In this document: positions 1 through 64,000 of the stretch, in pieces
Layout of the letters: each line of letters starts with the position of its first letter
Numbering within the stretch: the stretch's first letter is position 1
Source of the DNA: Cupriavidus sp. YR651
GTDB lineage: Bacteria; Pseudomonadota; Gammaproteobacteria; Burkholderiales; Burkholderiaceae
Direction: 5' to 3'
DNA: 64,000 bases
Assembly: GCF_900101625.1 (NCBI RefSeq)
Contig: NZ_FMYZ01000006.1
Location: forward strand, 62,001-126,000
Translations under genes and position numbers: made by a program
The notes under the pieces: model-generated
What the model saw: only the letters and a program-made list of their open reading frames with translations
Told to the model about the DNA's origin: nothing
Database searches by the model: none

Positions 1-777
1 CTCCTGCGACGCCACCGGGCCCATGGCCAGCGTCTGCGTGCTGGTCTTCATGTCTTCCGTGACGGGCTTGCCTTCCTTGTCGAGCACGGGCTGTCCGGCG
101 GCATCCACCTTGGGCTGCGTGTACTCGACGGCCGTGACGAGGTTCACATCCTTGTAGCTGTCGAAGTTCTGGATCACACCCTGGCTGACCAGCAGCAGCG
201 CGGTAATCACCGACAGCGGCAGCAGCACGTAGAGCGTGCTGCGCGTCATGTCGACCCAGAAATTGCCGATGGTGGCCGACGTATGGCGCGCGAAGCCGCG
301 GATCAGCGCGAACACCACGGCAATGCCGGTAGCCGCCGAGACGAAGTTCTGCACCGTCAGCGCCAGCATCTGCGTGAGGTAGCTCATCGTCGATTCACCG
401 GCATAGCCCTGCCAGTTGGTATTGGCGACGAAGCTGATGGCGGTGTTGAACGACGAGTCCGGCGAGACCGCGCCGAATCCCTGCGGGTTCAGCGGCAGCA
501 CGCCCTGGAGGCGCTGGATCGCATAGACGGCGATCACGCCGAGCACGTTGAACACCAGCACGGCGATGGCGTACTGCTTCCATCCCATTTCGGCGTCGGC
601 GCGCACGCCGGCCAGGCGATACAGCCCGCGTTCGAGCGGGCGGCCCCAGGCCGTGAGGCGGTAGTCCCCCTCCTCCATGGCCCGGCGCATGTAGCGTCCG
701 AGGAAAGGCCCCATCACAAACAGGATGAGGAGAAAGAGGACCAGTAGTCCGATGAATTGCGGCGATAGAGACGACAT
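1..777 (-). CDS. kdpA: Potassium-transporting ATPase subunit KdpA (partial, N-terminal part)
   Basis: Potassium-channel-like subunit of the KdpFABC pump in the inner membrane, which takes up K+ at very low external potassium. The first 259 codons are present and the gene continues beyond the left edge; the family is usually close to 600 residues. The start ATG (777-775) shares one base with the stop of kdpF. The protein opens with a hydrophobic helix (FIGLLVLFLLILFVMGPFLG) and carries the first pore-loop signature, SFNTAISFVANTNWQGY, typical of KdpA. kdpB, kdpC and any kdpDE would lie to the left, outside the window. Confidence 0.96.
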   Translation of the reverse strand, partial: MSSLSPQFIGLLVLFLLILFVMGPFLGRYMRRAMEEGDYRLTAWGRPLERGLYRLAGVRADAEMGWKQYAIAVLVFNVLGVIAVYAIQRLQGVLPLNPQGFGAVSPDSSFNTAISFVANTNWQGYAGESTMSYLTQMLALTVQNFVSAATGIAVVFALIRGFARHTSATIGNFWVDMTRSTLYVLLPLSVITALLLVSQGVIQNFDSYKDVNLVTAVEYTQPKVDAAGQPVLDKEGKPVTEDMKTSTQTLAMGPVASQE

Positions 778-866
778 CAGAATTTCTCCGGCCGGAACAG
801 GGCGACGAGGAGGTAAATGAAGATCACGACGGCGAGCGTTGCGCTCAGCAGATCAGTCCAGTCCAT
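777..866 (-). CDS. kdpF: KdpF small membrane subunit
   Basis: A 29-residue single-pass membrane peptide that stabilises the Kdp complex. It begins MDWTDLLSAT and ends LFRPEKF; the middle is one hydrophobic helix (LAVVIFIYLLVAL). Length and the C-terminal FRPE-like ending match known KdpF. Its ATG overlaps the stop of the preceding 58-codon frame by one base (TAATG) and its own stop overlaps the kdpA ATG (TGATG), so translation of the three frames is probably coupled. Confidence 0.93.
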   Translation of the reverse strand: MDWTDLLSATLAVVIFIYLLVALFRPEKF

Positions 867-1042
867 TACAGCCTCCGGTCGCTGGCCGAGTGCTTGGGCG
901 CGAACGCGTCGGCGTGGCCCTGGCGGCCGTCGGCATCCGGACCGCCCGATGGCAGGTTGGCGCCCAGCGCGGCGCACAACGCCAGCAGCGCGCCGGTGAG
1001 CGCGCCGAAAGCTAACAACACGAGGAAATAGATCCCGTCCAT
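866..1042 (-). CDS. Small one-helix membrane protein leading the kdp operon
   Basis: A 58-residue frame that starts at the ATG at 1042 and ends in a stop sharing one base with the kdpF ATG. Residues 1-30 (MDGIYFLVLLAFGALTGALL and on) form one probable transmembrane helix. Residues 31-58 are a polar, Gly/Asp/His-rich tail. I recall short frames with a similar MDG-plus-helix start before kdpF in other proteobacteria but cannot name a family. The one-base overlaps suggest it is translated with kdpF and kdpA. It could be an extra small Kdp subunit or a translational leader. Confidence 0.6.
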   Translation of the reverse strand: MDGIYFLVLLAFGALTGALLALCAALGANLPSGGPDADGRQGHADAFAPKHSASDRRL

Positions 1043-1145
1043 GACAAACCCCAGAAGAAAAGGCGTGAAGGATTCACACCGTGGAGCTTAGGGACGGGGC
1101 GATAAAAACGGGGTAGAGAGGGGGAGGCGGGGTGTAAAGAGAATA

Positions 1146-1186
1146 TAAAAATGGCGCGCCGGGCCAGGAATGGCGCGCCTGGCCGG
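1146..1186 (-). terminator. Probable intrinsic terminator of corA
   Basis: Read on the minus strand after the corA stop, two GGCGCGCC arms (1172-1179 and 1153-1160) can pair around a short GC-rich loop and are followed by ATTTTTATA. A second overlapping pairing, GGCCAGG with CCTGGCC, lies in the same stretch. The T-run follows immediately on the minus strand only. Confidence 0.6.
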
Positions 1187-1197
1187 CCGGTCGTGCC

Positions 1198-2169
1198 TCA
1201 GATCCAGCCGGACTTGTGCAGCTTGCGCCAGAGCCCGCCGCAGGCCAGGGCCGTGACGCCGACCACGGTCGGATAAGCATAGTGGAACTTGAGCTCCGGC
1301 ATGAAACTGAAGTTCATGCCGTACAGGCTGAAGACCACCGTGGGGATCGCCAGGATGGCGCCCCAGCCGGCCAGCCGCTTGACCACCTCGTTCTGCCCCA
1401 CGGTCACCAGCGCCAGGTTGACCTGCACGGCCGTGGTCAGCATTTCGCGCACGACGTCGAGCGTACGCACGACGCGGCTGCAGTGATCCTCGATATCGCG
1501 GAAATAGGCGCGCAGCTCCTTCGGCACCAGCGCATCGTGCAGGCGAATCAGCTGGCTGCAGATATCCTCGACCGGATAGACCGCGTTGCGCAGCCGCAGG
1601 ACCTGGCGCTTGATCTGGTAGAGCCGCTCGATCGAGGCGCGATCGAACTCGTCGCGGAAGATGTCCTGCTCCAGCGTCTCGAAGGTGTCCTCCAGGTGAG
1701 TGACGATGGGCAGATAGTGGTCGACCACGAAATCCATCAACGCATAGAGCACATAGGCGGGGCCGTTGGCCAGCCCCTGCGGGTCCTGCTCGCAGCGCTC
1801 GCGCACGGGGGCATAGGTGGTGCTGGCCCCATGGCGGACGGAGACCACGTAGTTCGACCCGACGAACAGGTGGGTTTCGCCGACCACCACCTCCTCGCCG
1901 ATCAGCTGCGCGGTGTTCAGCACCACGAAGACCGAATCGCCGTAGGACTCCAACTTGGGCCGCTGATGGGCGTCCAATGCGTCCTCCACCGCCAGGTCAT
2001 GGAGCCCGAAGGCCTGCTGCACCTTGCGCAGCAGCGGCAGGTCGGGCTCATGCAGCCCCAGCCAGACGAAGGTGCCGGGCTCGGCCAGCACATCGGCAAT
2101 GGCTTCAAACTCCACCTTGCCGAGCTTCTTGCCTTGGCGATAGGCCGCGCAATTGACGATGGCACCCAT
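1198..2169 (-). CDS. corA: CorA-family magnesium/cobalt transporter
   Basis: Inner-membrane pentameric divalent-cation channel of the CorA family, 323 residues, the usual length. The long N-terminal cytoplasmic domain is followed by two C-terminal transmembrane helices. The first ends with the signature YGMNF followed by MPE (about residues 284-291), the GMN pore motif of CorA channels. The second helix runs through VVGVTALACGGLW and leaves a short basic tail. The gene is alone, divergent from minC, with a terminator-like hairpin just downstream. Mg2+ is the likely main substrate; Co2+ or Ni2+ are possible. Confidence 0.93.
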   Translation of the reverse strand: MGAIVNCAAYRQGKKLGKVEFEAIADVLAEPGTFVWLGLHEPDLPLLRKVQQAFGLHDLAVEDALDAHQRPKLESYGDSVFVVLNTAQLIGEEVVVGETHLFVGSNYVVSVRHGASTTYAPVRERCEQDPQGLANGPAYVLYALMDFVVDHYLPIVTHLEDTFETLEQDIFRDEFDRASIERLYQIKRQVLRLRNAVYPVEDICSQLIRLHDALVPKELRAYFRDIEDHCSRVVRTLDVVREMLTTAVQVNLALVTVGQNEVVKRLAGWGAILAIPTVVFSLYGMNFSFMPELKFHYAYPTVVGVTALACGGLWRKLHKSGWI

Positions 2170-2333
2170 GGGAACTCCGCTGTCGAGATGCGCAATCGTA
2201 ACAAGATGGCCCCCGCGATGCGACCTCGCCTGCGCCTGCGCGGTCCGGGGACTGGCCCGCCCGCCACATGCATCACCGGGCCACCCCTGATATGGTCCGC
2301 ATCGGCCACCTCGGGTGGCAGGTCCGATATTTC

Positions 2334-2364
2334 TTACAGTTCGTCGGAAAACCGACGTTAGAAT
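2334..2364 (+). promoter_or_regulatory. Possible minCDE promoter with palindrome in the spacer
   Basis: A TAGAAT hexamer (2359-2364) resembles a sigma-70 -10 element, 25 bases before the minC ATG. The only -35-like hexamer, TTACAG (2334-2339), is weak and 19 bases away. Between them sits a perfect inverted repeat, CGTCGG-AAAA-CCGACG (2342-2357), which could be an operator. Confidence 0.35.
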
Positions 2365-2388
2365 GTGGCATTTCCACGGTCGCTGCCT

Positions 2389-3246
2389 ATGTCCCAGAAG
2401 AAATCGCCACGCTTCGAGCTGCGCAGTGGCAATGTCGACGCCCTCCTTCTCGCCCTCAAGACCGCCGACCTGGACGCGCTGCGGGATGACCTCCTCTCCC
2501 GTTTCGAATCCACCCCTGATTTCTTCTCCAATGACGTCGTCGCGCTGGACCTGCGCCGCCTGGAAGGCGACGACCGGGTGGCGCTGGACCGTGTAATCGA
2601 CACCCTGGCCACGCTGCGGGCCCGCGCCATCGGCGTGGTGGCCCGCCCGGGGCAGCGGGCGTGGGCAGAGAGCTTCGGCCTGCCGCTGCTGGACAGCCAG
2701 AGCCGCCGTGGCGGCCGCGACGAGGCGGCCAGCGTCGGCAAAGGCCCAACCGCCGATTCAGGTACGCCAGCCTCGGACACCGCGCCGGCAGCCAATGACG
2801 CCGACGAGACTGACGGGAGCGACCAGAGTAACCAGAGCGCCCGGAGCCCCGCCAAGGCAACCACCGCCGACATCGCGGACATCATGGCCGCCGCCTCCGC
2901 CGCGCGCGCCATCCCCACCATGCTGATCGACAAGCCGCTGCGCTCCGGCCAGCAGGTCTATGCACAGGGCGACGTGGTGATCCTGGACCTGGTGAGCTAC
3001 GGGGCCGAGGTGATCGCCGAAGGCAATATCCATATCTATGCCCCGTTGCGCGGCCGCGCGCTGGCGGGCGTCAAGGGCAACCCGGACGCGCGCATCTTTT
3101 GCACGTGCCTGGAGCCGGAACTGATTTCCATCGCCGGCATCTACCGGACCGCGGAGCAGACGCTTCCGGCCGACGTGCTCGGCAAATCGGCACAGGTCCG
3201 CCTGGCCGAAGAAAAGCTGATTCTCGAACCGCTGCGGATGAAGTGA
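2389..3246 (+). CDS. minC: Septum site-determining protein MinC
   Basis: Inhibitor of FtsZ assembly that, with MinD, keeps division away from the poles. I chose the ATG at 2389 ([14 protein letters not shown]) because the FtsZ-inhibiting N-terminal domain begins there; an in-frame ATG eight codons upstream would add residues unlike the family. The 285 residues comprise an N-terminal domain (about 1-110), a long low-complexity Ala/Thr/Asp/Ser linker (about 115-175) and the beta-helical C-terminal MinD-binding domain (about 180-285; [31 protein letters not shown]). First gene of minCDE. Confidence 0.96.
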
Positions 3247-3294
3247 CCGCGCCGGCCATCGGGACGAATTCCACCCATACTGGACCATAGAGCC

Positions 3295-4110
3295 ATGGCA
3301 AAAATCATCGTTGTGACCTCCGGCAAGGGAGGCGTTGGCAAGACCACCACCAGCGCGAGCTTCGCCGCCGGCCTGGCCCTGCGTGGCCACAAGACTGCCG
3401 TGATCGATTTCGACGTCGGCCTGCGCAACCTCGACCTGATCATGGGGTGCGAACGCCGCGTGGTGTATGACCTGATCAACGTCGTCCAGGGCGAAGCCAA
3501 CCTGAACCAGGCGCTGATCAAGGACAAGAAGTGCGAGAACCTGTTCATCCTGCCGGCCTCGCAAACGCGTGACAAGGACGCCCTGACGCGCGACGGCGTC
3601 GAGAAAGTCATCAACGGCCTGATCGACATGAACTTCGAGTTCATCGTCTGCGATTCGCCCGCCGGCATCGAGTCGGGCGCGCTGATGGCCATGTACTTTG
3701 CCGACGAGGCGCTGGTCGTGACCAATCCGGAAGTCTCGTCGGTGCGCGACTCCGACCGCATCCTGGGCATCCTGGCCTCCAAGACCAAGCGTGCCAGCGA
3801 GGGCGGCGAGCCGATCAAGGAACACCTGCTGATTACGCGCTACAACCCCAAGCGCGTGCATGGCGGTGAAATGCTGTCGCTGACGGACATCCAGGAAATC
3901 CTGCGCATCAAGCTGATCGGCGTGGTCCCGGAATCGGAAGCCGTGCTGCATGCGTCCAACCAGGGTACGCCGGCCATCCATCTGGAAGGCTCCGACGTGG
4001 CGGACGCCTACGGCGACGTGGTGGACCGCTTCCTGGGCAAGGACAAGCCGATGCGTTTCACCGACTATCAGAAGCCGGGCCTGCTCTCCCGCATCTTCGG
4101 CAACAAGTAA
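3295..4110 (+). CDS. minD: Septum site-determining ATPase MinD
   Basis: Membrane-cycling ATPase of the Min system (ParA/MinD family, 271 residues). The deviant Walker A motif KGGVGKTTTS is at residues 10-19, switch I/II-type segments follow (DFDVGLRNLD; CDSPAGIESGA), and the C-terminus GLLSRIFGNK is the amphipathic membrane-targeting helix. It lies 48 bases after minC and 15 bases before minE. It recruits MinC to the membrane and is released by MinE. Confidence 0.98.
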   Translation: MAKIIVVTSGKGGVGKTTTSASFAAGLALRGHKTAVIDFDVGLRNLDLIMGCERRVVYDLINVVQGEANLNQALIKDKKCENLFILPASQTRDKDALTRDGVEKVINGLIDMNFEFIVCDSPAGIESGALMAMYFADEALVVTNPEVSSVRDSDRILGILASKTKRASEGGEPIKEHLLITRYNPKRVHGGEMLSLTDIQEILRIKLIGVVPESEAVLHASNQGTPAIHLEGSDVADAYGDVVDRFLGKDKPMRFTDYQKPGLLSRIFGNK

Positions 4111-4125
4111 GGAGGACTCATCCCT

Positions 4126-4380
4126 ATGTCGATCCTGTCCTTCCTGCTGGGGGAGAAAAAGAAGTCAGCGTCGGTCGCCAAGGAGCGGCTGCAGATCATT
4201 CTCGCCCACGAACGCACCGGCCATTCGGCGCCGGCCGACTACCTGCCGGCCCTGCAGCGCGAGCTGGTGGCCGTCATCTCGAAGTACGTCAAGATCAGCG
4301 ACCAGGACCTGCGCGTCAGCCTGGAGCGCCAGGACAACCTTGAGGTCCTCGAAGTCAAGATCGAGATTCCCCAAGGCTGA
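4126..4380 (+). CDS. minE: Cell division topological specificity factor MinE
   Basis: An 84-residue protein that stimulates MinD ATPase and drives Min oscillation. It has the anti-MinCD N-terminal segment ([22 protein letters not shown], residues 2 onward) and the dimerising C-terminal domain with [12 protein letters not shown] good ribosome site (AAGGAGG) overlaps the minD stop, so it is translated in the same operon. Normal length for the family. Confidence 0.97.
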
Positions 4381-4746
4381 TCACCCGGGCGCATCGCGCC
4401 TGTCTACGGGATAACCCTCCCAACCTTGGAGGGGTTATTGCACCGCAACATCCGGCACTCCCGGATGCTGCGGTCCCGACTGCACATCCCCGCCCCTGTT
4501 TGCCTGCTGCCTGCCATGCACCGCCGTGGCGCGTGCTGCTTTGCACCATTTACATGGTGTCGAGGCATTGTGTAGCGACAAACCAACGGATTTGCACCAA
4601 ATGTCTCCTCAAGTGGCACCAGCGCGCCGGTTTTATGTCCGAATGTCCCGCGTTTTGTTAAATTTTCGCGGCGTTTACAGCAAACGTAGACCTTTGGACG
4701 CACCGCGATCCGGCTGCGGACAACCACAAGACAGAAAAGGAGCACC
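4381..4746. other. Intergenic region between minE and the porin gene, with two hairpins
   Basis: I see no gene here. Two strong inverted repeats follow minE: ATAACCCTCC with GGAGGGGTTAT (4411-4438), and CCGCAACATCCGG with CCGGATGCTGCGG (4443-4472, one mismatch). Neither has a T-run, so they are weak terminator candidates but may mark the end of minCDE. The right half is AT-richer (TTTTGTTAAATTTTCGC near 4654-4670) and probably holds the porin promoter. An AAAAGGAGC ribosome site precedes the porin ATG. Confidence 0.5.
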
Positions 4747-5838
4747 ATGAAGAAATCGCTACTCACCCTCGCAATCGGCACACTGCTCGCCGGCAGCGCC
4801 TACGCGCAAAGCTCGGTGACCCTCTACGGTATCGTTGACCAAAGCATTCGCTTCCAAACCAACGCCGACCGTGGCAACCACAGCCAGACCCAACTGACGA
4901 ACGGCGCGATCACTAACAGCCGTTGGGGCCTGAAGGGCAGCGAAGCCCTCGGCAACAACCTGAAGGCCATCTTCCAGCTGGAAAACGGCTTTGATCCGGA
5001 CACCGGCAAGGCCAACCAGGGCGGCCGTCTGTTCGGTCGTCAGGCATACGTCGGTCTGTCGGGTGACTTCGGCGCCATCAAGCTGGGCCGTCAGTACACC
5101 GAAGGGTTTAACTTCTTCGGCGACTACGATCCGCTGACCATCGGCAACTACGACAACAACGCCTGGCCGTTCTTCCTGACCCAGTTCCGTAACGACAACG
5201 TCATCAGCTACGCTGGCTCGTTCAGCGGCCTGAGCGTTGGCGCCAGCTACGGCTTCGGCGAGGCTCCGGGCAGCTTCACCAAGGGTACCGCCACGACCAA
5301 CTCGTACTGGGGCACCCGTGCTTCCTACGACGTGGGCCGTTTCGGCTTCGGCGGCGTGTACCAGGAAGTGCGTGACCAATTCGGCAACAAGCAGCAAATG
5401 TGGGGCGCTGCTGGTAAGGTTGGCTTCGGCGCAGCCAAGGTCTTCGCTGGTTACATCGGCGGCAAGGACAAGACTGGCCTGATCGACGCGAACTTCTTCA
5501 CGCCGGCCAACTCGGCCAACCCGATTCCGGCTGGCGGCAACGCACAAGCCAACCCGCGCAAGGACGCCATCGGCTACATCGGCGCCACCTATCAGGTGAC
5601 CCCGGCCCTGGCCCTGACCGGCGTGTTCTACGGCGATCACATCAAGAACGTGAACAGCGTCGCCGACAACAGCGGCAACCGTTACACGGGCGTTCTGCTG
5701 GCCGAGTACTCGCTGTCCAAGCGCACCCAGGTCTATGGCACGGTTGACTACAACAAGGTCACCGGCGGCGCCAAGACTGAGTTCCCGGGCAAGAACAACC
5801 AGACGGGCGTTGGCGCAGGTATCCGCCACATCTTCTGA
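4747..5838 (+). CDS. Outer-membrane general porin (Porin_4 type)
   Basis: A trimeric 16-stranded beta-barrel porin of the betaproteobacterial kind, 363 residues. It has a signal peptide, MKKSLLTLAIGTLLAGSAYA, cut before QSSVTLYG, the usual first strand. Typical segments are SRWGLKGSEALGNNLKAIFQ, LFGRQAYVGLSGDFGAIKLG and the terminal strand GVGAGIRHIF, whose final Phe is the BAM recognition signal. Codon choice is more uniform than in neighbouring genes (mostly AAC for Asn, GGC for Gly), as expected for a highly expressed protein. It stands alone between a long leader and a clear terminator. Confidence 0.95.
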   Translation: MKKSLLTLAIGTLLAGSAYAQSSVTLYGIVDQSIRFQTNADRGNHSQTQLTNGAITNSRWGLKGSEALGNNLKAIFQLENGFDPDTGKANQGGRLFGRQAYVGLSGDFGAIKLGRQYTEGFNFFGDYDPLTIGNYDNNAWPFFLTQFRNDNVISYAGSFSGLSVGASYGFGEAPGSFTKGTATTNSYWGTRASYDVGRFGFGGVYQEVRDQFGNKQQMWGAAGKVGFGAAKVFAGYIGGKDKTGLIDANFFTPANSANPIPAGGNAQANPRKDAIGYIGATYQVTPALALTGVFYGDHIKNVNSVADNSGNRYTGVLLAEYSLSKRTQVYGTVDYNKVTGGAKTEFPGKNNQTGVGAGIRHIF

Positions 5839-5861
5839 TTGTTGGTTTGATCGTTTGGCAG

Positions 5862-5887
5862 AAAGGCACCTTCGGGTGCCTTTTTGC
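5862..5887 (+). terminator. Intrinsic terminator of the porin gene
   Basis: AAAGGCACC (5862-5870), a TTCG tetraloop and GGTGCCTTT (5875-5883) form a perfect stem running into a T-run, 24 bases after the porin stop. Confidence 0.93.
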
Positions 5888-5945
5888 TTTGGGGCGCGCC
5901 GCGCGGCGTGGCGACGCGTCATCGGCGCATGCCGGCCCCTCTTCG

Positions 5946-6728
5946 CTACCCCGACAGCCTTGGCAACCCTGGCAGCCAGATCCGCCATCCCATCCGGTGC
6001 GGCGGCCCATCCTCCGGCCCATCCTCTGACTCATCCCCCGGTTCATCTCCCGGTTCATCTCCCGGTTCATCTCCCGGTTCATCTCCCGGTCCATCTCCCG
6101 GTTCATCCAGGTGGGACAGCAGCGACAGCGAGCCGGCGTGCCGGTCCATCACGCGGCGAGCGAGCATGACCGCGGCCACGTTGTCCTGCATGATCCTCGC
6201 GCCCTTGTCTGGCTCAGGCACAAAATCGAGGCGCACCGCATGCCCGTCCGCATCAGGCCCCCAATGCATGACCACGCCATGTGCGGCGTGGCCGTTGCGT
6301 CGCGCAATGCACAGCAACAACCGCAGGACTTCCGACAGCCGCGCGCGATCTCCCCATATGCGCGTGCCGGCCGGCGGCAGTCGCTGGTCAATCCGCCCTC
6401 CGTCATGCATGCCGTCGTCGGGGAGGCTATCCGCGCAGTCGGCCATCAGCGCGGCCAGCGCGATGCGCTCGAAGCGATAGTCGTGCCGCGTCTCGCGAAG
6501 CAACCGCACGATGCTGTCCGCGTGCGCAAGGGCGTCGGCGGCACTCCGTTCCGCATGCGCGATGAAATCGACGTCCACGGGCACGCCACGCGCCTTGCGC
6601 AAAGCCAGCAGCGCCAGCCACGACGCCAGCGGTGCGCGCAGGTCGTGCGACAGCACCTCGAGCGCCAGTTGCCATGCCTCGCCCGCATCCTGCGCAAAAC
6701 CATCGCGTCGCATTGCCGGCGGGTTCAT
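5946..6728 (-). CDS. Degenerate sensor histidine kinase with GDEP-repeat insertion
   Basis: A 260-residue soluble protein resembling only the transmitter part of a sensor kinase. The ATG at 6728 overlaps the stop of the response regulator gene by four bases (ATGA). The H-box is intact (LSHDLRAPLASW; His28), followed by the dimerisation helices. The region expected to bind ATP is poor: the N-box position reads RLSEVLRLLLCIARRN without the usual paired asparagines, and no DxGxG motif is visible. Six GDEP-like repeats plus similar acidic tetrapeptides (about residues 207-240) separate the core from the final strand, WRIWLPGLP. There are no membrane helices or sensor domain. Catalytic activity is doubtful. 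Confidence 0.7.
   Translation of the reverse strand: MNPPAMRRDGFAQDAGEAWQLALEVLSHDLRAPLASWLALLALRKARGVPVDVDFIAHAERSAADALAHADSIVRLLRETRHDYRFERIALAALMADCADSLPDDGMHDGGRIDQRLPPAGTRIWGDRARLSEVLRLLLCIARRNGHAAHGVVMHWGPDADGHAVRLDFVPEPDKGARIMQDNVAAVMLARRVMDRHAGSLSLLSHLDEPGDGPGDEPGDEPGDEPGDEPGDESEDGPEDGPPHRMGWRIWLPGLPRLSG
6037..6108. repeat. Six tandem 12-bp repeats within the degenerate kinase gene
   Basis: Six consecutive units of CCCGGTTCATCT; unit 5 has one changed base (CCCGGTCCATCT) and unit 6 ends in C. In frame on the minus strand they encode Gly-Asp-Glu-Pro (one copy Gly-Asp-Gly-Pro). Because the unit is a multiple of three, copy-number change would alter length without a frameshift. Confidence 0.95.
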
Positions 6729-7558
6729 GGGCACCCCTGACGCGCATCCGCCAGCGGTGGAGGTGATGGAGGCAGTGAGGACGGCCACCCGCCTCGCGGA
6801 CTCGGGATGCCGCCGGGCACTGGCTCGGCCGGCGATGCCACCCATTGCGGCTGCGTGCCGGCGTCGACAAGTTCGAGCCGGTAACCGTGGGTATAGACCG
6901 GCGCCAGGCGCACGCCGTTATCGCAGCACAGGCCGAGTTTGTTGCGCACGCGCGAAATGTGCGTGTCGATGGTGCGCGACATCGGCGGAATCTCGCGTCC
7001 CCAGACCGCTGCCACCATGTGCTCGCGCGGCACCACCCGGCCCTCGTTGCGAAACAGCAGCAGCGCCAGGTCGAACTCCTTCGGGGTCAGCCCCACCGGC
7101 TGGCCGTGGCGGGTGGCAGCGCGCGCGGCGATATCGAACGTGAAGCATCCCCACGACAGACAGCTGCTGCCCGGCTCCCGTGCATCGGGGTACGCCCGCC
7201 GCGCCAGCGCGGCAATACGCGCGGCCAGCTCCTGCGGCCGGATCGGCTTGACCACGTAGTCGTCCGCGCCCGCCGCCAGGCCGGCAACGACGTCTTCCTC
7301 GCTGTCACGGCACGTGAGGAACATGACCGGCACGCGGGGATCCAGGTGCGTGCGCACCCAGGCCAGCACCTCCTTGCCCGACACCAGCGGCACATGCCAG
7401 TCCAGCAGCAGCAGGTCGAACGTCACCTTGCGCAGCGTCAGCAGCATGCGCCGGCCGTCCGAGAACGTCACGCACTCGTGCCCGGCGGCCGTCACGATCT
7501 CTCGCACCAGCGCGGCCTGCGCGATGTCGTCCTCCAGCGAAGCAATCCTCAGTCCCAT
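6725..7558 (-). CDS. OmpR/PhoB-family response regulator
   Basis: DNA-binding response regulator of 277 residues. The receiver domain has all phosphorylation residues: acidic pair in SLEDD (9-11), phospho-acceptor Asp53 (LLLLDWHVP), Thr82 (FLTCRD) and Lys104 (DDYVVKPIRP). The winged-helix domain follows (GLTPKEFDLALLLFRN; SRTIDTHISRVRNKLGL; YTHGYRLEL), then a Pro-rich C-terminal tail of about 40 residues. I prefer the ATG at 7558 because CGGAG lies six bases before it; another ATG lies two codons upstream. It overlaps the downstream degenerate kinase gene by four bases, so the two form an operon. Confidence 0.88.
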   Translation of the reverse strand: MGLRIASLEDDIAQAALVREIVTAAGHECVTFSDGRRMLLTLRKVTFDLLLLDWHVPLVSGKEVLAWVRTHLDPRVPVMFLTCRDSEEDVVAGLAAGADDYVVKPIRPQELAARIAALARRAYPDAREPGSSCLSWGCFTFDIAARAATRHGQPVGLTPKEFDLALLLFRNEGRVVPREHMVAAVWGREIPPMSRTIDTHISRVRNKLGLCCDNGVRLAPVYTHGYRLELVDAGTQPQWVASPAEPVPGGIPSPRGGWPSSLPPSPPPLADARQGCP

Positions 7559-7723
7559 CGTCATCTCCGCCCCGGGGACGGCCTGCGTGTTCCATGAGCC
7601 CATTAGATGCCGATGCGCGACGCGAACCTATAGGACGATGCTCATTTTGCGCGGCCACAAATGTTTACTTCGCCCCGCAAGGGCTCCCGCCCTACCATGG
7701 CCGCCACCGATCGACTTGTAAGG

Positions 7724-8455
7724 ATGACCATCGTGAAGATCGCCGCGCTGGAAGACAACCCGGCCCGCGTCATGATGCTGGAGCGTGCCATGCAGCCGGG
7801 GCACCACACGCTGGAGCGGTTCCGCTGCGGCAAGGCCATGATTGCCGCCCTCCATCGGAGGCCCTGCGATTTCCTGCTGCTGGACTGCGATACGGGCGGG
7901 ACGAGTGCCCGCGAGGTGCTGGAATGGGTACGCCGCACGCTGGGCCACGGCGTGCCGGTGATGATGACCGGCCAGGAGGACACGGCGGCCCGGGTGGCTG
8001 CCTGCCTGGCGGCGGGCGCCGATGCCTATGTGCCCGCGTCGGCACGATGCGCGGAGTTGCTGGCCCGCATGGAGGCGCTGGCGCGGCGCGCCGCAGTGCC
8101 CGGCATGCAGCGCGGCACGGTGGTGCCGGCTGCGTTTGGCGACGCACCCGCGCAACTGGTATGCGGAGTCTTTCGCTTTTCGGCGACCGAGCGGCGGGTG
8201 TGGGTCAAGGGCGTGCCCGTGGCGCTGGCACCCAAGGAGTTCGCGCTGGCCCTGCTGCTGTTCCGCAACCTCGGGGCGCTGGTGATGCGCCGGGCCATGA
8301 TCGAACACGTCTGGCCGTGCGCCAACATGGCCGAGAACGCCAGGACCGTGGACAGCCATCTGTCGCGCGTGCGCACCAAGCTGGCGCTGTGGCCACACAA
8401 CGGCGTCATGTTGCGGGCGGTCTACCGGCTGGGCAGCCGACTGGACACGATATGA
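7724..8455 (+). CDS. Response regulator paralogue with degenerate receiver
   Basis: A 243-residue OmpR-type protein clearly paralogous to the regulator encoded divergently at 6725-7558. The receiver keeps Asp54 (FLLLDCDTGG) and Thr82 (MMTGQE), but the switch lysine is gone: the paralogue's DDYVVKP reads ADAYVPAS, with Ala105 at the Lys position, and the acidic pair is EDN. The winged helix is intact (LAPKEFALALLLFRN; ARTVDSHLSRVRTKLAL). An in-frame GTG at 7733 has a better-spaced AAGGA and may be the true start. No kinase gene accompanies it. Phosphorylation-independent action is likely but unproven. Confidence 0.82.
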   Translation: MTIVKIAALEDNPARVMMLERAMQPGHHTLERFRCGKAMIAALHRRPCDFLLLDCDTGGTSAREVLEWVRRTLGHGVPVMMTGQEDTAARVAACLAAGADAYVPASARCAELLARMEALARRAAVPGMQRGTVVPAAFGDAPAQLVCGVFRFSATERRVWVKGVPVALAPKEFALALLLFRNLGALVMRRAMIEHVWPCANMAENARTVDSHLSRVRTKLALWPHNGVMLRAVYRLGSRLDTI

Positions 8456-8615
8456 CGATCGCCCATGCAGCGCCCGCCTGTCGCGCACAACGCCGTCACA
8501 TGGCGGCCAGCTGGCGCCTCGCTGTGGCCTTGTTGCCGCCATGTGGGTGCCGTGTAGGCGCCGCGCGACCCCGATGGCCTCGATGGACCTGGTGGCCCAG
8601 GCCGGCGTCGCTGGA

Positions 8616-9623
8616 TCAGTCGGCCTTGATGCCGGCTTCCTTGACGATACGGGCGTTGTCCTCGTACTCGGCGCGAATGGCGGTGGCGAACTGTGCCGCG
8701 GTGCCGCCGGTCGGCACTTCGCCGCCCTTGAGCAGGCGCTCGCGCACGTCCGGTTCGGCCAGCGCCTTGTTGAGCTCGGCATTCAGGCGGTTGATGATCG
8801 CGGCCGGCGTCTTGCCGGGTGCGAAGATGCCAAATGTGGAAGTCAGGTTGGCCTTCGGGAAGCCCAGCTCGGCAAACGTCGGCACATTGCCCAGGCTCTC
8901 GATGCGCTTGGGCGCGCCCACGGCAATCGCCCGCAGCCGGCCGGCCTGCATGTGTTGCGTCAGCATCGGGCTGGCATTGGTGCTCATGACTTCGAACTGG
9001 CCGCCCAGCGCGTCATTCATCTGCTGCCCGGCACCCTTGTACGGGATCAGTGTCACCTCGGCCTTCGATTTGGCCTTGACCTGCTCCAGCATCACGTGAC
9101 CCACCGTGCCCAGTCCGGAGGTAGCCCAGCGGACGGAACCCGGCTTGGCCTTTGCCTGGGCAATCAGATCCTGGAAGCTCTTGCCCGCAAAGCTCGGCGT
9201 GGCAACCACCAGCACCGGCGAGTACATCACGCTCATCACGGGCGCGACGTCCTGCTGCGGGTCGTAGTTGACGTGTCCCACATGCGGATTCAGCGTCAGC
9301 GGGCTGGTGGATGCAAAGCCCAGCGTATAGCCATCCGGTGCGGCCTTGGCCACGGCGTCGATGCCGATGCTGCCGCCAGCGCCGGCCTTGTTCTCCACCA
9401 CCACCGAGGTGCCCATCTGCACGGAGAGCTTCTCGCCCAGTGCGCGGGCCACGGCATCGCTGATGCCCCCGGTCGGGTACGCCACGATGACGCGGATGGG
9501 GCGATTGGGATAGGCATCGGCCGCCTGCGCGGACAGGGCGAAGGTGCCGGTGGCCATGGCGACGACTGCGGAGACCGCGGCGAACATTGCCGCAGCGCGC
9601 GGCGGATGGAAGGAGGAAGCCAT
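8616..9623 (-). CDS. Bug/TctC-family periplasmic solute-binding protein
   Basis: Extracytoplasmic binding protein of the tripartite tricarboxylate transporter type (Bug family), 335 residues from the ATG at 9623. A signal peptide ends at LSAQA before ADAYPNRPIRVIVAYPTGG, the classical first strand and loop. Other family signatures are VENKAGAGGSIGIDAVAKAA, DGYTLGFASTSPLTLNPH and VPTFAELGFP. No TctA or TctB genes are nearby, as is usual for the many orphan Bug proteins of Burkholderiaceae. An alternative ATG at 9680 would add 19 residues. The ligand, often a carboxylate, cannot be read from the sequence. Confidence 0.92.
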   Translation of the reverse strand: MASSFHPPRAAAMFAAVSAVVAMATGTFALSAQAADAYPNRPIRVIVAYPTGGISDAVARALGEKLSVQMGTSVVVENKAGAGGSIGIDAVAKAAPDGYTLGFASTSPLTLNPHVGHVNYDPQQDVAPVMSVMYSPVLVVATPSFAGKSFQDLIAQAKAKPGSVRWATSGLGTVGHVMLEQVKAKSKAEVTLIPYKGAGQQMNDALGGQFEVMSTNASPMLTQHMQAGRLRAIAVGAPKRIESLGNVPTFAELGFPKANLTSTFGIFAPGKTPAAIINRLNAELNKALAEPDVRERLLKGGEVPTGGTAAQFATAIRAEYEDNARIVKEAGIKAD

Positions 9624-9689
9624 ATTGGGCAGTGGGTGGGAGGTAAGGCGGGAAAAACAGTGAGCGTCGGGGCCGGTCATCTTTCGGGG

Positions 9690-9989
9690 CTATCGCACCA
9701 GCGGGTGCTCCGGCACCCAGGAGACAAACAGTTCGTTGGCGCGGTCATACAGGCGCCATGCGGTGCCGCATTCGCGGCAGGTAAACGACAGCATGCTGAA
9801 CGGCACGCCGGCCGCGCTCTGGCTGACCAGCGGTGCCGTACTGCGCAACGCCAGGCAGGCATGGGGTTCGCGCCGGCGCGGGTCGTCGGCCAGGGCAAGG
9901 CAATGGGCGCAGGCGGGGCGGGCAGGCGCCTGTGCGTGAGGGGCGGGCATGGTGGAAAAGCCGGAGGGCTGGGGTACGGCGGACTTCAT
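9690..9989 (-). CDS. Small CxxC protein, possible zinc ribbon
   Basis: A frame of about 99 residues carrying two CxxC pairs, CAHC and CREC, spaced as in zinc ribbons (ARPACAHCLALADD and LSFTCRECGTAWRLYDR). I recognise no named family. The start is uncertain: ATGs at 10031, 9989 and 9950 all precede the first CxxC and none has a strong ribosome site. It ends 66 bases before the preferred start of the Bug protein gene on the same strand, so the two may be cotranscribed. Confidence 0.5.
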   Translation of the reverse strand: MKSAVPQPSGFSTMPAPHAQAPARPACAHCLALADDPRRREPHACLALRSTAPLVSQSAAGVPFSMLSFTCRECGTAWRLYDRANELFVSWVPEHPLVR

Positions 9990-10177
9990 GTCCGCAATGA
10001 TGCCGCAAAACCGCTGCAATGGTCGTGCCATGTCTGCTGCGCCAACGCGACATTCGCACGAAATTCCGCATCAATCCTGCCGATTCCGCACGAATCCTCT
10101 TTACGACGACAAGTGCCCGCGGTGAAGATTTCCCTTCTCGTCTTACTACCACGCAGAAGAAAGAAGGAGTCCACCCC

Positions 10178-11485
10178 ATGCATGCCCCCGTCCGCGCCCG
10201 TCTGGTCGCCCTGCCCGCTGTTTTGCCCGCCGCCATGGCGCTTGTCTGTGCCGTGTGGGCCCTGCCCGCGCAGGCCGCGCCCGTGGAGCCGGCCTACCAG
10301 TTGGCCCAGCAGGAGAAGCCGGCGCTGATCGCCACGCTGAAGGACCTGGTGTCCATCGAATCCGGCAGCAAGGACATCGAAGGCCTGGACCGCATCGCCA
10401 ACCTGATCCGCGACCGCCTGGCCGCGCTGGGCGGAGACGCGAAGCTCATCGAGCCGACCGAGATCTACCGCATGGAGGACACTCCCGAGAAGGTCGGCAA
10501 GATGGTGATGGCCCAGTTCAAGGGCACCGGCCAGCGCAAGATCATGCTGATCGCCCACATGGACACGGTCTACCTGCGCGGCATGCTGGCGCAGCAGCCG
10601 TTCCGCGTGGACGGTGACCGTGCCTATGGCCTGGGCATCGCCGACGACAAGAATGGCGTGGCGGTGATCCTGCACACGGTGGCCATCCTGCAGAAGATGA
10701 AGTTCAAGGACTACGGCACGCTGACGGTGCTGATCAACGGTGACGAAGAGATCAGCTCGCCCGGCGCACGCGCCACGCTGACCAGACTCGGCGCGGAGCA
10801 GGACGCGGTGTTCTCGTGCGAGGCCACGCGCGTGACCGGAGACCGCCTGTCGCTGGCGACCAGCGGCATTGGTGCGATCTCGCTGAAGGTGGATGGCAAG
10901 TCGTCCCACGCCGGCAGCTCGCCGGAACTGGGCCGCAACGCGCTCTATGAGCTCTCGCATCAGGTGCTGCAGATGCGGGACCTGTCCAATCCGGACACCG
11001 GCCTGAAGGTGAACTGGACGCTCTCCAATGCCGGCACCAACCGCAACGTGATCCCGGCCGTTGCCACGGCACAGGCCGATGTGCGCGTGCTGCGCACGGC
11101 CGACTACGACGGCCTGGAGCGCACGCTGCAGGAACGCGTGCAGAAGAAGCTGATTTCGGACACGAAGGTGGCGGTGAAATTCGAGCGACGCCGCCCGCCG
11201 CTGGAGGTCACGCCGGCCGCCCGCGCGCTGGCAACGCACGCGCAAGGCATCTATGCGGAAATTGGCGAGAAGCTGGCCGTCTATGACACCGCCGAAGGCG
11301 GCGGCACCGACGCAGCCTTTGCCGCAGCGGCCACCAAGGCGCCGGTGATCGAGCGCTTTGGCCTGCGTGGCTTTGGCGCCCACTCGAACGATGCCGAGTA
11401 TGTGGACCTCAATTCCGTGACCCCGCGGCTGTACCTGCTGACGCGGATGATCATGGATGTCTCGCAGGACAAGGCCGGCAAGTAA
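10178..11485 (+). CDS. M20-family glutamate carboxypeptidase (CPG2 type), exported
   Basis: Zinc metallopeptidase of the M20 family resembling carboxypeptidase G2, which releases C-terminal glutamate from folates and peptides; 435 residues. The ATG at 10178 has a GAAGGAG ribosome site and starts a signal peptide ending ALPAQA. Metal-site motifs in order: LIAHMDTVY, GIADDKNG, LINGDEEISSPG and, near the C-terminus, FGLRGFGAHSNDAEYV. The dimerisation (lid) domain lies between about residues 225 and 335. It is monocistronic, ended by a strong bidirectional terminator. Substrate specificity is inferred from the family only. Confidence 0.88.
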   Translation: MHAPVRARLVALPAVLPAAMALVCAVWALPAQAAPVEPAYQLAQQEKPALIATLKDLVSIESGSKDIEGLDRIANLIRDRLAALGGDAKLIEPTEIYRMEDTPEKVGKMVMAQFKGTGQRKIMLIAHMDTVYLRGMLAQQPFRVDGDRAYGLGIADDKNGVAVILHTVAILQKMKFKDYGTLTVLINGDEEISSPGARATLTRLGAEQDAVFSCEATRVTGDRLSLATSGIGAISLKVDGKSSHAGSSPELGRNALYELSHQVLQMRDLSNPDTGLKVNWTLSNAGTNRNVIPAVATAQADVRVLRTADYDGLERTLQERVQKKLISDTKVAVKFERRRPPLEVTPAARALATHAQGIYAEIGEKLAVYDTAEGGGTDAAFAAAATKAPVIERFGLRGFGAHSNDAEYVDLNSVTPRLYLLTRMIMDVSQDKAGK

Positions 11486-11555
11486 GAGAGGTCGCTTCAG
11501 GAAGATCCTGGAACAACTTCCAGGCCGTATTCCGGCGCCCGCGCGGGTCGGATGC

Positions 11556-11597
11556 AAAAAGGGGGAAAGGGCTCCAAGCCCTTTCCCCCTTTTTATC
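11556..11597. terminator. Bidirectional intrinsic terminator
   Basis: AAAAAGGGGGAAAGGGC (11556-11572), loop TCCAA and GCCCTTTCCCCCTTTTT (11578-11594) form a perfect 17-bp stem with A and T runs at both ends. It lies between the convergent carboxypeptidase and exporter genes and can serve both. Confidence 0.95.
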
Positions 11598-11627
11598 GTC
11601 TTGGCGCAGGCCCGCCGTGACGTCAGC

Positions 11628-12851
11628 TCAGGCCGTCGCGACCTTCTTCCGTCCACCCAGATCCGGCAGGAACACCGCCAGCAGCCCCAGCAGCGGCAGG
11701 AATGCGCAGAACTGGTACACGGACTCGATGCCGTGCGTATCGGCCAGCCGGCCCAGCACCGCCGCGCCGATACCGCCCATCCCGAACGCAAACCCGAAAA
11801 ACAGGCCGGACACCATCCCCACCTTGCCCGGGATCAGTTCCTGCGCGAACACCAGGATCGCCGAGAACGCCGAGGCCAGGATGAAGCCGATGATGAACGA
11901 CAGCACACCCGTCCAGAACAGGTTGGCGTGGGGCAGCATCAGCGTGAACGGCGCCACGCCCAGGATCGACGCCCAGATCACGCGCTTGCGCCCGATGCGG
12001 TCACCGATCGGACCGCCCAGGATCGTGCCCGCGGCCACCGCGAACAGGAACAGGAACAGGTAGATCTGCGAGCTCTGGCGCGTCAGGCCGAACTTCTCCA
12101 TCAGGTAGAACGTGTAGTACGTGTTCAGGCTGGCCATGTAGAAGTACTTGGAGAAGATCAGCAGCAGCAGCACCGCAATGGCGCGCACCACCGTCGACGT
12201 CGGCAGCCGGTTGACCGGCGCGCCGGCGGCCTTCTTCCTGGCCGCGCGCTCGGCCAGGTGCCGGCCGTACCAGCCGCCGATCTGCCACAGCACCGCGATG
12301 GCCAGCAATGCGGCCAGCGAGAACCACGCCACGCTGCCTTGCTGGTGGACGATCCACGCCGCCAGCAGCGGCCCCATGGCGCTGCCGCCGTTGCCGCCCA
12401 CCTGGAAGATCGACTGCGCCAGGCCGTGCTGCCCGCCGGATGCCAGCCGCGCCACGCGCGACGATTCCGGGTGGAAGATCGACGACCCCGTGCCGACCAG
12501 CGCGGCAGCCACCAGCAGCACGCCATAAGTCGGCGCCACCGACAGCAGCAGCAAGCCGCCCAGCGTGAAGCCCATGCCGATGGCCAGCGAATGCGGCTTC
12601 GGGTGTTTGTCCGTGTACAGGCCGACAATCGGCTGCAGGAGCGAGGCGGTGATCTGGTACGTCAGCGTCAGCAGGCCGATCTGCGTGAAGCTCAGGTTGA
12701 AGCCGCCCTTGAGCATCGGGTAAATGGCCAGGATCAGCGACTGGATCATGTCGTTGAGAAAGTGCGCGAAGCTGATCGCGTACAGCACGCGGAAGCGTGT
12801 GCCTTCCTCACGGTGAGCCGCCTCGGCGGCGGAATTGACGGTTGTGCTCAT
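11628..12851 (-). CDS. fsr: Fosmidomycin-resistance-type MFS exporter (Fsr)
   Basis: Twelve-helix major-facilitator exporter very like E. coli Fsr; 407 residues from the ATG at 12851 (MSTTVNSAAEAAH). Family-specific stretches are obvious: HFLNDMIQSLILAIYP, AALVGTGSSIFHPESSRVAR, GQHGLAQSIFQVGGN, IFSKYFYMASLNTYYTFYLM and VSGLFFGFAFGMGGIGAAVLG. It probably pumps small phosphonate-like or other toxic compounds out of the cell. It is divergent from an AraC-type regulator that begins 146 bases away and may control it. In-frame ATGs at 12878 and 12866 are alternative starts. Confidence 0.92.
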   Translation of the reverse strand: MSTTVNSAAEAAHREEGTRFRVLYAISFAHFLNDMIQSLILAIYPMLKGGFNLSFTQIGLLTLTYQITASLLQPIVGLYTDKHPKPHSLAIGMGFTLGGLLLLSVAPTYGVLLVAAALVGTGSSIFHPESSRVARLASGGQHGLAQSIFQVGGNGGSAMGPLLAAWIVHQQGSVAWFSLAALLAIAVLWQIGGWYGRHLAERAARKKAAGAPVNRLPTSTVVRAIAVLLLLIFSKYFYMASLNTYYTFYLMEKFGLTRQSSQIYLFLFLFAVAAGTILGGPIGDRIGRKRVIWASILGVAPFTLMLPHANLFWTGVLSFIIGFILASAFSAILVFAQELIPGKVGMVSGLFFGFAFGMGGIGAAVLGRLADTHGIESVYQFCAFLPLLGLLAVFLPDLGGRKKVATA

Positions 12852-12996
12852 GGTGCGGGGGCGCATTGGCCGGGTCATCTCGGATAGGAATGCCCGAATG
12901 CCAAAAAAACCGGGAACTCGGGAAAGTGCAACGATGCTAAATGGCAAATTCCCGCCTGTCCTGCGAGAATGGGGCCGCAACTTTGGAGAAAAGGAC

Positions 12997-13896
12997 ATGC
13001 CACCCGCCGCTCGCCCGCAGAAACGGGGCACGCCGCCCGTGCCGTGGATCGATCGCAGCACACCGGGCAGCAAACGCCTGCCGGCCGACGCGCCGCACGA
13101 CCCCGAAGCCGACGCCCGCGCCGACACCTACGCGGAGCAGCCCGCCTACCTGGCCTATGACCGCAGCCCGATGCCGGTCACGGCGATGGCCGCCGACTAC
13201 GGGCCGGGCCACGTCACCAAGCACCACCAGCATCCCCACGCCCAGCTGATCCACGCAATGCACGGCGTGATGGTCGTGTCCACAGCGGACGGCCAGTGGA
13301 TCGTGCCGCCCACGCGCGGCATGTGGATGCCGGGCGGGACGGTGCACTGGATCCGCATGGTCGGCCGGGTGCAGATGCGCACCGCCTATATCCGCCCCGA
13401 CGCGGCGCCGGACCTGCCCACGCGCTGCACTGTGCTGGGCATCTCGCCGCTGCTGCGGGAACTGATCCTGGCCGCCATCGACATCCCGCAGCCCTACGCG
13501 CCCGATTCGCGCGATGGCCGGCTGATGCGGCTGCTGCTCGACGAGGTGATGCTGGTGCCGACGCTGCCGCTGCACCTGCCGCGACCGTCCGATGGCGGGC
13601 TGCGCCAGATCTGCGACGCGATCATCGGCAGTCCGGACACGGACCTGACGCTGGCGGACTGGGGCGACAAACTCGACCTGGACCCCAAGACGATCCAGCG
13701 TCGGTTCGCCCGGGAGACGGGCATGACCTTCGGTCAATGGCGCCAGCAGGCACGGCTGCTGGCCGCGCTGGAACGGCTGGCGGCGGGGGCGAAGGTGGTG
13801 GATGTGGCGCTCGACATGGGCTATGGCAGCCCGAGCGCCTTTGCGACGATGTTCCGCCGGCAGTTTGGCGTGCCGCCCAGCGCGTTCTTCCGCTAG
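12997..13896 (+). CDS. AraC-family transcriptional regulator
   Basis: A 299-residue regulator with an N-terminal cupin-type sensing domain (about 45-150; HHQHPHAQLIHAMHG, PPTRGMWMPGGTVHW) and a C-terminal AraC DNA-binding domain (about 200-299) with two helix-turn-helix units (LTLADWGDKLDLDPKTIQRR; VVDVALDMGYGSPSAFATMF followed by RRQFGVPPSAF). The ATG at 12997 has AAAGGA upstream. Divergent placement suggests control of the Fsr-type exporter, which is inference. Confidence 0.9.
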   Translation: MPPAARPQKRGTPPVPWIDRSTPGSKRLPADAPHDPEADARADTYAEQPAYLAYDRSPMPVTAMAADYGPGHVTKHHQHPHAQLIHAMHGVMVVSTADGQWIVPPTRGMWMPGGTVHWIRMVGRVQMRTAYIRPDAAPDLPTRCTVLGISPLLRELILAAIDIPQPYAPDSRDGRLMRLLLDEVMLVPTLPLHLPRPSDGGLRQICDAIIGSPDTDLTLADWGDKLDLDPKTIQRRFARETGMTFGQWRQQARLLAALERLAAGAKVVDVALDMGYGSPSAFATMFRRQFGVPPSAFFR

Positions 13897-13945
13897 GGGC
13901 GGACAGCGGCGCCACGCGGCGCCATCCATCCTTTCGAGGCGACCT

Positions 13946-15199
13946 CTAAGCCGGCAGGTACCGCTCCACCAAGCGCGTCCAGTAGGCCGCGCCGACGGTC
14001 AGGTTCTTGTCGTTGAAGTCGTAGCCGGCGTTGTGCAGCAGCGGCTGGTTGGCGCCGTTGCCCATCCGCACGAAGCAGCCGGGGCGTTCTTGCAGGAAGT
14101 ACGCAAAGTCCTCGCTGCCGGCGATCCGGTGGAAATTGCCGATCGCCCGGTCCGGGCCGACCAGTTCCTCGGCCACCTGGCGCGCGAACTCGGTCTCGGC
14201 CTCGCTGTTGACCAGTACCGGGTAGCCGCGCACGTAGTCGATATCGACCGTCGCGCCGTAGCCTTCGGCGTGGGATGTCGCCAGCTGGCGGATCCGCGCC
14301 TCCATCGAGGCCCGCACATCGGGGCTGAACGACCGCACGCTGATCTCCATGCGCGCGCTGTCCGGGATCACGTTCGGGGCGTGGCCGGCGTGCAGCGTGC
14401 CGATGGTCACCACGGCGGTCTCGTTCGGATCGACGTTGCGGGACACCACCGACTGCAGCGCCATCACCAGGCTGCCGGCCACCAGGATCGGGTCGATCGA
14501 CTGGTGTGGCCGCGCGGCATGGCCGCCCTTGCCGCGAATCGTGATCGCCACGGTATCGCAGGCGGCCATGAACGGGCCCGAACGGAACATGAAGGTACCG
14601 GCTTCGACACCCGGGTGATTGTGCAGGCCGAAGATGGCGTCGCACGGAAACCGCTCGAACAGGCCATCGGCCAGCATCCGCTCGGCCCCGCCGCCCGCGC
14701 CGATTTCCTCGGCCGGCTGGAAGATCAGGTGAACGGTGCCGTCGAAGTGCTTCGTACGAGCCAGCTGGCGCGCCGCGCCGAGCAGGATCGCGGTGTGGCC
14801 GTCGTGGCCGCACGCGTGCATCTTGCCTTCGTGCACGCTGGCGTAGGGCAGGCCGGAGCGTTCGTGAATCGGCAGCGCATCCATGTCGGCGCGAATGCCG
14901 ACGCTGCGCTGGCTGGTGCCGGCGCGGAGCGTGCCCACCAGGCCCGTCCCGCCGACGCCGCGCGTCACCTGGAAGCCCCAGCCCTCAAGACGGCTGGCGA
15001 CCAGTTCGGCGGTGCGAACCTCGTTGAACGCGAGTTCGGGATGCTGGTGGATGTTGCGGCGGATGTCCTGCAGCTCGTCGTGCGAATCGAGCGTGTCGTG
15101 CAGCGTGCAGAAGGATCGGGACCGCGTGGGGGAATCCTTGGCGAGGGTGACCGAGACCGACTTCAATATCGACTCGATTTCGGGGGCGTGTTCAGACAT
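13946..15199 (-). CDS. M20D amidohydrolase (hippurate hydrolase/aminoacylase-like)
   Basis: Metal-dependent amidohydrolase of the N-acyl-amino-acid/hippurate hydrolase family, 417 residues. Motifs: GIRADMDALPIHE, MHACGHDGHTAILLGAAR, IFQPAEEIGAGG, FGLHNHPG and SEDFAYFLQERPG. The N-terminus has about 40 residues before the usual DIRRNIHQHPEL start. The ATG at 15199 has AAGAG upstream and is therefore accepted. It lies on the same strand as the FAH hydrolase and GntR genes, 229 bases after the hydrolase stop, so it may join the same ureide/amide catabolic function. Confidence 0.9.
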   Translation of the reverse strand: MSEHAPEIESILKSVSVTLAKDSPTRSRSFCTLHDTLDSHDELQDIRRNIHQHPELAFNEVRTAELVASRLEGWGFQVTRGVGGTGLVGTLRAGTSQRSVGIRADMDALPIHERSGLPYASVHEGKMHACGHDGHTAILLGAARQLARTKHFDGTVHLIFQPAEEIGAGGGAERMLADGLFERFPCDAIFGLHNHPGVEAGTFMFRSGPFMAACDTVAITIRGKGGHAARPHQSIDPILVAGSLVMALQSVVSRNVDPNETAVVTIGTLHAGHAPNVIPDSARMEISVRSFSPDVRASMEARIRQLATSHAEGYGATVDIDYVRGYPVLVNSEAETEFARQVAEELVGPDRAIGNFHRIAGSEDFAYFLQERPGCFVRMGNGANQPLLHNAGYDFNDKNLTVGAAYWTRLVERYLPA

Positions 15200-15322
15200 G
15201 GCGTTGCTCTTTTTTGGCAGACATGTAAGAACAGTATTTCACGCGAGGTCGATGGGTAAAACCCTGAATGCCGATTTCGTGCGCATGCACCCCAAACAGG
15301 GGGAAAACTGTTGCCCTTAGGG

Positions 15323-15355
15323 GACGCTTTGTATGGAATCGCGACGCTTTGTATG
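15323..15355. repeat. 13-bp direct repeat spaced two helical turns
   Basis: GACGCTTTGTATG occurs at 15323-15335 and again at 15343-15355, an exact 20-bp period. It lies about 125-155 bases upstream of the M20 amidohydrolase start, the arrangement expected of two operator half-sites on one face of the helix. Confidence 0.6.
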
Positions 15356-15428
15356 AAGACGTTTCAGTGGGGAACCCCTCGGGATGCCCCACCGTGCCCC
15401 TGTCGTCGGACAAGATCCGACGCGCGTC

Positions 15429-16277
15429 TCAGCGATCGCCGTATGGCAAGACCGACTGCGTCTGTTCGCCCAGGCCCTCGATGCCCAGACGCATGGTGTC
15501 CCCCGCGCGCAGGAAGCGCGGCGGCTTGAAGCCCATGCCGACGCCGGGCGGCGTACCGGTGGCGATCAGGTCGCCGGGCTCCAGCGTCATGAAGCGGCTC
15601 ACGTAGCTGACCACGGTGGCCACGTCGAACACCATCGTCGCGGTGCTGCCCTTCTGCATGCGCTGGCCATTGACGTCCAGCCACATGCCCAGTTTCTGCG
15701 GATCGGGTACTTCGTCGCGCGTCACCAGCCACGGACCCACCGGGCAGAACGTGTCGCAGCCCTTGCCCTTGTCCCAGGTGCCGCCGCGTTCGAGCTGGAA
15801 CTCGCGTTCCGACACATCGTTGACCACGCAGTACCCGGCCACGTGACCGAGCGCCTGCTCCTTCGACACGTTGCGCGCGGTGGTGCCGATCACCACGCCC
15901 AGTTCCACTTCCCAGTCAGACTTTTCCGATCCCAGCGGCAGCATGACGGCGTCGTTCGGGCCGTTCAGCGAAGTGTTGGCCTTCAGGAAGACGATCGGCT
16001 CGGCCGGCAGCGGCATGCCCGCCTCCGCGGCGTGGTCGGCGTAGTTCAGGCCGATGGCGATGATCTTGCCGATGCCGGTCCAGGGCACGCCGTGGCGACC
16101 GCCCTCCACCACCGGCAGCGTGGCCGGGTCGATCGCGGCCAGCTTCGCCAGCGCCGCCGGCGCCAGTTCCTGCGGGCCGATGTTGCCAATCACGCCGGAC
16201 AGGTCGCGCACGCGGCCGTCACGGTCTACCAGGCCCGGACGCTCGGCGCCGGGTTTTCCTACACGGACTAGTTTCAT
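15429..16277 (-). CDS. Fumarylacetoacetate-hydrolase-family protein
   Basis: FAH-superfamily C-C bond hydrolase, 282 residues from the ATG at 16277, which overlaps the GntR stop by four bases (ATGA). Core motifs: IIAIGLNYADHAAEAG, FLKANTSLNGPND, SDWEVELGVVIG (metal-binding acidic residues), YCVVNDVSERE and LIATGTPPGVGMG. Members of this subgroup act on acylpyruvates, 2-keto-3-deoxy acids or ureidoglycolate-like compounds. Because it is translationally coupled to the regulator of the ureide operon it probably acts on a downstream open-chain acid, but the substrate is inference. Confidence 0.9.
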   Translation of the reverse strand: MKLVRVGKPGAERPGLVDRDGRVRDLSGVIGNIGPQELAPAALAKLAAIDPATLPVVEGGRHGVPWTGIGKIIAIGLNYADHAAEAGMPLPAEPIVFLKANTSLNGPNDAVMLPLGSEKSDWEVELGVVIGTTARNVSKEQALGHVAGYCVVNDVSEREFQLERGGTWDKGKGCDTFCPVGPWLVTRDEVPDPQKLGMWLDVNGQRMQKGSTATMVFDVATVVSYVSRFMTLEPGDLIATGTPPGVGMGFKPPRFLRAGDTMRLGIEGLGEQTQSVLPYGDR

Positions 16278-17008
16278 TGTTTTCCCTTGGCTGGATGGGC
16301 GAGGCGGCCGTCCGGCTCCGACAGCGAGCGGGCGACCACGGCGAGGACTTCCCTGGCGGTATTTTCCGAGTGCCATCGCAGCACCTGCGCCAGCCGGGGA
16401 CGGCCCGGTTCGCGCAGCGCCGCCATGATGGCCTCGTGTTCCTCATGGGACTCCTGCCAGCGGAGCATATCCGCATTTGCGGCGCCACGCGCACGGTGGA
16501 CCTTGCTCATCAGGCTGGCATAGACGTTGGCCAGCACCGCGTTGGCGGCGCCGTCGATGATCAGCTGGTGGATCTCCTGGTTGATGCGGAAATACTCGGT
16601 GCGCCGGCCCGTCGCATGGGCGTCGATCATCGCCAGGTGCCGGCGCTCCAGCCGCGCCATGGTGACTTCGGAGAGCCGCTGCGCGGCGAGTTCGCCGGCG
16701 GTGGCCTCCAGTCCGTGCAGTGTCTCGAAGGTCTGCCGCAACTCCTCCAGGTCCAGCGGTGCCACGCGGTAGCCGATGTACTGTCGATGCAGGACCAGGC
16801 CTTCCGCCACCAGCACCTTCAGTGCCTCCCGCAGCGGGGTCTTGGAAACGTCGAACGATTCGCAGAACGCGCGCTCGTCGATGCGCTGGCCGGGCGGCAG
16901 TTCGCCTTCCTCGATCATCGTGCGCAGGCGGGCCGCGATCCCGGCGGACATGCCGAGCGTGCGGAGGCGGGGGGTCTTGGGCAGAGCTTGTGTCACAAAC
17001 GTCACCAA
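16274..17008 (-). CDS. GntR-family regulator, FCD subfamily
   Basis: About 244 residues: an N-terminal winged helix (ELPPGQRIDERAFCESFDVS, KTPLREALKVLVAEGLV) and an all-helical FCD effector domain (about 95-230; INQEIHQLIIDGA, SHEEHEAIMAALRE) of the kind that binds a metal and a carboxylate ligand. The start is uncertain: TTG 17008, GTG 17005 and ATG 16951 are all possible and none has a clear ribosome site. It is divergent from the MFS-hydantoinase operon and coupled to the FAH gene, and probably controls both from the operator-like repeats at 17082-17102. Confidence 0.88.
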   Translation of the reverse strand: MVTFVTQALPKTPRLRTLGMSAGIAARLRTMIEEGELPPGQRIDERAFCESFDVSKTPLREALKVLVAEGLVLHRQYIGYRVAPLDLEELRQTFETLHGLEATAGELAAQRLSEVTMARLERRHLAMIDAHATGRRTEYFRINQEIHQLIIDGAANAVLANVYASLMSKVHRARGAANADMLRWQESHEEHEAIMAALREPGRPRLAQVLRWHSENTAREVLAVVARSLSEPDGRLAHPAKGKQ

Positions 17009-17081
17009 ATTGGGTCAATGCACCGCGAAGAGGCTAACACAGCTCCAAATGGTGCATCGTCTACCTTTGAAAATCAATAAC

Positions 17082-17102
17082 TTACAGAAGTTGTAATTAC
17101 AG
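17082..17102. promoter_or_regulatory. Operator-like repeats in the GntR/MFS divergent promoter region
   Basis: TTACAGAAGTTGTAA (17082-17096) is an inverted repeat of TTACA/TGTAA. It overlaps the palindrome TGTAATTACA (17092-17101) and repeats TTACAG at 15-bp spacing. A TATACT hexamer just to the right (17114-17119) could be the -10 of the MFS operon. AT-rich palindromes of this size are typical FCD-GntR sites. Confidence 0.5.
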
Positions 17103-17182
17103 ATTACGTATCCTATACTCGGTTCCGTTGCGCGACACCTTATAGAAACCGCCTCACCAAAGGACCAAAGGAGACAACCGTC

Positions 17183-18484
17183 ATGCCAACGACGACCGCC
17201 CGCGCGGCCTCGCTCACCGAGCGAAAGACCACCGTGCGATGGAAGATTTTTCTGATGATGCTGTTCCTCATCGCCATCAACTACATCGACCGGGCATCGC
17301 TCTCGGTCGCCATGCCGCTGATCGCGAAGGAGTTCGACCTCACCCCGACCATGCAGGGCCTGATCCTCAGCGCGTTCTTCTGGACCTATGCGCTGATGCA
17401 GGTGCCGGGCGGCATGCTGGCCGACAAGTACAAGCCACGCGTGGTGATTGCCTGCGCCACGGTGTTCTGGGGGGTGTTCCAGGCGATGGCGGCGCTCTGC
17501 ACCTCGTCCTTTACGCTGCTGCTGACCCGGCTGGGCCTGGGCGCCGCGGAAGCGCCGATCTACCCGGCCGGCGGCAAGCTCAACGCCATCTGGATGACCC
17601 AGAACGAACGCGGCCGCGGTGCCACGCTGCTTGACGGCGGCGCCCCGCTGGGTGCGGCGCTGGGTGCCATCATCATCACGTGGCTGATCACTGCGCTGAA
17701 TTCGTGGCGCCTGGCCTTCGTGGTCGCAGGCGTGGGTACGGTCATCGCCGGCTGGTGGGCGTGGCGCTATGTGCGCAATTCGCCGCGCGAACACAAGGGT
17801 GTCAACGAGCTGGAAGCGCGTTACATCGAGGAAGCCCAGGCGACCGAATTCCGCGCCGAGCCGGCCAACCTGTCGGGCCGTTCGCTGGACTTCTTCAAGT
17901 ACCGCTCGGTCTGGTGCATGGCCATCGGCTGGATGTGCTTCAACACCGTGTTCTACGGCCTGCTGACCTGGATGCCCAACTACCTGAACAAGGTGCACGG
18001 CTTCGACATCAAGCAGATGGGCGGCGCCAGCTTCGTGATCTTCTTCTGCGGCTTCATCGGCGAACTCATCGGCGGCTGGATCGCCGACAAGTGGAAGGCT
18101 GCCGGCGGATCGCCCAACCGCGTGATGCGCACGCTGTTTGGCATCGCCGCCGTGGTCGCCACCGTGTCGATCTTCTCGGTGGCCTACGTCAGCGACCCGC
18201 TCGTGGTGGTGGTGCTGCTCTCCTCCACGCTGTTCTTCCTGCGCTGGTGCGGCCTGTTCTGGTGCATCCCGTCGATCCTCGGCACCCGCAACAAGGTGGG
18301 CTTCCTGGGTGGCGTGATGAACCTCGGCGGCAATATCGGCGGCATCAGCGTGCCGATCATCGTCGGCATGATCGTCCAGTACACCGGCTCGTACTTCCTG
18401 GCGCTGATGTTCTTCGCCGCCGCCGGCGTGGGCCTGCTGCTGGCCTCCACCGCGATCGACTACGAGAAGAAGCTGCCGGTCTGA
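17183..18484 (+). CDS. MFS transporter, anion:cation symporter (ACS) family
   Basis: Twelve-helix importer of 433 residues, like galactonate/glucarate and phthalate transporters. The first helix contains FLIAINYIDRASLSVAMPLI and the loop after helix 2 MLADKYKPR. The region between helices 4 and 5 (GLGAAEAPIYPAGGKLNAIW) is typical of ACS symporters. The ATG at 17183 follows an AAAGGAG ribosome site. It heads an operon of five genes with short gaps, so it most likely imports the substrate, a carboxylate or ureide, degraded by the enzymes behind it. Confidence 0.9.
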   Translation: MPTTTARAASLTERKTTVRWKIFLMMLFLIAINYIDRASLSVAMPLIAKEFDLTPTMQGLILSAFFWTYALMQVPGGMLADKYKPRVVIACATVFWGVFQAMAALCTSSFTLLLTRLGLGAAEAPIYPAGGKLNAIWMTQNERGRGATLLDGGAPLGAALGAIIITWLITALNSWRLAFVVAGVGTVIAGWWAWRYVRNSPREHKGVNELEARYIEEAQATEFRAEPANLSGRSLDFFKYRSVWCMAIGWMCFNTVFYGLLTWMPNYLNKVHGFDIKQMGGASFVIFFCGFIGELIGGWIADKWKAAGGSPNRVMRTLFGIAAVVATVSIFSVAYVSDPLVVVVLLSSTLFFLRWCGLFWCIPSILGTRNKVGFLGGVMNLGGNIGGISVPIIVGMIVQYTGSYFLALMFFAAAGVGLLLASTAIDYEKKLPV

Positions 18485-18510
18485 CCCCGGACGGCACAGA
18501 GGAGACAACC

Positions 18511-19719
18511 ATGAATCGCTTTGCCCGCCAGGGCGTGGCTGCCGCGCGCATCCTCGCCCCGCTGGCGGCGTGCCTGGTGCTGGGCCACGCCCAGGCCCGC
18601 ACGCCGGCCCCCGCCAGCGACGAACTGCCGACCGCCCAGCCCGAGACCGTGGGTGTGGATTCCCGCAAGCTGGTCGAACTGTCCGAATGGATTCGCCGCG
18701 ACAAGCTCGACGTACGGAGCCTGCTGGTCATCAAGGACGGCAAGATCGTCTTCGAGCGCTACGGCGACGACCTGTCCCGCGACTACAACCACGAGCTGTA
18801 TTCCGTCACCAAGTTCATCAGCGCGCTGCTGGTGGGCACGCTGGTTGGCGATGGCAAGCTGTCGGCCGATGAGCGGCCCGCGGCCCGGCTGGCATCGGCC
18901 CGTCCGGACCTCGCCCCCGCGCTGGCGGACAAGCAGGGCATCGCCCTGCGCCACCTCATGTCGATGTCGAGCGGGCTGTCGTACAAGCTCGTCGAAGGCA
19001 CGGACACGCTGTACTACGGCGTGCCCGACCGGCTGCGCGTGGCCGCCACGGCGAGTGTGCGCGTGGCGCCGGGCAAGGACTTCGACTATATCGACGTGAA
19101 CCCCGTGCTGGTGGGTGCCACGATCGCGCAGGTCGCCGGCCAGCCCGAGGACAAGTACGCCGAGTCGCGCCTGTTCCGCCCGCTGGGCATGCAGCACTAC
19201 CGCTGGGACGGCGCCGACGGCAAGGGCGCCGTGTCAGGCGGCTGGGGCCTGCGGCTGCGCTCCGTCGACATGGCCCGGCTCGGGCTGCTGATGCTGAACC
19301 AGGGCCGCTGGAACGGTCAGCAGATCGTGCCGGCCTCCTGGGTGGCGCGCATGACCACGCCATCGGGCCCCGCCCCCGACTATGGCTACTACTGCTGGGT
19401 CAACAACATCGTGAAGAGCGAGCGCGAGTTCAGCGCCATGGGCTACAAGGGCCAGTTCATCACCGTGCTGCCGAAGCAGAACGCCGTCGTCGTCATGAAC
19501 AGCATCATGTCGACGAAGGGCGGCCTGCGCGATGCCGAGTACCTGGACCTGTACCGCCGGATGGTGAACCAGTACGTGCTGCCCGCGCTGCAGGCGGGCA
19601 CGGCCGTCAGGCCCGATGCCGAACGCGCCGCCGCGCTGCGCAAGGAGCTTGACCTCGCACGCGGCAGCCACGGCGTGCCCGGCACGCAGCTGGCGTTCAA
19701 CGACAAGCCCGAGAAGTAG
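18511..19719 (+). CDS. Class C beta-lactamase-like serine hydrolase, exported
   Basis: S12-family hydrolase of 402 residues. The signal peptide ends near GHAQA; the nucleophile motif is SVTK (Ser98-Lys101), followed by LMSMSSGLSYKL, FDYIDVNPVLVGATI and YKGQFITVLPKQNAVVVMNS. The family includes esterases, amidases and 6-aminohexanoate-dimer hydrolase, so an amide or ester substrate in the periplasm is more likely than a beta-lactam. The gene follows the MFS gene by 26 bases with its own GGAG site. It may process the substrate before uptake; that is inference. Confidence 0.85.
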   Translation: MNRFARQGVAAARILAPLAACLVLGHAQARTPAPASDELPTAQPETVGVDSRKLVELSEWIRRDKLDVRSLLVIKDGKIVFERYGDDLSRDYNHELYSVTKFISALLVGTLVGDGKLSADERPAARLASARPDLAPALADKQGIALRHLMSMSSGLSYKLVEGTDTLYYGVPDRLRVAATASVRVAPGKDFDYIDVNPVLVGATIAQVAGQPEDKYAESRLFRPLGMQHYRWDGADGKGAVSGGWGLRLRSVDMARLGLLMLNQGRWNGQQIVPASWVARMTTPSGPAPDYGYYCWVNNIVKSEREFSAMGYKGQFITVLPKQNAVVVMNSIMSTKGGLRDAEYLDLYRRMVNQYVLPALQAGTAVRPDAERAAALRKELDLARGSHGVPGTQLAFNDKPEK

Positions 19720-19786
19720 TCCCCGAGATTCCCCTGAGGCCGCCCGGCAAGTACCGGGCGCCCCGCTCACTCCCGAGAACCCATTC

Positions 19787-20515
19787 ATGACCAAACGTAC
19801 CCTGCTGGGCATGCTGACGCCCTCCTCCAACACCGCGCTCGAACCGATCACCAGCGCGATGGTCAGCGGCTTGCCAAACGTCAGCGCGCATTTCTCGCGC
19901 TTCACCGTGACGGAGATCTCGCTGCGCGACCAGGCCCTGGGCCAGTTCGATCTCGAGAAGATCCTTGCCGCCGCACGCCTGCTGGCCGATGCGCGCGTCG
20001 ACGTCATCGCCTGGAACGGCACGTCCTCCGGCTGGCTCGGCTTCGACAAGGACGTGGCACTGTGCCGCCAGATCACCGAGGCCACCGGCATTCCCGCCAC
20101 CACCTCCGTGCTCGCGCTCAACGAGATCCTGGAAAAGACCGGGCAGCGCCGCTTTGGCCTGGCCACGCCCTACCTGGACGACGTGCAGCAGCGCATCGTG
20201 CAGAACTATGCGCGCAGCGGCTTCGAATGCATGGCCGAGCGCCATCTGGACCTGCATGTGAACTACAGCTTCGCCGAGGTGGAAGAAGACACCATCCGCC
20301 GCATGGTGCGCGAGCTGGCCGCCACCGGCCCCCAGGCCATCACCACGTTCTGCACCAACCTGCGTGCGGCGCATCTGGTCGATGAACTCGAGGTCGAGAC
20401 CGGCATCCCGGTCTACGACACCATCTCGACCGTCGTGTGGAAGTCTCTGCGCCTGGCTGGCGTGGACACCACGCAGATTCGCGGCTGGGGCCGCCTGTTC
20501 CAGGAAGTGGAGTAA
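19787..20515 (+). CDS. Asp/Glu racemase-superfamily enzyme, arylmalonate-decarboxylase-like
   Basis: A 242-residue protein of the maleate isomerase / arylmalonate decarboxylase branch. The phosphate- or carboxylate-binding start is LGMLTPSSNTALEP. Where racemases and maleate isomerase have their first catalytic Cys, this protein reads IAWNGTSSGW, with Gly78. The second is present: Cys189 in ITTFCTNLRA. One cysteine plus Gly is the arrangement known from arylmalonate decarboxylase. The stop is five bases before the hydantoinase ATG. Decarboxylation or a one-base isomerisation of a malonate-like acid is a reasonable guess; the substrate is unknown. Confidence 0.8.
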   Translation: MTKRTLLGMLTPSSNTALEPITSAMVSGLPNVSAHFSRFTVTEISLRDQALGQFDLEKILAAARLLADARVDVIAWNGTSSGWLGFDKDVALCRQITEATGIPATTSVLALNEILEKTGQRRFGLATPYLDDVQQRIVQNYARSGFECMAERHLDLHVNYSFAEVEEDTIRRMVRELAATGPQAITTFCTNLRAAHLVDELEVETGIPVYDTISTVVWKSLRLAGVDTTQIRGWGRLFQEVE

Positions 20516-20520
20516 CGACG

Positions 20521-21942
20521 ATGCCCGCCCAGGACCGCTTTGATCTGGTCATCCGCAACGCCGACGTCGTCACGGCGTCGGACCGCTTCCAGTGCGACAT
20601 CGGCGTCATCGATGGCCGCATCGCCACGCTGGGCCACGGCCTGGCGCGTGGCGATCGCGAGATCGATGCCGCCGGCCTGCTCACCCTGCCCGGCGGCGTG
20701 GATGGCCATTGCCACCTGGACCAGCCGATGCCAGATGGCATGCGCATGGCCGATGACTTCTTCACCGGCACGCGCGCGGCGGTCTGCGGCGGCACGACCA
20801 CGGTCATTCCCTTTGCCGCACAGGAAAAAGGCGGCTCGCTGCGCGCGGCGGTGGCCGACTACCATCGCCGCGCCGAGGGCCGCGCCGTGGCCGACTACGG
20901 CTTTCACCTGATCGTGGCCGACCCGACGCCGACGGTGCTGCGCGAGGAACTGCCCGCGCTGATCCGCGAGGGCTACACCTCGTTCAAGGTGTACATGACC
21001 TACGACGATCTCAAGCTGTCGGACCGCGAGATGCTCTCCGTGCTCGAGGTCGCCAAAGAGAACAACGCGCTGGTGATGGTGCATGCCGAGAACGCCGACT
21101 GCATCTCGTGGCTGACGGAAAAACTGACCGGCGAAGGCCGCATCGCGCCGCGCTTCCACGGCATCGCACGGCCGGCGGCCGTCGAGCGCGAGGCCACGCA
21201 CCGCGCGATCACCTTCGCGGAGCTGGTCGACGTACCCATCCTGATCGTGCACGTCTCCGGCAAGGAAGCGATCGAGCAGATCCGCTGGGCGCAAGGCCGT
21301 GGCTTGCAGATCCTCGCCGAGACCTGCCCGCAGTATCTGTATCTGACTGCCGAGGACATGGGCCTTGCGGGCGATGACGGCTACGAGGGCGCCAAGTGCG
21401 TCTGCAGCCCGCCGCCGCGCGATCCCGAGAATCAGACCGCGGTCTGGCGTGCGCTGACCAATGGCGTGTTCAGCATCTTCTCGTCCGATCATGCGCCGTT
21501 CAACTATGACGACCCCGAAGGCAAGAAGCTCGGCGGCCAGGCGCAGCCGTTCGACCACATCCCCAACGGCGTGCCGGGCATCGAAACACGGATGCCGCTG
21601 CTGTTCGATGGCGTGATGCGCGGCAAGCTGTCACTGCATCAGTTCGTCGAGCTGACGTCCTACCGCCCCGCACGGCTGTATGGCCTGTATCCGCGCAAGG
21701 GCACGATCGCGGTGGGCGCCGACGCGGACATCGTGCTGTGGGACCCGTTGCGGCGCGTGCGCATTCGCAACGATGCGCTGCATCACGCGGTCGACTACAC
21801 GCCGTATGAAGGCATCGAGGTCACCGGCTGGCCGGTGCACTGCCTGTCGCGCGGCGAACTGCTGGTGGAGGATGGCCGCTACATGGAGCCGTCGCCGGGC
21901 CGTGGGCGCTTCCTGCCGGCCGTCGCGCCGTCGCTGGTTTGA
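20521..21942 (+). CDS. D-hydantoinase / dihydropyrimidinase
   Basis: Binuclear-metal cyclic amidohydrolase, 473 residues, opening hydantoin or dihydropyrimidine rings. All metal ligands are visible: His63 and His65 (DGHCHLDQPM), carboxylated Lys156 (TSFKVYMTYD), His188 (MVHAEN), His244 (LIVHVSGKEA) and Asp323 (FSSDHAPFNYDD). The later stretch GVPGIETRMPLL is typical of the family. It lies within the GntR-controlled operon between two racemase-superfamily genes with gaps of 5 and 11 bases. No N-carbamoyl-amino-acid hydrolase gene is adjacent; the M20 amidohydrolase at 13946 is the nearest candidate. Confidence 0.94.
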   Translation: MPAQDRFDLVIRNADVVTASDRFQCDIGVIDGRIATLGHGLARGDREIDAAGLLTLPGGVDGHCHLDQPMPDGMRMADDFFTGTRAAVCGGTTTVIPFAAQEKGGSLRAAVADYHRRAEGRAVADYGFHLIVADPTPTVLREELPALIREGYTSFKVYMTYDDLKLSDREMLSVLEVAKENNALVMVHAENADCISWLTEKLTGEGRIAPRFHGIARPAAVEREATHRAITFAELVDVPILIVHVSGKEAIEQIRWAQGRGLQILAETCPQYLYLTAEDMGLAGDDGYEGAKCVCSPPPRDPENQTAVWRALTNGVFSIFSSDHAPFNYDDPEGKKLGGQAQPFDHIPNGVPGIETRMPLLFDGVMRGKLSLHQFVELTSYRPARLYGLYPRKGTIAVGADADIVLWDPLRRVRIRNDALHHAVDYTPYEGIEVTGWPVHCLSRGELLVEDGRYMEPSPGRGRFLPAVAPSLV

Positions 21943-21953
21943 GGAGGGACGTC

Positions 21954-22691
21954 ATGCGTATTCTCGTAGTCAATCCCAATATCTCGCAGAGCGTCACGGA
22001 CCTGATCGAGGCCGAGGCGCGCCGCTCGATCTCGCCCGGCACCGCGCTGACGATGGCCACCGCGCCGTTTGGCGTGGCGTATATCGAAACCCGCTTCGAG
22101 GCGTTGACCGGCGGCTACGCCACGGCATGCGCCGCCGCCGAGCACGCGGGCGAGTTCGACGGACTGGTGGTCGCTGCATTTGGCGACCCCGGGCTCGCCG
22201 GCTTGAAAGAGCTGTTCGATGTGCCGGTCGTCGGCATGACGGAGGCCGCACTGGCGAGCGCCTGCCTGCTGGGCCAGCGCTTTTCGATCATCGCGATCTC
22301 GCATCGCATCGAGGCGTGGTATCGCGAATGTGTGGCGGCCAATGGGCTGACGTCGCGGCTCGCCAGCGTGCGCAGCCTGCAGGAGCCACTGCGCGACATC
22401 GGCAGCGTGCAGGAGGATCACTCGGCGCGGCTGGAGCAGATGGCGCTGGAGGCGGTGCGGCAGGATGGCGCCGACGTGATCATCGTGGCCGGCGCACCGC
22501 TGGCCGGGCTGGCACGGTCGCTGAAAGGCAAGATCCCGGTGCCCGTGGTCGATGGCGTGTCGAGTGCAATCCGGCATTGCGAATCCCTGATCGCGCTGCA
22601 GCCGGGTTCCGCGCGAGAGGGCAGCTTTGCGCGGCCGCCGCGCAAGCCGAACAGCGGCCTGCCTTCCGCGCTGGCGAAGCTGCTCGACTAG
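21954..22691 (+). CDS. Hydantoin-racemase homologue lacking the catalytic cysteines
   Basis: A 245-residue member of the HyuE/hydantoin-allantoin racemase family, recognised by MRILVVNPNISQSVTDLIE, FGDPGLAGLKELFDVPVVGMTEAAL and a final VVDGVSSAIRHCE. In characterised racemases a Cys precedes the FDDPG-type motif and another sits in a GCAGM-type motif. Here these read VVAAFGDPG and IVAGAPLAG, with no Cys at either. It therefore probably does not racemise by the two-cysteine mechanism. The ATG at 21954 has GAGGAGG eight bases upstream; it is the last gene of the operon. Confidence 0.8.
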   Translation: MRILVVNPNISQSVTDLIEAEARRSISPGTALTMATAPFGVAYIETRFEALTGGYATACAAAEHAGEFDGLVVAAFGDPGLAGLKELFDVPVVGMTEAALASACLLGQRFSIIAISHRIEAWYRECVAANGLTSRLASVRSLQEPLRDIGSVQEDHSARLEQMALEAVRQDGADVIIVAGAPLAGLARSLKGKIPVPVVDGVSSAIRHCESLIALQPGSAREGSFARPPRKPNSGLPSALAKLLD

Positions 22692-22824
22692 CCCCCGCCT
22701 GACGTCTGCACTTTTGCATAAGCTGTGTGCGTGGCCACGTATTGTGGCCACTCATCGCCCTGCCTAGACTGGTTTCACCGCGCGACGCATCCCGCGTCGC
22801 GCCTCCAGTCCGAGGACCTCGACG

Positions 22825-23451
22825 ATGAAGCTGTACTACTCCCCTGCCGCCTGCTCACTGGCCGTTCATATCGCGCTGCGCGAAGCCGGCCTGCCCGTCA
22901 CGCTTGCCCGGGTCGACCTGATCCACCACACGCTGGCCGAGCCCGAGCACGGCACCAACGACTACTACGCGATCAACCCGCGCGGCTACGTGCCGCTGCT
23001 GCAACTGGACGACGGCTCGCGCCACACCGAGGCCTCCGCCCTGCTCCAGTACATCGCCGACCAGGTCCCCGCGCGCAACCTGCTGCCCCAGGCTGGCACC
23101 GAGGCACGGCTCGAAGCGGTGCGCTGGCTGACGCTGATCTCCACGGAACTCCACAAGGTCTTCAGCCCGTGGCTCTGGCACAAGGAAACCGCGGCCAGCA
23201 CGATCGAGGAATGCAAGACAAAGATCCACAAGCGCTTTGCCGAAATCGACCAGCACCTGGCCACGCGCGAGTACCTGATGGGCCAGCAGTTCACCGTGGC
23301 TGACGCGTATTGCTTCACGATCGCCAGCTGGGCACGGCTGCTGCACATTCCGATGAATGCGTACCCATCGCTGCAGGACTACCTGTCGCGCGTGGCGGCG
23401 CGCCCTGCTGTGCAGGACGCGATGCGTGCTGAGGGACTGGTGCGCGACTAA
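22825..23451 (+). CDS. gst: Glutathione S-transferase (beta class)
   Basis: A 208-residue soluble GST. The N-terminal thioredoxin-like domain begins MKLYYSPAACSLAVHIALRE with the Cys10 typical of bacterial beta-class enzymes. NPRGYVPLLQLDDG and HTEASALLQYIAD form the glutathione site (cis-Pro, Ser). The C-terminal helical domain contains FTVADAYCFTIASWA. It is separated from the hydantoin operon by 133 bases and probably has its own promoter. Its stop overlaps that of the convergent metallo-beta-lactamase-fold gene by four bases. Confidence 0.93.
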   Translation: MKLYYSPAACSLAVHIALREAGLPVTLARVDLIHHTLAEPEHGTNDYYAINPRGYVPLLQLDDGSRHTEASALLQYIADQVPARNLLPQAGTEARLEAVRWLTLISTELHKVFSPWLWHKETAASTIEECKTKIHKRFAEIDQHLATREYLMGQQFTVADAYCFTIASWARLLHIPMNAYPSLQDYLSRVAARPAVQDAMRAEGLVRD

Positions 23452-24242
23452 AGGCGCTGCAGCCGATCATGCGTCGGCACGCGGTAGTGCGATGGCTCGA
23501 GCAAATCCAGCCCACACTGGAGCTGCTCGACCCAGTCGATAAAGCGCGTCACCATCGCCCTGCCCTGGAACGACGGCCCGTGCTGCGGCACGATCCAGTC
23601 GATCTCCATCGTCCGCGCCATGGCGGCCCACAGCCGGCACGCGCGGTTGCCGCTCATATAGCGTGCGTGGAACGGCAACATGCGCTCCGCGTGGGCATCG
23701 AAGTCGGCCACCACGCCGCCCGCCTCCGCCGCCGACGTCATCGCCGCGCCAAGGTCGCCAGAAAACAGGATCTTGCTGACGGGGTCGTAGAACTGGAAAT
23801 TGCCTTCCGAATGGAGGAAATGCGCCGGCACGGCCAGCAGGTGACTTTGCCCCAGAGGCACGACCATGCCGGCATCCGGAATCGTCACGATGCGGCCTTC
23901 GGTCTTGCCAGCCTGGCAGAAATGCGGGAGAAACCGTGCCCAGACCTCCGAGATCAGCACGCGGCTATCCGACGCCGTCAGCCAGCGTCCCACCGAAGCC
24001 ACGATGTCCGGGTCCGCATGCGAGGCCAGGACGTAGTCGAGTTGCTTGGGTGGAAAGTAGCGGCTGATGGTCAGGTAGAGCTCGCTGTACGTCATTTGTC
24101 CGCCGGGGTCGATCAGCGCGGCGTGACCGTGATCGACGACCAGGAACTGGTTGCTCTGCACGACTTCGCCGTGCTCTTCCTCCACCAGGTCGGTGAATGC
24201 CACGCAGACGTGCCCATCCGATTCGTACAACACGGTGCCCAT
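23448..24242 (-). CDS. Metallo-beta-lactamase-fold di-iron protein (ODP-like)
   Basis: A 264-residue stand-alone protein like the oxygen-binding di-iron domain of flavodiiron enzymes and of ODP oxygen sensors. Metal motif: SHADPDIV (His75, Asp77, Asp79), then HFLHSEGNFQFYDP, ILFSGDLGA (Asp163) and VPQHGP near the end. There is no flavodoxin domain. I chose the ATG at 24242 because an N-terminal extension (MVPQTSLLSPLHSKK) is unlike the family. Upstream is an FNR-type box, consistent with a role under low oxygen. Role as sensor or reductase is inference. Confidence 0.82.
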   Translation of the reverse strand: MGTVLYESDGHVCVAFTDLVEEEHGEVVQSNQFLVVDHGHAALIDPGGQMTYSELYLTISRYFPPKQLDYVLASHADPDIVASVGRWLTASDSRVLISEVWARFLPHFCQAGKTEGRIVTIPDAGMVVPLGQSHLLAVPAHFLHSEGNFQFYDPVSKILFSGDLGAAMTSAAEAGGVVADFDAHAERMLPFHARYMSGNRACRLWAAMARTMEIDWIVPQHGPSFQGRAMVTRFIDWVEQLQCGLDLLEPSHYRVPTHDRLQRL

Positions 24243-24305
24243 GATCCCCACTTTCGCTTTTTTGCTATGAAGCGGCGAAAGTAATGAGGTCTGAGGCACC
24301 ATCGA

Positions 24306-24319
24306 TTGACGGAGATCAA
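24306..24319 (-). promoter_or_regulatory. FNR/ANR-type box upstream of the ODP-like gene
   Basis: TTGACGGAGATCAA matches the FNR consensus TTGAT-N4-ATCAA at nine of ten fixed positions. Its centre is about 70 bases before the ODP-like ATG, which fits an activator site near -41.5 with a 5' leader of about 29 bases. Confidence 0.6.
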
Positions 24320-24437
24320 GGGTGCGCGGGAACGAAATCGGCCTTCTACAAACTACATGCCGTTTTCGGATAGCCGGTCGATGTCGAATCGCCTGACACT
24401 ACGGCCACGGCATCAGGCGATGCCGACACCTCGACAG

Positions 24438-25064
24438 TCAGCGCGTGCTCAGCAGTTGCTCGATCCTGGCGACGAATTGCTTGTCGTCAGGCTTGACCAT
24501 GCTGTTATAGCTGCCGACTACCTGGCCCTTGCGGTCGATCAGGTACTTGTAGAAGTTCCACTTCGGCGCCGTGCCGGTTTCCTTCGCCAGCAGCTCGTAC
24601 ATCGGATTGGCATCACTGCCGCGTACGTGCGATTTGCCGAGCATCGGGAACTTGACGCCGTAGGTGTTGTAGCAGAAGTCCGAGATCTCCTTGGCCGAGC
24701 CGGGCTCTTGCGAGAAATCGTTCGACGGGAACCCGATCACCACCAGGCCGCGGTCGCGGTATTTGGCGTAGAGCGCCTCCAGGCCTTCGTACTGCGGCGT
24801 GAAACCGCAATAGCTGGCGGTGTTGACCACCAGCACGACCTTGCCGGCGTACTGGCAGAGATTCTGCGGCGACTCGTCTTGCAGCCGCGGGAACTTGAAG
24901 TTCAGGGCTGCCGGGCAACTGCCCGCCGACTGCGCGGCCAGGGCAGGCTTGTCGGCGGCGCGGGCAGGGCGCGGCAGCGTGGCGGCTGCGGCGGCCAGGG
25001 CCAGCGCGCCGACGAGCGCGGTGCGGCGAAGCGTGAGGGCAGCCGAAGAACGGTGGCGGGTCAT
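24438..25064 (-). CDS. Glutathione peroxidase family protein, exported
   Basis: A 208-residue peroxidase with a cleavable or Tat-like N-terminus (two Arg, then LVGALALAAAAATLPRPARA). The GPx fold is clear: VLVVNTASYCGFTPQYEGLE with the peroxidatic Cys, VIGFPSNDFSQEPGS with Gln/Asn of the active site, and APKWNFYKYLIDRKGQVVGSY with the catalytic Trp. Bacterial members usually use thioredoxin rather than glutathione. It would reduce peroxides in the envelope. It is monocistronic, between the ODP-like gene and the DHA2 exporter. Confidence 0.92.
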   Translation of the reverse strand: MTRHRSSAALTLRRTALVGALALAAAAATLPRPARAADKPALAAQSAGSCPAALNFKFPRLQDESPQNLCQYAGKVVLVVNTASYCGFTPQYEGLEALYAKYRDRGLVVIGFPSNDFSQEPGSAKEISDFCYNTYGVKFPMLGKSHVRGSDANPMYELLAKETGTAPKWNFYKYLIDRKGQVVGSYNSMVKPDDKQFVARIEQLLSTR

Positions 25065-25137
25065 GGGGTTGGGCTCCGGGATCGATCGTGCAAGAAAGTC
25101 TACGCTTTCGGCAGGATCGGCGCACCCCGGTGTGGCC

Positions 25138-26709
25138 TCAGTCCATCGCCATGGTGGCTGCGTGTTCCGTCACGCTGCTGCGCAGCTCCAGGTCCGGCAT
25201 CCGGCGCACGATCACCAGCGCAATGATGGCGGCCACGGCGCCGGCCGCGAAGATCAGGTGGAACCCGGACTCCACGCCGCCCGCCAGCACCTGCCGCACG
25301 GCGGGCGACAAGTGCGACATCGCCTCGCTGCCATGACGCAGCGCACCAAGATCCAGTTGCTGCGTGATGCCGGCGCGGGTCATCGCCTCGCGGAATTCCA
25401 GCGCCAGCAGGGTTCCCGCCAGCGCACCGCCCAGGGCGCTGCCCAGCGAGCGCAACACCAGCAAGGCGCCCGTGCCGGCCCCCATGTCGCGACGTTCCAG
25501 TGCGTTCTGCACGCTGATCAGCGTGCCGACCATCGTCATGCCCAGGCCGACGCCGCTAATCGTCATCGCGATCAGCACCATGGCCGTCGGCACCGCCGGC
25601 GTCACGGTGGCCAGCGAGACCAGTCCGATGGCCGCGGCGACAAACCCGCCACTGAGGATGCCGCGCATCCGGCCCATGCGTGGCGCGAGCCATGCCACCA
25701 CAAGGTTGCCGGCCACGGTCGACAGCAGGAACGGCACCACCAGCAGGCCAGAAGTCGACGCATCCGCGTCACGCACGAGCTGGAAATGCAGGGGCAGGGC
25801 GAAGATGCACAGGAAGATATTGAGCGCGGCCAGCGCCGACGCGCCGACGCCCATTACGTAGGCACGATTGCGGAACAGGCGCGGCGACAGCATCGGATCG
25901 GCGGCGCGACGTTCCTGCCAGGCGAGCAGGGCAACGGCAATCGCCGTGATCAGCAACAGCCCGCCCATCTGCGGGGAGATCCAGTCAAACGCGTCGCCGG
26001 CCCAGCTCATCGCCAGCAGGAAGGCCACGATCGCCACGGCCAGCAGCACCGCGCCGATCCAGTCCACCTGCGGCCTGCCGCCGCGCGCGCGCAGGTGGGC
26101 CAGGCCGCGATAGCACATGGCCATGGCGAGCGCGCCCAGCGGCACATTGATCCAGAACAGCCAGCGCCACGACATGTGATCCGACACCCAGCCGCCGACC
26201 AGCGGCCCGGCGATGGACGCCATCGCCCAGACCATCGCCAGGTAGCCCTGATAGCGTCCGCGCTGGCGCGGCGCCACCACATCGGCAATCGCCGCCTGCG
26301 CCAGCGACATCAGCCCGCCGCCGCCCACGCCCTGCAAGGCGCGGAACAGGATCAGCTGCGTCAGCGACTGCGCCATCGCGCACGCCACCGAGGCCAGGAT
26401 GAAGAGCGAGATCGCCACCATCAGCAGCCGGCGGCGCCCGAAACTATCGGACAGCTTGCCGTAGAGCGGCGTGGTCACCGTGGAGACGATCAGGTAGGCC
26501 GTCACGATCCACGATAGATGGCCGAATCCGTTGAGATCGTTCGCAATCGCCGGCACTGCCGGGATCACCACGGTCTGGTCCAGCGCGGCCAGCAGGATGC
26601 ACAACACGATGCCACCGATCACACGCATGATCGCGCGGTGGTCGTGGACGATGGGCTGGGAATGGTTGGAGGTGGGGGAGGGGGACTGGATGGGGGCGGG
26701 CGACGACAT
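25138..26709 (-). CDS. DHA2-family (EmrB/QacA type) 14-helix drug exporter
   Basis: A proton-driven multidrug exporter of 523 residues. Motif A after helix 2 reads GKLSDSFGRRRLL; motif D1 is LDQTVVIPAVPAIANDL; motif C-like GPLVGGWVSDHMSWRWLFWI precedes helix 6. About 14 hydrophobic segments are present. No membrane-fusion (EmrA) partner lies next to it. A palindrome overlapping a consensus -10 hexamer upstream suggests control by a TetR- or MarR-type repressor, none of which is adjacent. Confidence 0.92.
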   Translation of the reverse strand: MSSPAPIQSPSPTSNHSQPIVHDHRAIMRVIGGIVLCILLAALDQTVVIPAVPAIANDLNGFGHLSWIVTAYLIVSTVTTPLYGKLSDSFGRRRLLMVAISLFILASVACAMAQSLTQLILFRALQGVGGGGLMSLAQAAIADVVAPRQRGRYQGYLAMVWAMASIAGPLVGGWVSDHMSWRWLFWINVPLGALAMAMCYRGLAHLRARGGRPQVDWIGAVLLAVAIVAFLLAMSWAGDAFDWISPQMGGLLLITAIAVALLAWQERRAADPMLSPRLFRNRAYVMGVGASALAALNIFLCIFALPLHFQLVRDADASTSGLLVVPFLLSTVAGNLVVAWLAPRMGRMRGILSGGFVAAAIGLVSLATVTPAVPTAMVLIAMTISGVGLGMTMVGTLISVQNALERRDMGAGTGALLVLRSLGSALGGALAGTLLALEFREAMTRAGITQQLDLGALRHGSEAMSHLSPAVRQVLAGGVESGFHLIFAAGAVAAIIALVIVRRMPDLELRSSVTEHAATMAMD

Positions 26710-26774
26710 TGGGGCTGCGGCGGGAGGGGGACTGAGGCGTCAGCCACGTGACATCGACGCAGCCTAATTCAGCG

Positions 26775-26800
26775 AACGCATAATTATATGCGCTTGCGTT
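26775..26800 (-). promoter_or_regulatory. Palindromic operator-like site over a -10 hexamer
   Basis: On the minus strand TATAAT (26788-26783) is a perfect -10, 74 bases before the exporter ATG. It is embedded in CGCATA-ATTA-TATGCG (26777-26792), nested in a second repeat AACGCA (26775-26780) / TGCGTT (26795-26800). No good -35 is visible. Confidence 0.5.
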
Positions 26801-26952
26801 ATTTGGCGCCCGTCGCCACCCGTCGCAATTGCCCAACAAATGAGCAGCCACGACCCTCCGGCCACGCCCGGGAGGACATGGCAGGAGTTCGCGGCTGAAC
26901 CTGTGCTGTTACGAAGAGAACCGCGAGAAACGAATAAAGGGGAAAGGGCGGG

Positions 26953-27393
26953 TCAGCGCGATCCGCCCGTGATGTAGTGCTCGAGTTGCTCGATGACGAA
27001 GCGCTGCTCGCTGATGATGTCGTTCACCAGGTCACCGATCGACAACATGCCGAGCAGTTCCTCGCCGTGCATGACCGGCAAGTGACGCAGCCGGTGGCGG
27101 GTCATCAGCGCCATGCAATCGTCCGTGGTCTGGTCGGAACGCACATAGATCACTGCGGCGGTCATGATCTCCCGGACCAGGGTTTCACGTGATGTCCGCT
27201 GCATCAGGATCACCTTGCGCGCGTAATCCCGTTCACTGAGGATGCCAACGATCTTGCCTTGCTCCATCACCAGCAGGGCGCCGATGCCCTTTTCGGCCAT
27301 CAACTGCAGTGCGGCGTAGACCGTTGCTGTAGGGGGAATGCTGTAGATAGCCCGACTTGCCTTGCTTTCCAGAACTTGCCGTGCGGTCTTCAT
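26953..27393 (-). CDS. CBS-domain protein
   Basis: A 146-residue protein made of two CBS repeats (about 12-65 and 75-130), recognisable from MAEKGIGALLVMEQGKIVGILSERDYARKV and MTRHRLRHLPVMHGEELLGMLSIGDLVND. Such two-CBS proteins bind adenine nucleotides and often regulate partners; no partner gene is fused or adjacent. The gene stands alone between the exporter and dbpA. The function cannot be narrowed from sequence. Confidence 0.9.
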   Translation of the reverse strand: MKTARQVLESKASRAIYSIPPTATVYAALQLMAEKGIGALLVMEQGKIVGILSERDYARKVILMQRTSRETLVREIMTAAVIYVRSDQTTDDCMALMTRHRLRHLPVMHGEELLGMLSIGDLVNDIISEQRFVIEQLEHYITGGSR

Positions 27394-27601
27394 GTCACCG
27401 ACTCCTTGTTGCCGTCTTGGAAACGTTGGTTGCCCTGCAGGTTACCCTGAAGGCAGGCGGGGCGCTGCGCAATGCGCCGCCAGCCACGTTCATTCAGATT
27501 AGCAAAGGATCGGCGGGGGTCACAGGGTGACTTTGGGGAATCTTTGTAAGAAATATCTGGCCATCGCCCACCCGGTCACACCCGGCAACTTCGCCCGACC
27601 G

Positions 27602-29023
27602 TTACTCCGTCAGCATCCGGACCCGGACCTTGCGGCCCTTGACCTTGCCGTCGTTGAGACGCTTGACCGCCTCGCGGCCGATGGCCCGGTCCACCGCGAT
27701 GTAGGTCGACATCTCCATCACGTTGATCTTGCCGATCTGTTCCTTGGTGTACCCGGCATCGCCGGTCAGCGCGCCCAGGATGTCGCCCGGACGTATCTTT
27801 TCCTTGCGGCCACCCAGCATCTGCAGCGTCACCATCGGCGGCAGCAGGCGTTCCTTGCTGGTGGGCACCAGTTCCGTCAGCGGATGCCATTCGAACTCGC
27901 CGCCCTGGTGTTGCTCCAGGTTTCCGACGCGTCCCATTTCATCCATGCTGACCAGGCTGAACGCCCAGCCCTCGGCATCCGCGCGACCCGTGCGGCCGAT
28001 GCGGTGCACGTGGACTTCCGGATCCGGCGTGATTTCGACGTTGATCACCGCTTCCAGCTGCGCGATGTCGAGCCCGCGCGCGGCCACGTCGGTGGCCACC
28101 AGCACGGAGCAACTGCGGTTGGCAAACTGGACGAGCACCTGGTCACGGTCACGCTGTTCCAGGTCGCCGTGCAGCGCCAGCGCCTGGAAGCCCTGCGCGC
28201 GCAGCAATTCGACCAGGTCACGGCAGCGCGCCTTGGTATTGCAGAACGCCAGCGTGCTGGCCGGACGGAAATGGTCGAGCAGGCGACCAACGGTCTGCAA
28301 CCGCGCGCCTTCCTCGACTTCATAGAAGCGCTGGCGGATCTTGCTGGCGCTGTGCGTCTCCGCCAGCTTGATCTCGCGCGGCGTCCTGAGGAACTGCTGG
28401 CTCAGTTTGGCAATGCCGGCCGGGTAGGTCGCCGAGAACAGCAGCGTCTGGCGGTCTTTCGGGCAGTGGCTGGCCACGTAGGCGATGTCGTCGAAGAAGC
28501 CCATGTCGAGCATACGATCCGCTTCGTCGAGCACCAGGGTGCTGATGCCGCGCAGATCGAGGCTGCCGCGCTCGATGTGATCGAGAATCCGCCCCGGCGT
28601 GCCCACAACGATATGCGCGCCGTGAATCAGGCTGTCCACCTGCGGACGCATCGGCGATCCGCCGCACAACGTGAGTACCTTCACGTTCTCTTCGGCGCGG
28701 GCCAAGCGGCGGATTTCCTGCGTGACCTGATCGGCCAGTTCGCGGGTGGGGCACAGGACCAGCGCCTGCACGTCAAAGCGGCGCGGATCCAGCCGGTGCA
28801 GCAGCGCCAGGCCAAATGCCGCGGTCTTGCCGCTGCCGGTCTTGGCTTGCGCGATCAGGTCCTTGCCGTCCAGCGCCACGGGGAGGCTGGCGGCCTGGAT
28901 CGGCGTCATGATGTCGTAGCCGAGCTGCGCAAGCGTCGCCAGCATCGCGGGCGACAAGGGCAGGTCGGAGAAGGGCGCGCCGGCGGCTGGCGCCGGCGTC
29001 GAAGGTGTCTGGCTGGAAGTCAT
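27602..29023 (-). CDS. dbpA: ATP-dependent RNA helicase DbpA
   Basis: DEAD-box helicase of 473 residues acting in large-subunit ribosome assembly. Helicase motifs in order: Q motif region (YDIMTPIQAASLP), AKTGSGKTAAF (I), PTRELADQV (Ia), VVGTPGRILDH (Ib), VLDEADRMLD (II, DEAD), LFSATYP (III), TDVAARGLDI (V) and VHRIGRTGRA (VI). The C-terminal domain (about 395-473; KEKIRPGDILGALTG, IAVDRAIGREAVKRLNDGKV) is the DbpA domain that binds hairpin 92 of 23S rRNA, separating it from other DEAD-box proteins. Confidence 0.96.
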   Translation of the reverse strand: MTSSQTPSTPAPAAGAPFSDLPLSPAMLATLAQLGYDIMTPIQAASLPVALDGKDLIAQAKTGSGKTAAFGLALLHRLDPRRFDVQALVLCPTRELADQVTQEIRRLARAEENVKVLTLCGGSPMRPQVDSLIHGAHIVVGTPGRILDHIERGSLDLRGISTLVLDEADRMLDMGFFDDIAYVASHCPKDRQTLLFSATYPAGIAKLSQQFLRTPREIKLAETHSASKIRQRFYEVEEGARLQTVGRLLDHFRPASTLAFCNTKARCRDLVELLRAQGFQALALHGDLEQRDRDQVLVQFANRSCSVLVATDVAARGLDIAQLEAVINVEITPDPEVHVHRIGRTGRADAEGWAFSLVSMDEMGRVGNLEQHQGGEFEWHPLTELVPTSKERLLPPMVTLQMLGGRKEKIRPGDILGALTGDAGYTKEQIGKINVMEMSTYIAVDRAIGREAVKRLNDGKVKGRKVRVRMLTE

Positions 29024-29059
29024 GCCGGATTATAGCGGTGGGGGTGAGGCCACCGGGGC

Positions 29060-30145
29060 TCAGGCGGCATTCCGGGCGGCCGCCTTCCTTGCCGGGGTCT
29101 TCTTTGCCGTCGCCTTACTTGCCGTCGCCGGAGCCTTCTTTGCCGGGGTCTTCTTTTCTGCGACCTTCTTTTCTGCGACCGTCTTTGCCGCCGTCTTCCT
29201 GGCTCCGGCCTCGGTTGCCGTCGCCGTCTTTGCTGCGGCCTTCGTCGCCGGGGCTTTCGTCGCAACCTTCGTTACAGCCTGCCGCGATACGGCCACCTTC
29301 ACCGGCGCCGCTTCCGATGGCGCCCAGCCCAGCCGCTCCAGCAACCCGCCAGCCGCTGCCGGCGCGCGTTCCTTGGCGCCATTGATGAAGAACAGGAAGA
29401 CCTCCTTCGGCCTCAATGCCGTGCCGGGCTTGTCCTCGACGCGCGGCAGGTCGTCCGGCGCCTTGCCGCCGGCCCATGCCGTGGCGCGTTTCGACCAGCT
29501 GTCGAGATCGTCCGGCGCGTAGCCGGTCGCCAGCTTCTCCTGCGCATTCATCAGCCGCGCGTAGACAAAATCCGCAGTCAGGTCGGCGAAGGACGGATAT
29601 TTCGGCGAGTCGGTGAACACCGTCGCCGCCCTGAACTTGCGGGCGAGCCGGAGATAGTCCTCGCACATGAAGCTGGGATGACGCACCTCCAGCACGTGGC
29701 GCAACGACACGCCCTCGACCGTATCGGGCAACAGGTTCAGGAAGGCCTCGAAATCGTCGGGGTCGAACTGCTTGGTCGGCGCGAACTGCCAGACAACCGG
29801 CCCCAGCTTGTCGCGCAATTCCGCGATGCCGCTGTCGATAAACCGGCTGATCGAATCGCCCGATTCCGCCAGCACGCGCCGGTTGGTGGCAAAGCGCGAC
29901 GCCTTGACGGAGAACACGAAGCCATCAGGCGTGGCATCGCGCCAGTTGGCGAATGACGTGCGCTTTTGCGTGCCGTGATACGTGCTGTTGATCTCGATGG
30001 CGGTCAGGTGCCGGCTAGCGTATTCGAGTTCGCGCGCCTGCGCGAGCCCCGCCGGATAGAAGTTGTCCCGCCACGGCGCAAAACTCCAGCCGCCAATGCC
30101 GATGTGGATATTGCCCGCTGCCTTGCCCTCTTTGCTCGCTGCCAT
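29060..30145 (-). CDS. DUF72-family protein with histone-H1-like C-terminal tail
   Basis: A 361-residue protein. Residues 12-260 are the TIM-barrel-like DUF72 domain (IHIGIGGWSFAPWRDNFYP, LTAIEINSTYHGTQKRTSF, WQFAPTKQFD, ADFVYARLMNAQEK). Residues from about 285 to 361 are almost only Ala, Lys, Thr and Pro in repeats such as KKTPAKKAPATA and KKTPARKAAARNAA, like bacterial histone-H1-like proteins. Such a tail should bind nucleic acid. The DUF72 role is unknown. The gene follows dbpA's start on the same strand and has its own ATG at 30145. Confidence 0.85.
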   Translation of the reverse strand: MAASKEGKAAGNIHIGIGGWSFAPWRDNFYPAGLAQARELEYASRHLTAIEINSTYHGTQKRTSFANWRDATPDGFVFSVKASRFATNRRVLAESGDSISRFIDSGIAELRDKLGPVVWQFAPTKQFDPDDFEAFLNLLPDTVEGVSLRHVLEVRHPSFMCEDYLRLARKFRAATVFTDSPKYPSFADLTADFVYARLMNAQEKLATGYAPDDLDSWSKRATAWAGGKAPDDLPRVEDKPGTALRPKEVFLFFINGAKERAPAAAGGLLERLGWAPSEAAPVKVAVSRQAVTKVATKAPATKAAAKTATATEAGARKTAAKTVAEKKVAEKKTPAKKAPATASKATAKKTPARKAAARNAA

Positions 30146-30258
30146 GGCCCGATCTCCGCGAAAGGCGATGGCTCGAAGTCTAGCCGGAATTGCGCGCGGC
30201 TTCGCGTCCGATTTCGGGGCGCTTCCGGGCCGCTATCGCGCCATCGCGGAGGCCCGGC

Positions 30259-30777
30259 CTACGGGCGCAGCCGGGCCGCCAGCCGTCCGCGCGTGATCGC
30301 CGCGATCTGCGCCAGGGCCTCGTCCAGCTCCTGCACTGTGGTCCGGCCAATCCGGCGTTCGAACGCCGCGAAAATGCCCTCGCGCGTGTAGTGGCGCACG
30401 CAGATGATGAACGGAAAACCATGCCGCGCCTGATAGTCGGCGTTCATCCGGTCCAGCGCGGCTTCCTCGGCCGCCGACATCGCATCGAGGCCGGCGCTCT
30501 TCTGCTCGTCATTGGAGTCGGCCGTCATGGTCCCGGCGCGGATGGCTCGGCCCGACAGCGGCGGATGGCGGTTGAGAAAGGCCGCCTGCGCGGCGGGGTC
30601 CAGCTTGCGGACGACGCCGGACATCGCATCGTGCAGCGCCGCAACGGTGGCGAACGGCCGCTGCATCCACGCGCCTTCCGCGGCCTGCGGAAAATGCTCG
30701 AACACGCTGCCGAGCGCCTCGGTGAAGGCGGCTTGATCGAGGGCATTGACCGTATTCAGATCGAGGGGCTGTGACAT
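30259..30777 (-). CDS. uraD: OHCU decarboxylase (2-oxo-4-hydroxy-4-carboxy-5-ureidoimidazoline decarboxylase)
   Basis: Third enzyme of urate breakdown, making S-allantoin from OHCU. The 172 residues begin at the ATG at 30777 (MSQPLDLNTVNALDQAAFTE). Family motifs are FLNRHPPLSGRA with the catalytic His, and TADSNDEQKSAGLDAMS; the C-terminal helix has GFPFIICVRHYTREGIFAAF. It lies near two HIU hydrolase genes on the other side of a LysR regulator, completing HIU to OHCU to allantoin. No urate oxidase gene is visible in the window. Confidence 0.94.
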   Translation of the reverse strand: MSQPLDLNTVNALDQAAFTEALGSVFEHFPQAAEGAWMQRPFATVAALHDAMSGVVRKLDPAAQAAFLNRHPPLSGRAIRAGTMTADSNDEQKSAGLDAMSAAEEAALDRMNADYQARHGFPFIICVRHYTREGIFAAFERRIGRTTVQELDEALAQIAAITRGRLAARLRP

Positions 30778-30967
30778 GAAGGACTCTCCCGTGAGAAGCA
30801 TCTGATCGACATCGAATTGATGTCGGTTTGACGATGGTGACGGGCCGAGTATAGGAACGCGATTTGGTCGCGGCGAGGGCCGGGGTCCTATAAGCCGGAT
30901 AGCAATTTCGCGATACAGCCGCGCCGCCTCCGGTTGTCTCCGGTTTCCTCCGGTTTTCTCGCCAAGC

Positions 30968-31912
30968 CTATCGATGCATGTCGCGCAGCGTCTTCAGCTC
31001 CTGCGACGCCTGCGTCAGCAATCCGCGCAACCAGACATGCGCCGCCGAGCGATGGCGCGACGGATGCCACAACTGATAGAAGCGCATGAACGGAAAGTCG
31101 ATCGGCGGCTTGAGCACCGCCAGCGGCACATGCTGCGCGTGAAAGTTGGCAAAGTGACGTCCGGTCGTCAGGATCAGGTCCGTGCCGGGAATCAGGCTGG
31201 GTGCCAGATTGAAATAGGGACAGCTCACGCGATTGTCCCGATGGACGCGCATGGTGCTGAGGCCCGTATCGACCACCCCGCGCTGGTCGCGCGAGTAGGG
31301 CGTCGGCACGATATGCGCCGCGCCGAGGTAAGCCTGCGCGGTGAACTTGCCCGGCTGCGTGTACGCGCTGTCCTGCGCCACCACGCAGACCACCTCGTCC
31401 TCCAGCAATACCGACAGATGCAGGTGTTCCGGCGGATTCGGCCAGTTGCCGATCACGATGTCCGCGTCACCAGCCGACAGCGCCTGCTCGTAGTCGAACG
31501 TGGAACCCAGCGGCATCGCCACCAGCCGCGCGCGCGGCGCGGCCGCGCGGAAGACGCGTACCACGTGGGCAAAGAAGGGCGGCGCCAGGTAGTCCGGCAT
31601 CGCCACCACGAAGGTTTGCTCAGAGGTGGCCGGATCAAAGTGCTCGTCCGACACCAGCAGGCTGTCCAGCGCGCTCAGCGCGGCCTGGGCGTTGCGCGCC
31701 AGCTGCAAGGCGCGCTCGGTGGGCACCATCACATTCTTTTCACGCGTCAGCAGCGGGTCGTTGAAGATGGCGCGCAGGCGCTTCAGCGCGGCGCTGATGG
31801 CCGGTTGCGACTGGTTCAGCCGGATGGCCGTGCGCGACACGCTTTGCTCGGCAATCAGGATGCACAGCACGCGCAGCAGGTAGGTATCGAACGGATCGTC
31901 GGCGCGGTTCAT
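30968..31912 (-). CDS. LysR-family regulator of the urate locus
   Basis: A 314-residue LysR-type regulator. I chose the ATG at 31912 (MNRADDPFDTYLLRVLCIL), where the winged helix begins: SRTAIRLNQSQPAISAALKR is the recognition helix-turn-helix. The effector domain (about 95-300) starts TFVVAMPDYLAPPFF. It is divergent from the MFS-HIU hydrolase operon with 419 bases between and probably responds to urate or a breakdown product. The ligand is inference from context. Confidence 0.9.
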   Translation of the reverse strand: MNRADDPFDTYLLRVLCILIAEQSVSRTAIRLNQSQPAISAALKRLRAIFNDPLLTREKNVMVPTERALQLARNAQAALSALDSLLVSDEHFDPATSEQTFVVAMPDYLAPPFFAHVVRVFRAAAPRARLVAMPLGSTFDYEQALSAGDADIVIGNWPNPPEHLHLSVLLEDEVVCVVAQDSAYTQPGKFTAQAYLGAAHIVPTPYSRDQRGVVDTGLSTMRVHRDNRVSCPYFNLAPSLIPGTDLILTTGRHFANFHAQHVPLAVLKPPIDFPFMRFYQLWHPSRHRSAAHVWLRGLLTQASQELKTLRDMHR

Positions 31913-32331
31913 GGGAGGGCGGCCAGATACGGTGGCCACTGGCGGGTGGATGACGCGTTTGTACCGTGCCCGGCACCGCGCCGCAACGCGGCAGAACCCG
32001 CACTCCGCCGATTTGCGGAGTTCGCCGCAGCGACCCGATGCACCACCACGGCATCGCCGCCGACGCGCCGGTGCATCGCGCCCCGGCATGGCGATTTTCC
32101 GCCCGATGCACCGCACCAACCCGGCGCTCAGGGTAATCCATAGGTCGGCCAACGGCCTCGCGGATCGCCCGCAAACCCGCATGGCACAAGGCATTCCAGC
32201 CCATACGATGGTTGCTATGCGGCCTATACCAGCCATCGCGTTCCCTTGGCCGGCGCCATTTCTATACTGGCCTCAACCGGGCCGGACGAAGCCCACCCAT
32301 ACAGGCCATACAGAGACAAGCGAGGAACGAC
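31913..32331. other. Long LysR/MFS intergenic region with repeated motifs
   Basis: No gene is seen. GATGCACC occurs at 32037-32044 and 32105-32112 (both within CCCGATGCACC) and in inverted form, GGTGCATC, at 32070-32077, giving sites about 33-35 bases apart. A separate inverted repeat, ACTCCGC-CGATTT-GCGGAGT, lies at 32002-32021. A TATACT hexamer at 32263-32268 may be the -10 of the MFS operon, 63 bases before its ATG; its -35 is poor, as for activated promoters. Confidence 0.5.
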
Positions 32332-33690
32332 ATGTCGACCACCAAGCAGGGCATCCCCATGTTCACCGCCACGGCGGACGACGCCGAAGACGGTGTTTAC
32401 CGAAAAATCTCCTGGCGTCTGCTGCCGTTCCTTGGCGTGCTCTGGGTGCTGGCATGGCTGGACCGCGTCAACATCGGCTTCGCCAAGCTGCAGATGCTGG
32501 AATCCCTCCAGTTCAGCGAGGCCGTCTACGGGCTGGGCGCCGGCATCTTCTTCCTCGGCTACTTCTTCTTCGAGGTGCCGTCGAACATGCTGCTACAGAA
32601 GATCGGCGCCAAGAAGACGATCATGCGCATCACGATCTGCTGGGGCATCATCTGCATGCTGCAGACCTACGTCACCACGCCCACGCAGTTCTACATCCTG
32701 CGCTTCCTGCTCGGCGCGTTCGAAGCCGGCTTCTACCCCGGCGTGATCCTGTACCTCACCTACTGGTATCCGACGCAACGCCGCGCCCGGGCATTCGGCA
32801 CGTTCATGTCGGCATCCGCCATCGCCGGCGTGCTGGGCGGCCCGATCGCCGGCTACATCATGACGTCGATGGGCGGCGTGCACGGCATGCACGGCTGGCA
32901 GTGGCTGTTCATCATCGAAGGCATTCCGTCCGTGCTGGCTGGCGTCTTCGCGTGGTTCTACATGACGGACAAGCCGGAGAAGGCCAACTGGCTCACCGCC
33001 GACGAGAAGCGCGTGGTGGAGACCGTGCTCAAGCGCGACGAGGCCGCCCTTGGCGAGCGCCGTCACGACTGGCGCGAGCTGTTCGGCAACAAGAAGGTCT
33101 GGCTGCTGATCGCGATCTACTTCTGCCTGCTCTGCGCCAATTCCACGCTGACGTTCTGGATCCCGACCATTATCAAGGAAGTGGGCTTCTCCGCGCCGAT
33201 GACGGTGGGCTGGATCGCCGCAGTGGCCTACCTGGGCGGCGCGGCCGGGATGATCCTGAACGGCGCGCATTCCGACCGCCGCAACGAGGTGCGGTGGCAT
33301 TTCACCGGCGCGGCGTTCGTGGGCGGCGTCGCCATGGCCGTCCTGGCCGTGCTGCTGGGTACGTCGATCACGCCGATGCTCCCACTGATTGCCATGACCG
33401 TCGCACTGGTCGGCACCATGAGCGCCATCCCCGTGTTCTGGCAACTCCCCAACCGCTACCTCGCCGGCAGTGCCGCAGCGGTGGGCGTGGCGCTGATCAA
33501 CTCGGTTTCCAACCTGGCGGGCTTTGGCGCGCCCTATGTGATGGGCCTGATCAAGAACGCCACGGGCCAGGTCTCCCCGGGGCTCTACATCGTGGCCGCC
33601 ATCGAGATCGTGGCGGGCGTGCTGGTGCTGGCTGGCATCCGCCAGCTCCACGCGTCCCGCAAGGGCGTGGCTTCGGCCAAGGGGGTGTGA
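32332..33690 (+). CDS. MFS transporter (ACS family) of the urate locus
   Basis: A 452-residue, twelve-helix importer. Signature segments: WVLAWLDRVNIGFAKLQM in helix 1, FFLGYFFFEVPSNMLLQKIG in helix 2, RFLLGAFEAGFYPGVILYL in helix 4 and FWIPTIIKEVGFSA near helix 7. It resembles tartrate/phthalate-type symporters. The ATG at 32332 follows GAGGAAC. The next gene starts one base after its stop. Context suggests import of a purine breakdown product such as urate, HIU or allantoin-related acid. Confidence 0.88.
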   Translation: MSTTKQGIPMFTATADDAEDGVYRKISWRLLPFLGVLWVLAWLDRVNIGFAKLQMLESLQFSEAVYGLGAGIFFLGYFFFEVPSNMLLQKIGAKKTIMRITICWGIICMLQTYVTTPTQFYILRFLLGAFEAGFYPGVILYLTYWYPTQRRARAFGTFMSASAIAGVLGGPIAGYIMTSMGGVHGMHGWQWLFIIEGIPSVLAGVFAWFYMTDKPEKANWLTADEKRVVETVLKRDEAALGERRHDWRELFGNKKVWLLIAIYFCLLCANSTLTFWIPTIIKEVGFSAPMTVGWIAAVAYLGGAAGMILNGAHSDRRNEVRWHFTGAAFVGGVAMAVLAVLLGTSITPMLPLIAMTVALVGTMSAIPVFWQLPNRYLAGSAAAVGVALINSVSNLAGFGAPYVMGLIKNATGQVSPGLYIVAAIEIVAGVLVLAGIRQLHASRKGVASAKGV

Positions 33691-33691
33691 C

Positions 33692-34282
33692 ATGACCGAC
33701 AGATCGAGCAATACGCGGGGCGGCGCACCGGGCAATGCGCCGAACGACACGCGAATCGACACCACGCGGATCAACACCAGTCGCCGGCGCTTCGCGCTGC
33801 AGTCCGTCACGCTGGGCAGCGGCGCGCTGATCGCGGCCACGTCGCTCACCGCGCAAGCCGCCGAGACAGCGCCCACCTCGACGCCAGCGCCCAACCAGAC
33901 CACGGGGCCGGTGCAGCAGGGCGGGCTGAGCCCGCGCCTGACGATGCACGCGCTGGACACCTACCATGGCACGCCGGCCGCCGGCCTGCGTGTCGACTTC
34001 CTCAAGATCGACGGCGCGCACTCGCAGATGATCCGGACGGTCACGCTGCCTGGCAACGGCCGCACCGACCCGCCGCTGCTGATCGGCGATACGTACCGCG
34101 CCGGCACGTACGAGCTGGTGCTGCACGTGGATGAATACTTTGCCGAGCGCCAGGCCGCACTGCCGCAACCGCCATTCCTTTCCAGGATTCCGCTGCGGTT
34201 CCGCATCACCGACGTGACGCAGCGCATCCACCTGCCCGTGCTGTTTGGGCCGTGGAGCTACAACTACTATCGCGGCAGCTGA
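33692..34282 (+). CDS. 5-hydroxyisourate hydrolase with Tat signal
   Basis: Transthyretin-like HIU hydrolase of 196 residues. Residues 1-58 hold a twin-arginine signal (SRRRFALQSVTLGSGALIAA) ending near AQA, so it is exported folded. The mature domain has LTMHALDTYHGTPAAGLRV, GNGRTDPPLL and the C-terminal YYRGS motif that carries active-site residues. It directly precedes a second, cytoplasmic HIU hydrolase. Its presence implies that HIU, or a similar ureide, arises or is taken up in the periplasm. Confidence 0.9.
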   Translation: MTDRSSNTRGGAPGNAPNDTRIDTTRINTSRRRFALQSVTLGSGALIAATSLTAQAAETAPTSTPAPNQTTGPVQQGGLSPRLTMHALDTYHGTPAAGLRVDFLKIDGAHSQMIRTVTLPGNGRTDPPLLIGDTYRAGTYELVLHVDEYFAERQAALPQPPFLSRIPLRFRITDVTQRIHLPVLFGPWSYNYYRGS

Positions 34283-34293
34283 GGGAGACGATC

Positions 34294-34629
34294 ATGGCAG
34301 GCATCAGCACCCACGTACTGGACGTATCGCTCGGCAAGCCGATCGCCGGGATGCAGATCGAGTTGTTCGACATCGCAGCACAACCGCCCAAAATGATCAC
34401 CCGCGCCCGGACCAACGCGGACGGCCGCACCGATTCGCCGATGTTGCCCGCGGCGCAGGCGCGGACCGGGGAGTTCGAACTGCGCTTCTATGTGGCCGAG
34501 TATTTCAAGTCCGCCGACGTGTTCGCGGACATCGTGCCAGTGAGGTTTTCGATCGCCGATGCGACGCAGCATTACCACGTGCCCCTGATCTGCTCGGCGT
34601 GGAGTTTCGGCACCTATCGCGGCAGTTGA
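34294..34629 (+). CDS. hiuH: 5-hydroxyisourate hydrolase, cytoplasmic
   Basis: A 111-residue transthyretin-related hydrolase without a signal peptide. Family motifs: ISTHVLDVSLGKPIAGM (active-site His), RTNADGRTDSPML (Arg), and the terminal signature FGTYRGS. It hydrolyses HIU, the urate oxidase product, to OHCU, which UraD then decarboxylates. The ATG at 34294 has GAGGGAG upstream and it lies 12 bases after the Tat-dependent homologue. Normal length for bacterial HIU hydrolase. Confidence 0.94.
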   Translation: MAGISTHVLDVSLGKPIAGMQIELFDIAAQPPKMITRARTNADGRTDSPMLPAAQARTGEFELRFYVAEYFKSADVFADIVPVRFSIADATQHYHVPLICSAWSFGTYRGS

Positions 34630-34736
34630 ATCCCCGGCCGGGCCATTGAGCGCCCGGTGCATCATCGGAAACGCATAACGCGTGTCGTAGAATAAACGCG
34701 ACTAGCCCCCGTTCGTTCCGGACCGGAGGATTCGCG

Positions 34737-37415
34737 TTGCGCCCCAACTCTGACTCGCTCGATCCGCTCCGCCAGGCGCACCATGCGCTCCCCGGCTTTC
34801 GGCTGGCGAGGCTCGAGGTGTCCAACTGGGGACCGTTCGGCCACCATGTCTGGGCGATGCCACTGGACGGCGGCAACATCCTGCTGACCGGCGACGCCGG
34901 CTCCGGCACCACGGCACTGGCCGATGCCGTCATCACGCTCCTGACGCCTGGCGATCACATTCCCGGCGATGCGTTGTCCGGCACGCGACAACATGGCAAT
35001 AGCCATGCGGTCATCCTCGGCGTATTCCGCAACATCGACGATAACCAGACCGTCTTGCTGGCCCAGGTCTTTCTGCCCACGGCCGGCCCGCCGCGGCGGT
35101 ACTTCATCTGCGCGGGGCGTGATCTGACCATCACCCATGACATCGCACCGACCGGGGCCGACGTCGCCGCGTGGCGTACCGCGATCGTCAACACTGGCGC
35201 GGCATGGTTCGATGACCGCTCGCACTATGAAGCGTGGTGTCGCCAGCACCTCGGCATCGACGACGGCCATGCGCTGACGCTGTGCCGGCATCTGGCGTCG
35301 ATGAGCGGGACGGACGACCTCACGGAATTCCTGCGCCATCATGTACTGCCGCCCGACGACACCCCGGCACGCCTCGCCGCCCTGCTCGGCCACTTCGACG
35401 ATCTCGACAGCGCTCACGAAGCGATCCTCCATGCCAGACGGCAGGAGGCGATGCTCGCGCCGCTGGTGGCCGAATGCGAACGGCACGCCGAACTGTCCGC
35501 CACCATCGACGACCTGCGCACTTGCCGCGAGGCGCTGCATGGGTATTTCGCGGAGCTGAAGCGCGATTTGCTGAACGAACGGCTGGCCGCCCTGGACGAC
35601 GAACGCGACCGGCAGGAGCGCCATGTGAACTGGCATCAGGTACGGTGCGATGCCCTGCACGCCGAGGCGCTGGCTCTGCGGCAACGGCTCTCCGACCAGG
35701 GCGGTGACCCTATCGCCCAGCTTGAGCTGGCGATCCAGCAGAAAGAGCGCATGCGGGAGCAGCGCAAGCAGCGCGCCGCCACGTATCGGCGACTCGTCGA
35801 ACGGTTGCGTATCCCGGCGGCCGAGACCGAAGCGGACTTCCGCGCGCAACAGGATCGGCTGGCCACATGGCAGCCCAAGGCTGCCGAACGCGAGGCCGCA
35901 CTGCGCAACGCACACAATGAACTGACGCTGCAGCTACGCCTGGAAGCGCCGGCCGCGCCCATCGACGACCCGGCTCGCACGAGCGCGTTGCAAGGCAAGA
36001 TCGCGCAGATCGACGCCGCGCTGGCCACGCTCCGCGACCAGCAGATTGCAGCCGCGCAGATCGCCATGATCGGGGACTTCACGGAAGTGGACTGGCGGTC
36101 AGCGGCGGTGGAAGTGGCGCGCCTTGATGAGGAGAAGGTGCGCCAGTCGAATCCCGACGCGCTGCGGCCGCTTGCCGACGAACTGGACGCGTTGCAAGCG
36201 ACGATCCGCGAAGCCGAGCAGCATCTCCAGGACGCCCGCGAGGCGCGCATCGCCCTCCAGGCAAAGCACGACATCGTCATGGCATGGCATCAGGACACCG
36301 AAGCGGTGCTGGCCGAATCGTTGCCAGCCATGCAGACGGTCTCCCCCGAGCGCCTCGATGCGATACGCGCCGAGGCGCTTGGCGAACACAAGCTGACGCT
36401 GGAATGCGTCGACCACCGGCAGCAGGATGTCCGCACCTGGCTGCAGGCCCACATCGACGCGGAGGCCGGCCGGCTTGATCGCTTCACCGAACACGTGCTC
36501 AGGATCCTGTGCGCCTTCAAGGCGGCATTTCCGGTGGAGACCGCACAGATGGAAGCCAGCCCCGCCGCCCGATCCGGCTACCAGAACCTGCTGGAGACAC
36601 TGCGCACCTCGGAGCTGCCGCGCCTGACCGCCCGCTTCGACGACCTGCTGAGCCTCAACATGGTCTACGAGATCGCCTACTTCCACGGCCATCTGGGCAA
36701 GGCGTTGGAGGCGGTGCGCGGGCGCGTGGCGCAGATCAATGCCGTGCTGGCGCGGATCGACAGTACTAGCGGCCAATACGCCCAGATCGACCTCGAAGCC
36801 GATCTCGACGCCGACATCCGCGACTTCGAGCAAGAGCTCCATCTGTGCACGGAAGCCACGCCGGACATCGAGCGCGCCGAAGAGCGGTTTGCACGGATCG
36901 AACGACTGTTGAACCGCTTGCGGGATGGCCCGCAACAGTCTGACCCGGACCGGCTGTGGACATCGAAGGTAACGGACGTGCGCAACTGGTTCCACATCGG
37001 CGTCAGCGAGCGATGGCGCGCGGAAGATCCCACGCACACCCACTACATCGACACGGACGATCCCGCGGGGACGCATCGGGCCCGGCTGGCCTACTCGATC
37101 CTCGCGGCCAGTCTGGCCGATGCGCTGGCGTGGCAGGAGGATGAGACGCGATCGCGAGCGCTGCGCTTCGTGGTGCTCGGCGACCGCTTCGGCCAGGGCC
37201 CCGACACACTGATCCGCCCCGTGCTGCAGCGATTTGCCGGACTTCAGGTCCAGTTGTTGATCGCCGCACCGCTGCAGAAGGTGCCCGTCATGGAACCGTT
37301 TGTCTCAACCGTGGCTTACGTGCGCAAGACCGACGACGGCACATCGGCCGTGCATAGCTTGCCTATTGATGCGTATCGGGCGGTGAAGGGGAGAGGGCGC
37401 GGGAGCAGCGGTTGA
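34737..37415 (+). CDS. Orphan JetC/SMC-like coiled-coil protein with degenerate ATPase motifs
   Basis: An 892-residue protein with the layout of Wadjet JetC/MksB-type SMC proteins: N-terminal head (FRLARLEVSNWGPFG; LLTGDAGSGTTALADAV), long charged coiled coils (about 235-720) and C-terminal head (ARLAYSILAASLADALAW; FVVLGDRFGQG; LLIAAPLQKVPVMEPFV). Each ATPase motif is altered: Walker A reads GDAGSGTT with Thr58 for Lys, the SGGQ signature reads PAGT (776-779), and Walker B's DE pair reads GD (815-816). It is shorter than the roughly 1,100 residues usual for JetC. The start is TTG with an excellent GGAGGA six bases upstream. No jetA, jetB or jetD lies nearby. ATP hydrolysis seems lost; the intact long frame argues against a recent pseudogene. 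Confidence 0.78.
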   Translation: MRPNSDSLDPLRQAHHALPGFRLARLEVSNWGPFGHHVWAMPLDGGNILLTGDAGSGTTALADAVITLLTPGDHIPGDALSGTRQHGNSHAVILGVFRNIDDNQTVLLAQVFLPTAGPPRRYFICAGRDLTITHDIAPTGADVAAWRTAIVNTGAAWFDDRSHYEAWCRQHLGIDDGHALTLCRHLASMSGTDDLTEFLRHHVLPPDDTPARLAALLGHFDDLDSAHEAILHARRQEAMLAPLVAECERHAELSATIDDLRTCREALHGYFAELKRDLLNERLAALDDERDRQERHVNWHQVRCDALHAEALALRQRLSDQGGDPIAQLELAIQQKERMREQRKQRAATYRRLVERLRIPAAETEADFRAQQDRLATWQPKAAEREAALRNAHNELTLQLRLEAPAAPIDDPARTSALQGKIAQIDAALATLRDQQIAAAQIAMIGDFTEVDWRSAAVEVARLDEEKVRQSNPDALRPLADELDALQATIREAEQHLQDAREARIALQAKHDIVMAWHQDTEAVLAESLPAMQTVSPERLDAIRAEALGEHKLTLECVDHRQQDVRTWLQAHIDAEAGRLDRFTEHVLRILCAFKAAFPVETAQMEASPAARSGYQNLLETLRTSELPRLTARFDDLLSLNMVYEIAYFHGHLGKALEAVRGRVAQINAVLARIDSTSGQYAQIDLEADLDADIRDFEQELHLCTEATPDIERAEERFARIERLLNRLRDGPQQSDPDRLWTSKVTDVRNWFHIGVSERWRAEDPTHTHYIDTDDPAGTHRARLAYSILAASLADALAWQEDETRSRALRFVVLGDRFGQGPDTLIRPVLQRFAGLQVQLLIAAPLQKVPVMEPFVSTVAYVRKTDDGTSAVHSLPIDAYRAVKGRGRGSSG

Positions 37416-37417
37416 AG

Positions 37418-37486
37418 TTACCGAGCGGGAAGATTTTGGGGTGGTGTGGCGGTTTGGCGGCTATATCTTCCCGAGCGGTAATTTTT
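37418..37486 (+). terminator. Terminator-like inverted repeat after the JetC-like gene
   Basis: TTACCG-AGC-GGGAAGAT (37418-37434) and ATCTTCCC-GAG-CGGTAA (37465-37481) can pair except for the central three bases, with a 30-base loop, and TTTTT follows at 37482. It begins two bases after the stop codon. The loop is long, so it may instead be a binding site. Confidence 0.5.
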
Positions 37487-37560
37487 CACGGATGCCTGGT
37501 TCGAAGGCGACTGAACGCTGCTGGGGTCCGCCAAAGATGCCAGATCGCACATCCTCCGGA

Positions 37561-37890
37561 TCACACGGCCTTGCCAGCAGGGTATTTCCGCGCGTTCATT
37601 TCCATTTTCGCCCTCACCGCCGCGTCCAGATCAACCCCCAGCGCCGTCACAAGCTGCGACAGGTAGATCGTGATATCGGCCAGTTCTTGCTCGACGTGCT
37701 CGCGCTCCGCAGTCTCCATGATCGCGTGCGATTCGGACTCCGTCTGCCACTGAAAAATCTCCACCAGTTCGGCCACTTCCACGCTCAGGGCCATGGCCAG
37801 GTTCTTGGGGCTGTGATATTTGCCCCAGCCGCGCTCCTCGCCGAAGTCGGCGGCGGCTTGCTGCAGGTTCTTGATGTCGATGAGAGGCAT
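37561..37890 (-). CDS. MazG-like nucleotide pyrophosphohydrolase
   Basis: A 109-residue all-helical NTP pyrophosphatase of the MazG/RS21-C6 type. The metal-binding acidic residues appear as ALSVEVAELVEIFQW and EHVEQELADITIYL (ExxE and ExxD). Such single-domain enzymes hydrolyse non-canonical or modified dNTPs (for example dCTP derivatives) to monophosphates. The gene is alone and convergent with the JetC-like gene, with a gap of 145 bases. Confidence 0.9.
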   Translation of the reverse strand: MPLIDIKNLQQAAADFGEERGWGKYHSPKNLAMALSVEVAELVEIFQWQTESESHAIMETAEREHVEQELADITIYLSQLVTALGVDLDAAVRAKMEMNARKYPAGKAV

Positions 37891-38069
37891 GGCGGATGTG
37901 GGGTCGTGCGAATCGAATTGCGGAAGGCGCTCGGCGCTGCGGTTAGCGGGCCCGGGAGGTCGATTTTACCGTCTTGGGTGTCGCAACTTGCCCCCGCCGG
38001 ATACCCGGCCGGCAGGGTGCTTCACAACGGACTACGCTGTAGCGAGGAAGTCGCTCAGCGGAGCCTGAT

Positions 38070-38729
38070 GTGAGATCAAAGTCGCTACTGGCCTTGTTCA
38101 GTCTGATTGGCGTCGTGGCCTATCTTGGCATCGCCGCACTTGGAGCCGGCGGCGTTGCCGCCTTTCTCTCTCACCCCGCCCGGATCGCACTGGCCGTCGT
38201 CACGATTGCCTTGACGGTGGCGGCGCTGTTCACCGAGGCGAATCTAAGCTCCGGCGAGCGGGAGGATCGAGGGAATCGCTGGGTGCTGATTGCCTTCGGA
38301 TTGCTGGGGTTGTTATCCGCCTATCTGCCGGCCTACACCGAACGCATCGGCTTCTGGACCTTCGGCGGCGACGGCACCCGATGGCTCGGCGTCGCGCTGT
38401 TTGCCATCGGCGGCGCGCTGAGGCTTTGGCCAGTGTTCGTGCTCGGGAATCGCTTTAGCGGATTGGTGGCAATTCAGCCCGGGCACCGGTTGATGACCAC
38501 CGGCCCCTATCGACTGGTTCGAAATCCGAGCTATCTCGGCCTGCTTGTCAACGCATTGGGCTGGGCGCTGGCCTTTCGGTCGGGGGTCGGCGTGATACTC
38601 GCGCTGCTGATGCTGCCGCCATTGATCGCCCGAATGCATTCGGAGGAAAGACTGCTGCTCGATGAATTCGGTACGGAGTACGCGGACTACCGCGACAGGA
38701 CGTGGAGACTGGTGCCGTATTTGTATTAG
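38070..38729 (+). CDS. Membrane methyltransferase of the ICMT/PEMT-like family
   Basis: A 219-residue integral membrane protein starting at GTG 38070 (GGAG eight bases upstream). Several hydrophobic helices are followed by the family signature GPYRLVRNPSYLGLLVNALG and an ending HSEERLLLDEFGTEYADYRDR. These match the S-adenosylmethionine site of isoprenylcysteine carboxyl methyltransferase-like bacterial proteins. The natural substrate, a lipid or small molecule, is unknown. It has no obvious operon partner. Confidence 0.85.
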   Translation: MRSKSLLALFSLIGVVAYLGIAALGAGGVAAFLSHPARIALAVVTIALTVAALFTEANLSSGEREDRGNRWVLIAFGLLGLLSAYLPAYTERIGFWTFGGDGTRWLGVALFAIGGALRLWPVFVLGNRFSGLVAIQPGHRLMTTGPYRLVRNPSYLGLLVNALGWALAFRSGVGVILALLMLPPLIARMHSEERLLLDEFGTEYADYRDRTWRLVPYLY

Positions 38730-38848
38730 GGCGGGGTTCCTTTACGGCTTTGTTTCATTCGCGCGACGACGTTCGCGGCATGTCGACACGTCGTCACTCT
38801 TGCTGGCCCCCGCACCGGCGGATCATCACCGCCGGCAACTTGCTGCTG

Positions 38849-39178
38849 TCAGATCTGATCAAGCAATTGGTTGGCGCTGTGGTCCACCTGCTGCTTCAGG
38901 GGCGCGAGCAAGGCGTGAAGCCCCGCACATTCGATCGCGACATCGCCTTGCAGATCCAGCAAGTTCAAGACCGCTTGCAAGCCCGCGCCGAGGCGCAGCA
39001 AATCGTCGCAGACTGCGATGATGTGGTCTTGCTGGGTGACGGGTAGGGCGGACGGATCTGGCGCGTTCGTCGCCACTCGGCGCACCAATGGGCGACCTCC
39101 TCGCGCGGGTCTCTTCGATATCTGGGGGGAATGCTCTGGAACCTGGAATGGCTTTGTCCGAGCTGTACTGCCTTTCAT
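38849..39178 (-). CDS. Small helical protein, possibly DUF1484-like
   Basis: A 109-residue protein from the ATG at 39178, which has GGAGGT four bases upstream. A basic, Pro/Arg-rich N-terminus (residues 1-45) is followed by a helical domain: AVCDDLLRLGAGLQAVLNLL, and DVAIECAGLHALLAPLKQQVDHS. I think it resembles the Ralstonia/Cupriavidus-restricted DUF1484 family but cannot confirm that. There is no signal peptide or membrane helix. Lineage-specific and of unknown function. Confidence 0.6.
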   Translation of the reverse strand: MKGSTARTKPFQVPEHSPQISKRPARGGRPLVRRVATNAPDPSALPVTQQDHIIAVCDDLLRLGAGLQAVLNLLDLQGDVAIECAGLHALLAPLKQQVDHSANQLLDQI

Positions 39179-39629
39179 GGCGACCTCCGTATATGTGGAC
39201 TGGAGGCCCGCACTTCCGCTGTCATCCGGGGTGGGCGGGCACGAGGCAGGGTTGACAGACCGGCCACACATACCGGCGAGCCCGGAGGCTCCCCCGCCAA
39301 GGCCCGCCCAATGGACGTGCGAAGGCAATGGACGAGAAGGATACAACTGCTTGCGTCGTCCGGTTGTGGAACGGGCTGTCAAACCCGGTCGACTGTTGTT
39401 TGCAGCGACCATGACAGTCTCGCCGGAAGGGTGCCTGCCATCTAGGCGACTATTCTCATTCTCGAGGATAGAAGTATGTCTCGAGCGTGAACTACCCAAG
39501 CGGACAAATGCCGAGCGAGGGGATACTCGGCATAGCGCTATAAAAAAAGCTCGGACGTTTGTCCGAGCTTTTTCCTACTGGTGGAGCGCTAGATACCGCC
39601 CAGAAAATCAGGCGGCTCTTGCGGGCCCC
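39179..39629. other. Intergenic region upstream of the small helical protein and after gyrB
   Basis: I see no convincing gene in these 451 bases. Structures present: TGCCGAG-N9-CTCGGCA (39509-39531), two CTCGAG sites flanking 13 bases (39461-39485), and the gyrB terminator (39543-39573). The promoter of the 38849-39178 gene must lie in the left part, but no clear -10/-35 pair stands out. Confidence 0.4.
39543..39573. terminator. Bidirectional intrinsic terminator after gyrB
   Basis: AAAAAAGCTCGGAC, loop GTTT and GTCCGAGCTTTTT form a strong stem with A and T runs on both sides, 57 bases beyond the gyrB stop. Confidence 0.93.
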
Positions 39630-42161
<2,532 letters not shown>

Positions 42162-42244
42162 CTACTCACGATGCTCACGGCAAATGCGGAAACCGGACCG
42201 GCGCCAAAACTGGCGGGTACGAGGTCCGCAAAAGCGGGTTACTT

Positions 42245-42285
42245 AAAAACGGCAAAAGGGGCGGATCGATATGGATCCTGCCCCT
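42245..42285 (-). terminator. Terminator-like hairpin between dnaN and gyrB
   Basis: Read on the minus strand, AGGGGC-A-GGATC and GATCC-G-CCCCT pair around CATATC and are followed by TTTGCCGTTTTT. It would end or attenuate dnaN transcription, so gyrB may depend partly on its own promoter between 42156 and 42244. Confidence 0.55.
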
Positions 42286-42391
42286 GCTGCGGTGGGTCTG
42301 CCCGGCGTGTCTCCTGGACGCGCCGGACGCCGTAGCGTGCCGTTCGATGCTCCGGTCTTGCGTATCTTGTCGTCCTATTACCGGAGGATCA

Positions 42392-43507
42392 TCAGATGCG
42401 CATCGGCATGACGACGTATTTGAAGTTGTCGTCTTCCGGCACGGTAATCAGCGCACTCGAATTGGAGTCGCCGAGGCTGACCTGCACCTGCTCGCTCTTC
42501 AGGTTGGCCAATACGTCGAGCAGGTAGGTCACGTTAAAGCCGATATCCAGGGCGTCGCCCGAATAATCGAGTTCCAGCTCTTCCTGCGCCTCTTCCTGAT
42601 CGGCGTTGGTGGAGCTGATCTTCAGCATGTGCGTGTCGAGGATACAGCGCACACCCTTGAACTTGTCGGTAGTCAGGATCGCGGTGCGTTGCAGCGCCTG
42701 CTGCAGCTTCACGCGGTCGATCGCAAACGCGTTCTTGTAGCCCTTGGGGATCACGCGCTGGAAATCCGGGAACTTGCCCTCCACCAGCTTGCTGATCAGT
42801 TCGATGTTGGCGAAGGAGAACTTGACCTGGTTGGCGGCCAGCTGCACCTGCACGGGATCGTCGTTGTCTTCCAGCAGGCGTTGCAGTTCCAGGATGGTCT
42901 TGCGCGGGATGATGACTTCCTGGCGCGAACCCGCGCCAGTGGCCTCGTTTTCCAACTCAACGCCGCAGTACGCCAGGCGGTGTCCGTCGGTAGCCACGGC
43001 CATCACCTTCTTGCCGTCCACCACCAGCAGCATGCCGTTCAGGTAGTAACGGATGTCCTGCTGCGCCATCGCAAAGTGGACCATCGCCAGCAGGTGCTTG
43101 AAGGTCTTCTGCGGCAGGCTCACGCTCGCGTTGAACTCGGCGGCCTCGGCCACCGTCGGGAATTCTTCCGCGGCCAGCGTCTGCAGCGCAAAGCGGCTCT
43201 TGCCGGATTGCACCGTCATGCGCTTGTCGTTCAGGGACAGCGCGACGTCGCCATCGGGCATGGCGCGCAGGATGTCCAGAAGCTTGCGGGCGGCCACGGT
43301 GGTGGCCACGCTGTCGCTACCGACGCCGCATTCGGCGTGGGTCGTGATCTGGATCTCGATGTCGGTCGAGAGGAAGGATACGTTCGAGCCGGACTTGCGA
43401 ATCAGCAGGTTGGCCAGGATCGGGAGGGTGTGGCGGCGCTCCACGATGCCGCTCACGATTTGCAGCGGACGCAGCAGATTGTCTCGCGAGGTTTTGACCA
43501 ATTGCAT
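42392..43507 (-). CDS. dnaN: DNA polymerase III beta subunit (sliding clamp)
   Basis: Ring-shaped processivity clamp, 371 residues, three repeated domains. Start MQLVKTSRDNLLRPLQIVSG and end DDNFKYVVMPMRI match the family; NLLIRKSGSNVSFLSTDIEIQ and LAMVHFAMAQQDIRYYLNGM are conserved. The C-terminal MPMR(L/I) tail closes the hydrophobic client-binding pocket. Between dnaA and gyrB on the minus strand, with 365 bases separating it from dnaA. Confidence 0.98.
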   Translation of the reverse strand: MQLVKTSRDNLLRPLQIVSGIVERRHTLPILANLLIRKSGSNVSFLSTDIEIQITTHAECGVGSDSVATTVAARKLLDILRAMPDGDVALSLNDKRMTVQSGKSRFALQTLAAEEFPTVAEAAEFNASVSLPQKTFKHLLAMVHFAMAQQDIRYYLNGMLLVVDGKKVMAVATDGHRLAYCGVELENEATGAGSRQEVIIPRKTILELQRLLEDNDDPVQVQLAANQVKFSFANIELISKLVEGKFPDFQRVIPKGYKNAFAIDRVKLQQALQRTAILTTDKFKGVRCILDTHMLKISSTNADQEEAQEELELDYSGDALDIGFNVTYLLDVLANLKSEQVQVSLGDSNSSALITVPEDDNFKYVVMPMRI

Positions 43508-43872
43508 TGAATTTATCCTTCGTCGTTTGTCGTCAGCGACCGCGGGTTGCGCGCAACTCCAAATTCACTTTGGAATCAAGGAGTTAATAGCGCATTGTAC
43601 CAAGGATAAGCCGCTGCGGTGAAGCGGGACGATCCCGGCGAGGCCGCGGGTTGTGCACAAAAAGCCACGCCCCGTCACCGACCCTTGCCAAACCGTCCCG
43701 ACTCACCGCAAAGCCTTATCTGAGGCCAAATCCCCGCGATCCAACCATTGATTCAGGCGCCCGTTTGCCGCCGGGCGCGCACCCAGTAGTATGCCAGCCC
43801 GGCAAGGCTGGCCTTCAAAATCGTAAAACTGCGTCAGGCGATGCGTAATCCACTCCGCGTCGCGCGTTCGCA
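43508..43872. other. dnaA-dnaN intergenic region
   Basis: No gene is evident. It contains the palindrome TTGTGCACAA at 43651-43660, identical to one in oriC and DnaA-box-like, and a GC-rich hairpin around GGCGCCCG/CCGGGCGC (43755-43775). It most likely holds the dnaN promoter. No strong T-run terminator follows dnaA. Confidence 0.5.
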
Positions 43873-45576
43873 TCAGCCCTTGAGCGTCTGTTCCAGCACG
43901 TGCAGTTCGTGGTTGAGCTGCGCATCCTTGCTGCGCTCGTCGGCGATCTTGCGGACGGCGTGGAGCACCGTGGTGTGATCGCGCCCGCCGAAGAGTTCGC
44001 CGATTTCCGGCAGGCTCTTCTGCGTGAGTTCCTTGGCCAGGTACATCGCAATCTGGCGCGGTCGCGCGATATTGGCGGGACGCTTCTTGGAGTACATGTC
44101 CGCGACCTTGATGTTGTAGAAGTCCGCGCACGTCTTCTGGATGTTCTCCACGGAGATCTGGCGGTTCTGCACGGTCAGCAGGTCTTTCAGGGCCTCGCGC
44201 GTGACATCGATCGTGATGTCCTTGCCATGGAAATTGGAGAACGCCAGGATCTTGCGCAGCGCGCCTTCCAGCTCACGCACGTTCGATCGCAGGTGCTTGG
44301 CCACGAAGAAGGCGACTTCTTCCGGCACGTTCACGTTCTCTGCCGCCGCCTTCTTCATCAGAATGGCAACGCGCATTTCCAGCTCTGGCGGCTCGATCGC
44401 CACGGTCAGGCCGGAGTCGAAGCGCGAGATCAGCCGGTCGTCGATGCCGGTGATTTCCTTGGGATACGTATCGCTGGTGATGATCACCTGCGCGCGGTTG
44501 GCGATCAGCGCCTCGAACGCGTAGAAGAACTCTTCCTGCGTGCGGTTCTTGCCAGAGAAGAACTGAATATCGTCGATCAGCAGCAGGTCCAGCGAGTGGT
44601 AGTACCGCTTGAACTCGTCGAACGCCTTGCGCTGGTAAGCCTTCACCACATCGGACACGTACTGTTCCGCGTGGATGTAGCGGATACGCGCGCGCGGGTT
44701 CTCCATCAGCATGAAGTTGCCGATGGCATGAATCAAGTGGGTCTTGCCCAGGCCAACGCCGCCGTAGAGATACAACGGGTTGTAGGACTTCCCGGGGTTA
44801 TTGGCCACCTGGATGGCGGCGGCGCGCGCAAGCTGGTTGGCCTTGCCGGTGACGAAGTTGTCGAACGTCAGGATCGGGTTCAGGCGCGAGCGCTCGTGCA
44901 CGGTGTCGTTCGGCTGCGCGGCCGGCATCGGCGGTTGCTGCGGCTGCCGGTAGGACCGGGCGCTGGCTTCGGCCGGGTCCATCTGGGCGACGTCGATCTC
45001 ACCCATGTCGGGCACGTGGCCGCCTGCGTTACCCTGCAACGGATGGCCGGTTGGCGCCATCTGGCCACGATTGGCCATCGGCGCGCCCGACTGCGACGCG
45101 GGGTAGGGCGATTGGCCGGCCATGCTGCCATGACCGCCAGGCGCGGCGTTGCCATGACCCGGATAGTCGGGATAGCCGCCTGCCTGGCCCGGGTGCTGTG
45201 CGGCCGGCTGGCCATAGGCGTGGGCGCCCGACTGCATGTTCGGATAGGACGCACCGCCCGTACCCATTGCAGCGTGCGCGGCCGGATTCTCCTGGCCCTG
45301 CTGGGTGTAAGCCGCCGACCGGCCCGACGCAGCGGGATCCAGGACGAAGTGAACGCTGACCTGCGCTTCCCAGTATTCGCATGCCAGGGCCGTGATGCGG
45401 CCCGAAAATTGGCTCTTGACCCAGTCCAGTTTGAAGCGATTGGGCGCGGCAATCCGCAGCGCATGCGCCTCCTCGTCGAAGGCGACGGGCGCCAACGGCT
45501 TGATCCAGGTCTTGAACTGTTGCGGCGTCAGCTCGCGCTCGAGTTGCGCGGCTGCCGCCTGCCAGAAATCTTGCAT
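43873..45576 (-). CDS. dnaA: Chromosomal replication initiator DnaA
   Basis: AAA+ initiator of 567 residues, longer than E. coli DnaA because of a large domain II linker rich in Gly, Pro, Gln, Ala and Tyr (about residues 95-225). Domain I starts [20 protein letters not shown]. Domain III has [22 protein letters not shown] (Walker A), LLIDDIQFF (Walker B) and SRFDSGL. Domain IV has [19 protein letters not shown] and [15 protein letters not shown], the DnaA-box-binding signature. It is transcribed away from oriC, leading dnaA-dnaN-gyrB. Confidence 0.98.
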
Positions 45577-46389
45577 GTGTTCTTGTTGAGTGATCGCGCC
45601 ATCAAGGGCACGTCACGAGTGTCGCGGCGCGTGCTTTCCATCGGCTCCCCAGCCATCGACCCTGCGGGCCGAAGCATCGACGGCAATACCTCACATTGGC
45701 GTGCTGCATGCAGCGCCCGAAAGGGAGGTATACCAAGGCAGGAAGTCCGGGTTGTGCGTGCGCCACGCGGCCCGTGTAGTGTTTGGACCGGGATTGTACC
45801 CCCCGCCTCAAGTTATCCACAAAGGATAACCCTGTGGACAAGTTGTGAAAATTCAGTGGATTGTTGTGCACAACCCGTAAAGGACAAGGCGGGTTCCGGC
45901 TGACCAAATCGGCGATTATTCATCGGAAACAAGGGCTTGACCGGTGCGAGTAATCCATATGGGTGACCGTGACGGCCCATAAAGTTACCCACCGAATGTT
46001 GTGGACAATGGCGCACGGTGACATCCGTTGCCATTGTGGCTCCCATGGCGGAACTGGCCGTTTGTCGCCTTGACAGTCGGCGCGAAAATCGGTTAAATGG
46101 CGGGTTCTGCGATGCCGCAGGGGATCACGTATGCGCATCGCCGGGTCTGGCCCGTACCGACCATGTTTACATGTGCGGCATCAGGCAAGCGGCTTGATCC
46201 CCGCCAGTGTCTCGCCCGTTGCGGCGAAACCAGCGGCGGCCGGCAGCAAGACAGAACCAGAATCGTCGGCAAGACCGCAGCAATCCACAGACCTGCATTG
46301 CGGCAGCCCCATGCGAACCATACGCGGCGGCCAAGGCGCCCCGGCACCGGCCGGCGCCCGGAAAGCCCGGATCAACCAGAGAGTGCAAC
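45577..46389. other. oriC: Probable chromosomal origin of replication (oriC)
   Basis: An 813-base gap between divergent dnaA and rpmH, the classical origin position. DnaA boxes seen: TTATCCACA at 45813-45821 (perfect); TGTGGACAA at 45833-45841 and 46000-46008 (inverted, one mismatch); palindromic TTGTGCACAA at 45864-45873; and weaker TTACCCACC near 45984. AT-richer stretches lie between and after them (GTTGTGAAAATTCAGTGGATT; GATTATTCATCGG), the likely unwinding element. The right part (46100-46389) has no clear boxes and probably holds the rpmH promoter and leader. Confidence 0.88.
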
Positions 46390-46524
46390 ATGAAACGTAC
46401 CTACCAACCTTCCGTTACCCGCCGCAAGCGCACCCATGGTTTCCGCGTGCGCATGAAGACCCGTGGCGGCCGTGCCGTCATCAACGCCCGCCGCGCCAAG
46501 GGCCGCAAGCGCCTGGCCATCTGA
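46390..46524 (+). CDS. rpmH: 50S ribosomal protein L34
   Basis: A 44-residue, highly basic ribosomal protein, [20 protein letters not shown], ending GRKRLAI. Sequence and length are those of bacterial L34. It leads the conserved rpmH-rnpA-yidD-yidC operon next to oriC. Confidence 0.99.
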
Positions 46525-46670
46525 GCGCCGGGCGACCGGCCAGGACGGCACGTCGTGGCGATGGCTTGCCATCGCACCCGCACGTTACCGTCCCTGCCCA
46601 CCGCCTCGCACTCAGGATGGCCGGGAACGCCGCCGCCGAAGCGCAGCCTTGTCGCTAGCTTTCTTACAGC

Positions 46671-47120
46671 GTGTCTACCTATGCCTTTCCCAAAGCCGCG
46701 AGGCTCACAAAGACGGATGAGTTTTCATCCGTTTTTGCTTTGCGGCCGCGCCGCCGCAGCACGCACTTCGTGCTGTACGTGCGCGCCAACGGCCAGGAAC
46801 AGGCCCGGCTGGGGATCGTCGTCGGCAAGAAGTTCGCGCCGCGCGCCGCCGAGCGCAACCTGGTGAAGCGCATGGCGCGGGAACTGTTCCGGGGCCGGCA
46901 GGCCCAACTCGCGGGCCGCGACATTTTGTTGCGGCTCCAGGCCAAGTTTCCCCGCGCGGAGTTTGCCAGCCGGACCGCCGTCCGACAGGCATGTCACGCG
47001 GAAATCACCAGCCTGCTGGACGTTGCGGCGAAGCCTCTGCCCGCCGCACCCCCGGCCGCACCGCCTGCTGATCCTCCGGCCGAGCCGCCCGCGACGGCCG
47101 CCCCCGCCGCGCCCGCCTGA
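46671..47120 (+). CDS. rnpA: Ribonuclease P protein component
   Basis: Protein subunit that helps RNase P RNA mature tRNA 5' ends; 149 residues starting at GTG 46671 ([18 protein letters not shown]). The RNA-binding signature is [15 protein letters not shown]. The C-terminus carries a Pro/Ala-rich tail of about 30 residues ([18 protein letters not shown]) beyond the usual end, a lineage-specific extension. It is 146 bases after rpmH. Confidence 0.96.
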
Positions 47121-47129
47121 CCATCCGCC

Positions 47130-47429
47130 ATGAAGCGAATCCTGCTTGCCCTGCTGCGCATCTACAAGATCGCCTTGAGTCCGTACCTGGGCTCGCAGTG
47201 CCGCTTCCTGCCGACGTGTTCCGACTACGCCCGCGACGCCATCGTGCAACATGGCCCGGCGCGCGGCACCTGGATGGCCGCTTGCAGACTGTGCCGCTGC
47301 CACCCTTTCACTGCGGGCGGGTATGATCCCGTGCCCGAGCCTGAAACACACGGGAATGTCGCCACGGCGACCCCCGCCTCCGCCGCGCCAGGCCGCCCGC
47401 CTGTCACGGTCCGGCTCCCCAGACCCTGA
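47130..47429 (+). CDS. yidD: Membrane protein insertion efficiency factor YidD
   Basis: A small peripheral membrane protein (99 residues) that assists YidC. Conserved core: [32 protein letters not shown] and [15 protein letters not shown], with the invariant cysteines. The last 25 residues are a variable Pro-rich tail. It starts nine bases after the rnpA stop and ends 22 bases before yidC. Confidence 0.97.
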
Positions 47430-47451
47430 TTTCCTCCGACCATAGCGAGAC

Positions 47452-49122
47452 ATGGATATCAAACGCACCATCCTGTGGGTCATCTTCTCGATGTCCCTCG
47501 TGCTGCTCTACGACAACTGGCAGCGCGCCAACGGCCACGCGTCGATGTTCTTCCCGAGCACCAACACGCAGCAGGCTGCCACGGCCGGCGGCGCAAGCGG
47601 TGCCGCGGCCCAGGGCGACGTGCCCAAAGCCAATGCCACGGGTGCCTCGGCACCGGGCGCTGCCCCGGCTGCGCCGCAGGCGGCTGCCCAGCCGACAGGC
47701 GAGAAGGTCATCGTGACCACCGACGAGGTGCGCGCCGAGATCGACACGGCCGGCGGCATCCTCTCGCGACTCGAACTGCTGAACGAGCACGAGAAGGACG
47801 GCAAGCCGGTGGTGCTGTTCGAACGTGACGCCACGCGCACCTATCTGGCACGCTCGGGCCTGATCGGCGGCGACCTGCCCAACCACACCACCGTGTTCAC
47901 GGCCACTCCTGGCCCGCGTACGCTGGATGGCAAGGACAAGCTGGAAGTCGTGCTGACTGCCGAGAAGGGCGGTGTGAAGTTTGTGAAAACTTACATCTTC
48001 CACAAGGGCAGCTACGTGGTGGATTCCCGCTTCGACGTGACCAACACGGGCACCGCGCCGGTATCGCCGACGCTGTACCTGGAACTGGCACGTGACGGCA
48101 GCAAGGTGGAGCAGTCGCAGTTCTACAGCACGTTCACCGGCCCGGCCATCTACACGGACGCGGACAAGTACCACAAGCTCAGCTTCGAAGACATCGCCAA
48201 GGGCAAGGCCAGCGTGCCGGCCGCGACCACCAATGGCTGGGTGGCGATGGTGCAGCACTACTTTGCCTCGGCCTGGATTCCGCAAACCGGCAAGCAACAC
48301 AGCTTCTACGCCGAACAGATCGACCCCAACCTGTACCGCGTGGGCATCCAGCAGCCGCTGGGCCAGCTGGCCCCGGGCGCCACGGCGACCACCGATGCCC
48401 GCCTGTTCGCCGGTCCGCAGGAAGAGCGCATGCTCGAGCAGATCACCCCGGGCCTGGAACTGGTGAAGGACTACGGCTGGCTGACGATCCTGGCCAAGCC
48501 GCTGTTCTGGCTGCTGGAAAAGCTGCACGGCTTCCTGGGCAACTGGGGCTGGTCGATCATCGCGCTGACCGTGCTGATCAAGCTGGTGTTCTTCCCGCTG
48601 TCGGCTGCCAGCTACAAGTCGATGGGCAAGATGAAGGACCTGCAGCCGCGCATGACGGCCGTCCGCGAACGCCACAAGGGCGATCCGCAGAAGATGAACC
48701 AGGAGATGATGGCGCTGTACCGTACCGAGAAGGTCAACCCGCTCGGCGGCTGCCTGCCCATCGTGATCCAGATCCCCGTGTTCATCGCGCTGTACTGGGT
48801 GCTGCTGTCGTCCGTGGAAATGCGCGGCGCGCCGTGGCTGGGCTGGATTCACGATCTGTCGGTGCCGGATCCGTTCTACATCCTCCCGGTCGTGATGGCC
48901 GTCTCGATGTTCGTGCAGACCAAGCTGAACCCGACGCCGCCGGACCCCGTGCAGGCCAAGGTCATGATGATCATGCCGCTGGTGTTCTCGTTCATGTTCT
49001 TCTTCTTCCCGGCCGGCCTCGTGCTGTACTGGGTCGTGAACAACATCCTGTCGATCGCCCAGCAATGGCAGATCAACCGCATGCTCGGCAAGGGCAAGGC
49101 GGCAGCGACGGCCAAGGGCTGA
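47452..49122 (+). CDS. yidC: Membrane protein insertase YidC
   Basis: Inner-membrane insertase (Oxa1 family), 556 residues. N-terminal helix [17 protein letters not shown]; a large periplasmic beta domain (about 75-340) after an Ala/Gly-rich linker; then the conserved five-helix core with [58 protein letters not shown] and [20 protein letters not shown]. The short basic C-terminal tail is typical. Last gene of the rpmH operon, followed by a strong terminator. Confidence 0.98.
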
Positions 49123-49140
49123 TTGCTGAGACATCTCTGA

Positions 49141-49169
49141 AAAAAACCCGGCCTAGCGCCGGGTTTTTT
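49141..49169. terminator. Intrinsic terminator after yidC
   Basis: AAAAAACCCGGC (49141-49152) and GCCGGGTTTTTT (49158-49169) pair perfectly around a five-base loop, 18 bases after the yidC stop. Confidence 0.95.
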
Positions 49170-49228
49170 CATTGGGGCGTATGCTTATGCCCTGCATTTC
49201 GCACCAATACGCAGTGAAGGGGAACACC

Positions 49229-49999
49229 ATGACGTGGTCGGCCACGCAATACGTGCAGTTCGAGGATGAACGAACCCGCCCGGTGCGGGATCTGGTGGGC
49301 GCCATTCCCACGCAACAGGCGAAGCGTGTGGTCGATATCGGCTGCGGCCCCGGCAACTCCACCGAGGTGCTGGCCGCCCGCTACCCGGATGCGGAAGCCA
49401 CCGGGCTCGACAGCGATCAGGACATGGTCACCGCGGCGCGCAAGCGGCTGGCGGACATCCGGTTCGACATTGCCGACGTCGCCACCTGGAGCGACCCGGG
49501 CCCGTACGATGTGATCCTGGCCAACGCCGTGTTCCAGTGGGTACCCGACCACGCCACGCTGTTTCCGTCGCTGATCAAGAAGCTCGCCCCCGGAGGCAGC
49601 CTGGCGGTGCAGATGCCAGACAACCTCAATGAGCCGCCCCATCTGCTGATGCGCGACACCGCGATGAATGGTCGGTGGTCGCCCAAGCTGACCGCCGCAG
49701 CGGAAGCGCGCACGCCGCTGGCATCCGAGCGCTGGTATTACGAGTTATTGAAGCCGCACTGCACGCGCGTGGATATCTGGCGCACGATCTATCAGCATCC
49801 GCTCAAGGGTGGCGCGGCCGCGGTGGTGGAATGGTTCAAGGGCAGCGGGCTACGGCCATTCCTGGCACCGCTCGATGAAGCGGAAAAAGCCGATTACCTG
49901 CGCCAATACGAAGCAGCCATCGCCAAGGTACTTCCGGCTTTGCCCGATGGAACGGTGTTGCTGCCGTTCCCGCGTGTGTTCATTGTCGCTACGCGCTAG
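49229..49999 (+). CDS. tam: Trans-aconitate 2-methyltransferase
   Basis: SAM-dependent methyltransferase, 256 residues, detoxifying trans-aconitate formed from the TCA intermediate cis-aconitate. It starts at ATG 49229 (MTWSATQYVQFEDERTRPVR) with AAGGGGA upstream. SAM motif I is VVDIGCGPGNSTE; ANAVFQWVPDH and LAVQMPDNLNEPPH are characteristic of Tam. Its 3' end overlaps the convergent VOC gene by 11 bases. Confidence 0.93.
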   Translation: MTWSATQYVQFEDERTRPVRDLVGAIPTQQAKRVVDIGCGPGNSTEVLAARYPDAEATGLDSDQDMVTAARKRLADIRFDIADVATWSDPGPYDVILANAVFQWVPDHATLFPSLIKKLAPGGSLAVQMPDNLNEPPHLLMRDTAMNGRWSPKLTAAAEARTPLASERWYYELLKPHCTRVDIWRTIYQHPLKGGAAAVVEWFKGSGLRPFLAPLDEAEKADYLRQYEAAIAKVLPALPDGTVLLPFPRVFIVATR

Positions 50000-50378
50000 G
50001 GCCGTGGCACACCGCCTCGATGTTGTGTCCGTCAGGGTCCAGCACGAAGGCGCCATAGTAGTCGGGGTGGTAGATCTCCCGTAGCCCCGGCTTGCCGTTG
50101 TCGCGGCCGCCGGCGGCCATCGCAGCCTGGTAGAACGCATCCACGGCGTGGCGATTGTCCACGCGGAACGCTACGTGCACCGGCGGCTCGTTGGGCTTTC
50201 CGCTGGCGATCCAGAACTCGGGCTTGCCCGGCGGGCCAAAGCCGGCCACATCGGCACTGCCCGTTACGCTGGCCGGGAACTCCTTGCCGATCTCGAAGCC
50301 GATGGCGCCCAGCGCCGCCTGATAGAACGCACGACTTTTTGGATAGTCGCTGACATTGACGCCAGTGTGATCAATCAT
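49989..50378 (-). CDS. VOC (glyoxalase/dioxygenase) superfamily protein
   Basis: A 129-residue protein of two beta-alpha-beta-beta-beta modules (MIDHTGVNVSDYPKSRAFYQ; VHVAFRVDNRHAVDAFYQAA), ending in LREIYHPDYYGAFVLDPDGH and NIEAV. Metal-ligand candidates are His4 and the Glu of the final NIEAV strand. The family includes glyoxalase I-like enzymes and antibiotic-binding proteins; the substrate cannot be told. Convergent with tam. Confidence 0.88.
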   Translation of the reverse strand: MIDHTGVNVSDYPKSRAFYQAALGAIGFEIGKEFPASVTGSADVAGFGPPGKPEFWIASGKPNEPPVHVAFRVDNRHAVDAFYQAAMAAGGRDNGKPGLREIYHPDYYGAFVLDPDGHNIEAVCHGPSA

Positions 50379-50427
50379 CGTTAGCTTTCGGTAAAAGTAC
50401 CGCCACAGGCTGGGAAGACGTGTTTCA

Positions 50428-50865
50428 TCAGGCCAGGTCCAGCACGCTCATCGTCGCGTTGAAGCGGCTCACCAACACCGCTTCGCCATGCACGTCCGCA
50501 AAGACGTCGGCCTCCACCACAATGATTGAACGGCCCGATTTGAGCACGTCGGCGCGGCAACGCAGCCGGTCGCTGCGCACCGCGCGAAGCAGGTTGATCT
50601 TGAACTCGGCCGTGACAACGTGGCGGCCGGTCTCGAGGATGGTCGTCGCAGCGGCACCAGCCGTGTGGTCGGCCATCGTCGCTTGCACGCCCGCATGGAC
50701 CACGCCGCCATGCTGCAAGTGGCGCGGCGTGACAATCAGTTCAGACTCGCACCAGGCGGGCCCGCAATCCACCAGCCGGATGCCCACCTCACTCACAAAC
50801 GCCGCCTGACGGAATCCCGCCTCGATGGTCTCGCGCAGCAGCAGTTTTTCCTGATCGGTCGACAT
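50428..50865 (-). CDS. PaaI-type hotdog thioesterase
   Basis: A 145-residue single hotdog-fold protein from the ATG at 50865 (GAGAGG upstream). The family signature is HLQHGGVVHAGVQATMADHT, where the HGG and Asp are catalytic. RSIIVVEADVFADVHGEAVL follows. It probably hydrolyses an acyl- or phenylacetyl-CoA. It is in line with the VOC gene, 49 bases apart, and may be cotranscribed with it. Confidence 0.9.
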   Translation of the reverse strand: MSTDQEKLLLRETIEAGFRQAAFVSEVGIRLVDCGPAWCESELIVTPRHLQHGGVVHAGVQATMADHTAGAAATTILETGRHVVTAEFKINLLRAVRSDRLRCRADVLKSGRSIIVVEADVFADVHGEAVLVSRFNATMSVLDLA

Positions 50866-51077
50866 GATCGGTCCTCTCGGCGACGGTGGTCCGGCAAGGG
50901 TGGCGATGAATGCATCCATGGCAGTCGCCATGAATGGGGCCATTGCAGCGCGAAAGCGTTGGGCCTGTCAATGCGTAGTGCGGCGCAACAGACACTTCCG
51001 GGCTAGCGAGCGTGCGCTATCGCCTACACTGGGAAAGGCACTGCATCGTCTTTCTTTCAATCACAGAGTCCGCTGCC

Positions 51078-51830
51078 ATGAACGGCCCGCCTGCCTTGCA
51101 CAGGAAGATGCGCCCGTCCGCCGCCTTCGTGGCGCTGGGCGAGGAGGGCCTGCGTGCCATCGCGGAGCGTATCGACACGTTGTTCCACCGTGACGACGTC
51201 GAAGACGTGCATGCACTGCGCGTGGCGGTACGACATCTGCGCGCCGTGACCTGGGCGTTCGGTCCGGTGCTGCCGCAGCGCGTCGAGGCACGATGGAAGC
51301 GGGCGCTTCGTGACGTGGCCGACGCCGCAAGCGAGGTGCGCGATTGGGATGTATTCCTTGCGGAAACGCTGGCTCCGGCATTGACGATGCAACCGCAGGA
51401 CCCGGTGCTCGCGGCCCTGATCGACGTCGCGCAGGCGCGCCGCAGCCAGGCGCACGGCGCGATGACGGCAAGGTTGTCACAGTATCGACCGTCCCCATTG
51501 CCTACCCTGCATCGGGACTTGCTGCACATCGCCGCTGCCCCGTCAGGAGGTGGACGCCTGGGTGCCTTCGCAACGAAGCGCATCCGCAAGGCCCGCAACC
51601 GCACGCGAGAACTGGCGCGAGTTGCCCGCGACGGCGAGACCCGGCATGTACACAAGCTGCGCATCGGCAACAAACGGCTGCGCTACTCGATCGAGGCGCT
51701 CTCGGACGTCCTGCCGGGGCGCTACCGCAAACGGCTGCGCAAGAAGCTGGTGGCGCGGCAATCGGAATTGGGCGCGATCATCGATGGCGCCGTGGCGCGC
51801 CGCCTGATGTCCGAATGCCTGTCGGCGTGA
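51078..51830 (+). CDS. CHAD-domain protein
   Basis: A 250-residue, strongly basic, all-helical protein. Conserved histidine helices: [19 protein letters not shown] (residues 43 onward) and [24 protein letters not shown] domains bind inorganic polyphosphate and can localise to polyphosphate granules. The start ATG at 51078 lacks a strong ribosome site. It is followed 34 bases later by mnmE. Confidence 0.9.
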
Positions 51831-51864
51831 GCCGCGCCAAAAACGATCTGCGACAATACCGCCT

Positions 51865-53292
51865 ATGACTGCTACCCAGCTTCCTATTGCCGCGATCGCC
51901 ACCGCGCCCGGTCGTGGCGGCATCGGCGTGGTGCGCGTGTCCGGGCCCGATGTCAGCGCCGTCATGCGCGCCGTCTGCGGACAGACGCTCAAGCCGCGAC
52001 ATGCCACCTACCTGCCGTTTCTCGATGCCCACGGTGGCGTGATCGACCACGGCCTCGCGCTGTACTTTGCCGCGCCCAACTCCTACACCGGCGAAGAGGT
52101 CCTGGAGCTGCAAGGCCACGGCGGCCCGGTCGTCATGCAGATGCTGCTGGCGCGCTGCCTGGATGCAGGCAAGGACATCGGCCTGCGCGTCGCGGAGCCC
52201 GGCGAGTTCACGCGCCGCGCATTCCTCAACGACAAGCTCGACCTGGCGCAGGCCGAGGCAGTCGCCGACCTGATCGAGGCCAGCACCGAGGCCGCCGCAC
52301 GATCGGCGGCAAGGTCGATGGAAGGCGAGTTCTCCAACGCCATTCACGCCCTGGTGGAAAAAGTTATCCACCTGCGCATGCTGGTGGAAGCCACGCTGGA
52401 TTTTCCGGAAGAAGAGATCGATTTCCTGGAAGCGTCCGACGCGCGCGGCCAGTTGGCCAGCATTCGCCACGACCTCGCCGGTGTCCTCAAGCAGGCGCGG
52501 CAGGGTTCGCTGCTGCGTGAAGGCTTGTCCGTCGTGCTGGCGGGGCAGCCCAACGTCGGCAAATCGTCGCTGCTGAACGCGCTGGCGGGCGCGGAGCTCG
52601 CCATCGTCACGCCGATTGCAGGCACCACGCGCGACCGCGTGCGCGAGACCATCCAGATTGACGGCATTCCATTGCACATCATCGACACCGCCGGCCTGCG
52701 CGACGATGCTGTCGACGAGGTGGAGCGCATCGGCATCGAGCGCACGTGGGATGCGATCCGTCGCGCGGACATCGTGCTGCATCTGGTCGACGCCACGGAC
52801 TACATCGAACATGGCCTGTCGGAAATCGACGATCACATCGACGACCGTTTGAGCGGTCAGTTGCCGCCCGGCGCGCCGATCGTACGCGTGGTCAACAAGA
52901 TCGACCTGGCACCCGCCGCGGGCGAGACGATGTTTGGCGGCAACCGCCCGCACGTGGTGGCCGCCAACGGACCGAACCCAACCGAGATCTGGATCTCCGC
53001 GCGCGCGGGCTCCGGCATCGAGCTGATGCGCCGCGAATTGCTGAGGCTGATTGGCTGGCAATCCGGGAACGAAGGCACGTTCCTGGCACGAGAGCGGCAT
53101 CTGACCGCGCTTCGCAACGCGCAATCGCACCTCGACGTCGCCACGGAACGGTCGGCGCAGCAGGCGCAGGCGCTGGACCTGTTCGCGGAGGAACTGCGTC
53201 TCGCGCAGGACCACCTCAACAGCATCACGGGCGAATTTACCAGTGATGATTTGCTGGGGACGATCTTCACGCGGTTCTGTATCGGCAAGTGA
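51865..53292 (+). CDS. mnmE: tRNA uridine-5-carboxymethylaminomethyl modification GTPase MnmE
   Basis: GTPase that with MnmG makes the 5-carboxymethylaminomethyl group of wobble uridine; 475 residues. The folate-binding N-terminal domain begins [23 protein letters not shown]. The G domain contains [16 protein letters not shown] (G1), [10 protein letters not shown] (G2), [14 protein letters not shown] (G3) and NKID (G4). The C-terminal FCIGK carries the essential Cys. Normal gene order relative to oriC in this group. Confidence 0.98.
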
Positions 53293-53801
53293 TGCGCCAG
53301 GACGCCAAGGCACGCCCGCTGACGGCGGGCGAGGTCGAGCTGGCCCGGCGGATGTTTGCCGACAGCATCGACTACACGCTGGTGCGCGTCCACAGCAAGA
53401 ACTACGTGCCCTGGCAAGGCGGGAACTACATCATCACGCCGAACGGGGAAATCTACCTCGGCAGGAACCTGCGTCACTACACGGACTTCAGCGCGGCCGA
53501 CCTGCCCGCGCAGGGGCTGTTCATCCACGAGATGACCCACGTCTGGCAATACCAGCAAGGCATCCATGTGCTGCTGGTCGGCGCCATCCAGCAGATCAGA
53601 CACTTCCTGATCAGCAACCAGTACGCGTACACGCTGGAACCCGGAAAGACCCTTGCGTCGTACAACATCGAGCAGCAGGGCGATATCGTGCGCGACGCCT
53701 TCTTCGGCCAGCAAGGCATGCCGGCGCCTTATCCAGCCAGCGAGTACGTCGCCACGCTTGGTGATATTTCCAGATCGTCTGACGACAACTACGTGGCATA
53801 G
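53292..53801 (+). CDS. HExxH putative zinc metallopeptidase
   Basis: A 169-residue soluble protein without signal peptide. The zinc motif is GLFIHEMTHVWQYQQG (HEMTH), and a downstream acidic NIEQQGDIVRDAFF could supply the third ligand. YIITPNGEIYLGRNLRHYTD resembles small Vgr/Rhs-associated predicted peptidases of proteobacteria. The start overlaps the mnmE stop (GTGATG), so GTG 53289 or ATG 53292 may be used and translation is coupled. No secretion genes are nearby; whether it is an enzyme, a toxin or a housekeeping protein is open. Confidence 0.7.
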   Translation: MRQDAKARPLTAGEVELARRMFADSIDYTLVRVHSKNYVPWQGGNYIITPNGEIYLGRNLRHYTDFSAADLPAQGLFIHEMTHVWQYQQGIHVLLVGAIQQIRHFLISNQYAYTLEPGKTLASYNIEQQGDIVRDAFFGQQGMPAPYPASEYVATLGDISRSSDDNYVA

Positions 53802-53847
53802 CGCCCGCGCGGTGCGGGCCTGCCAAACTGGCGTCTTGCCTTTCCCC

Positions 53848-54774
53848 TTACTTCGTCTGTTGCTGCGCCTCGTACACCTGCAGGTTGCAGTAGGCCGCCT
53901 GCGCGATCGGCGTATCGATTGCGAACACTTTCGCGCGCCGTACCAGGTCGCCGACGATGTTCTCCGCTTCCAGTCGCGGTGCGTGCTGCGTGATATCGCG
54001 CGCCATGGACGCGGACCACTCCAGCGTTTCGTCCAGCAGACGTTTCTCCATCTGCGCCATCACCGCATCCGGAAGCGCGTGCCCCTCGGCGTTGGCGACG
54101 GCGGCGCACTCGGCCATGGCGCGGCGCATCAACCCCTTTCCATCCTGGGTCCGGCAGATCGCGCCGACCGTGCCACGCATCAGACAGGTCATCAGCGCGC
54201 CGGTGGCAATCATCATCCATTTGTTCCAAAGCGCCTGTTCGACGTCATCGGAAGTGGCCCGGGAACCCGGCGTGGTGCGAATCAGCGCGTGGAACGCTTC
54301 CACCAGCGGCCGCTGGCTGGCATCGCGGGCGCCGACGATCACGGTGTCGAGCGCGCCGTAGTGACCGATCGTGCCGTCGGCCTCGAGCATCGTTGCGATC
54401 TGCGATACCCCGCCCAGCACGCGCGCGCGGCCAAAGCGTGCATCGAGCCGGTCGTAGACGGACATGCCATTCAGGAATGGCAGAACGCCGGTGCGCGCGT
54501 TCATCGCGGGTGCGATGGCCTCCATCGCCGATTCCAGGTCGTAGCCCTTGCAGGCTAGCAGCACGAGATCGTAGTCAGGCCGCACGGTCGTGCTGTCCAC
54601 GGTCTTCACCGGCTGCGCGAAGTTTCCCAGCTCACTTTTCACCACCAGGCCGCTCGCCGCCAGCTTCGCCGCACGCGCCGGGCGGACGAGAAACGTGACG
54701 TCCGCGCCAGCTTCGATGAGCCGGGCACCGTAATAGCCGCCGATGGCGCCTGCGCCAAGGACAAGGATCTTCAT
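53848..54774 (-). CDS. panE: 2-dehydropantoate 2-reductase family protein
   Basis: NADPH-dependent ketopantoate reductase family, 308 residues from the ATG at 54774. The Rossmann start is [39 protein letters not shown] and [11 protein letters not shown] are typical. The catalytic Lys/Asn region is in [20 protein letters not shown]. Could serve pantothenate synthesis or be one of the several paralogues with other 2-keto acid substrates. Divergent from a TetR regulator. Confidence 0.86.
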
Positions 54775-54930
54775 GGGTTGTCTCGCATGGTGGGTGAGTG
54801 CAGGCGCCCATAATACATGATGATCAACTTTTATTAAGGCCGTGAAATGATTGCCGCGTTGACTTGAACGAAGATGTAGCCGACCATCGACGCACATACA
54901 TCAGACAGGTCGGAAGGACGGGAGCACACC

Positions 54931-55527
54931 ATGCCACGCGTATCGAAAGCGGAGGCGGAGAAGAACCGCGAAATCATTGAGCAGGTATCGTCCCGGTTGT
55001 TCCGCGAGCAAGGATTCCACGGCATCAGCGTGGCAGACCTCATGGGCGCCGCAGGGCTGACGCACGGTGGCTTCTACGGCCATTTCGAATCGAAGGACGC
55101 GCTCGCGGCCATTGCTTGCACGCGCGCGTTCGAGGAATCCAGTGCGCGCTGGCGCAAGCGCGTGGACGAAGCGCCCGACAAGGCGACGGCATTGACCGGC
55201 CTGATCGAAGCCTACCTCTCCGCGCGCAACCGCAATGCGGCCGGTACGGGCTGCGCGGCACCTGCACTCGCCATCGATGTGGCGCGGGAGTCCGACGACA
55301 AGCCCGTGCGGGCGGCATACCAGACCGGAATCGAGAGCCTGCTGACCATCCTGGAGGGCATCCAGCCGGGTGACCATGCCGACGATCGCCGCGCGGGGGC
55401 CATCGCGCAGATGGCCACGCTGGTCGGCGCGATCGTCCTGGCGCGGGCCACGCAGGGCACGGCGCTGTCCAATGAAGTGCTGGCGGCGACGAAGTCCAGT
55501 CTGCTGGCGCATGTCGCCGAAAAATAG
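54931..55527 (+). CDS. TetR/AcrR-family regulator
   Basis: A 198-residue repressor-type regulator. The N-terminal helix-turn-helix domain reads NREIIEQVSSRLFREQGFHG, then ISVADLMGAAGLTHGGFYGHF. The C-terminal ligand domain contains a conserved-looking CAAPALAIDVARES. The ATG at 54931 has GGAAGGA upstream. It is divergent from the panE-like gene, which it may control; the 156-base gap shows no clean palindrome. Confidence 0.9.
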   Translation: MPRVSKAEAEKNREIIEQVSSRLFREQGFHGISVADLMGAAGLTHGGFYGHFESKDALAAIACTRAFEESSARWRKRVDEAPDKATALTGLIEAYLSARNRNAAGTGCAAPALAIDVARESDDKPVRAAYQTGIESLLTILEGIQPGDHADDRRAGAIAQMATLVGAIVLARATQGTALSNEVLAATKSSLLAHVAEK

Positions 55528-55592
55528 GCACGGTACACTTGCGGTTTGCTCCGCGCGCCCGCTCCGGGAGCGCGGAGCAACCTGTCGTTCAT

Positions 55593-55637
55593 CGACGCAT
55601 TCGACGCATTCGACGCATTCGGCGCATTTGTCGCATT
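55593..55637. repeat. Tandem 9-bp repeats
   Basis: Five units of CGACGCATT or close variants (three identical, then CGGCGCATT and TGTCGCATT), plus a partial sixth (CGTCGCC), in the gap between the TetR gene and the OB-fold protein gene. Confidence 0.9.
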
Positions 55638-55667
55638 CGTCGCCTTACCTGCCCTCAGCCGCCTCCC

Positions 55668-56237
55668 ATGATGTCCCGTCTCCAGCAAACCCTCATCGCC
55701 ATCGTCGCCGTGGTCGTTATTGGCATGTTGTGGTTTGTCGGCAATGACAAGGGTGACATCGTCCCCGTGGACACCGCCGCCGCACCGTCCGAGGCGGAAC
55801 AGCCGGCCAGCGTGCCACGCGGCATTCCCCGCAACGGCACGCTGGACCCGATCAGCATCGACCCGAACCGTTCCGCCGACCTGCTGCCCCAGTATCCCGC
55901 CGATGCGCTGCTGGACGACTATCGCGACAATGCCGGCGCGGCCGATGATCGCTATCGCGGCAAGTACTTCATCGTGGAAGGCGTAGCCAGCGGCATCCGG
56001 CGCGATGCGGCCAAGGTATTCCTGGAAATCCGCACGAACGATCCGGGCCAGGTGGTCCGGGCGGACCTGCTGCAACAGCAGATCTGCGGCCCGGCAGGCC
56101 GCACGTGCGAGGTGGAGGCCCGCGCCACGATGGTCCGGCGCGGACAGAAGGTGGCCGTGGAATGCACCGGCGCAGGCTTGGGCGAAGGCGGCACGCCGCT
56201 GCTGGCCGACTGCCTGCTGCGCGGCGGCGCAAACTGA
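55668..56237 (+). CDS. Membrane-anchored OB-fold (tRNA_anti-like) protein
   Basis: A 189-residue protein with an N-terminal signal anchor (TLIAIVAVVVIGMLWFVG), an acidic Pro/Ser linker, and a periplasmic OB-fold domain (about 80-189): YRGKYFIVEGVASGIRRDAA, FLEIRTNDPGQVVRADL and GQKVAVECTGAG. Two cysteines, ICGPAG and RTCEVE, may pair. Resembles the tRNA_anti-like putative lipoprotein family of unknown role. An in-frame ATG is repeated at the start (MM). Confidence 0.72.
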   Translation: MMSRLQQTLIAIVAVVVIGMLWFVGNDKGDIVPVDTAAAPSEAEQPASVPRGIPRNGTLDPISIDPNRSADLLPQYPADALLDDYRDNAGAADDRYRGKYFIVEGVASGIRRDAAKVFLEIRTNDPGQVVRADLLQQQICGPAGRTCEVEARATMVRRGQKVAVECTGAGLGEGGTPLLADCLLRGGAN

Positions 56238-56417
56238 ATGCGCGCCCCGGATACCACGCATTCGTCTCTTTTTATCTGACGGCCCGGTTTTTCCCCTCTG
56301 TTTCCCGCTTTGCCCGGCCATGCCTGCGCCTACAGTACGCAGGCATGCTGCCGGCAATGCGCCCCTCATCCGAGTCCGGGCGGCCGGCGCCCTCGCCGAC
56401 GCGATCCAGGACACATG

Positions 56418-57008
56418 ATGAAGAGAGCAACGATTGCCGCCGCGCTGGCCCTGCTGGCCACAGGCTGTTCCACCTACCAGGCGGTGACGCCGGTCGACCG
56501 CGCGGGCCAGCCCGATCCCATCGCCGGCTACCAGCCCGGTGCCTATGGCGGCCCGGCGCAGTTCCGCGTGGATGGCAACCAGATGATCGGCGCCGACGGC
56601 GCGCTGTTTTGCGTGATCACCAACCAGGTGAATGGCAACGCCTACCTGGAAGACTTCGCGGCATCGCTGCGCGCACGCAACTTCGAGGTAAAGATGTTGC
56701 CGCCGTACGCCTCCGTGGCGTCGTGCCCGATGACGGCGACCTACACCGCCCAGCGCCAGACCTTCCTGACGCCGTTCCTGGTGTCCGCCGACATCACGGT
56801 CTTCCGTAACGGCGAGCGCGTCGGCAAGGCCATCTACAACGCCAACCGCAGCGCGGGCGGCGTGAACCTGAGCCACCTGATCCAGCCCGGCATGAAGATC
56901 GAGGAACTGGTCGACCAGCTGTTCCCGGGCCTGAAGCCGCAACCCGCGCCGGAACAGGCGGCACCGGCTACGCCAGCGCCTGCATCGGCACAAACCCCCG
57001 CCGCCTGA
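56418..57008 (+). CDS. Putative lipoprotein (Sbal_3080-like)
   Basis: A 196-residue protein with a lipobox, LALLATGC (Cys16), after a short signal sequence starting MKRATIAAALA. AGGA lies six bases before ATG 56418; ATG 56415 is also possible. The domain (about 30-160) contains ALFCVITNQVNGNAYLEDFA, SVASCPMTATYTAQR and FRNGERVGKAIYNANRS. The C-terminus is Pro/Ala/Gln-rich. It looks like the small Sbal_3080-type lipoprotein family; function unknown. Confidence 0.75.
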   Translation: MKRATIAAALALLATGCSTYQAVTPVDRAGQPDPIAGYQPGAYGGPAQFRVDGNQMIGADGALFCVITNQVNGNAYLEDFAASLRARNFEVKMLPPYASVASCPMTATYTAQRQTFLTPFLVSADITVFRNGERVGKAIYNANRSAGGVNLSHLIQPGMKIEELVDQLFPGLKPQPAPEQAAPATPAPASAQTPAA

Positions 57009-57090
57009 ACGTCACCTTGAACGTCGCCTCGAGCGCCGGCCGCGCGCTTCGCACAGGCGGGCATCCGGCCCGCCTGCCCCCTGACAGCCG

Positions 57091-59094
57091 TCAGGCCAGC
57101 CTGAACACCTCGACCGCCTGGCTCAGCTCCTGCGCCTGATGGTGCAGGCTTTCGGCGGCGGCGGCGGCTTCCTCGACCAGTGCGGCATTCTGCTGCGTGG
57201 TCGTATCCATCTCCGCTACGGCACTGCTGACCTGCGCCAGCCCCTGGGACTGTTCGCGCGAGGCAACGCTGATATCGCTCATCAGCGCGGCAATGCCTTC
57301 CACGCGGCGCACCATGTCGTCGATCGCCGTACCCGCCTGCTGCACGGCCTCGTTGCCGGACTTCAGGTCCGTCACCGTTCGCTCGATCAACTGCTTGATC
57401 TCGCCGGCCGCGTTGGCGCTGCGTTGCGCCAGGCTGCGTACCTCGCCCGCCACCACCGCGAAGCCACGGCCGTGCTCGCCCGCGCGGGCGGCTTCCACGG
57501 CGGCGTTCAGCGCCAGGATGTTGGTCTGGAAGGCGATGCCGTCGATCATGCCGATAATGTCCACCACCTGCTGTGCGTTGCGATGGATATCGGCCATGGT
57601 ATCCACCACACGTCCCACGGTGCTGCCGCCGGCGCGTGCCGCGTCGGCCGCGCTGGCCACCGCCGAGTTGGCGTCCTGGGCGTTGTCGGCGTTCTGCTTC
57701 ACGGTGGCGGCCAGTTGCTCGATGCTCGCCACGGTGCGCTCCAGGCTGCCGGCCTGCGACGCGGTGCGCGCCGACAGGTCCGCATTGCCGCTGGCGATCT
57801 GGCTCGTGCTGCCAGCAATGGCGCCCACGCTGCCGCGCACCTTGTCGACGATGTCGGACAGGCCCTGGCCCACGCCGTCAATCGCCCGCATCAGTGCGCC
57901 GATCTCGTCGTTGCGCGCGTTGTCCAGCCGGGCCGTCAGATCGCCCGACGCCAGGCGCGATGCCGCACCCGCCGCATGGGCCAGCGGCTGGCTGACCATC
58001 CGGCGCAGCAGCCACCAGAACGCGGCGGATACCGCCAGCGCCACCAGCAGCCCGGCGGCCAGGAATCGATTGCGGCTCGCCACCAGTTCGTCGCGAAGCG
58101 ATGCCATGGGCACCGTGCCGGCAATCAGCCATTGCCAGTCGGGGTAGGTCACGAAGGCGGTCATCCGTTCGATGGCGGGTCCGTTGCCGAGCGCCACGGC
58201 GCCGACCAGCACCCCATCCCTGGCCGCAATCATGTCGCGTACCCAGGTCTTGCCGTCCGCATCCCTGGCGTCGATCTGCACGGATCCTTCGCTGCCGGTG
58301 CGGTCGACCAGCACCTTGCCCTGGTCCGCACCCGCCTTGGCGTCGATCACCAGGAAATGGCCGTCGCCATTGATGGTCTTGCGGCGGATGCGGTTCTTCA
58401 GCATCGCCAGCTCGGATTCGACGTTCACGCCAACATACAGCGCGCCGACGATCTTGCCGGCGGCATCGCGCACGGGTTCGTATTTGCTCATGTAGGGCTT
58501 GCCGAACAGCCAGGCCAGCGAGCGATACGACTTGCCGGAAGAGACCGCCGCATACGCCGGGCTGGCCCGGTCCAGCAGCGTCCCCACGGCGCGCTCGCCG
58601 TTCTGCTTCTTGAGGGAGGTGGTCACGCGGATGTAGTCATCACCGGTGCGTGCAAACACCGTGGCGACCACGCCACCGGTCGTGGCAAAGAAGCGATCCG
58701 GCACCTCGAAGCTGTTGTTGAGCACCGCGTCGCCGCTGCGGAAGGCCGGTGTGGCCTTGCCCGCCACCTCCACGGTCTGGGAGGCATCCACCGCGTATGG
58801 GCCGGGCAACACGGCCGCAAAGCTCAGCATGAAGCGATCCGCTTCCTGCAACATGGTGTCGTCGAGCTGGCCGACGAGTTCGCGCAGGGTCTGGCTTTCG
58901 GCGGTGATGGCGTCACGCGCCTGCGCCTCGAGCTGGCGCATGCTGCTGAACGACAGCGCCAGCGCATAGGCGCCGAACGCGACGATCTGGACGGCGAGCA
59001 CGACCAGCGCGATGCGCGTGCCGATGCTCCAGCCGCCAGCAATCGCGCGCGCTCGACCGGCCGGCGAGGGTCGGGATAGAGAGTAAGAAGACAA
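57091..59094 (-). CDS. Methyl-accepting chemotaxis protein with Cache_3-Cache_2 sensor
   Basis: Chemoreceptor of about 667 residues. One membrane helix near residues 25-50, a periplasmic Cache_3-Cache_2 domain (VPDRFFATTGGVVATVFART; KPYMSKYEPVRDAAGKIVGA), a second helix (FLAAGLLVALAVSAAFWWLL), a HAMP domain, and the signalling hairpin IAFQTNILALNAAVEAARAG. No CheR-docking pentapeptide is at the C-terminus. I prefer the TTG start at 59094, which has CGGAG six bases upstream; GTG 59166 would extend it. The ligand is probably a small carboxylate. Confidence 0.9.
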   Translation of the reverse strand: MSSYSLSRPSPAGRARAIAGGWSIGTRIALVVLAVQIVAFGAYALALSFSSMRQLEAQARDAITAESQTLRELVGQLDDTMLQEADRFMLSFAAVLPGPYAVDASQTVEVAGKATPAFRSGDAVLNNSFEVPDRFFATTGGVVATVFARTGDDYIRVTTSLKKQNGERAVGTLLDRASPAYAAVSSGKSYRSLAWLFGKPYMSKYEPVRDAAGKIVGALYVGVNVESELAMLKNRIRRKTINGDGHFLVIDAKAGADQGKVLVDRTGSEGSVQIDARDADGKTWVRDMIAARDGVLVGAVALGNGPAIERMTAFVTYPDWQWLIAGTVPMASLRDELVASRNRFLAAGLLVALAVSAAFWWLLRRMVSQPLAHAAGAASRLASGDLTARLDNARNDEIGALMRAIDGVGQGLSDIVDKVRGSVGAIAGSTSQIASGNADLSARTASQAGSLERTVASIEQLAATVKQNADNAQDANSAVASAADAARAGGSTVGRVVDTMADIHRNAQQVVDIIGMIDGIAFQTNILALNAAVEAARAGEHGRGFAVVAGEVRSLAQRSANAAGEIKQLIERTVTDLKSGNEAVQQAGTAIDDMVRRVEGIAALMSDISVASREQSQGLAQVSSAVAEMDTTTQQNAALVEEAAAAAESLHHQAQELSQAVEVFRLA

Positions 59095-59371
59095 GGGGCG
59101 CTCCGTGGCATTTCCATGCACCTCATGGACGCATGGGCAACGCCCGCTCTTTCGGCAGGTCGTCACATCGCAGATAACGGATTCGCCTTGGCCCGGCTTG
59201 AATTTCAGGGAGCGCTTAATCTAGCCGCGGATAACGCTTCCCGCGTTTTGTCGGTCTTGCATCACATTGCGACGATTCGATCGACAGCCAAAGGGCGGCG
59301 CACCAGGGGTCCTTCTTGAGGGAGCAACTTGCCGGCGCGCGCCACGGAAAAACAATCGGCTGACTGGCGGC

Positions 59372-60346
59372 TCAGCTATCCAGCCGCCCCAGGCGAACCA
59401 CGGTGACGCCGGGGCGTAGCTGCCGCAGGGACGGCATCACGAGCACGCAGTTCGGGTACGGGGTCGTCACGGGCTGGCCGTCGCGCCAGCCAATCACGGT
59501 GCCGGCCTCGGCAAACGTCTCCAGCCCGGTGTAGGCACCGGCAAAGCGGAAGTCCATGCTGGCAGCCACCACGGGCTCGGTCACCCGCACCACGCGCTGG
59601 GCGGCCGGCAGCGGACGCAGCCAGCCGGCGGGCAGATCCGCTGCCTCCACGATGCCCGCGTTAAGCAGGAAGCGGGCAGTGCAGTCGCGCGCCACATCCA
59701 CGGCGCCCGCCTCCCAGTGCTGGCCGCATTCCACGAGCAGCGCATTGCGCGGGCTGGCCGGATCGCCAAAGTCCGCGTAGTCGCGCATGCGACGGCCCTC
59801 GGGGTGCCCCTCGTCGACGATGATGTCCGCCGGCGCGCCGAGCGCCTTCGACAGCGCGATGCCCTTGTCGAGCGGACCCGACACGATCAGCGGCCGGCTC
59901 TTCTCGTGCATCGAGTGCAGGTCCAGCAGCAGGTCCACGGTGTCGATGACAGGACGCATCGCGCGTGCACGGCGCAGTTCGGACGAATCCTGCGTGGTGT
60001 CGTCCAGCACGGCGGCGGTCCAGACGCGGTTGAAATCCTGGTCGACGAAGCGCGATGCGTCGGGCCGGGCCGCGTCAAAGCGTGCGTAGGCATCGACGTT
60101 CGCGAACGCCAGCGTCAGCCGGCCGAGGCGCGGACGCAGGCCGTGCTCCAGCAGGCCGGACACGGCAATGGCACCGCAGACCTCGTTGCCGTGTGTCAGC
60201 GCGTTGATCATCACATGCGGGCCCGGCAGGCCGCTGTCGAACGTGTGCACGTAGGCGATGCCGGTGTTGCCCTCGGCATGGGGCCGGATGTCGGGAAACC
60301 CGACCTCGACCGGATAAGCGTCAAAGAAAGGAGGCGACTGCGTCAT
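59372..60346 (-). CDS. Succinylglutamate desuccinylase/aspartoacylase-family deacylase
   Basis: M14-like zinc deacylase of 324 residues. Zinc ligands: VMINALTHGNEVCGA (His and Glu) and LLLDLHSMHEKSRP (His). RFVDQDFNRVW and GLETFAEAGTVIGWRDGQPV are typical. It should remove an acyl group from an amino acid, releasing a carboxylate. It lies 29 bases after a Bug-type binding protein gene and downstream of a LysR gene on the same strand, forming a small uptake-and-deacylation unit. Confidence 0.86.
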   Translation of the reverse strand: MTQSPPFFDAYPVEVGFPDIRPHAEGNTGIAYVHTFDSGLPGPHVMINALTHGNEVCGAIAVSGLLEHGLRPRLGRLTLAFANVDAYARFDAARPDASRFVDQDFNRVWTAAVLDDTTQDSSELRRARAMRPVIDTVDLLLDLHSMHEKSRPLIVSGPLDKGIALSKALGAPADIIVDEGHPEGRRMRDYADFGDPASPRNALLVECGQHWEAGAVDVARDCTARFLLNAGIVEAADLPAGWLRPLPAAQRVVRVTEPVVAASMDFRFAGAYTGLETFAEAGTVIGWRDGQPVTTPYPNCVLVMPSLRQLRPGVTVVRLGRLDS

Positions 60347-60375
60347 AGAAACGTCCTTGTATGGCTCGCTTATCT

Positions 60376-61347
60376 TTACTCGTGGATATCGGCGGCTTGC
60401 ACGATCGTGCGGTAGCGGCTCGTTTCGCGCTTGATGAAGCTGCCGAACTGGGCCGGGTTCGCGGGCGCCACTTCCACGCCGGCTTCCGCCAGCTTCTTGC
60501 GTACGTCCGGCAGGGCCAGCACGGTCTGCATTTCCGTATTGAGGCGGTCGATCACGGGGCGTGGCGTCGCGGCCGGTGCCATCAGGCCGAACCAGACCCC
60601 CATGTCCACACCCTTGAGCGCCGGGGTTTCCGCCAGGGCCGGCACGTTCGGCGCCACGCTGGCGCGCTTGGCCTCCGTCACGCCGTAGACCTTCACGCGG
60701 CCAGCCTGGATATGCGGCAGCGCGGAGGACAGCACCATGACAGCCAGGTCGATCTGGCCGCCGAGCAGGTCGGTGGCCATCGCCGAGGCGCCCTTGTACG
60801 GCACGTGCGTGATATTGACCTTGCCTTGCTGCTTGATCAGCTCGCCAGCCAGGTTCAGCGGCGTGCCCACGCCCGACGACGCGTACGACAGCTTGCCCGG
60901 CTGCGCCTTGGCCAGCGCGATCAGCTCGCCCGCGTCCTTGGCCGGCAGTTGCAGCTTGCCCACCAGCACCATCGGCTGCGTGCCGACAAAAGTGATCGGC
61001 GCGAGGTCGCGCTCGCCGTCATAGCGCACCGCCGAGTTGGTCAGCCGGGCGATGGAAACCTCGCTGCCCGAGCCCATCAGCAACGTATAGCCATCGGCTT
61101 CCGCCTTGACCACCTTCTGCGCGCCGATCGTGCCGCCGGCTCCGCCGAGGTTCTCGATCACCACGCTCTGCCCAAGCCGTTTGGCCAGTTCCGGCGCCAC
61201 GGTGCGCGCCACCAGATCCACGCTACCGCCGGCCGTGTAGCCCACTACCAGCGTGATCGGCTTGGTCGGATAGTTGCCGGCCGCGGTGGCAGCCAGTGCA
61301 CAACAGCTCAGGGTGGCGGCGACGGCCGCGCGCAGCAGGGTTTTCAT
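60376..61347 (-). CDS. Bug/TctC-family periplasmic solute-binding protein
   Basis: A second Bug protein, 323 residues from the ATG at 61347. The signal peptide ends ALAATAAG before NYPTKPITLVVGYTAGGSVD. Typical segments: VVIENLGGAGGTIGAQKVVK, ADGYTLLMGSGSE and VPALAETPALKGVD. No TctAB partner is present. It is arranged with the deacylase gene, whose substrate, perhaps an N-acyl amino acid, it may bind; that is inference. Confidence 0.92.
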   Translation of the reverse strand: MKTLLRAAVAATLSCCALAATAAGNYPTKPITLVVGYTAGGSVDLVARTVAPELAKRLGQSVVIENLGGAGGTIGAQKVVKAEADGYTLLMGSGSEVSIARLTNSAVRYDGERDLAPITFVGTQPMVLVGKLQLPAKDAGELIALAKAQPGKLSYASSGVGTPLNLAGELIKQQGKVNITHVPYKGASAMATDLLGGQIDLAVMVLSSALPHIQAGRVKVYGVTEAKRASVAPNVPALAETPALKGVDMGVWFGLMAPAATPRPVIDRLNTEMQTVLALPDVRKKLAEAGVEVAPANPAQFGSFIKRETSRYRTIVQAADIHE

Positions 61348-61544
61348 GATTTCTCTTCCGGCAGTGGTGTGGATGTTGTCCGGCGATGGTAGAGAGCGTG
61401 GGCCGCCGCGACATGCGGCTTTGGCAACGCGGGTTGCCGTTTCGGCAATGGTCCGCGATGGTGCATCGGCGCGCACAAAAACGGCCTCCGCCACGGCGTG
61501 CCGCGCCCGGACCGGCGCGAGGGCCCGGAGCGCGGAAAAAGGCG

Positions 61545-62489
61545 TCAGCCGCCGAGGCCGATAGCGGCGCGCCAGAACGCCTCGGCCAGTGGCCGCATCG
61601 TCGCGCGCGGGCGGTAGAGGCGGATTTCCAGCGCCAGGTCGGCGGGGTCGCCGCCCTGCACGTCGGCACGCACGAGGCGGCCTGCATGCAGGTCGTCGGC
61701 GATCATCCGCGCCGGTAGCCAGGCCAGTCCCATCTTCTGACGCACCATCTCATGCACCGATTCGGCGAAGTCGCTGATCGCGATGACATCGAGGCGGCTG
61801 GCAAGCTTGCGGCGCGCAATCTCCTGGTTGACCATCCGGCCCATCGTCAGCGTCTCGGCATAGGCGATCATCGGCACCGGTGCGGCACGCGTGCCAGCCT
61901 TGGGCCCTTGCAGGCGATGCGCGGGACCGCCGCGCGCATCGGCGGCAGCCACGCAGACCAGCCGCTCCACGCCCACCGGATGAAACATGTAGCGGGCATC
62001 GTCGAGCATCACCGGCAAGTCGTGCGGGCTGTAGCAGAGCAGGAAATCGGCGTCGCCCTCGGTGAACATCTCCATCGCATCGTGCGTGGCATGGGTCGTC
62101 AGCCGCGTACGAAAGCCGGCGCCGGCCGGGTCGTCACGCAGCGCCTCGCGCAGGCTGGCCAGCCATGCCGGCACCATCGATCGGGCGAGCGTCTTGCCCG
62201 TGGCAATGGTAAGCGTGCTGGCATCGGCGCGATGCGCCGCGCGTAGCGACAGGCGTGCTTCGTCGAGTGTGCGCAGCGCCGATTGGGCGGCTTCGAGAAA
62301 CTGCCGCCCCTCGGTGGTCAGGCGCACGGGGAAAACGCTGCGATCGATCAGCGGCGCGCCGGCCCAGACCTCAAGCGCCTGCATGCGGCGGCCAAATGCT
62401 GGCGGCGTGACGTTACGCAGCTCGGCAGCGCGCGCAAGGCTGCCGGCCTGGGCCAGGCAGACGAAATCTTCGAGCCAACGGGTGTGCAT
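61545..62489 (-). CDS. LysR-family regulator
   Basis: A 314-residue LysR regulator from the ATG at 62489 (MHTRWLEDFVCLAQAGSLARAAELRN), the normal LysR start; an ATG at 62531 is possible. The helix-turn-helix is SLARAAELRNVTPPAFGRRM. The effector domain begins near residue 90 (STLTIATGKTLARS). It lies upstream of, and in line with, the Bug-deacylase pair with a 197-base gap, so it probably controls that pair. Confidence 0.9.
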   Translation of the reverse strand: MHTRWLEDFVCLAQAGSLARAAELRNVTPPAFGRRMQALEVWAGAPLIDRSVFPVRLTTEGRQFLEAAQSALRTLDEARLSLRAAHRADASTLTIATGKTLARSMVPAWLASLREALRDDPAGAGFRTRLTTHATHDAMEMFTEGDADFLLCYSPHDLPVMLDDARYMFHPVGVERLVCVAAADARGGPAHRLQGPKAGTRAAPVPMIAYAETLTMGRMVNQEIARRKLASRLDVIAISDFAESVHEMVRQKMGLAWLPARMIADDLHAGRLVRADVQGGDPADLALEIRLYRPRATMRPLAEAFWRAAIGLGG

Positions 62490-62983
62490 GGGGACGGAGG
62501 GCGGTGAGGGGACATTGTACGTGGCTGTCATCGCCGACGACTGGCCAATCCGTCAGTGTTTGACGGCTCAGTTTTCCCACCCGTATCGGGGCGAACCCTC
62601 AGTTGTCAGTCCTTGCGTTGACGGCGCAAAATGTCCCCGCGCCGGACAGTCGCATCATGACGTGATACGACGCCAGCGTCCCGCGGAAGAGGCGGGAAGC
62701 GGAGAGGGCGGGAAAATGCGGTGCGGCACGGATGCCCGTCAGGCCTCGTGGGTCGGGGCATCCGAAGACCGCCGCGCGCGACAGGTTTCACGCGCATTCT
62801 GCAGGGCAATCGGGGCCCCGCAATTTAGAAGAACCCTTCGAATATTCACCTTGTGAAACGGCCGGGCGCGTAGATAGGCTTCGTACAGCTGTTTCAAGCA
62901 TCCGTATGCCGACAGAGCACGGAGCAAAACGGTCGTGGAATGTTCTGCAGGGATCCACAGCGATAACTTTGCGAGAGACACCC
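62490..62983. other. Divergent intergenic region between LysR and PsrA-like TetR genes
   Basis: I see no gene in these 494 bases. Possible half-sites: TTTCAC (62787-62792) and GTGAAAC (62852-62858), and a repeated TTCTGCAGGG near 62798 and 62943. AT-rich CGAATATTCACC (62839-62850) may be part of the TetR gene promoter. None of these is compelling alone. Confidence 0.35.
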
Positions 62984-63925
62984 ATGAAGACCGGCAAAAG
63001 CACGGCAGGAGATACCAAGGCGCGGATTCTGGATGCGACCGAGAAGCTGTTCATCGAAGTCGGCTACGAAGGGACATCCTTGCGGCAGGTAACGTCGCGC
63101 GCGATCGTCAATCTGGCCGCCGTCAACTACCATTTCCGCAGCAAGGAAATCATGATGCAGTCGGTGCTTGGCCGCCGGCTGGATCCCCTCAATGCGCGCC
63201 GACTGGCGTTGCTCGATGCGTGCGAAGCGCGTTGGCCTGGCAACGAGATCTGCTGCGAGCGCGTCATGGGGGCGCTCTTTGTGCCCGCGCTGCAGATGGC
63301 GCGACAACCCGAAATCGGCGGCCCCTCGTTTCTGCGCCTGCTCGGGCGCGTGTATTCGGACACCTCTCCATTCATTCAGTCCTACCTGATTGGGCACTAC
63401 GCGCCCGTGTTCGGCCGCTTCTTCGAAGCATTCTCCCGCGCGCTGCCGGAAGTGCCTCGCCAGGAACTGGGCTGGCGTCTGCATTTCGCGCTCAAGGCCC
63501 TTGCAGGCGTGCTGGCTGGCGATGAACTCGGCAACCTCATGCCGACGTTCACGCAAGGCAGGCATATGAGCGATGCGCACCTGCTGGCGCATCTGACGTC
63601 GATGGTGGTGGCGGCCCTCAAGGCCCCCGCGCCCGAGATCCGGCAGCTCGACGCGCTGCAGGATGTGGTCGAAATCGGCGAGGCCCAGCAGGCCGACGAT
63701 CAGGCCCATATTGCCGCGCTGGCCGACACCGTGCGGAACGAAGCGCACCAGGCCGCGATAGCGACTGCCGCCGTCGTGGGTCGTGCCCGCCGCGGTGCGC
63801 GTACCGTCCGCAACGAGGGCGCAACGCGATCGGCCACTGCCAGCCTGACCGTGCGTCGCGAGCACTGCCCGACCTTCCCCAGCAATCCGCTCGACGACTG
63901 GATGCGCACCCGCTCCAGGACATAG
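62984..63925 (+). CDS. TetR/AcrR-family regulator, PsrA-like, with long C-terminal tail
   Basis: A 313-residue regulator. The DNA-binding domain reads TKARILDATEKLFIEVGYEG then TSLRQVTSRAIVNLAAVNYHF, the pattern of Pseudomonas PsrA-type fatty-acid-responsive regulators. The ligand domain runs to about residue 215. The last 100 residues are an Ala/Arg/Thr-rich extension (IATAAVVGRARRGARTVRNE) absent from typical 200-240-residue members. The ATG at 62984 has GAGAGA upstream. Control of fatty-acid metabolism is inference from similarity. Confidence 0.82.
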   Translation: MKTGKSTAGDTKARILDATEKLFIEVGYEGTSLRQVTSRAIVNLAAVNYHFRSKEIMMQSVLGRRLDPLNARRLALLDACEARWPGNEICCERVMGALFVPALQMARQPEIGGPSFLRLLGRVYSDTSPFIQSYLIGHYAPVFGRFFEAFSRALPEVPRQELGWRLHFALKALAGVLAGDELGNLMPTFTQGRHMSDAHLLAHLTSMVVAALKAPAPEIRQLDALQDVVEIGEAQQADDQAHIAALADTVRNEAHQAAIATAAVVGRARRGARTVRNEGATRSATASLTVRREHCPTFPSNPLDDWMRTRSRT

Positions 63926-64000
63926 CCACGCGCGGCGGTCTCCATGCGAGCCACCGCACGGCCGATAACCGAAGCCATCAACGCAAAAAGGGCGAAGCCG

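Follow-up and report, generated by a model that had tools for sequence, protein, structure and literature searches.

A reduced jetC gene next to mazG

The 64,000-nucleotide stretch of Cupriavidus sp. YR651 DNA analyzed here (the window; part of contig NZ_FMYZ01000006.1) contains a long reading frame between an HIUase/transthyretin-family gene and a MazG-like gene. The features of this locus are as follows.

34294..34629, + strand: HIUase/transthyretin-family gene, directly upstream; terminal member of a LysR-MFS-HIU-HIU block (30968-34629)
34725..34729, + strand: ribosome-binding site GGAGG, 7 nt ahead of the TTG
34737..37415, + strand: ATPase-dead, hinge-less JetC-derived protein of 892 aa, apparently a jetA-jetC fusion (frame, PADLOC JetC1 match, homology in one frame)
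34737..34790, + strand: first 18 codons, apparently from a jetA start (residue and nucleotide match to JetA)
34887..34916, + strand: Walker A remnant TGDAGSGTTA (intact, TGDIGSGKST; Lys58 replaced by Thr; sequence and alignment)
34986..34991, + strand: junction of an in-frame head deletion of about 30 residues, near residue 84 (alignments)
35940..36032, + strand: gap of about 200 residues, distal coil plus hinge, where AlphaFold places a short turn, residues 407-411 (alignments, profile gap, AlphaFold)
37053..37076, + strand: ABC signature remnant TDDPAGTH (intact, SGGKSGGQ; alignment)
37167..37190, + strand: Walker B remnant FVVLGDRF (intact, FVVIDEAF; sequence and alignment)
37561..37890, - strand: MazG-like gene, syntenic anchor in 60 of 60 genus genomes

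A preliminary description of this DNA reported an intact 892-codon frame with a strong ribosome site at a TTG start. Both are present: no internal stop interrupts positions 34737 to 37415, and GGAGG lies 7 nt upstream of the TTG. GC content by codon position (.73/.46/.82) is coding-like. Neither a sigma-70-like promoter nor a terminator was found for the gene. The stops and frameshifts of an ordinary pseudogene are missing (0 in 892 codons, with an equally long counterpart in a second isolate). Compensated frameshifts within the gene were considered, and none were seen, all significant hmmsearch segments lying in one frame.

The protein matches the PADLOC JetC1 model (PDLC00512) with an E value of 1.4e-203 and 677 bits, and its top sequence match among solved chains is a JetC (E value of 1.8e-11). 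By sequence comparison, it is a homologue of type I Wadjet JetC, and chance is ruled out. Pfam AAA_29 scored over its cut-off and SbcC_Walker_B slightly under (26.6 versus 27 bits). Membership in a non-SMC family was ruled out by the Pfam, PADLOC, solved-chain, and structure matches, NCBIfam returning only two sub-threshold matches; a phage origin was likewise rejected, with zero matches among 50,697 phage records. Seven intact Cupriavidus JetCs, 1124 aa long when counted from the conserved start, are 41 to 44% identical to the window protein and 78 to 95% identical to one another.

The Walker A Lys, SGGQ signature, and Walker B Asp-Glu of a functional type I JetC are all missing. At eight motif residues where intact JetCs have K, S, S, G, G, Q, D, and E, this protein has T, T, A, G, T, H, G, and D. 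The motif changes first proposed, GDAGSGTT with Thr58 for Lys and FVVLGDRF, are thus correct as written. The signature is also substituted as claimed, with AGTH rather than PAGT as the residues that align with SGGQ. The motifs support the earlier reading of a JetC-like pseudo-ATPase. Measured against intact references (the 38 of 55 alignment rows with TGDxGSGKST), 10 of 25 motif residues were kept versus 179 of 296 other conserved residues (P = 0.057). Since this excess loss is marginal, selection against ATPase activity is unsupported, and targeted loss of the catalytic residues was dropped as an explanation.

Cupriavidus sp. RAF12 encodes an equivalent protein of equal length (P0002), 98% identical with 16 of 892 residues differing, and its motifs match by eye. 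A sequencing error is therefore unlikely, and single-strain decay was rejected. RAF12 is possibly a close relative.

Origin from a resident Wadjet operon

The surroundings of the MazG gene were compared in the window genome and 59 other genus genomes (60 in total). An intact jetABCD operon adjoins MazG in 7 of the 60 (G015, G020, G024, G025, G033, G039, and G044). A DUF72 gene flanks the far side of this operon in six of the seven, the stretch from G033 ending short of DUF72; across all 60, this anchor was unseen within the stretch in 7 (G003, G005, G006, G007, G016, G046, and G058). In G025, G033, and G044, no more than about 30 kb separates the operon from gyrB, and in G015 and G024 the LysR-MFS-HIU-HIU block sits on the opposite side of the operon. 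Two further genomes carry jet operons elsewhere: about 18 kb from MazG in G057 and, in G037, a different JetC1 operon (best model PDLC00518) adjoining gyrB. At the same slot, G008 retains part of jetA, jetB at full length, and a jetC of 543 aa, while the window has jetC only. No jet traces were detected near MazG in the remaining 49 genomes at an E value of 1e-3.

The proposed absence of adjacent jetA, jetB, and jetD was borne out. All three returned zero tblastn matches in window positions 24001 to 44000 at an E value of 1e-3, and relaxing this to 10 gave chance-level scores; remains of these genes in the flanks were therefore rejected, the fused N terminus described below excepted. Pfam JetB, JetA, and JetD_C profiles found nothing genome-wide, in searches that were each positive in 1 of 14 control genomes. 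The partners that should stand alongside a functional Wadjet jetC are accordingly missing here. jetD is absent between jetC and MazG in both the window and G008, and this common lack separately supports the relatedness of the two loci.

Because intact jetABCD operons stand beside the same anchors in relatives, it is near certain that the window gene is a remnant of a resident type I Wadjet operon. Besides the common neighborhood, the loci hold jet traces in the form of the 18 apparently jetA-derived codons and the G008 jetA piece and jetB. The gene is an orphan in this genome, as was first supposed, yet it is what is left of a syntenic operon and not an independent invention.

The N-terminal 18 residues of the window protein (LRPNSDSLDPLRQAHHAL) resemble JetA. 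Compared with the JetA N termini of the seven intact operons (e.g., LSLEYDTLERLRQSHPAW), 6 to 8 of 18 residues are identical, a score equalled by 1 of 5000 shuffles. The nucleotide match to the jetA consensus is 30 of 51, and other in-frame windows peak at 29 (n = 2128). In register with the seven intact JetC N termini, 0 of 18 residues are identical in each case, and the best gapped match was equalled by 454 of 5000 shuffles. From these comparisons we infer that a deletion fused the jetA start codon and first codons in frame with jetC. The G008 locus has a comparable start, which there runs in frame into the final third of jetA. A leader common to the window jetC and the G008 jetA was rejected, the leader alone being equalled by 283 of 1000 shuffles. 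Leader plus first 15 codons were equalled by 3 of 500 shuffles for this pair and by 1 to 115 of 500 for the window against intact jetA leaders. The preliminary description did not include the JetA-derived N terminus, the intact jetABCD operons in 7 of 60 genomes, or the loss of about 200 coil and hinge residues.

A sister family of even shorter JetC proteins

The G008 protein, from the same slot, belongs to a family of at least eight clusters of 538 to 564 aa: P0019 to P0024 are 90 to 91% identical to it, P0025 59%, and P0026 58%. Family sizes are lower bounds, since scoring covered the 7995 to 8000 candidates sharing most words. Two of P0019 to P0026 are recorded as "ATP-binding protein [Cupriavidus campinensis]." The eight have their deletion junctions in common (in the head, in the coil/hinge, and ahead of Walker B). 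The Walker A Lys is absent from every one of these mini-JetCs, with T or A in its place. Their Walker B ranges from an intact IDEAF (P0026) through to IDSGF (P0025), DE being present in the G008-type clusters and P0026. An hmmsearch of the G008 gene gave one stray out-of-frame segment (E value of 3).

In a tree of 51 sequences over the 522 columns held in common with the mini forms, the degenerate proteins (window plus mini) split from all intact JetCs with support of 100, as did the mini forms, although long branches could inflate this support. Conserved columns changed in both the window and G008 proteins number 56 of 223, versus 33.9 expected. In 12 of these, both proteins changed to an identical residue; residue 10, one of the 12, belongs to the JetA-derived part and is best left out of the tally. 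The decay is thus not that of a single strain, being common to a second isolate and a sister family. The preliminary description had named intact orthologues revealing strain-specific decay as one case against it; intact orthologues do exist, but the decay extends to RAF12 and the sister family.

Among the best 120 of 7475 relatives of the G008 JetB, P0050 to P0055 are 87 to 100% identical, P0056 is 66%, and P0057 is 64%. JetB P0056 and mini-JetC P0025 come from contigs of equal length (6923), which suggests that JetB and mini-JetC probably travel together. On the contigs of the best 80 of 583 relatives, a frame with NWG and a P-loop was present at 77 of 80 loci and the Lys was missing in 0 of 77; degenerate forms are thus represented here solely by G000, G008, and protein records. 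A text check of the same 80 loci found a longest frame under 1000 aa in 4 and failed for NWG or SGGQ in 8, the longest frame sometimes being another gene. Plasmid carriage of the mini form P0021 was considered and rejected: six records matched, none reaching 80% query coverage. Literature searches, with subscription papers mostly outside their coverage, found no published description of a family of the Cupriavidus mini-JetC type.

Loss of the hinge and retention of the head and neck

The intact-JetC profile aligns with the window protein in a single frame at 14 to 77, 115 to 433, and 644 to 1121, and about 434 to 643 is unmatched. By profile, alignment, and AlphaFold, the hinge between two coil arms is missing. 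The AlphaFold model (55 sequences; pLDDT of 83.5, pTM of 0.57) has a JetC-like head and a coiled-coil hairpin with the short turn 407 to 411 at its tip. Its best PDB match is JetABC chain 9qxt_A (TM of 0.60 by query and 0.70 by target). As the input consisted mostly of motif-intact JetC homologues, the model indicates compatibility with this fold rather than proof of folding. The mini form P0021 gave a pLDDT of 83.1 and a pTM of 0.49, with a weaker best match (8dk2_D, TM of 0.37/0.28). The window protein keeps the neck, most of the head, and a rod of reduced length; the mini form retains less of the head.

Both the window and mini forms keep parts of the N-lobe, the neck coil, and the C-lobe's C-terminal end, as a poison or decoy subunit would need if its JetA- and JetB-binding neck and head surfaces were to block an incoming Wadjet, for example in protection of resident plasmids. 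Such relief could be useful, as Wadjet strongly blocks plasmid uptake in Clostridium cellulovorans according to the accessible part of PMC12287153. We nonetheless consider this role improbable. G008, and probably the genome of P0025, has its own JetB beside the mini-JetC, a poor fit to a simple sponge, and poisoning mediated by the hinge is impossible without one. In C. necator H16, moreover, deletion of a predicted type III Wadjet left electroporation and plasmid stability unchanged, as stated in the available text of PMC12645576.

Selection or drift

A species tree from dnaN and gyrB for 46 of the 60 genomes placed the window genome as sister (support of 100) to a 15-genome clade containing G008. 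No degenerate jetC relic was found in the examined stretches of the 14 other genomes of this clade, among them G037 with its different operon. This distribution shows the gene to be dispensable and fits a slowly eroding relic, in which jetABCD became useless, successive deletions removed it, and the jetC frame stayed open by inertia or was released recently into near-neutral drift. The loss of ATPase residues, hinge, and partners alike and the high protein divergence also favor such erosion, and long chance frames are common here, as illustrated by a 417-aa antisense frame overlapping the jetC gene.

Judged by NG86 dN/dS, the window jetC changes much faster than its intact counterparts, at 0.42 to 0.51 (0.50 for window-G008) versus 0.11 to 0.19; for the window-G008 pair, five neighbor genes gave 0.02 to 0.13. 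When divergence time was fixed by neighbor genes, the omega of the window-G008 jetC pair was 0.60 with gyrB, 0.47 with the DEAD gene, 0.35 with DUF72 or MazG, and 0.99 with dnaN, all values being approximate with synonymous sites near saturation. Omega is therefore below 1 under four of five clock genes, and omega = 1 fit worse by 30 to 96 log units under gyrB, DEAD, and DUF72/MazG timing. The dnaN timing is compatible with amino acid neutrality and lowers our confidence in retention. The dnaN time itself fit the jetC pair worse (lnL of -3871) than longer times did (-3827 and -3794), and the strongly conserved dnaN may run slow at its synonymous sites. Also in keeping with erosion, the window-G008 distance under omega = 1, 2.42 neutral substitutions per codon, falls within the neighbor range of 1.75 (dnaN) to 4.70 (DUF72). 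A branch codon model and free pairwise maximum likelihood reject omega = 1 but were left unused, as branch lengths saturate and the free window-G008 fit diverges; reliance was therefore placed on omega with neighbor-fixed time, which depends on the clock gene. Codon position 2 changes more slowly than position 3 (p2/p3 ratio of 0.64, 95% interval of 0.57 to 0.73).

The survival of the reading frame argues against erosion. Stops and frameshifts are absent in both lineages, and homology stays in one frame across all indels. In simulations of neutral drift from the window frame, 6 to 16% of runs remained open at 0.05 substitutions per site and 0.7 to 4.5% were stop-free at 0.1, depending on GC content and with indels uncounted. 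Once drift reached 0.1, a stop thus arose in 95% or more of runs, and the branch since G008 is estimated at 0.15 to 0.8 per site, varying with clock gene and method, or 1.5 to 8 times longer. Frameshift survival was calculated for assumed indel-to-substitution ratios of 1:10, 1:20, and 1:50 with 80% of indels frameshifting. Because simulated drift mostly breaks the frame and the branch is long, the frame was probably protected during most of its past, barring a recent release. The mini-JetCs keep a common architecture at just 58 to 61% identity, which likewise argues against drift. As a weak contrast, two (G239 and G097) of the six short JetC pieces in the family besides that of G008 have in-match stops.

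Fast change, absence from most relatives, and the loss of partners count against retention. The preliminary description called the gene maintained. Long frame survival and the sister family favor this, while an omega that ranges with the clock gene from 0.35 to 0.99 leaves it unproven. On balance, we favor retention over slow erosion, which we regard as a substantial but less probable alternative.

A motor-less remnant with a putative binding role

SMC-family proteins are regarded as ATP-driven motors. The reading that we lean toward, with modest confidence, is that the window protein is a retained, nucleotide-independent remnant of JetC that has lost its motor. The Walker A lysine would have been lost before the split from the sister lineage of about 545 residues, and since that loss, selection for a protein lacking ATPase residues would have held the frame, at least most of the time. 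The most likely role, put forward tentatively, is passive DNA or partner binding, in which JetC head and neck surfaces on a shortened coiled-coil rod may hold a DNA or protein partner without nucleotide. For the sister lineage, JetB, which is retained there, is a candidate partner, as is the C-terminal JetA piece in G008. We weight a decoy or inhibitor role below a passive binder because the sister form has its own JetB.

We put it at nearly an even call that these proteins constitute a previously undescribed Wadjet-derived class: ATPase-dead, hinge-less JetC remnants that stand alone at about 890 aa or, at about 545 aa, are accompanied by JetB and in some cases by the C-terminal part of JetA, and that selection in Cupriavidus has kept since motor loss for a nucleotide-independent job, such as scaffolding DNA or a partner or counteracting Wadjet. 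The open cut-down gene here and the even shorter version in relatives suggest that a dismantled defense system left a protein still worth keeping. A JetC without motor, hinge, and partners whose frame is kept would show that pieces of a Wadjet can be of use even when no loops are extruded. With one lineage of 892 aa standing alone and another of about 545 aa accompanied by jetB in one genome or more, nature supplies material for separating the functions of the JetC head, the neck, and JetB. For annotators, some of these proteins are publicly named "ATP-binding protein," and a single JetC profile match does not amount to a working plasmid defense.

Comparison with known systems

The window protein is homologous to type I Wadjet JetC in head, neck, and most of the coil and lies in the same genomic neighborhood. 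Unlike that JetC, it is without the Walker A Lys, the signature, the Walker B acidic pair, the hinge, and jetA, jetB, and jetD, and its N terminus is apparently JetA derived. Cleavage by JetABCD depends on ATP and a working JetC ATPase, according to the accessible text of PMC10586767; with the catalytic residues missing, the window protein is not expected to work as a Wadjet motor. The absence of a hinge would not by itself settle the matter, since an engineered hinge-less core still cleaves. In that E. coli JetC "core," as described in the available part of PMC12647877, residues 348 to 686 (elbow to hinge) were swapped for a short linker, and the construct, given an elbow crosslink for stable dimers, cuts plasmid DNA when its partners are present. 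Much the same deletion occurs naturally in the window protein, which, unlike the engineered core so described, has neither ATPase residues nor partners.

Lamassu LmuB is a similarly short SMC/Rad50-like defense protein in which Walker B is generally altered and hydrolysis is putatively weak or absent, as characterized in the accessible text of PMC10586767. That text mentions only the Walker B change, whereas the window protein has lost Walker A and the signature as well. The Cupriavidus mini-JetCs likewise have neither hinge nor Walker A Lys and group with the window protein apart from intact JetCs. They differ from it in their length of 538 to 564 aa, in additional head and coil deletions that they share, and in the jetB kept in G008 and probably in the genome of P0025.

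Genomic context of jetC and gyrB

30968-34629, window: LysR-MFS-HIU-HIU block (HIU, HIUase/transthyretin family), upstream of jetC
39227-39315, minus strand, window: C4 antisense RNA (RF01695; Rfam, 55.3 bits against a gathering cutoff of 45)
L039:6014-12791, genome G037: type I jet operon distinct from the jetABCD operon found next to MazG in relatives, directly adjoining gyrB
G239:C17:188583-189638: short JetC-like piece, three TGA codons inside the match
G097:C11:9084-9344: short JetC-like piece, one TGA inside the match

In G015 and G024 (loci L036 and L037), the LysR-MFS-HIU-HIU block lies downstream of jetABCD, and this opposite placement in the window marks a local rearrangement of the two blocks, LysR-MFS-HIU-HIU and jet. 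The C4 match occupies the gap 3' of gyrB.

The JetC of the G037 operon has PDLC00518 as its best model. Because this distinct operon adjoins gyrB, the region has harboured a Wadjet on more than one occasion.

The stop-bearing pieces of G239 and G097, from other genera of the same family, show ordinary decay, a weak contrast with the window gene.
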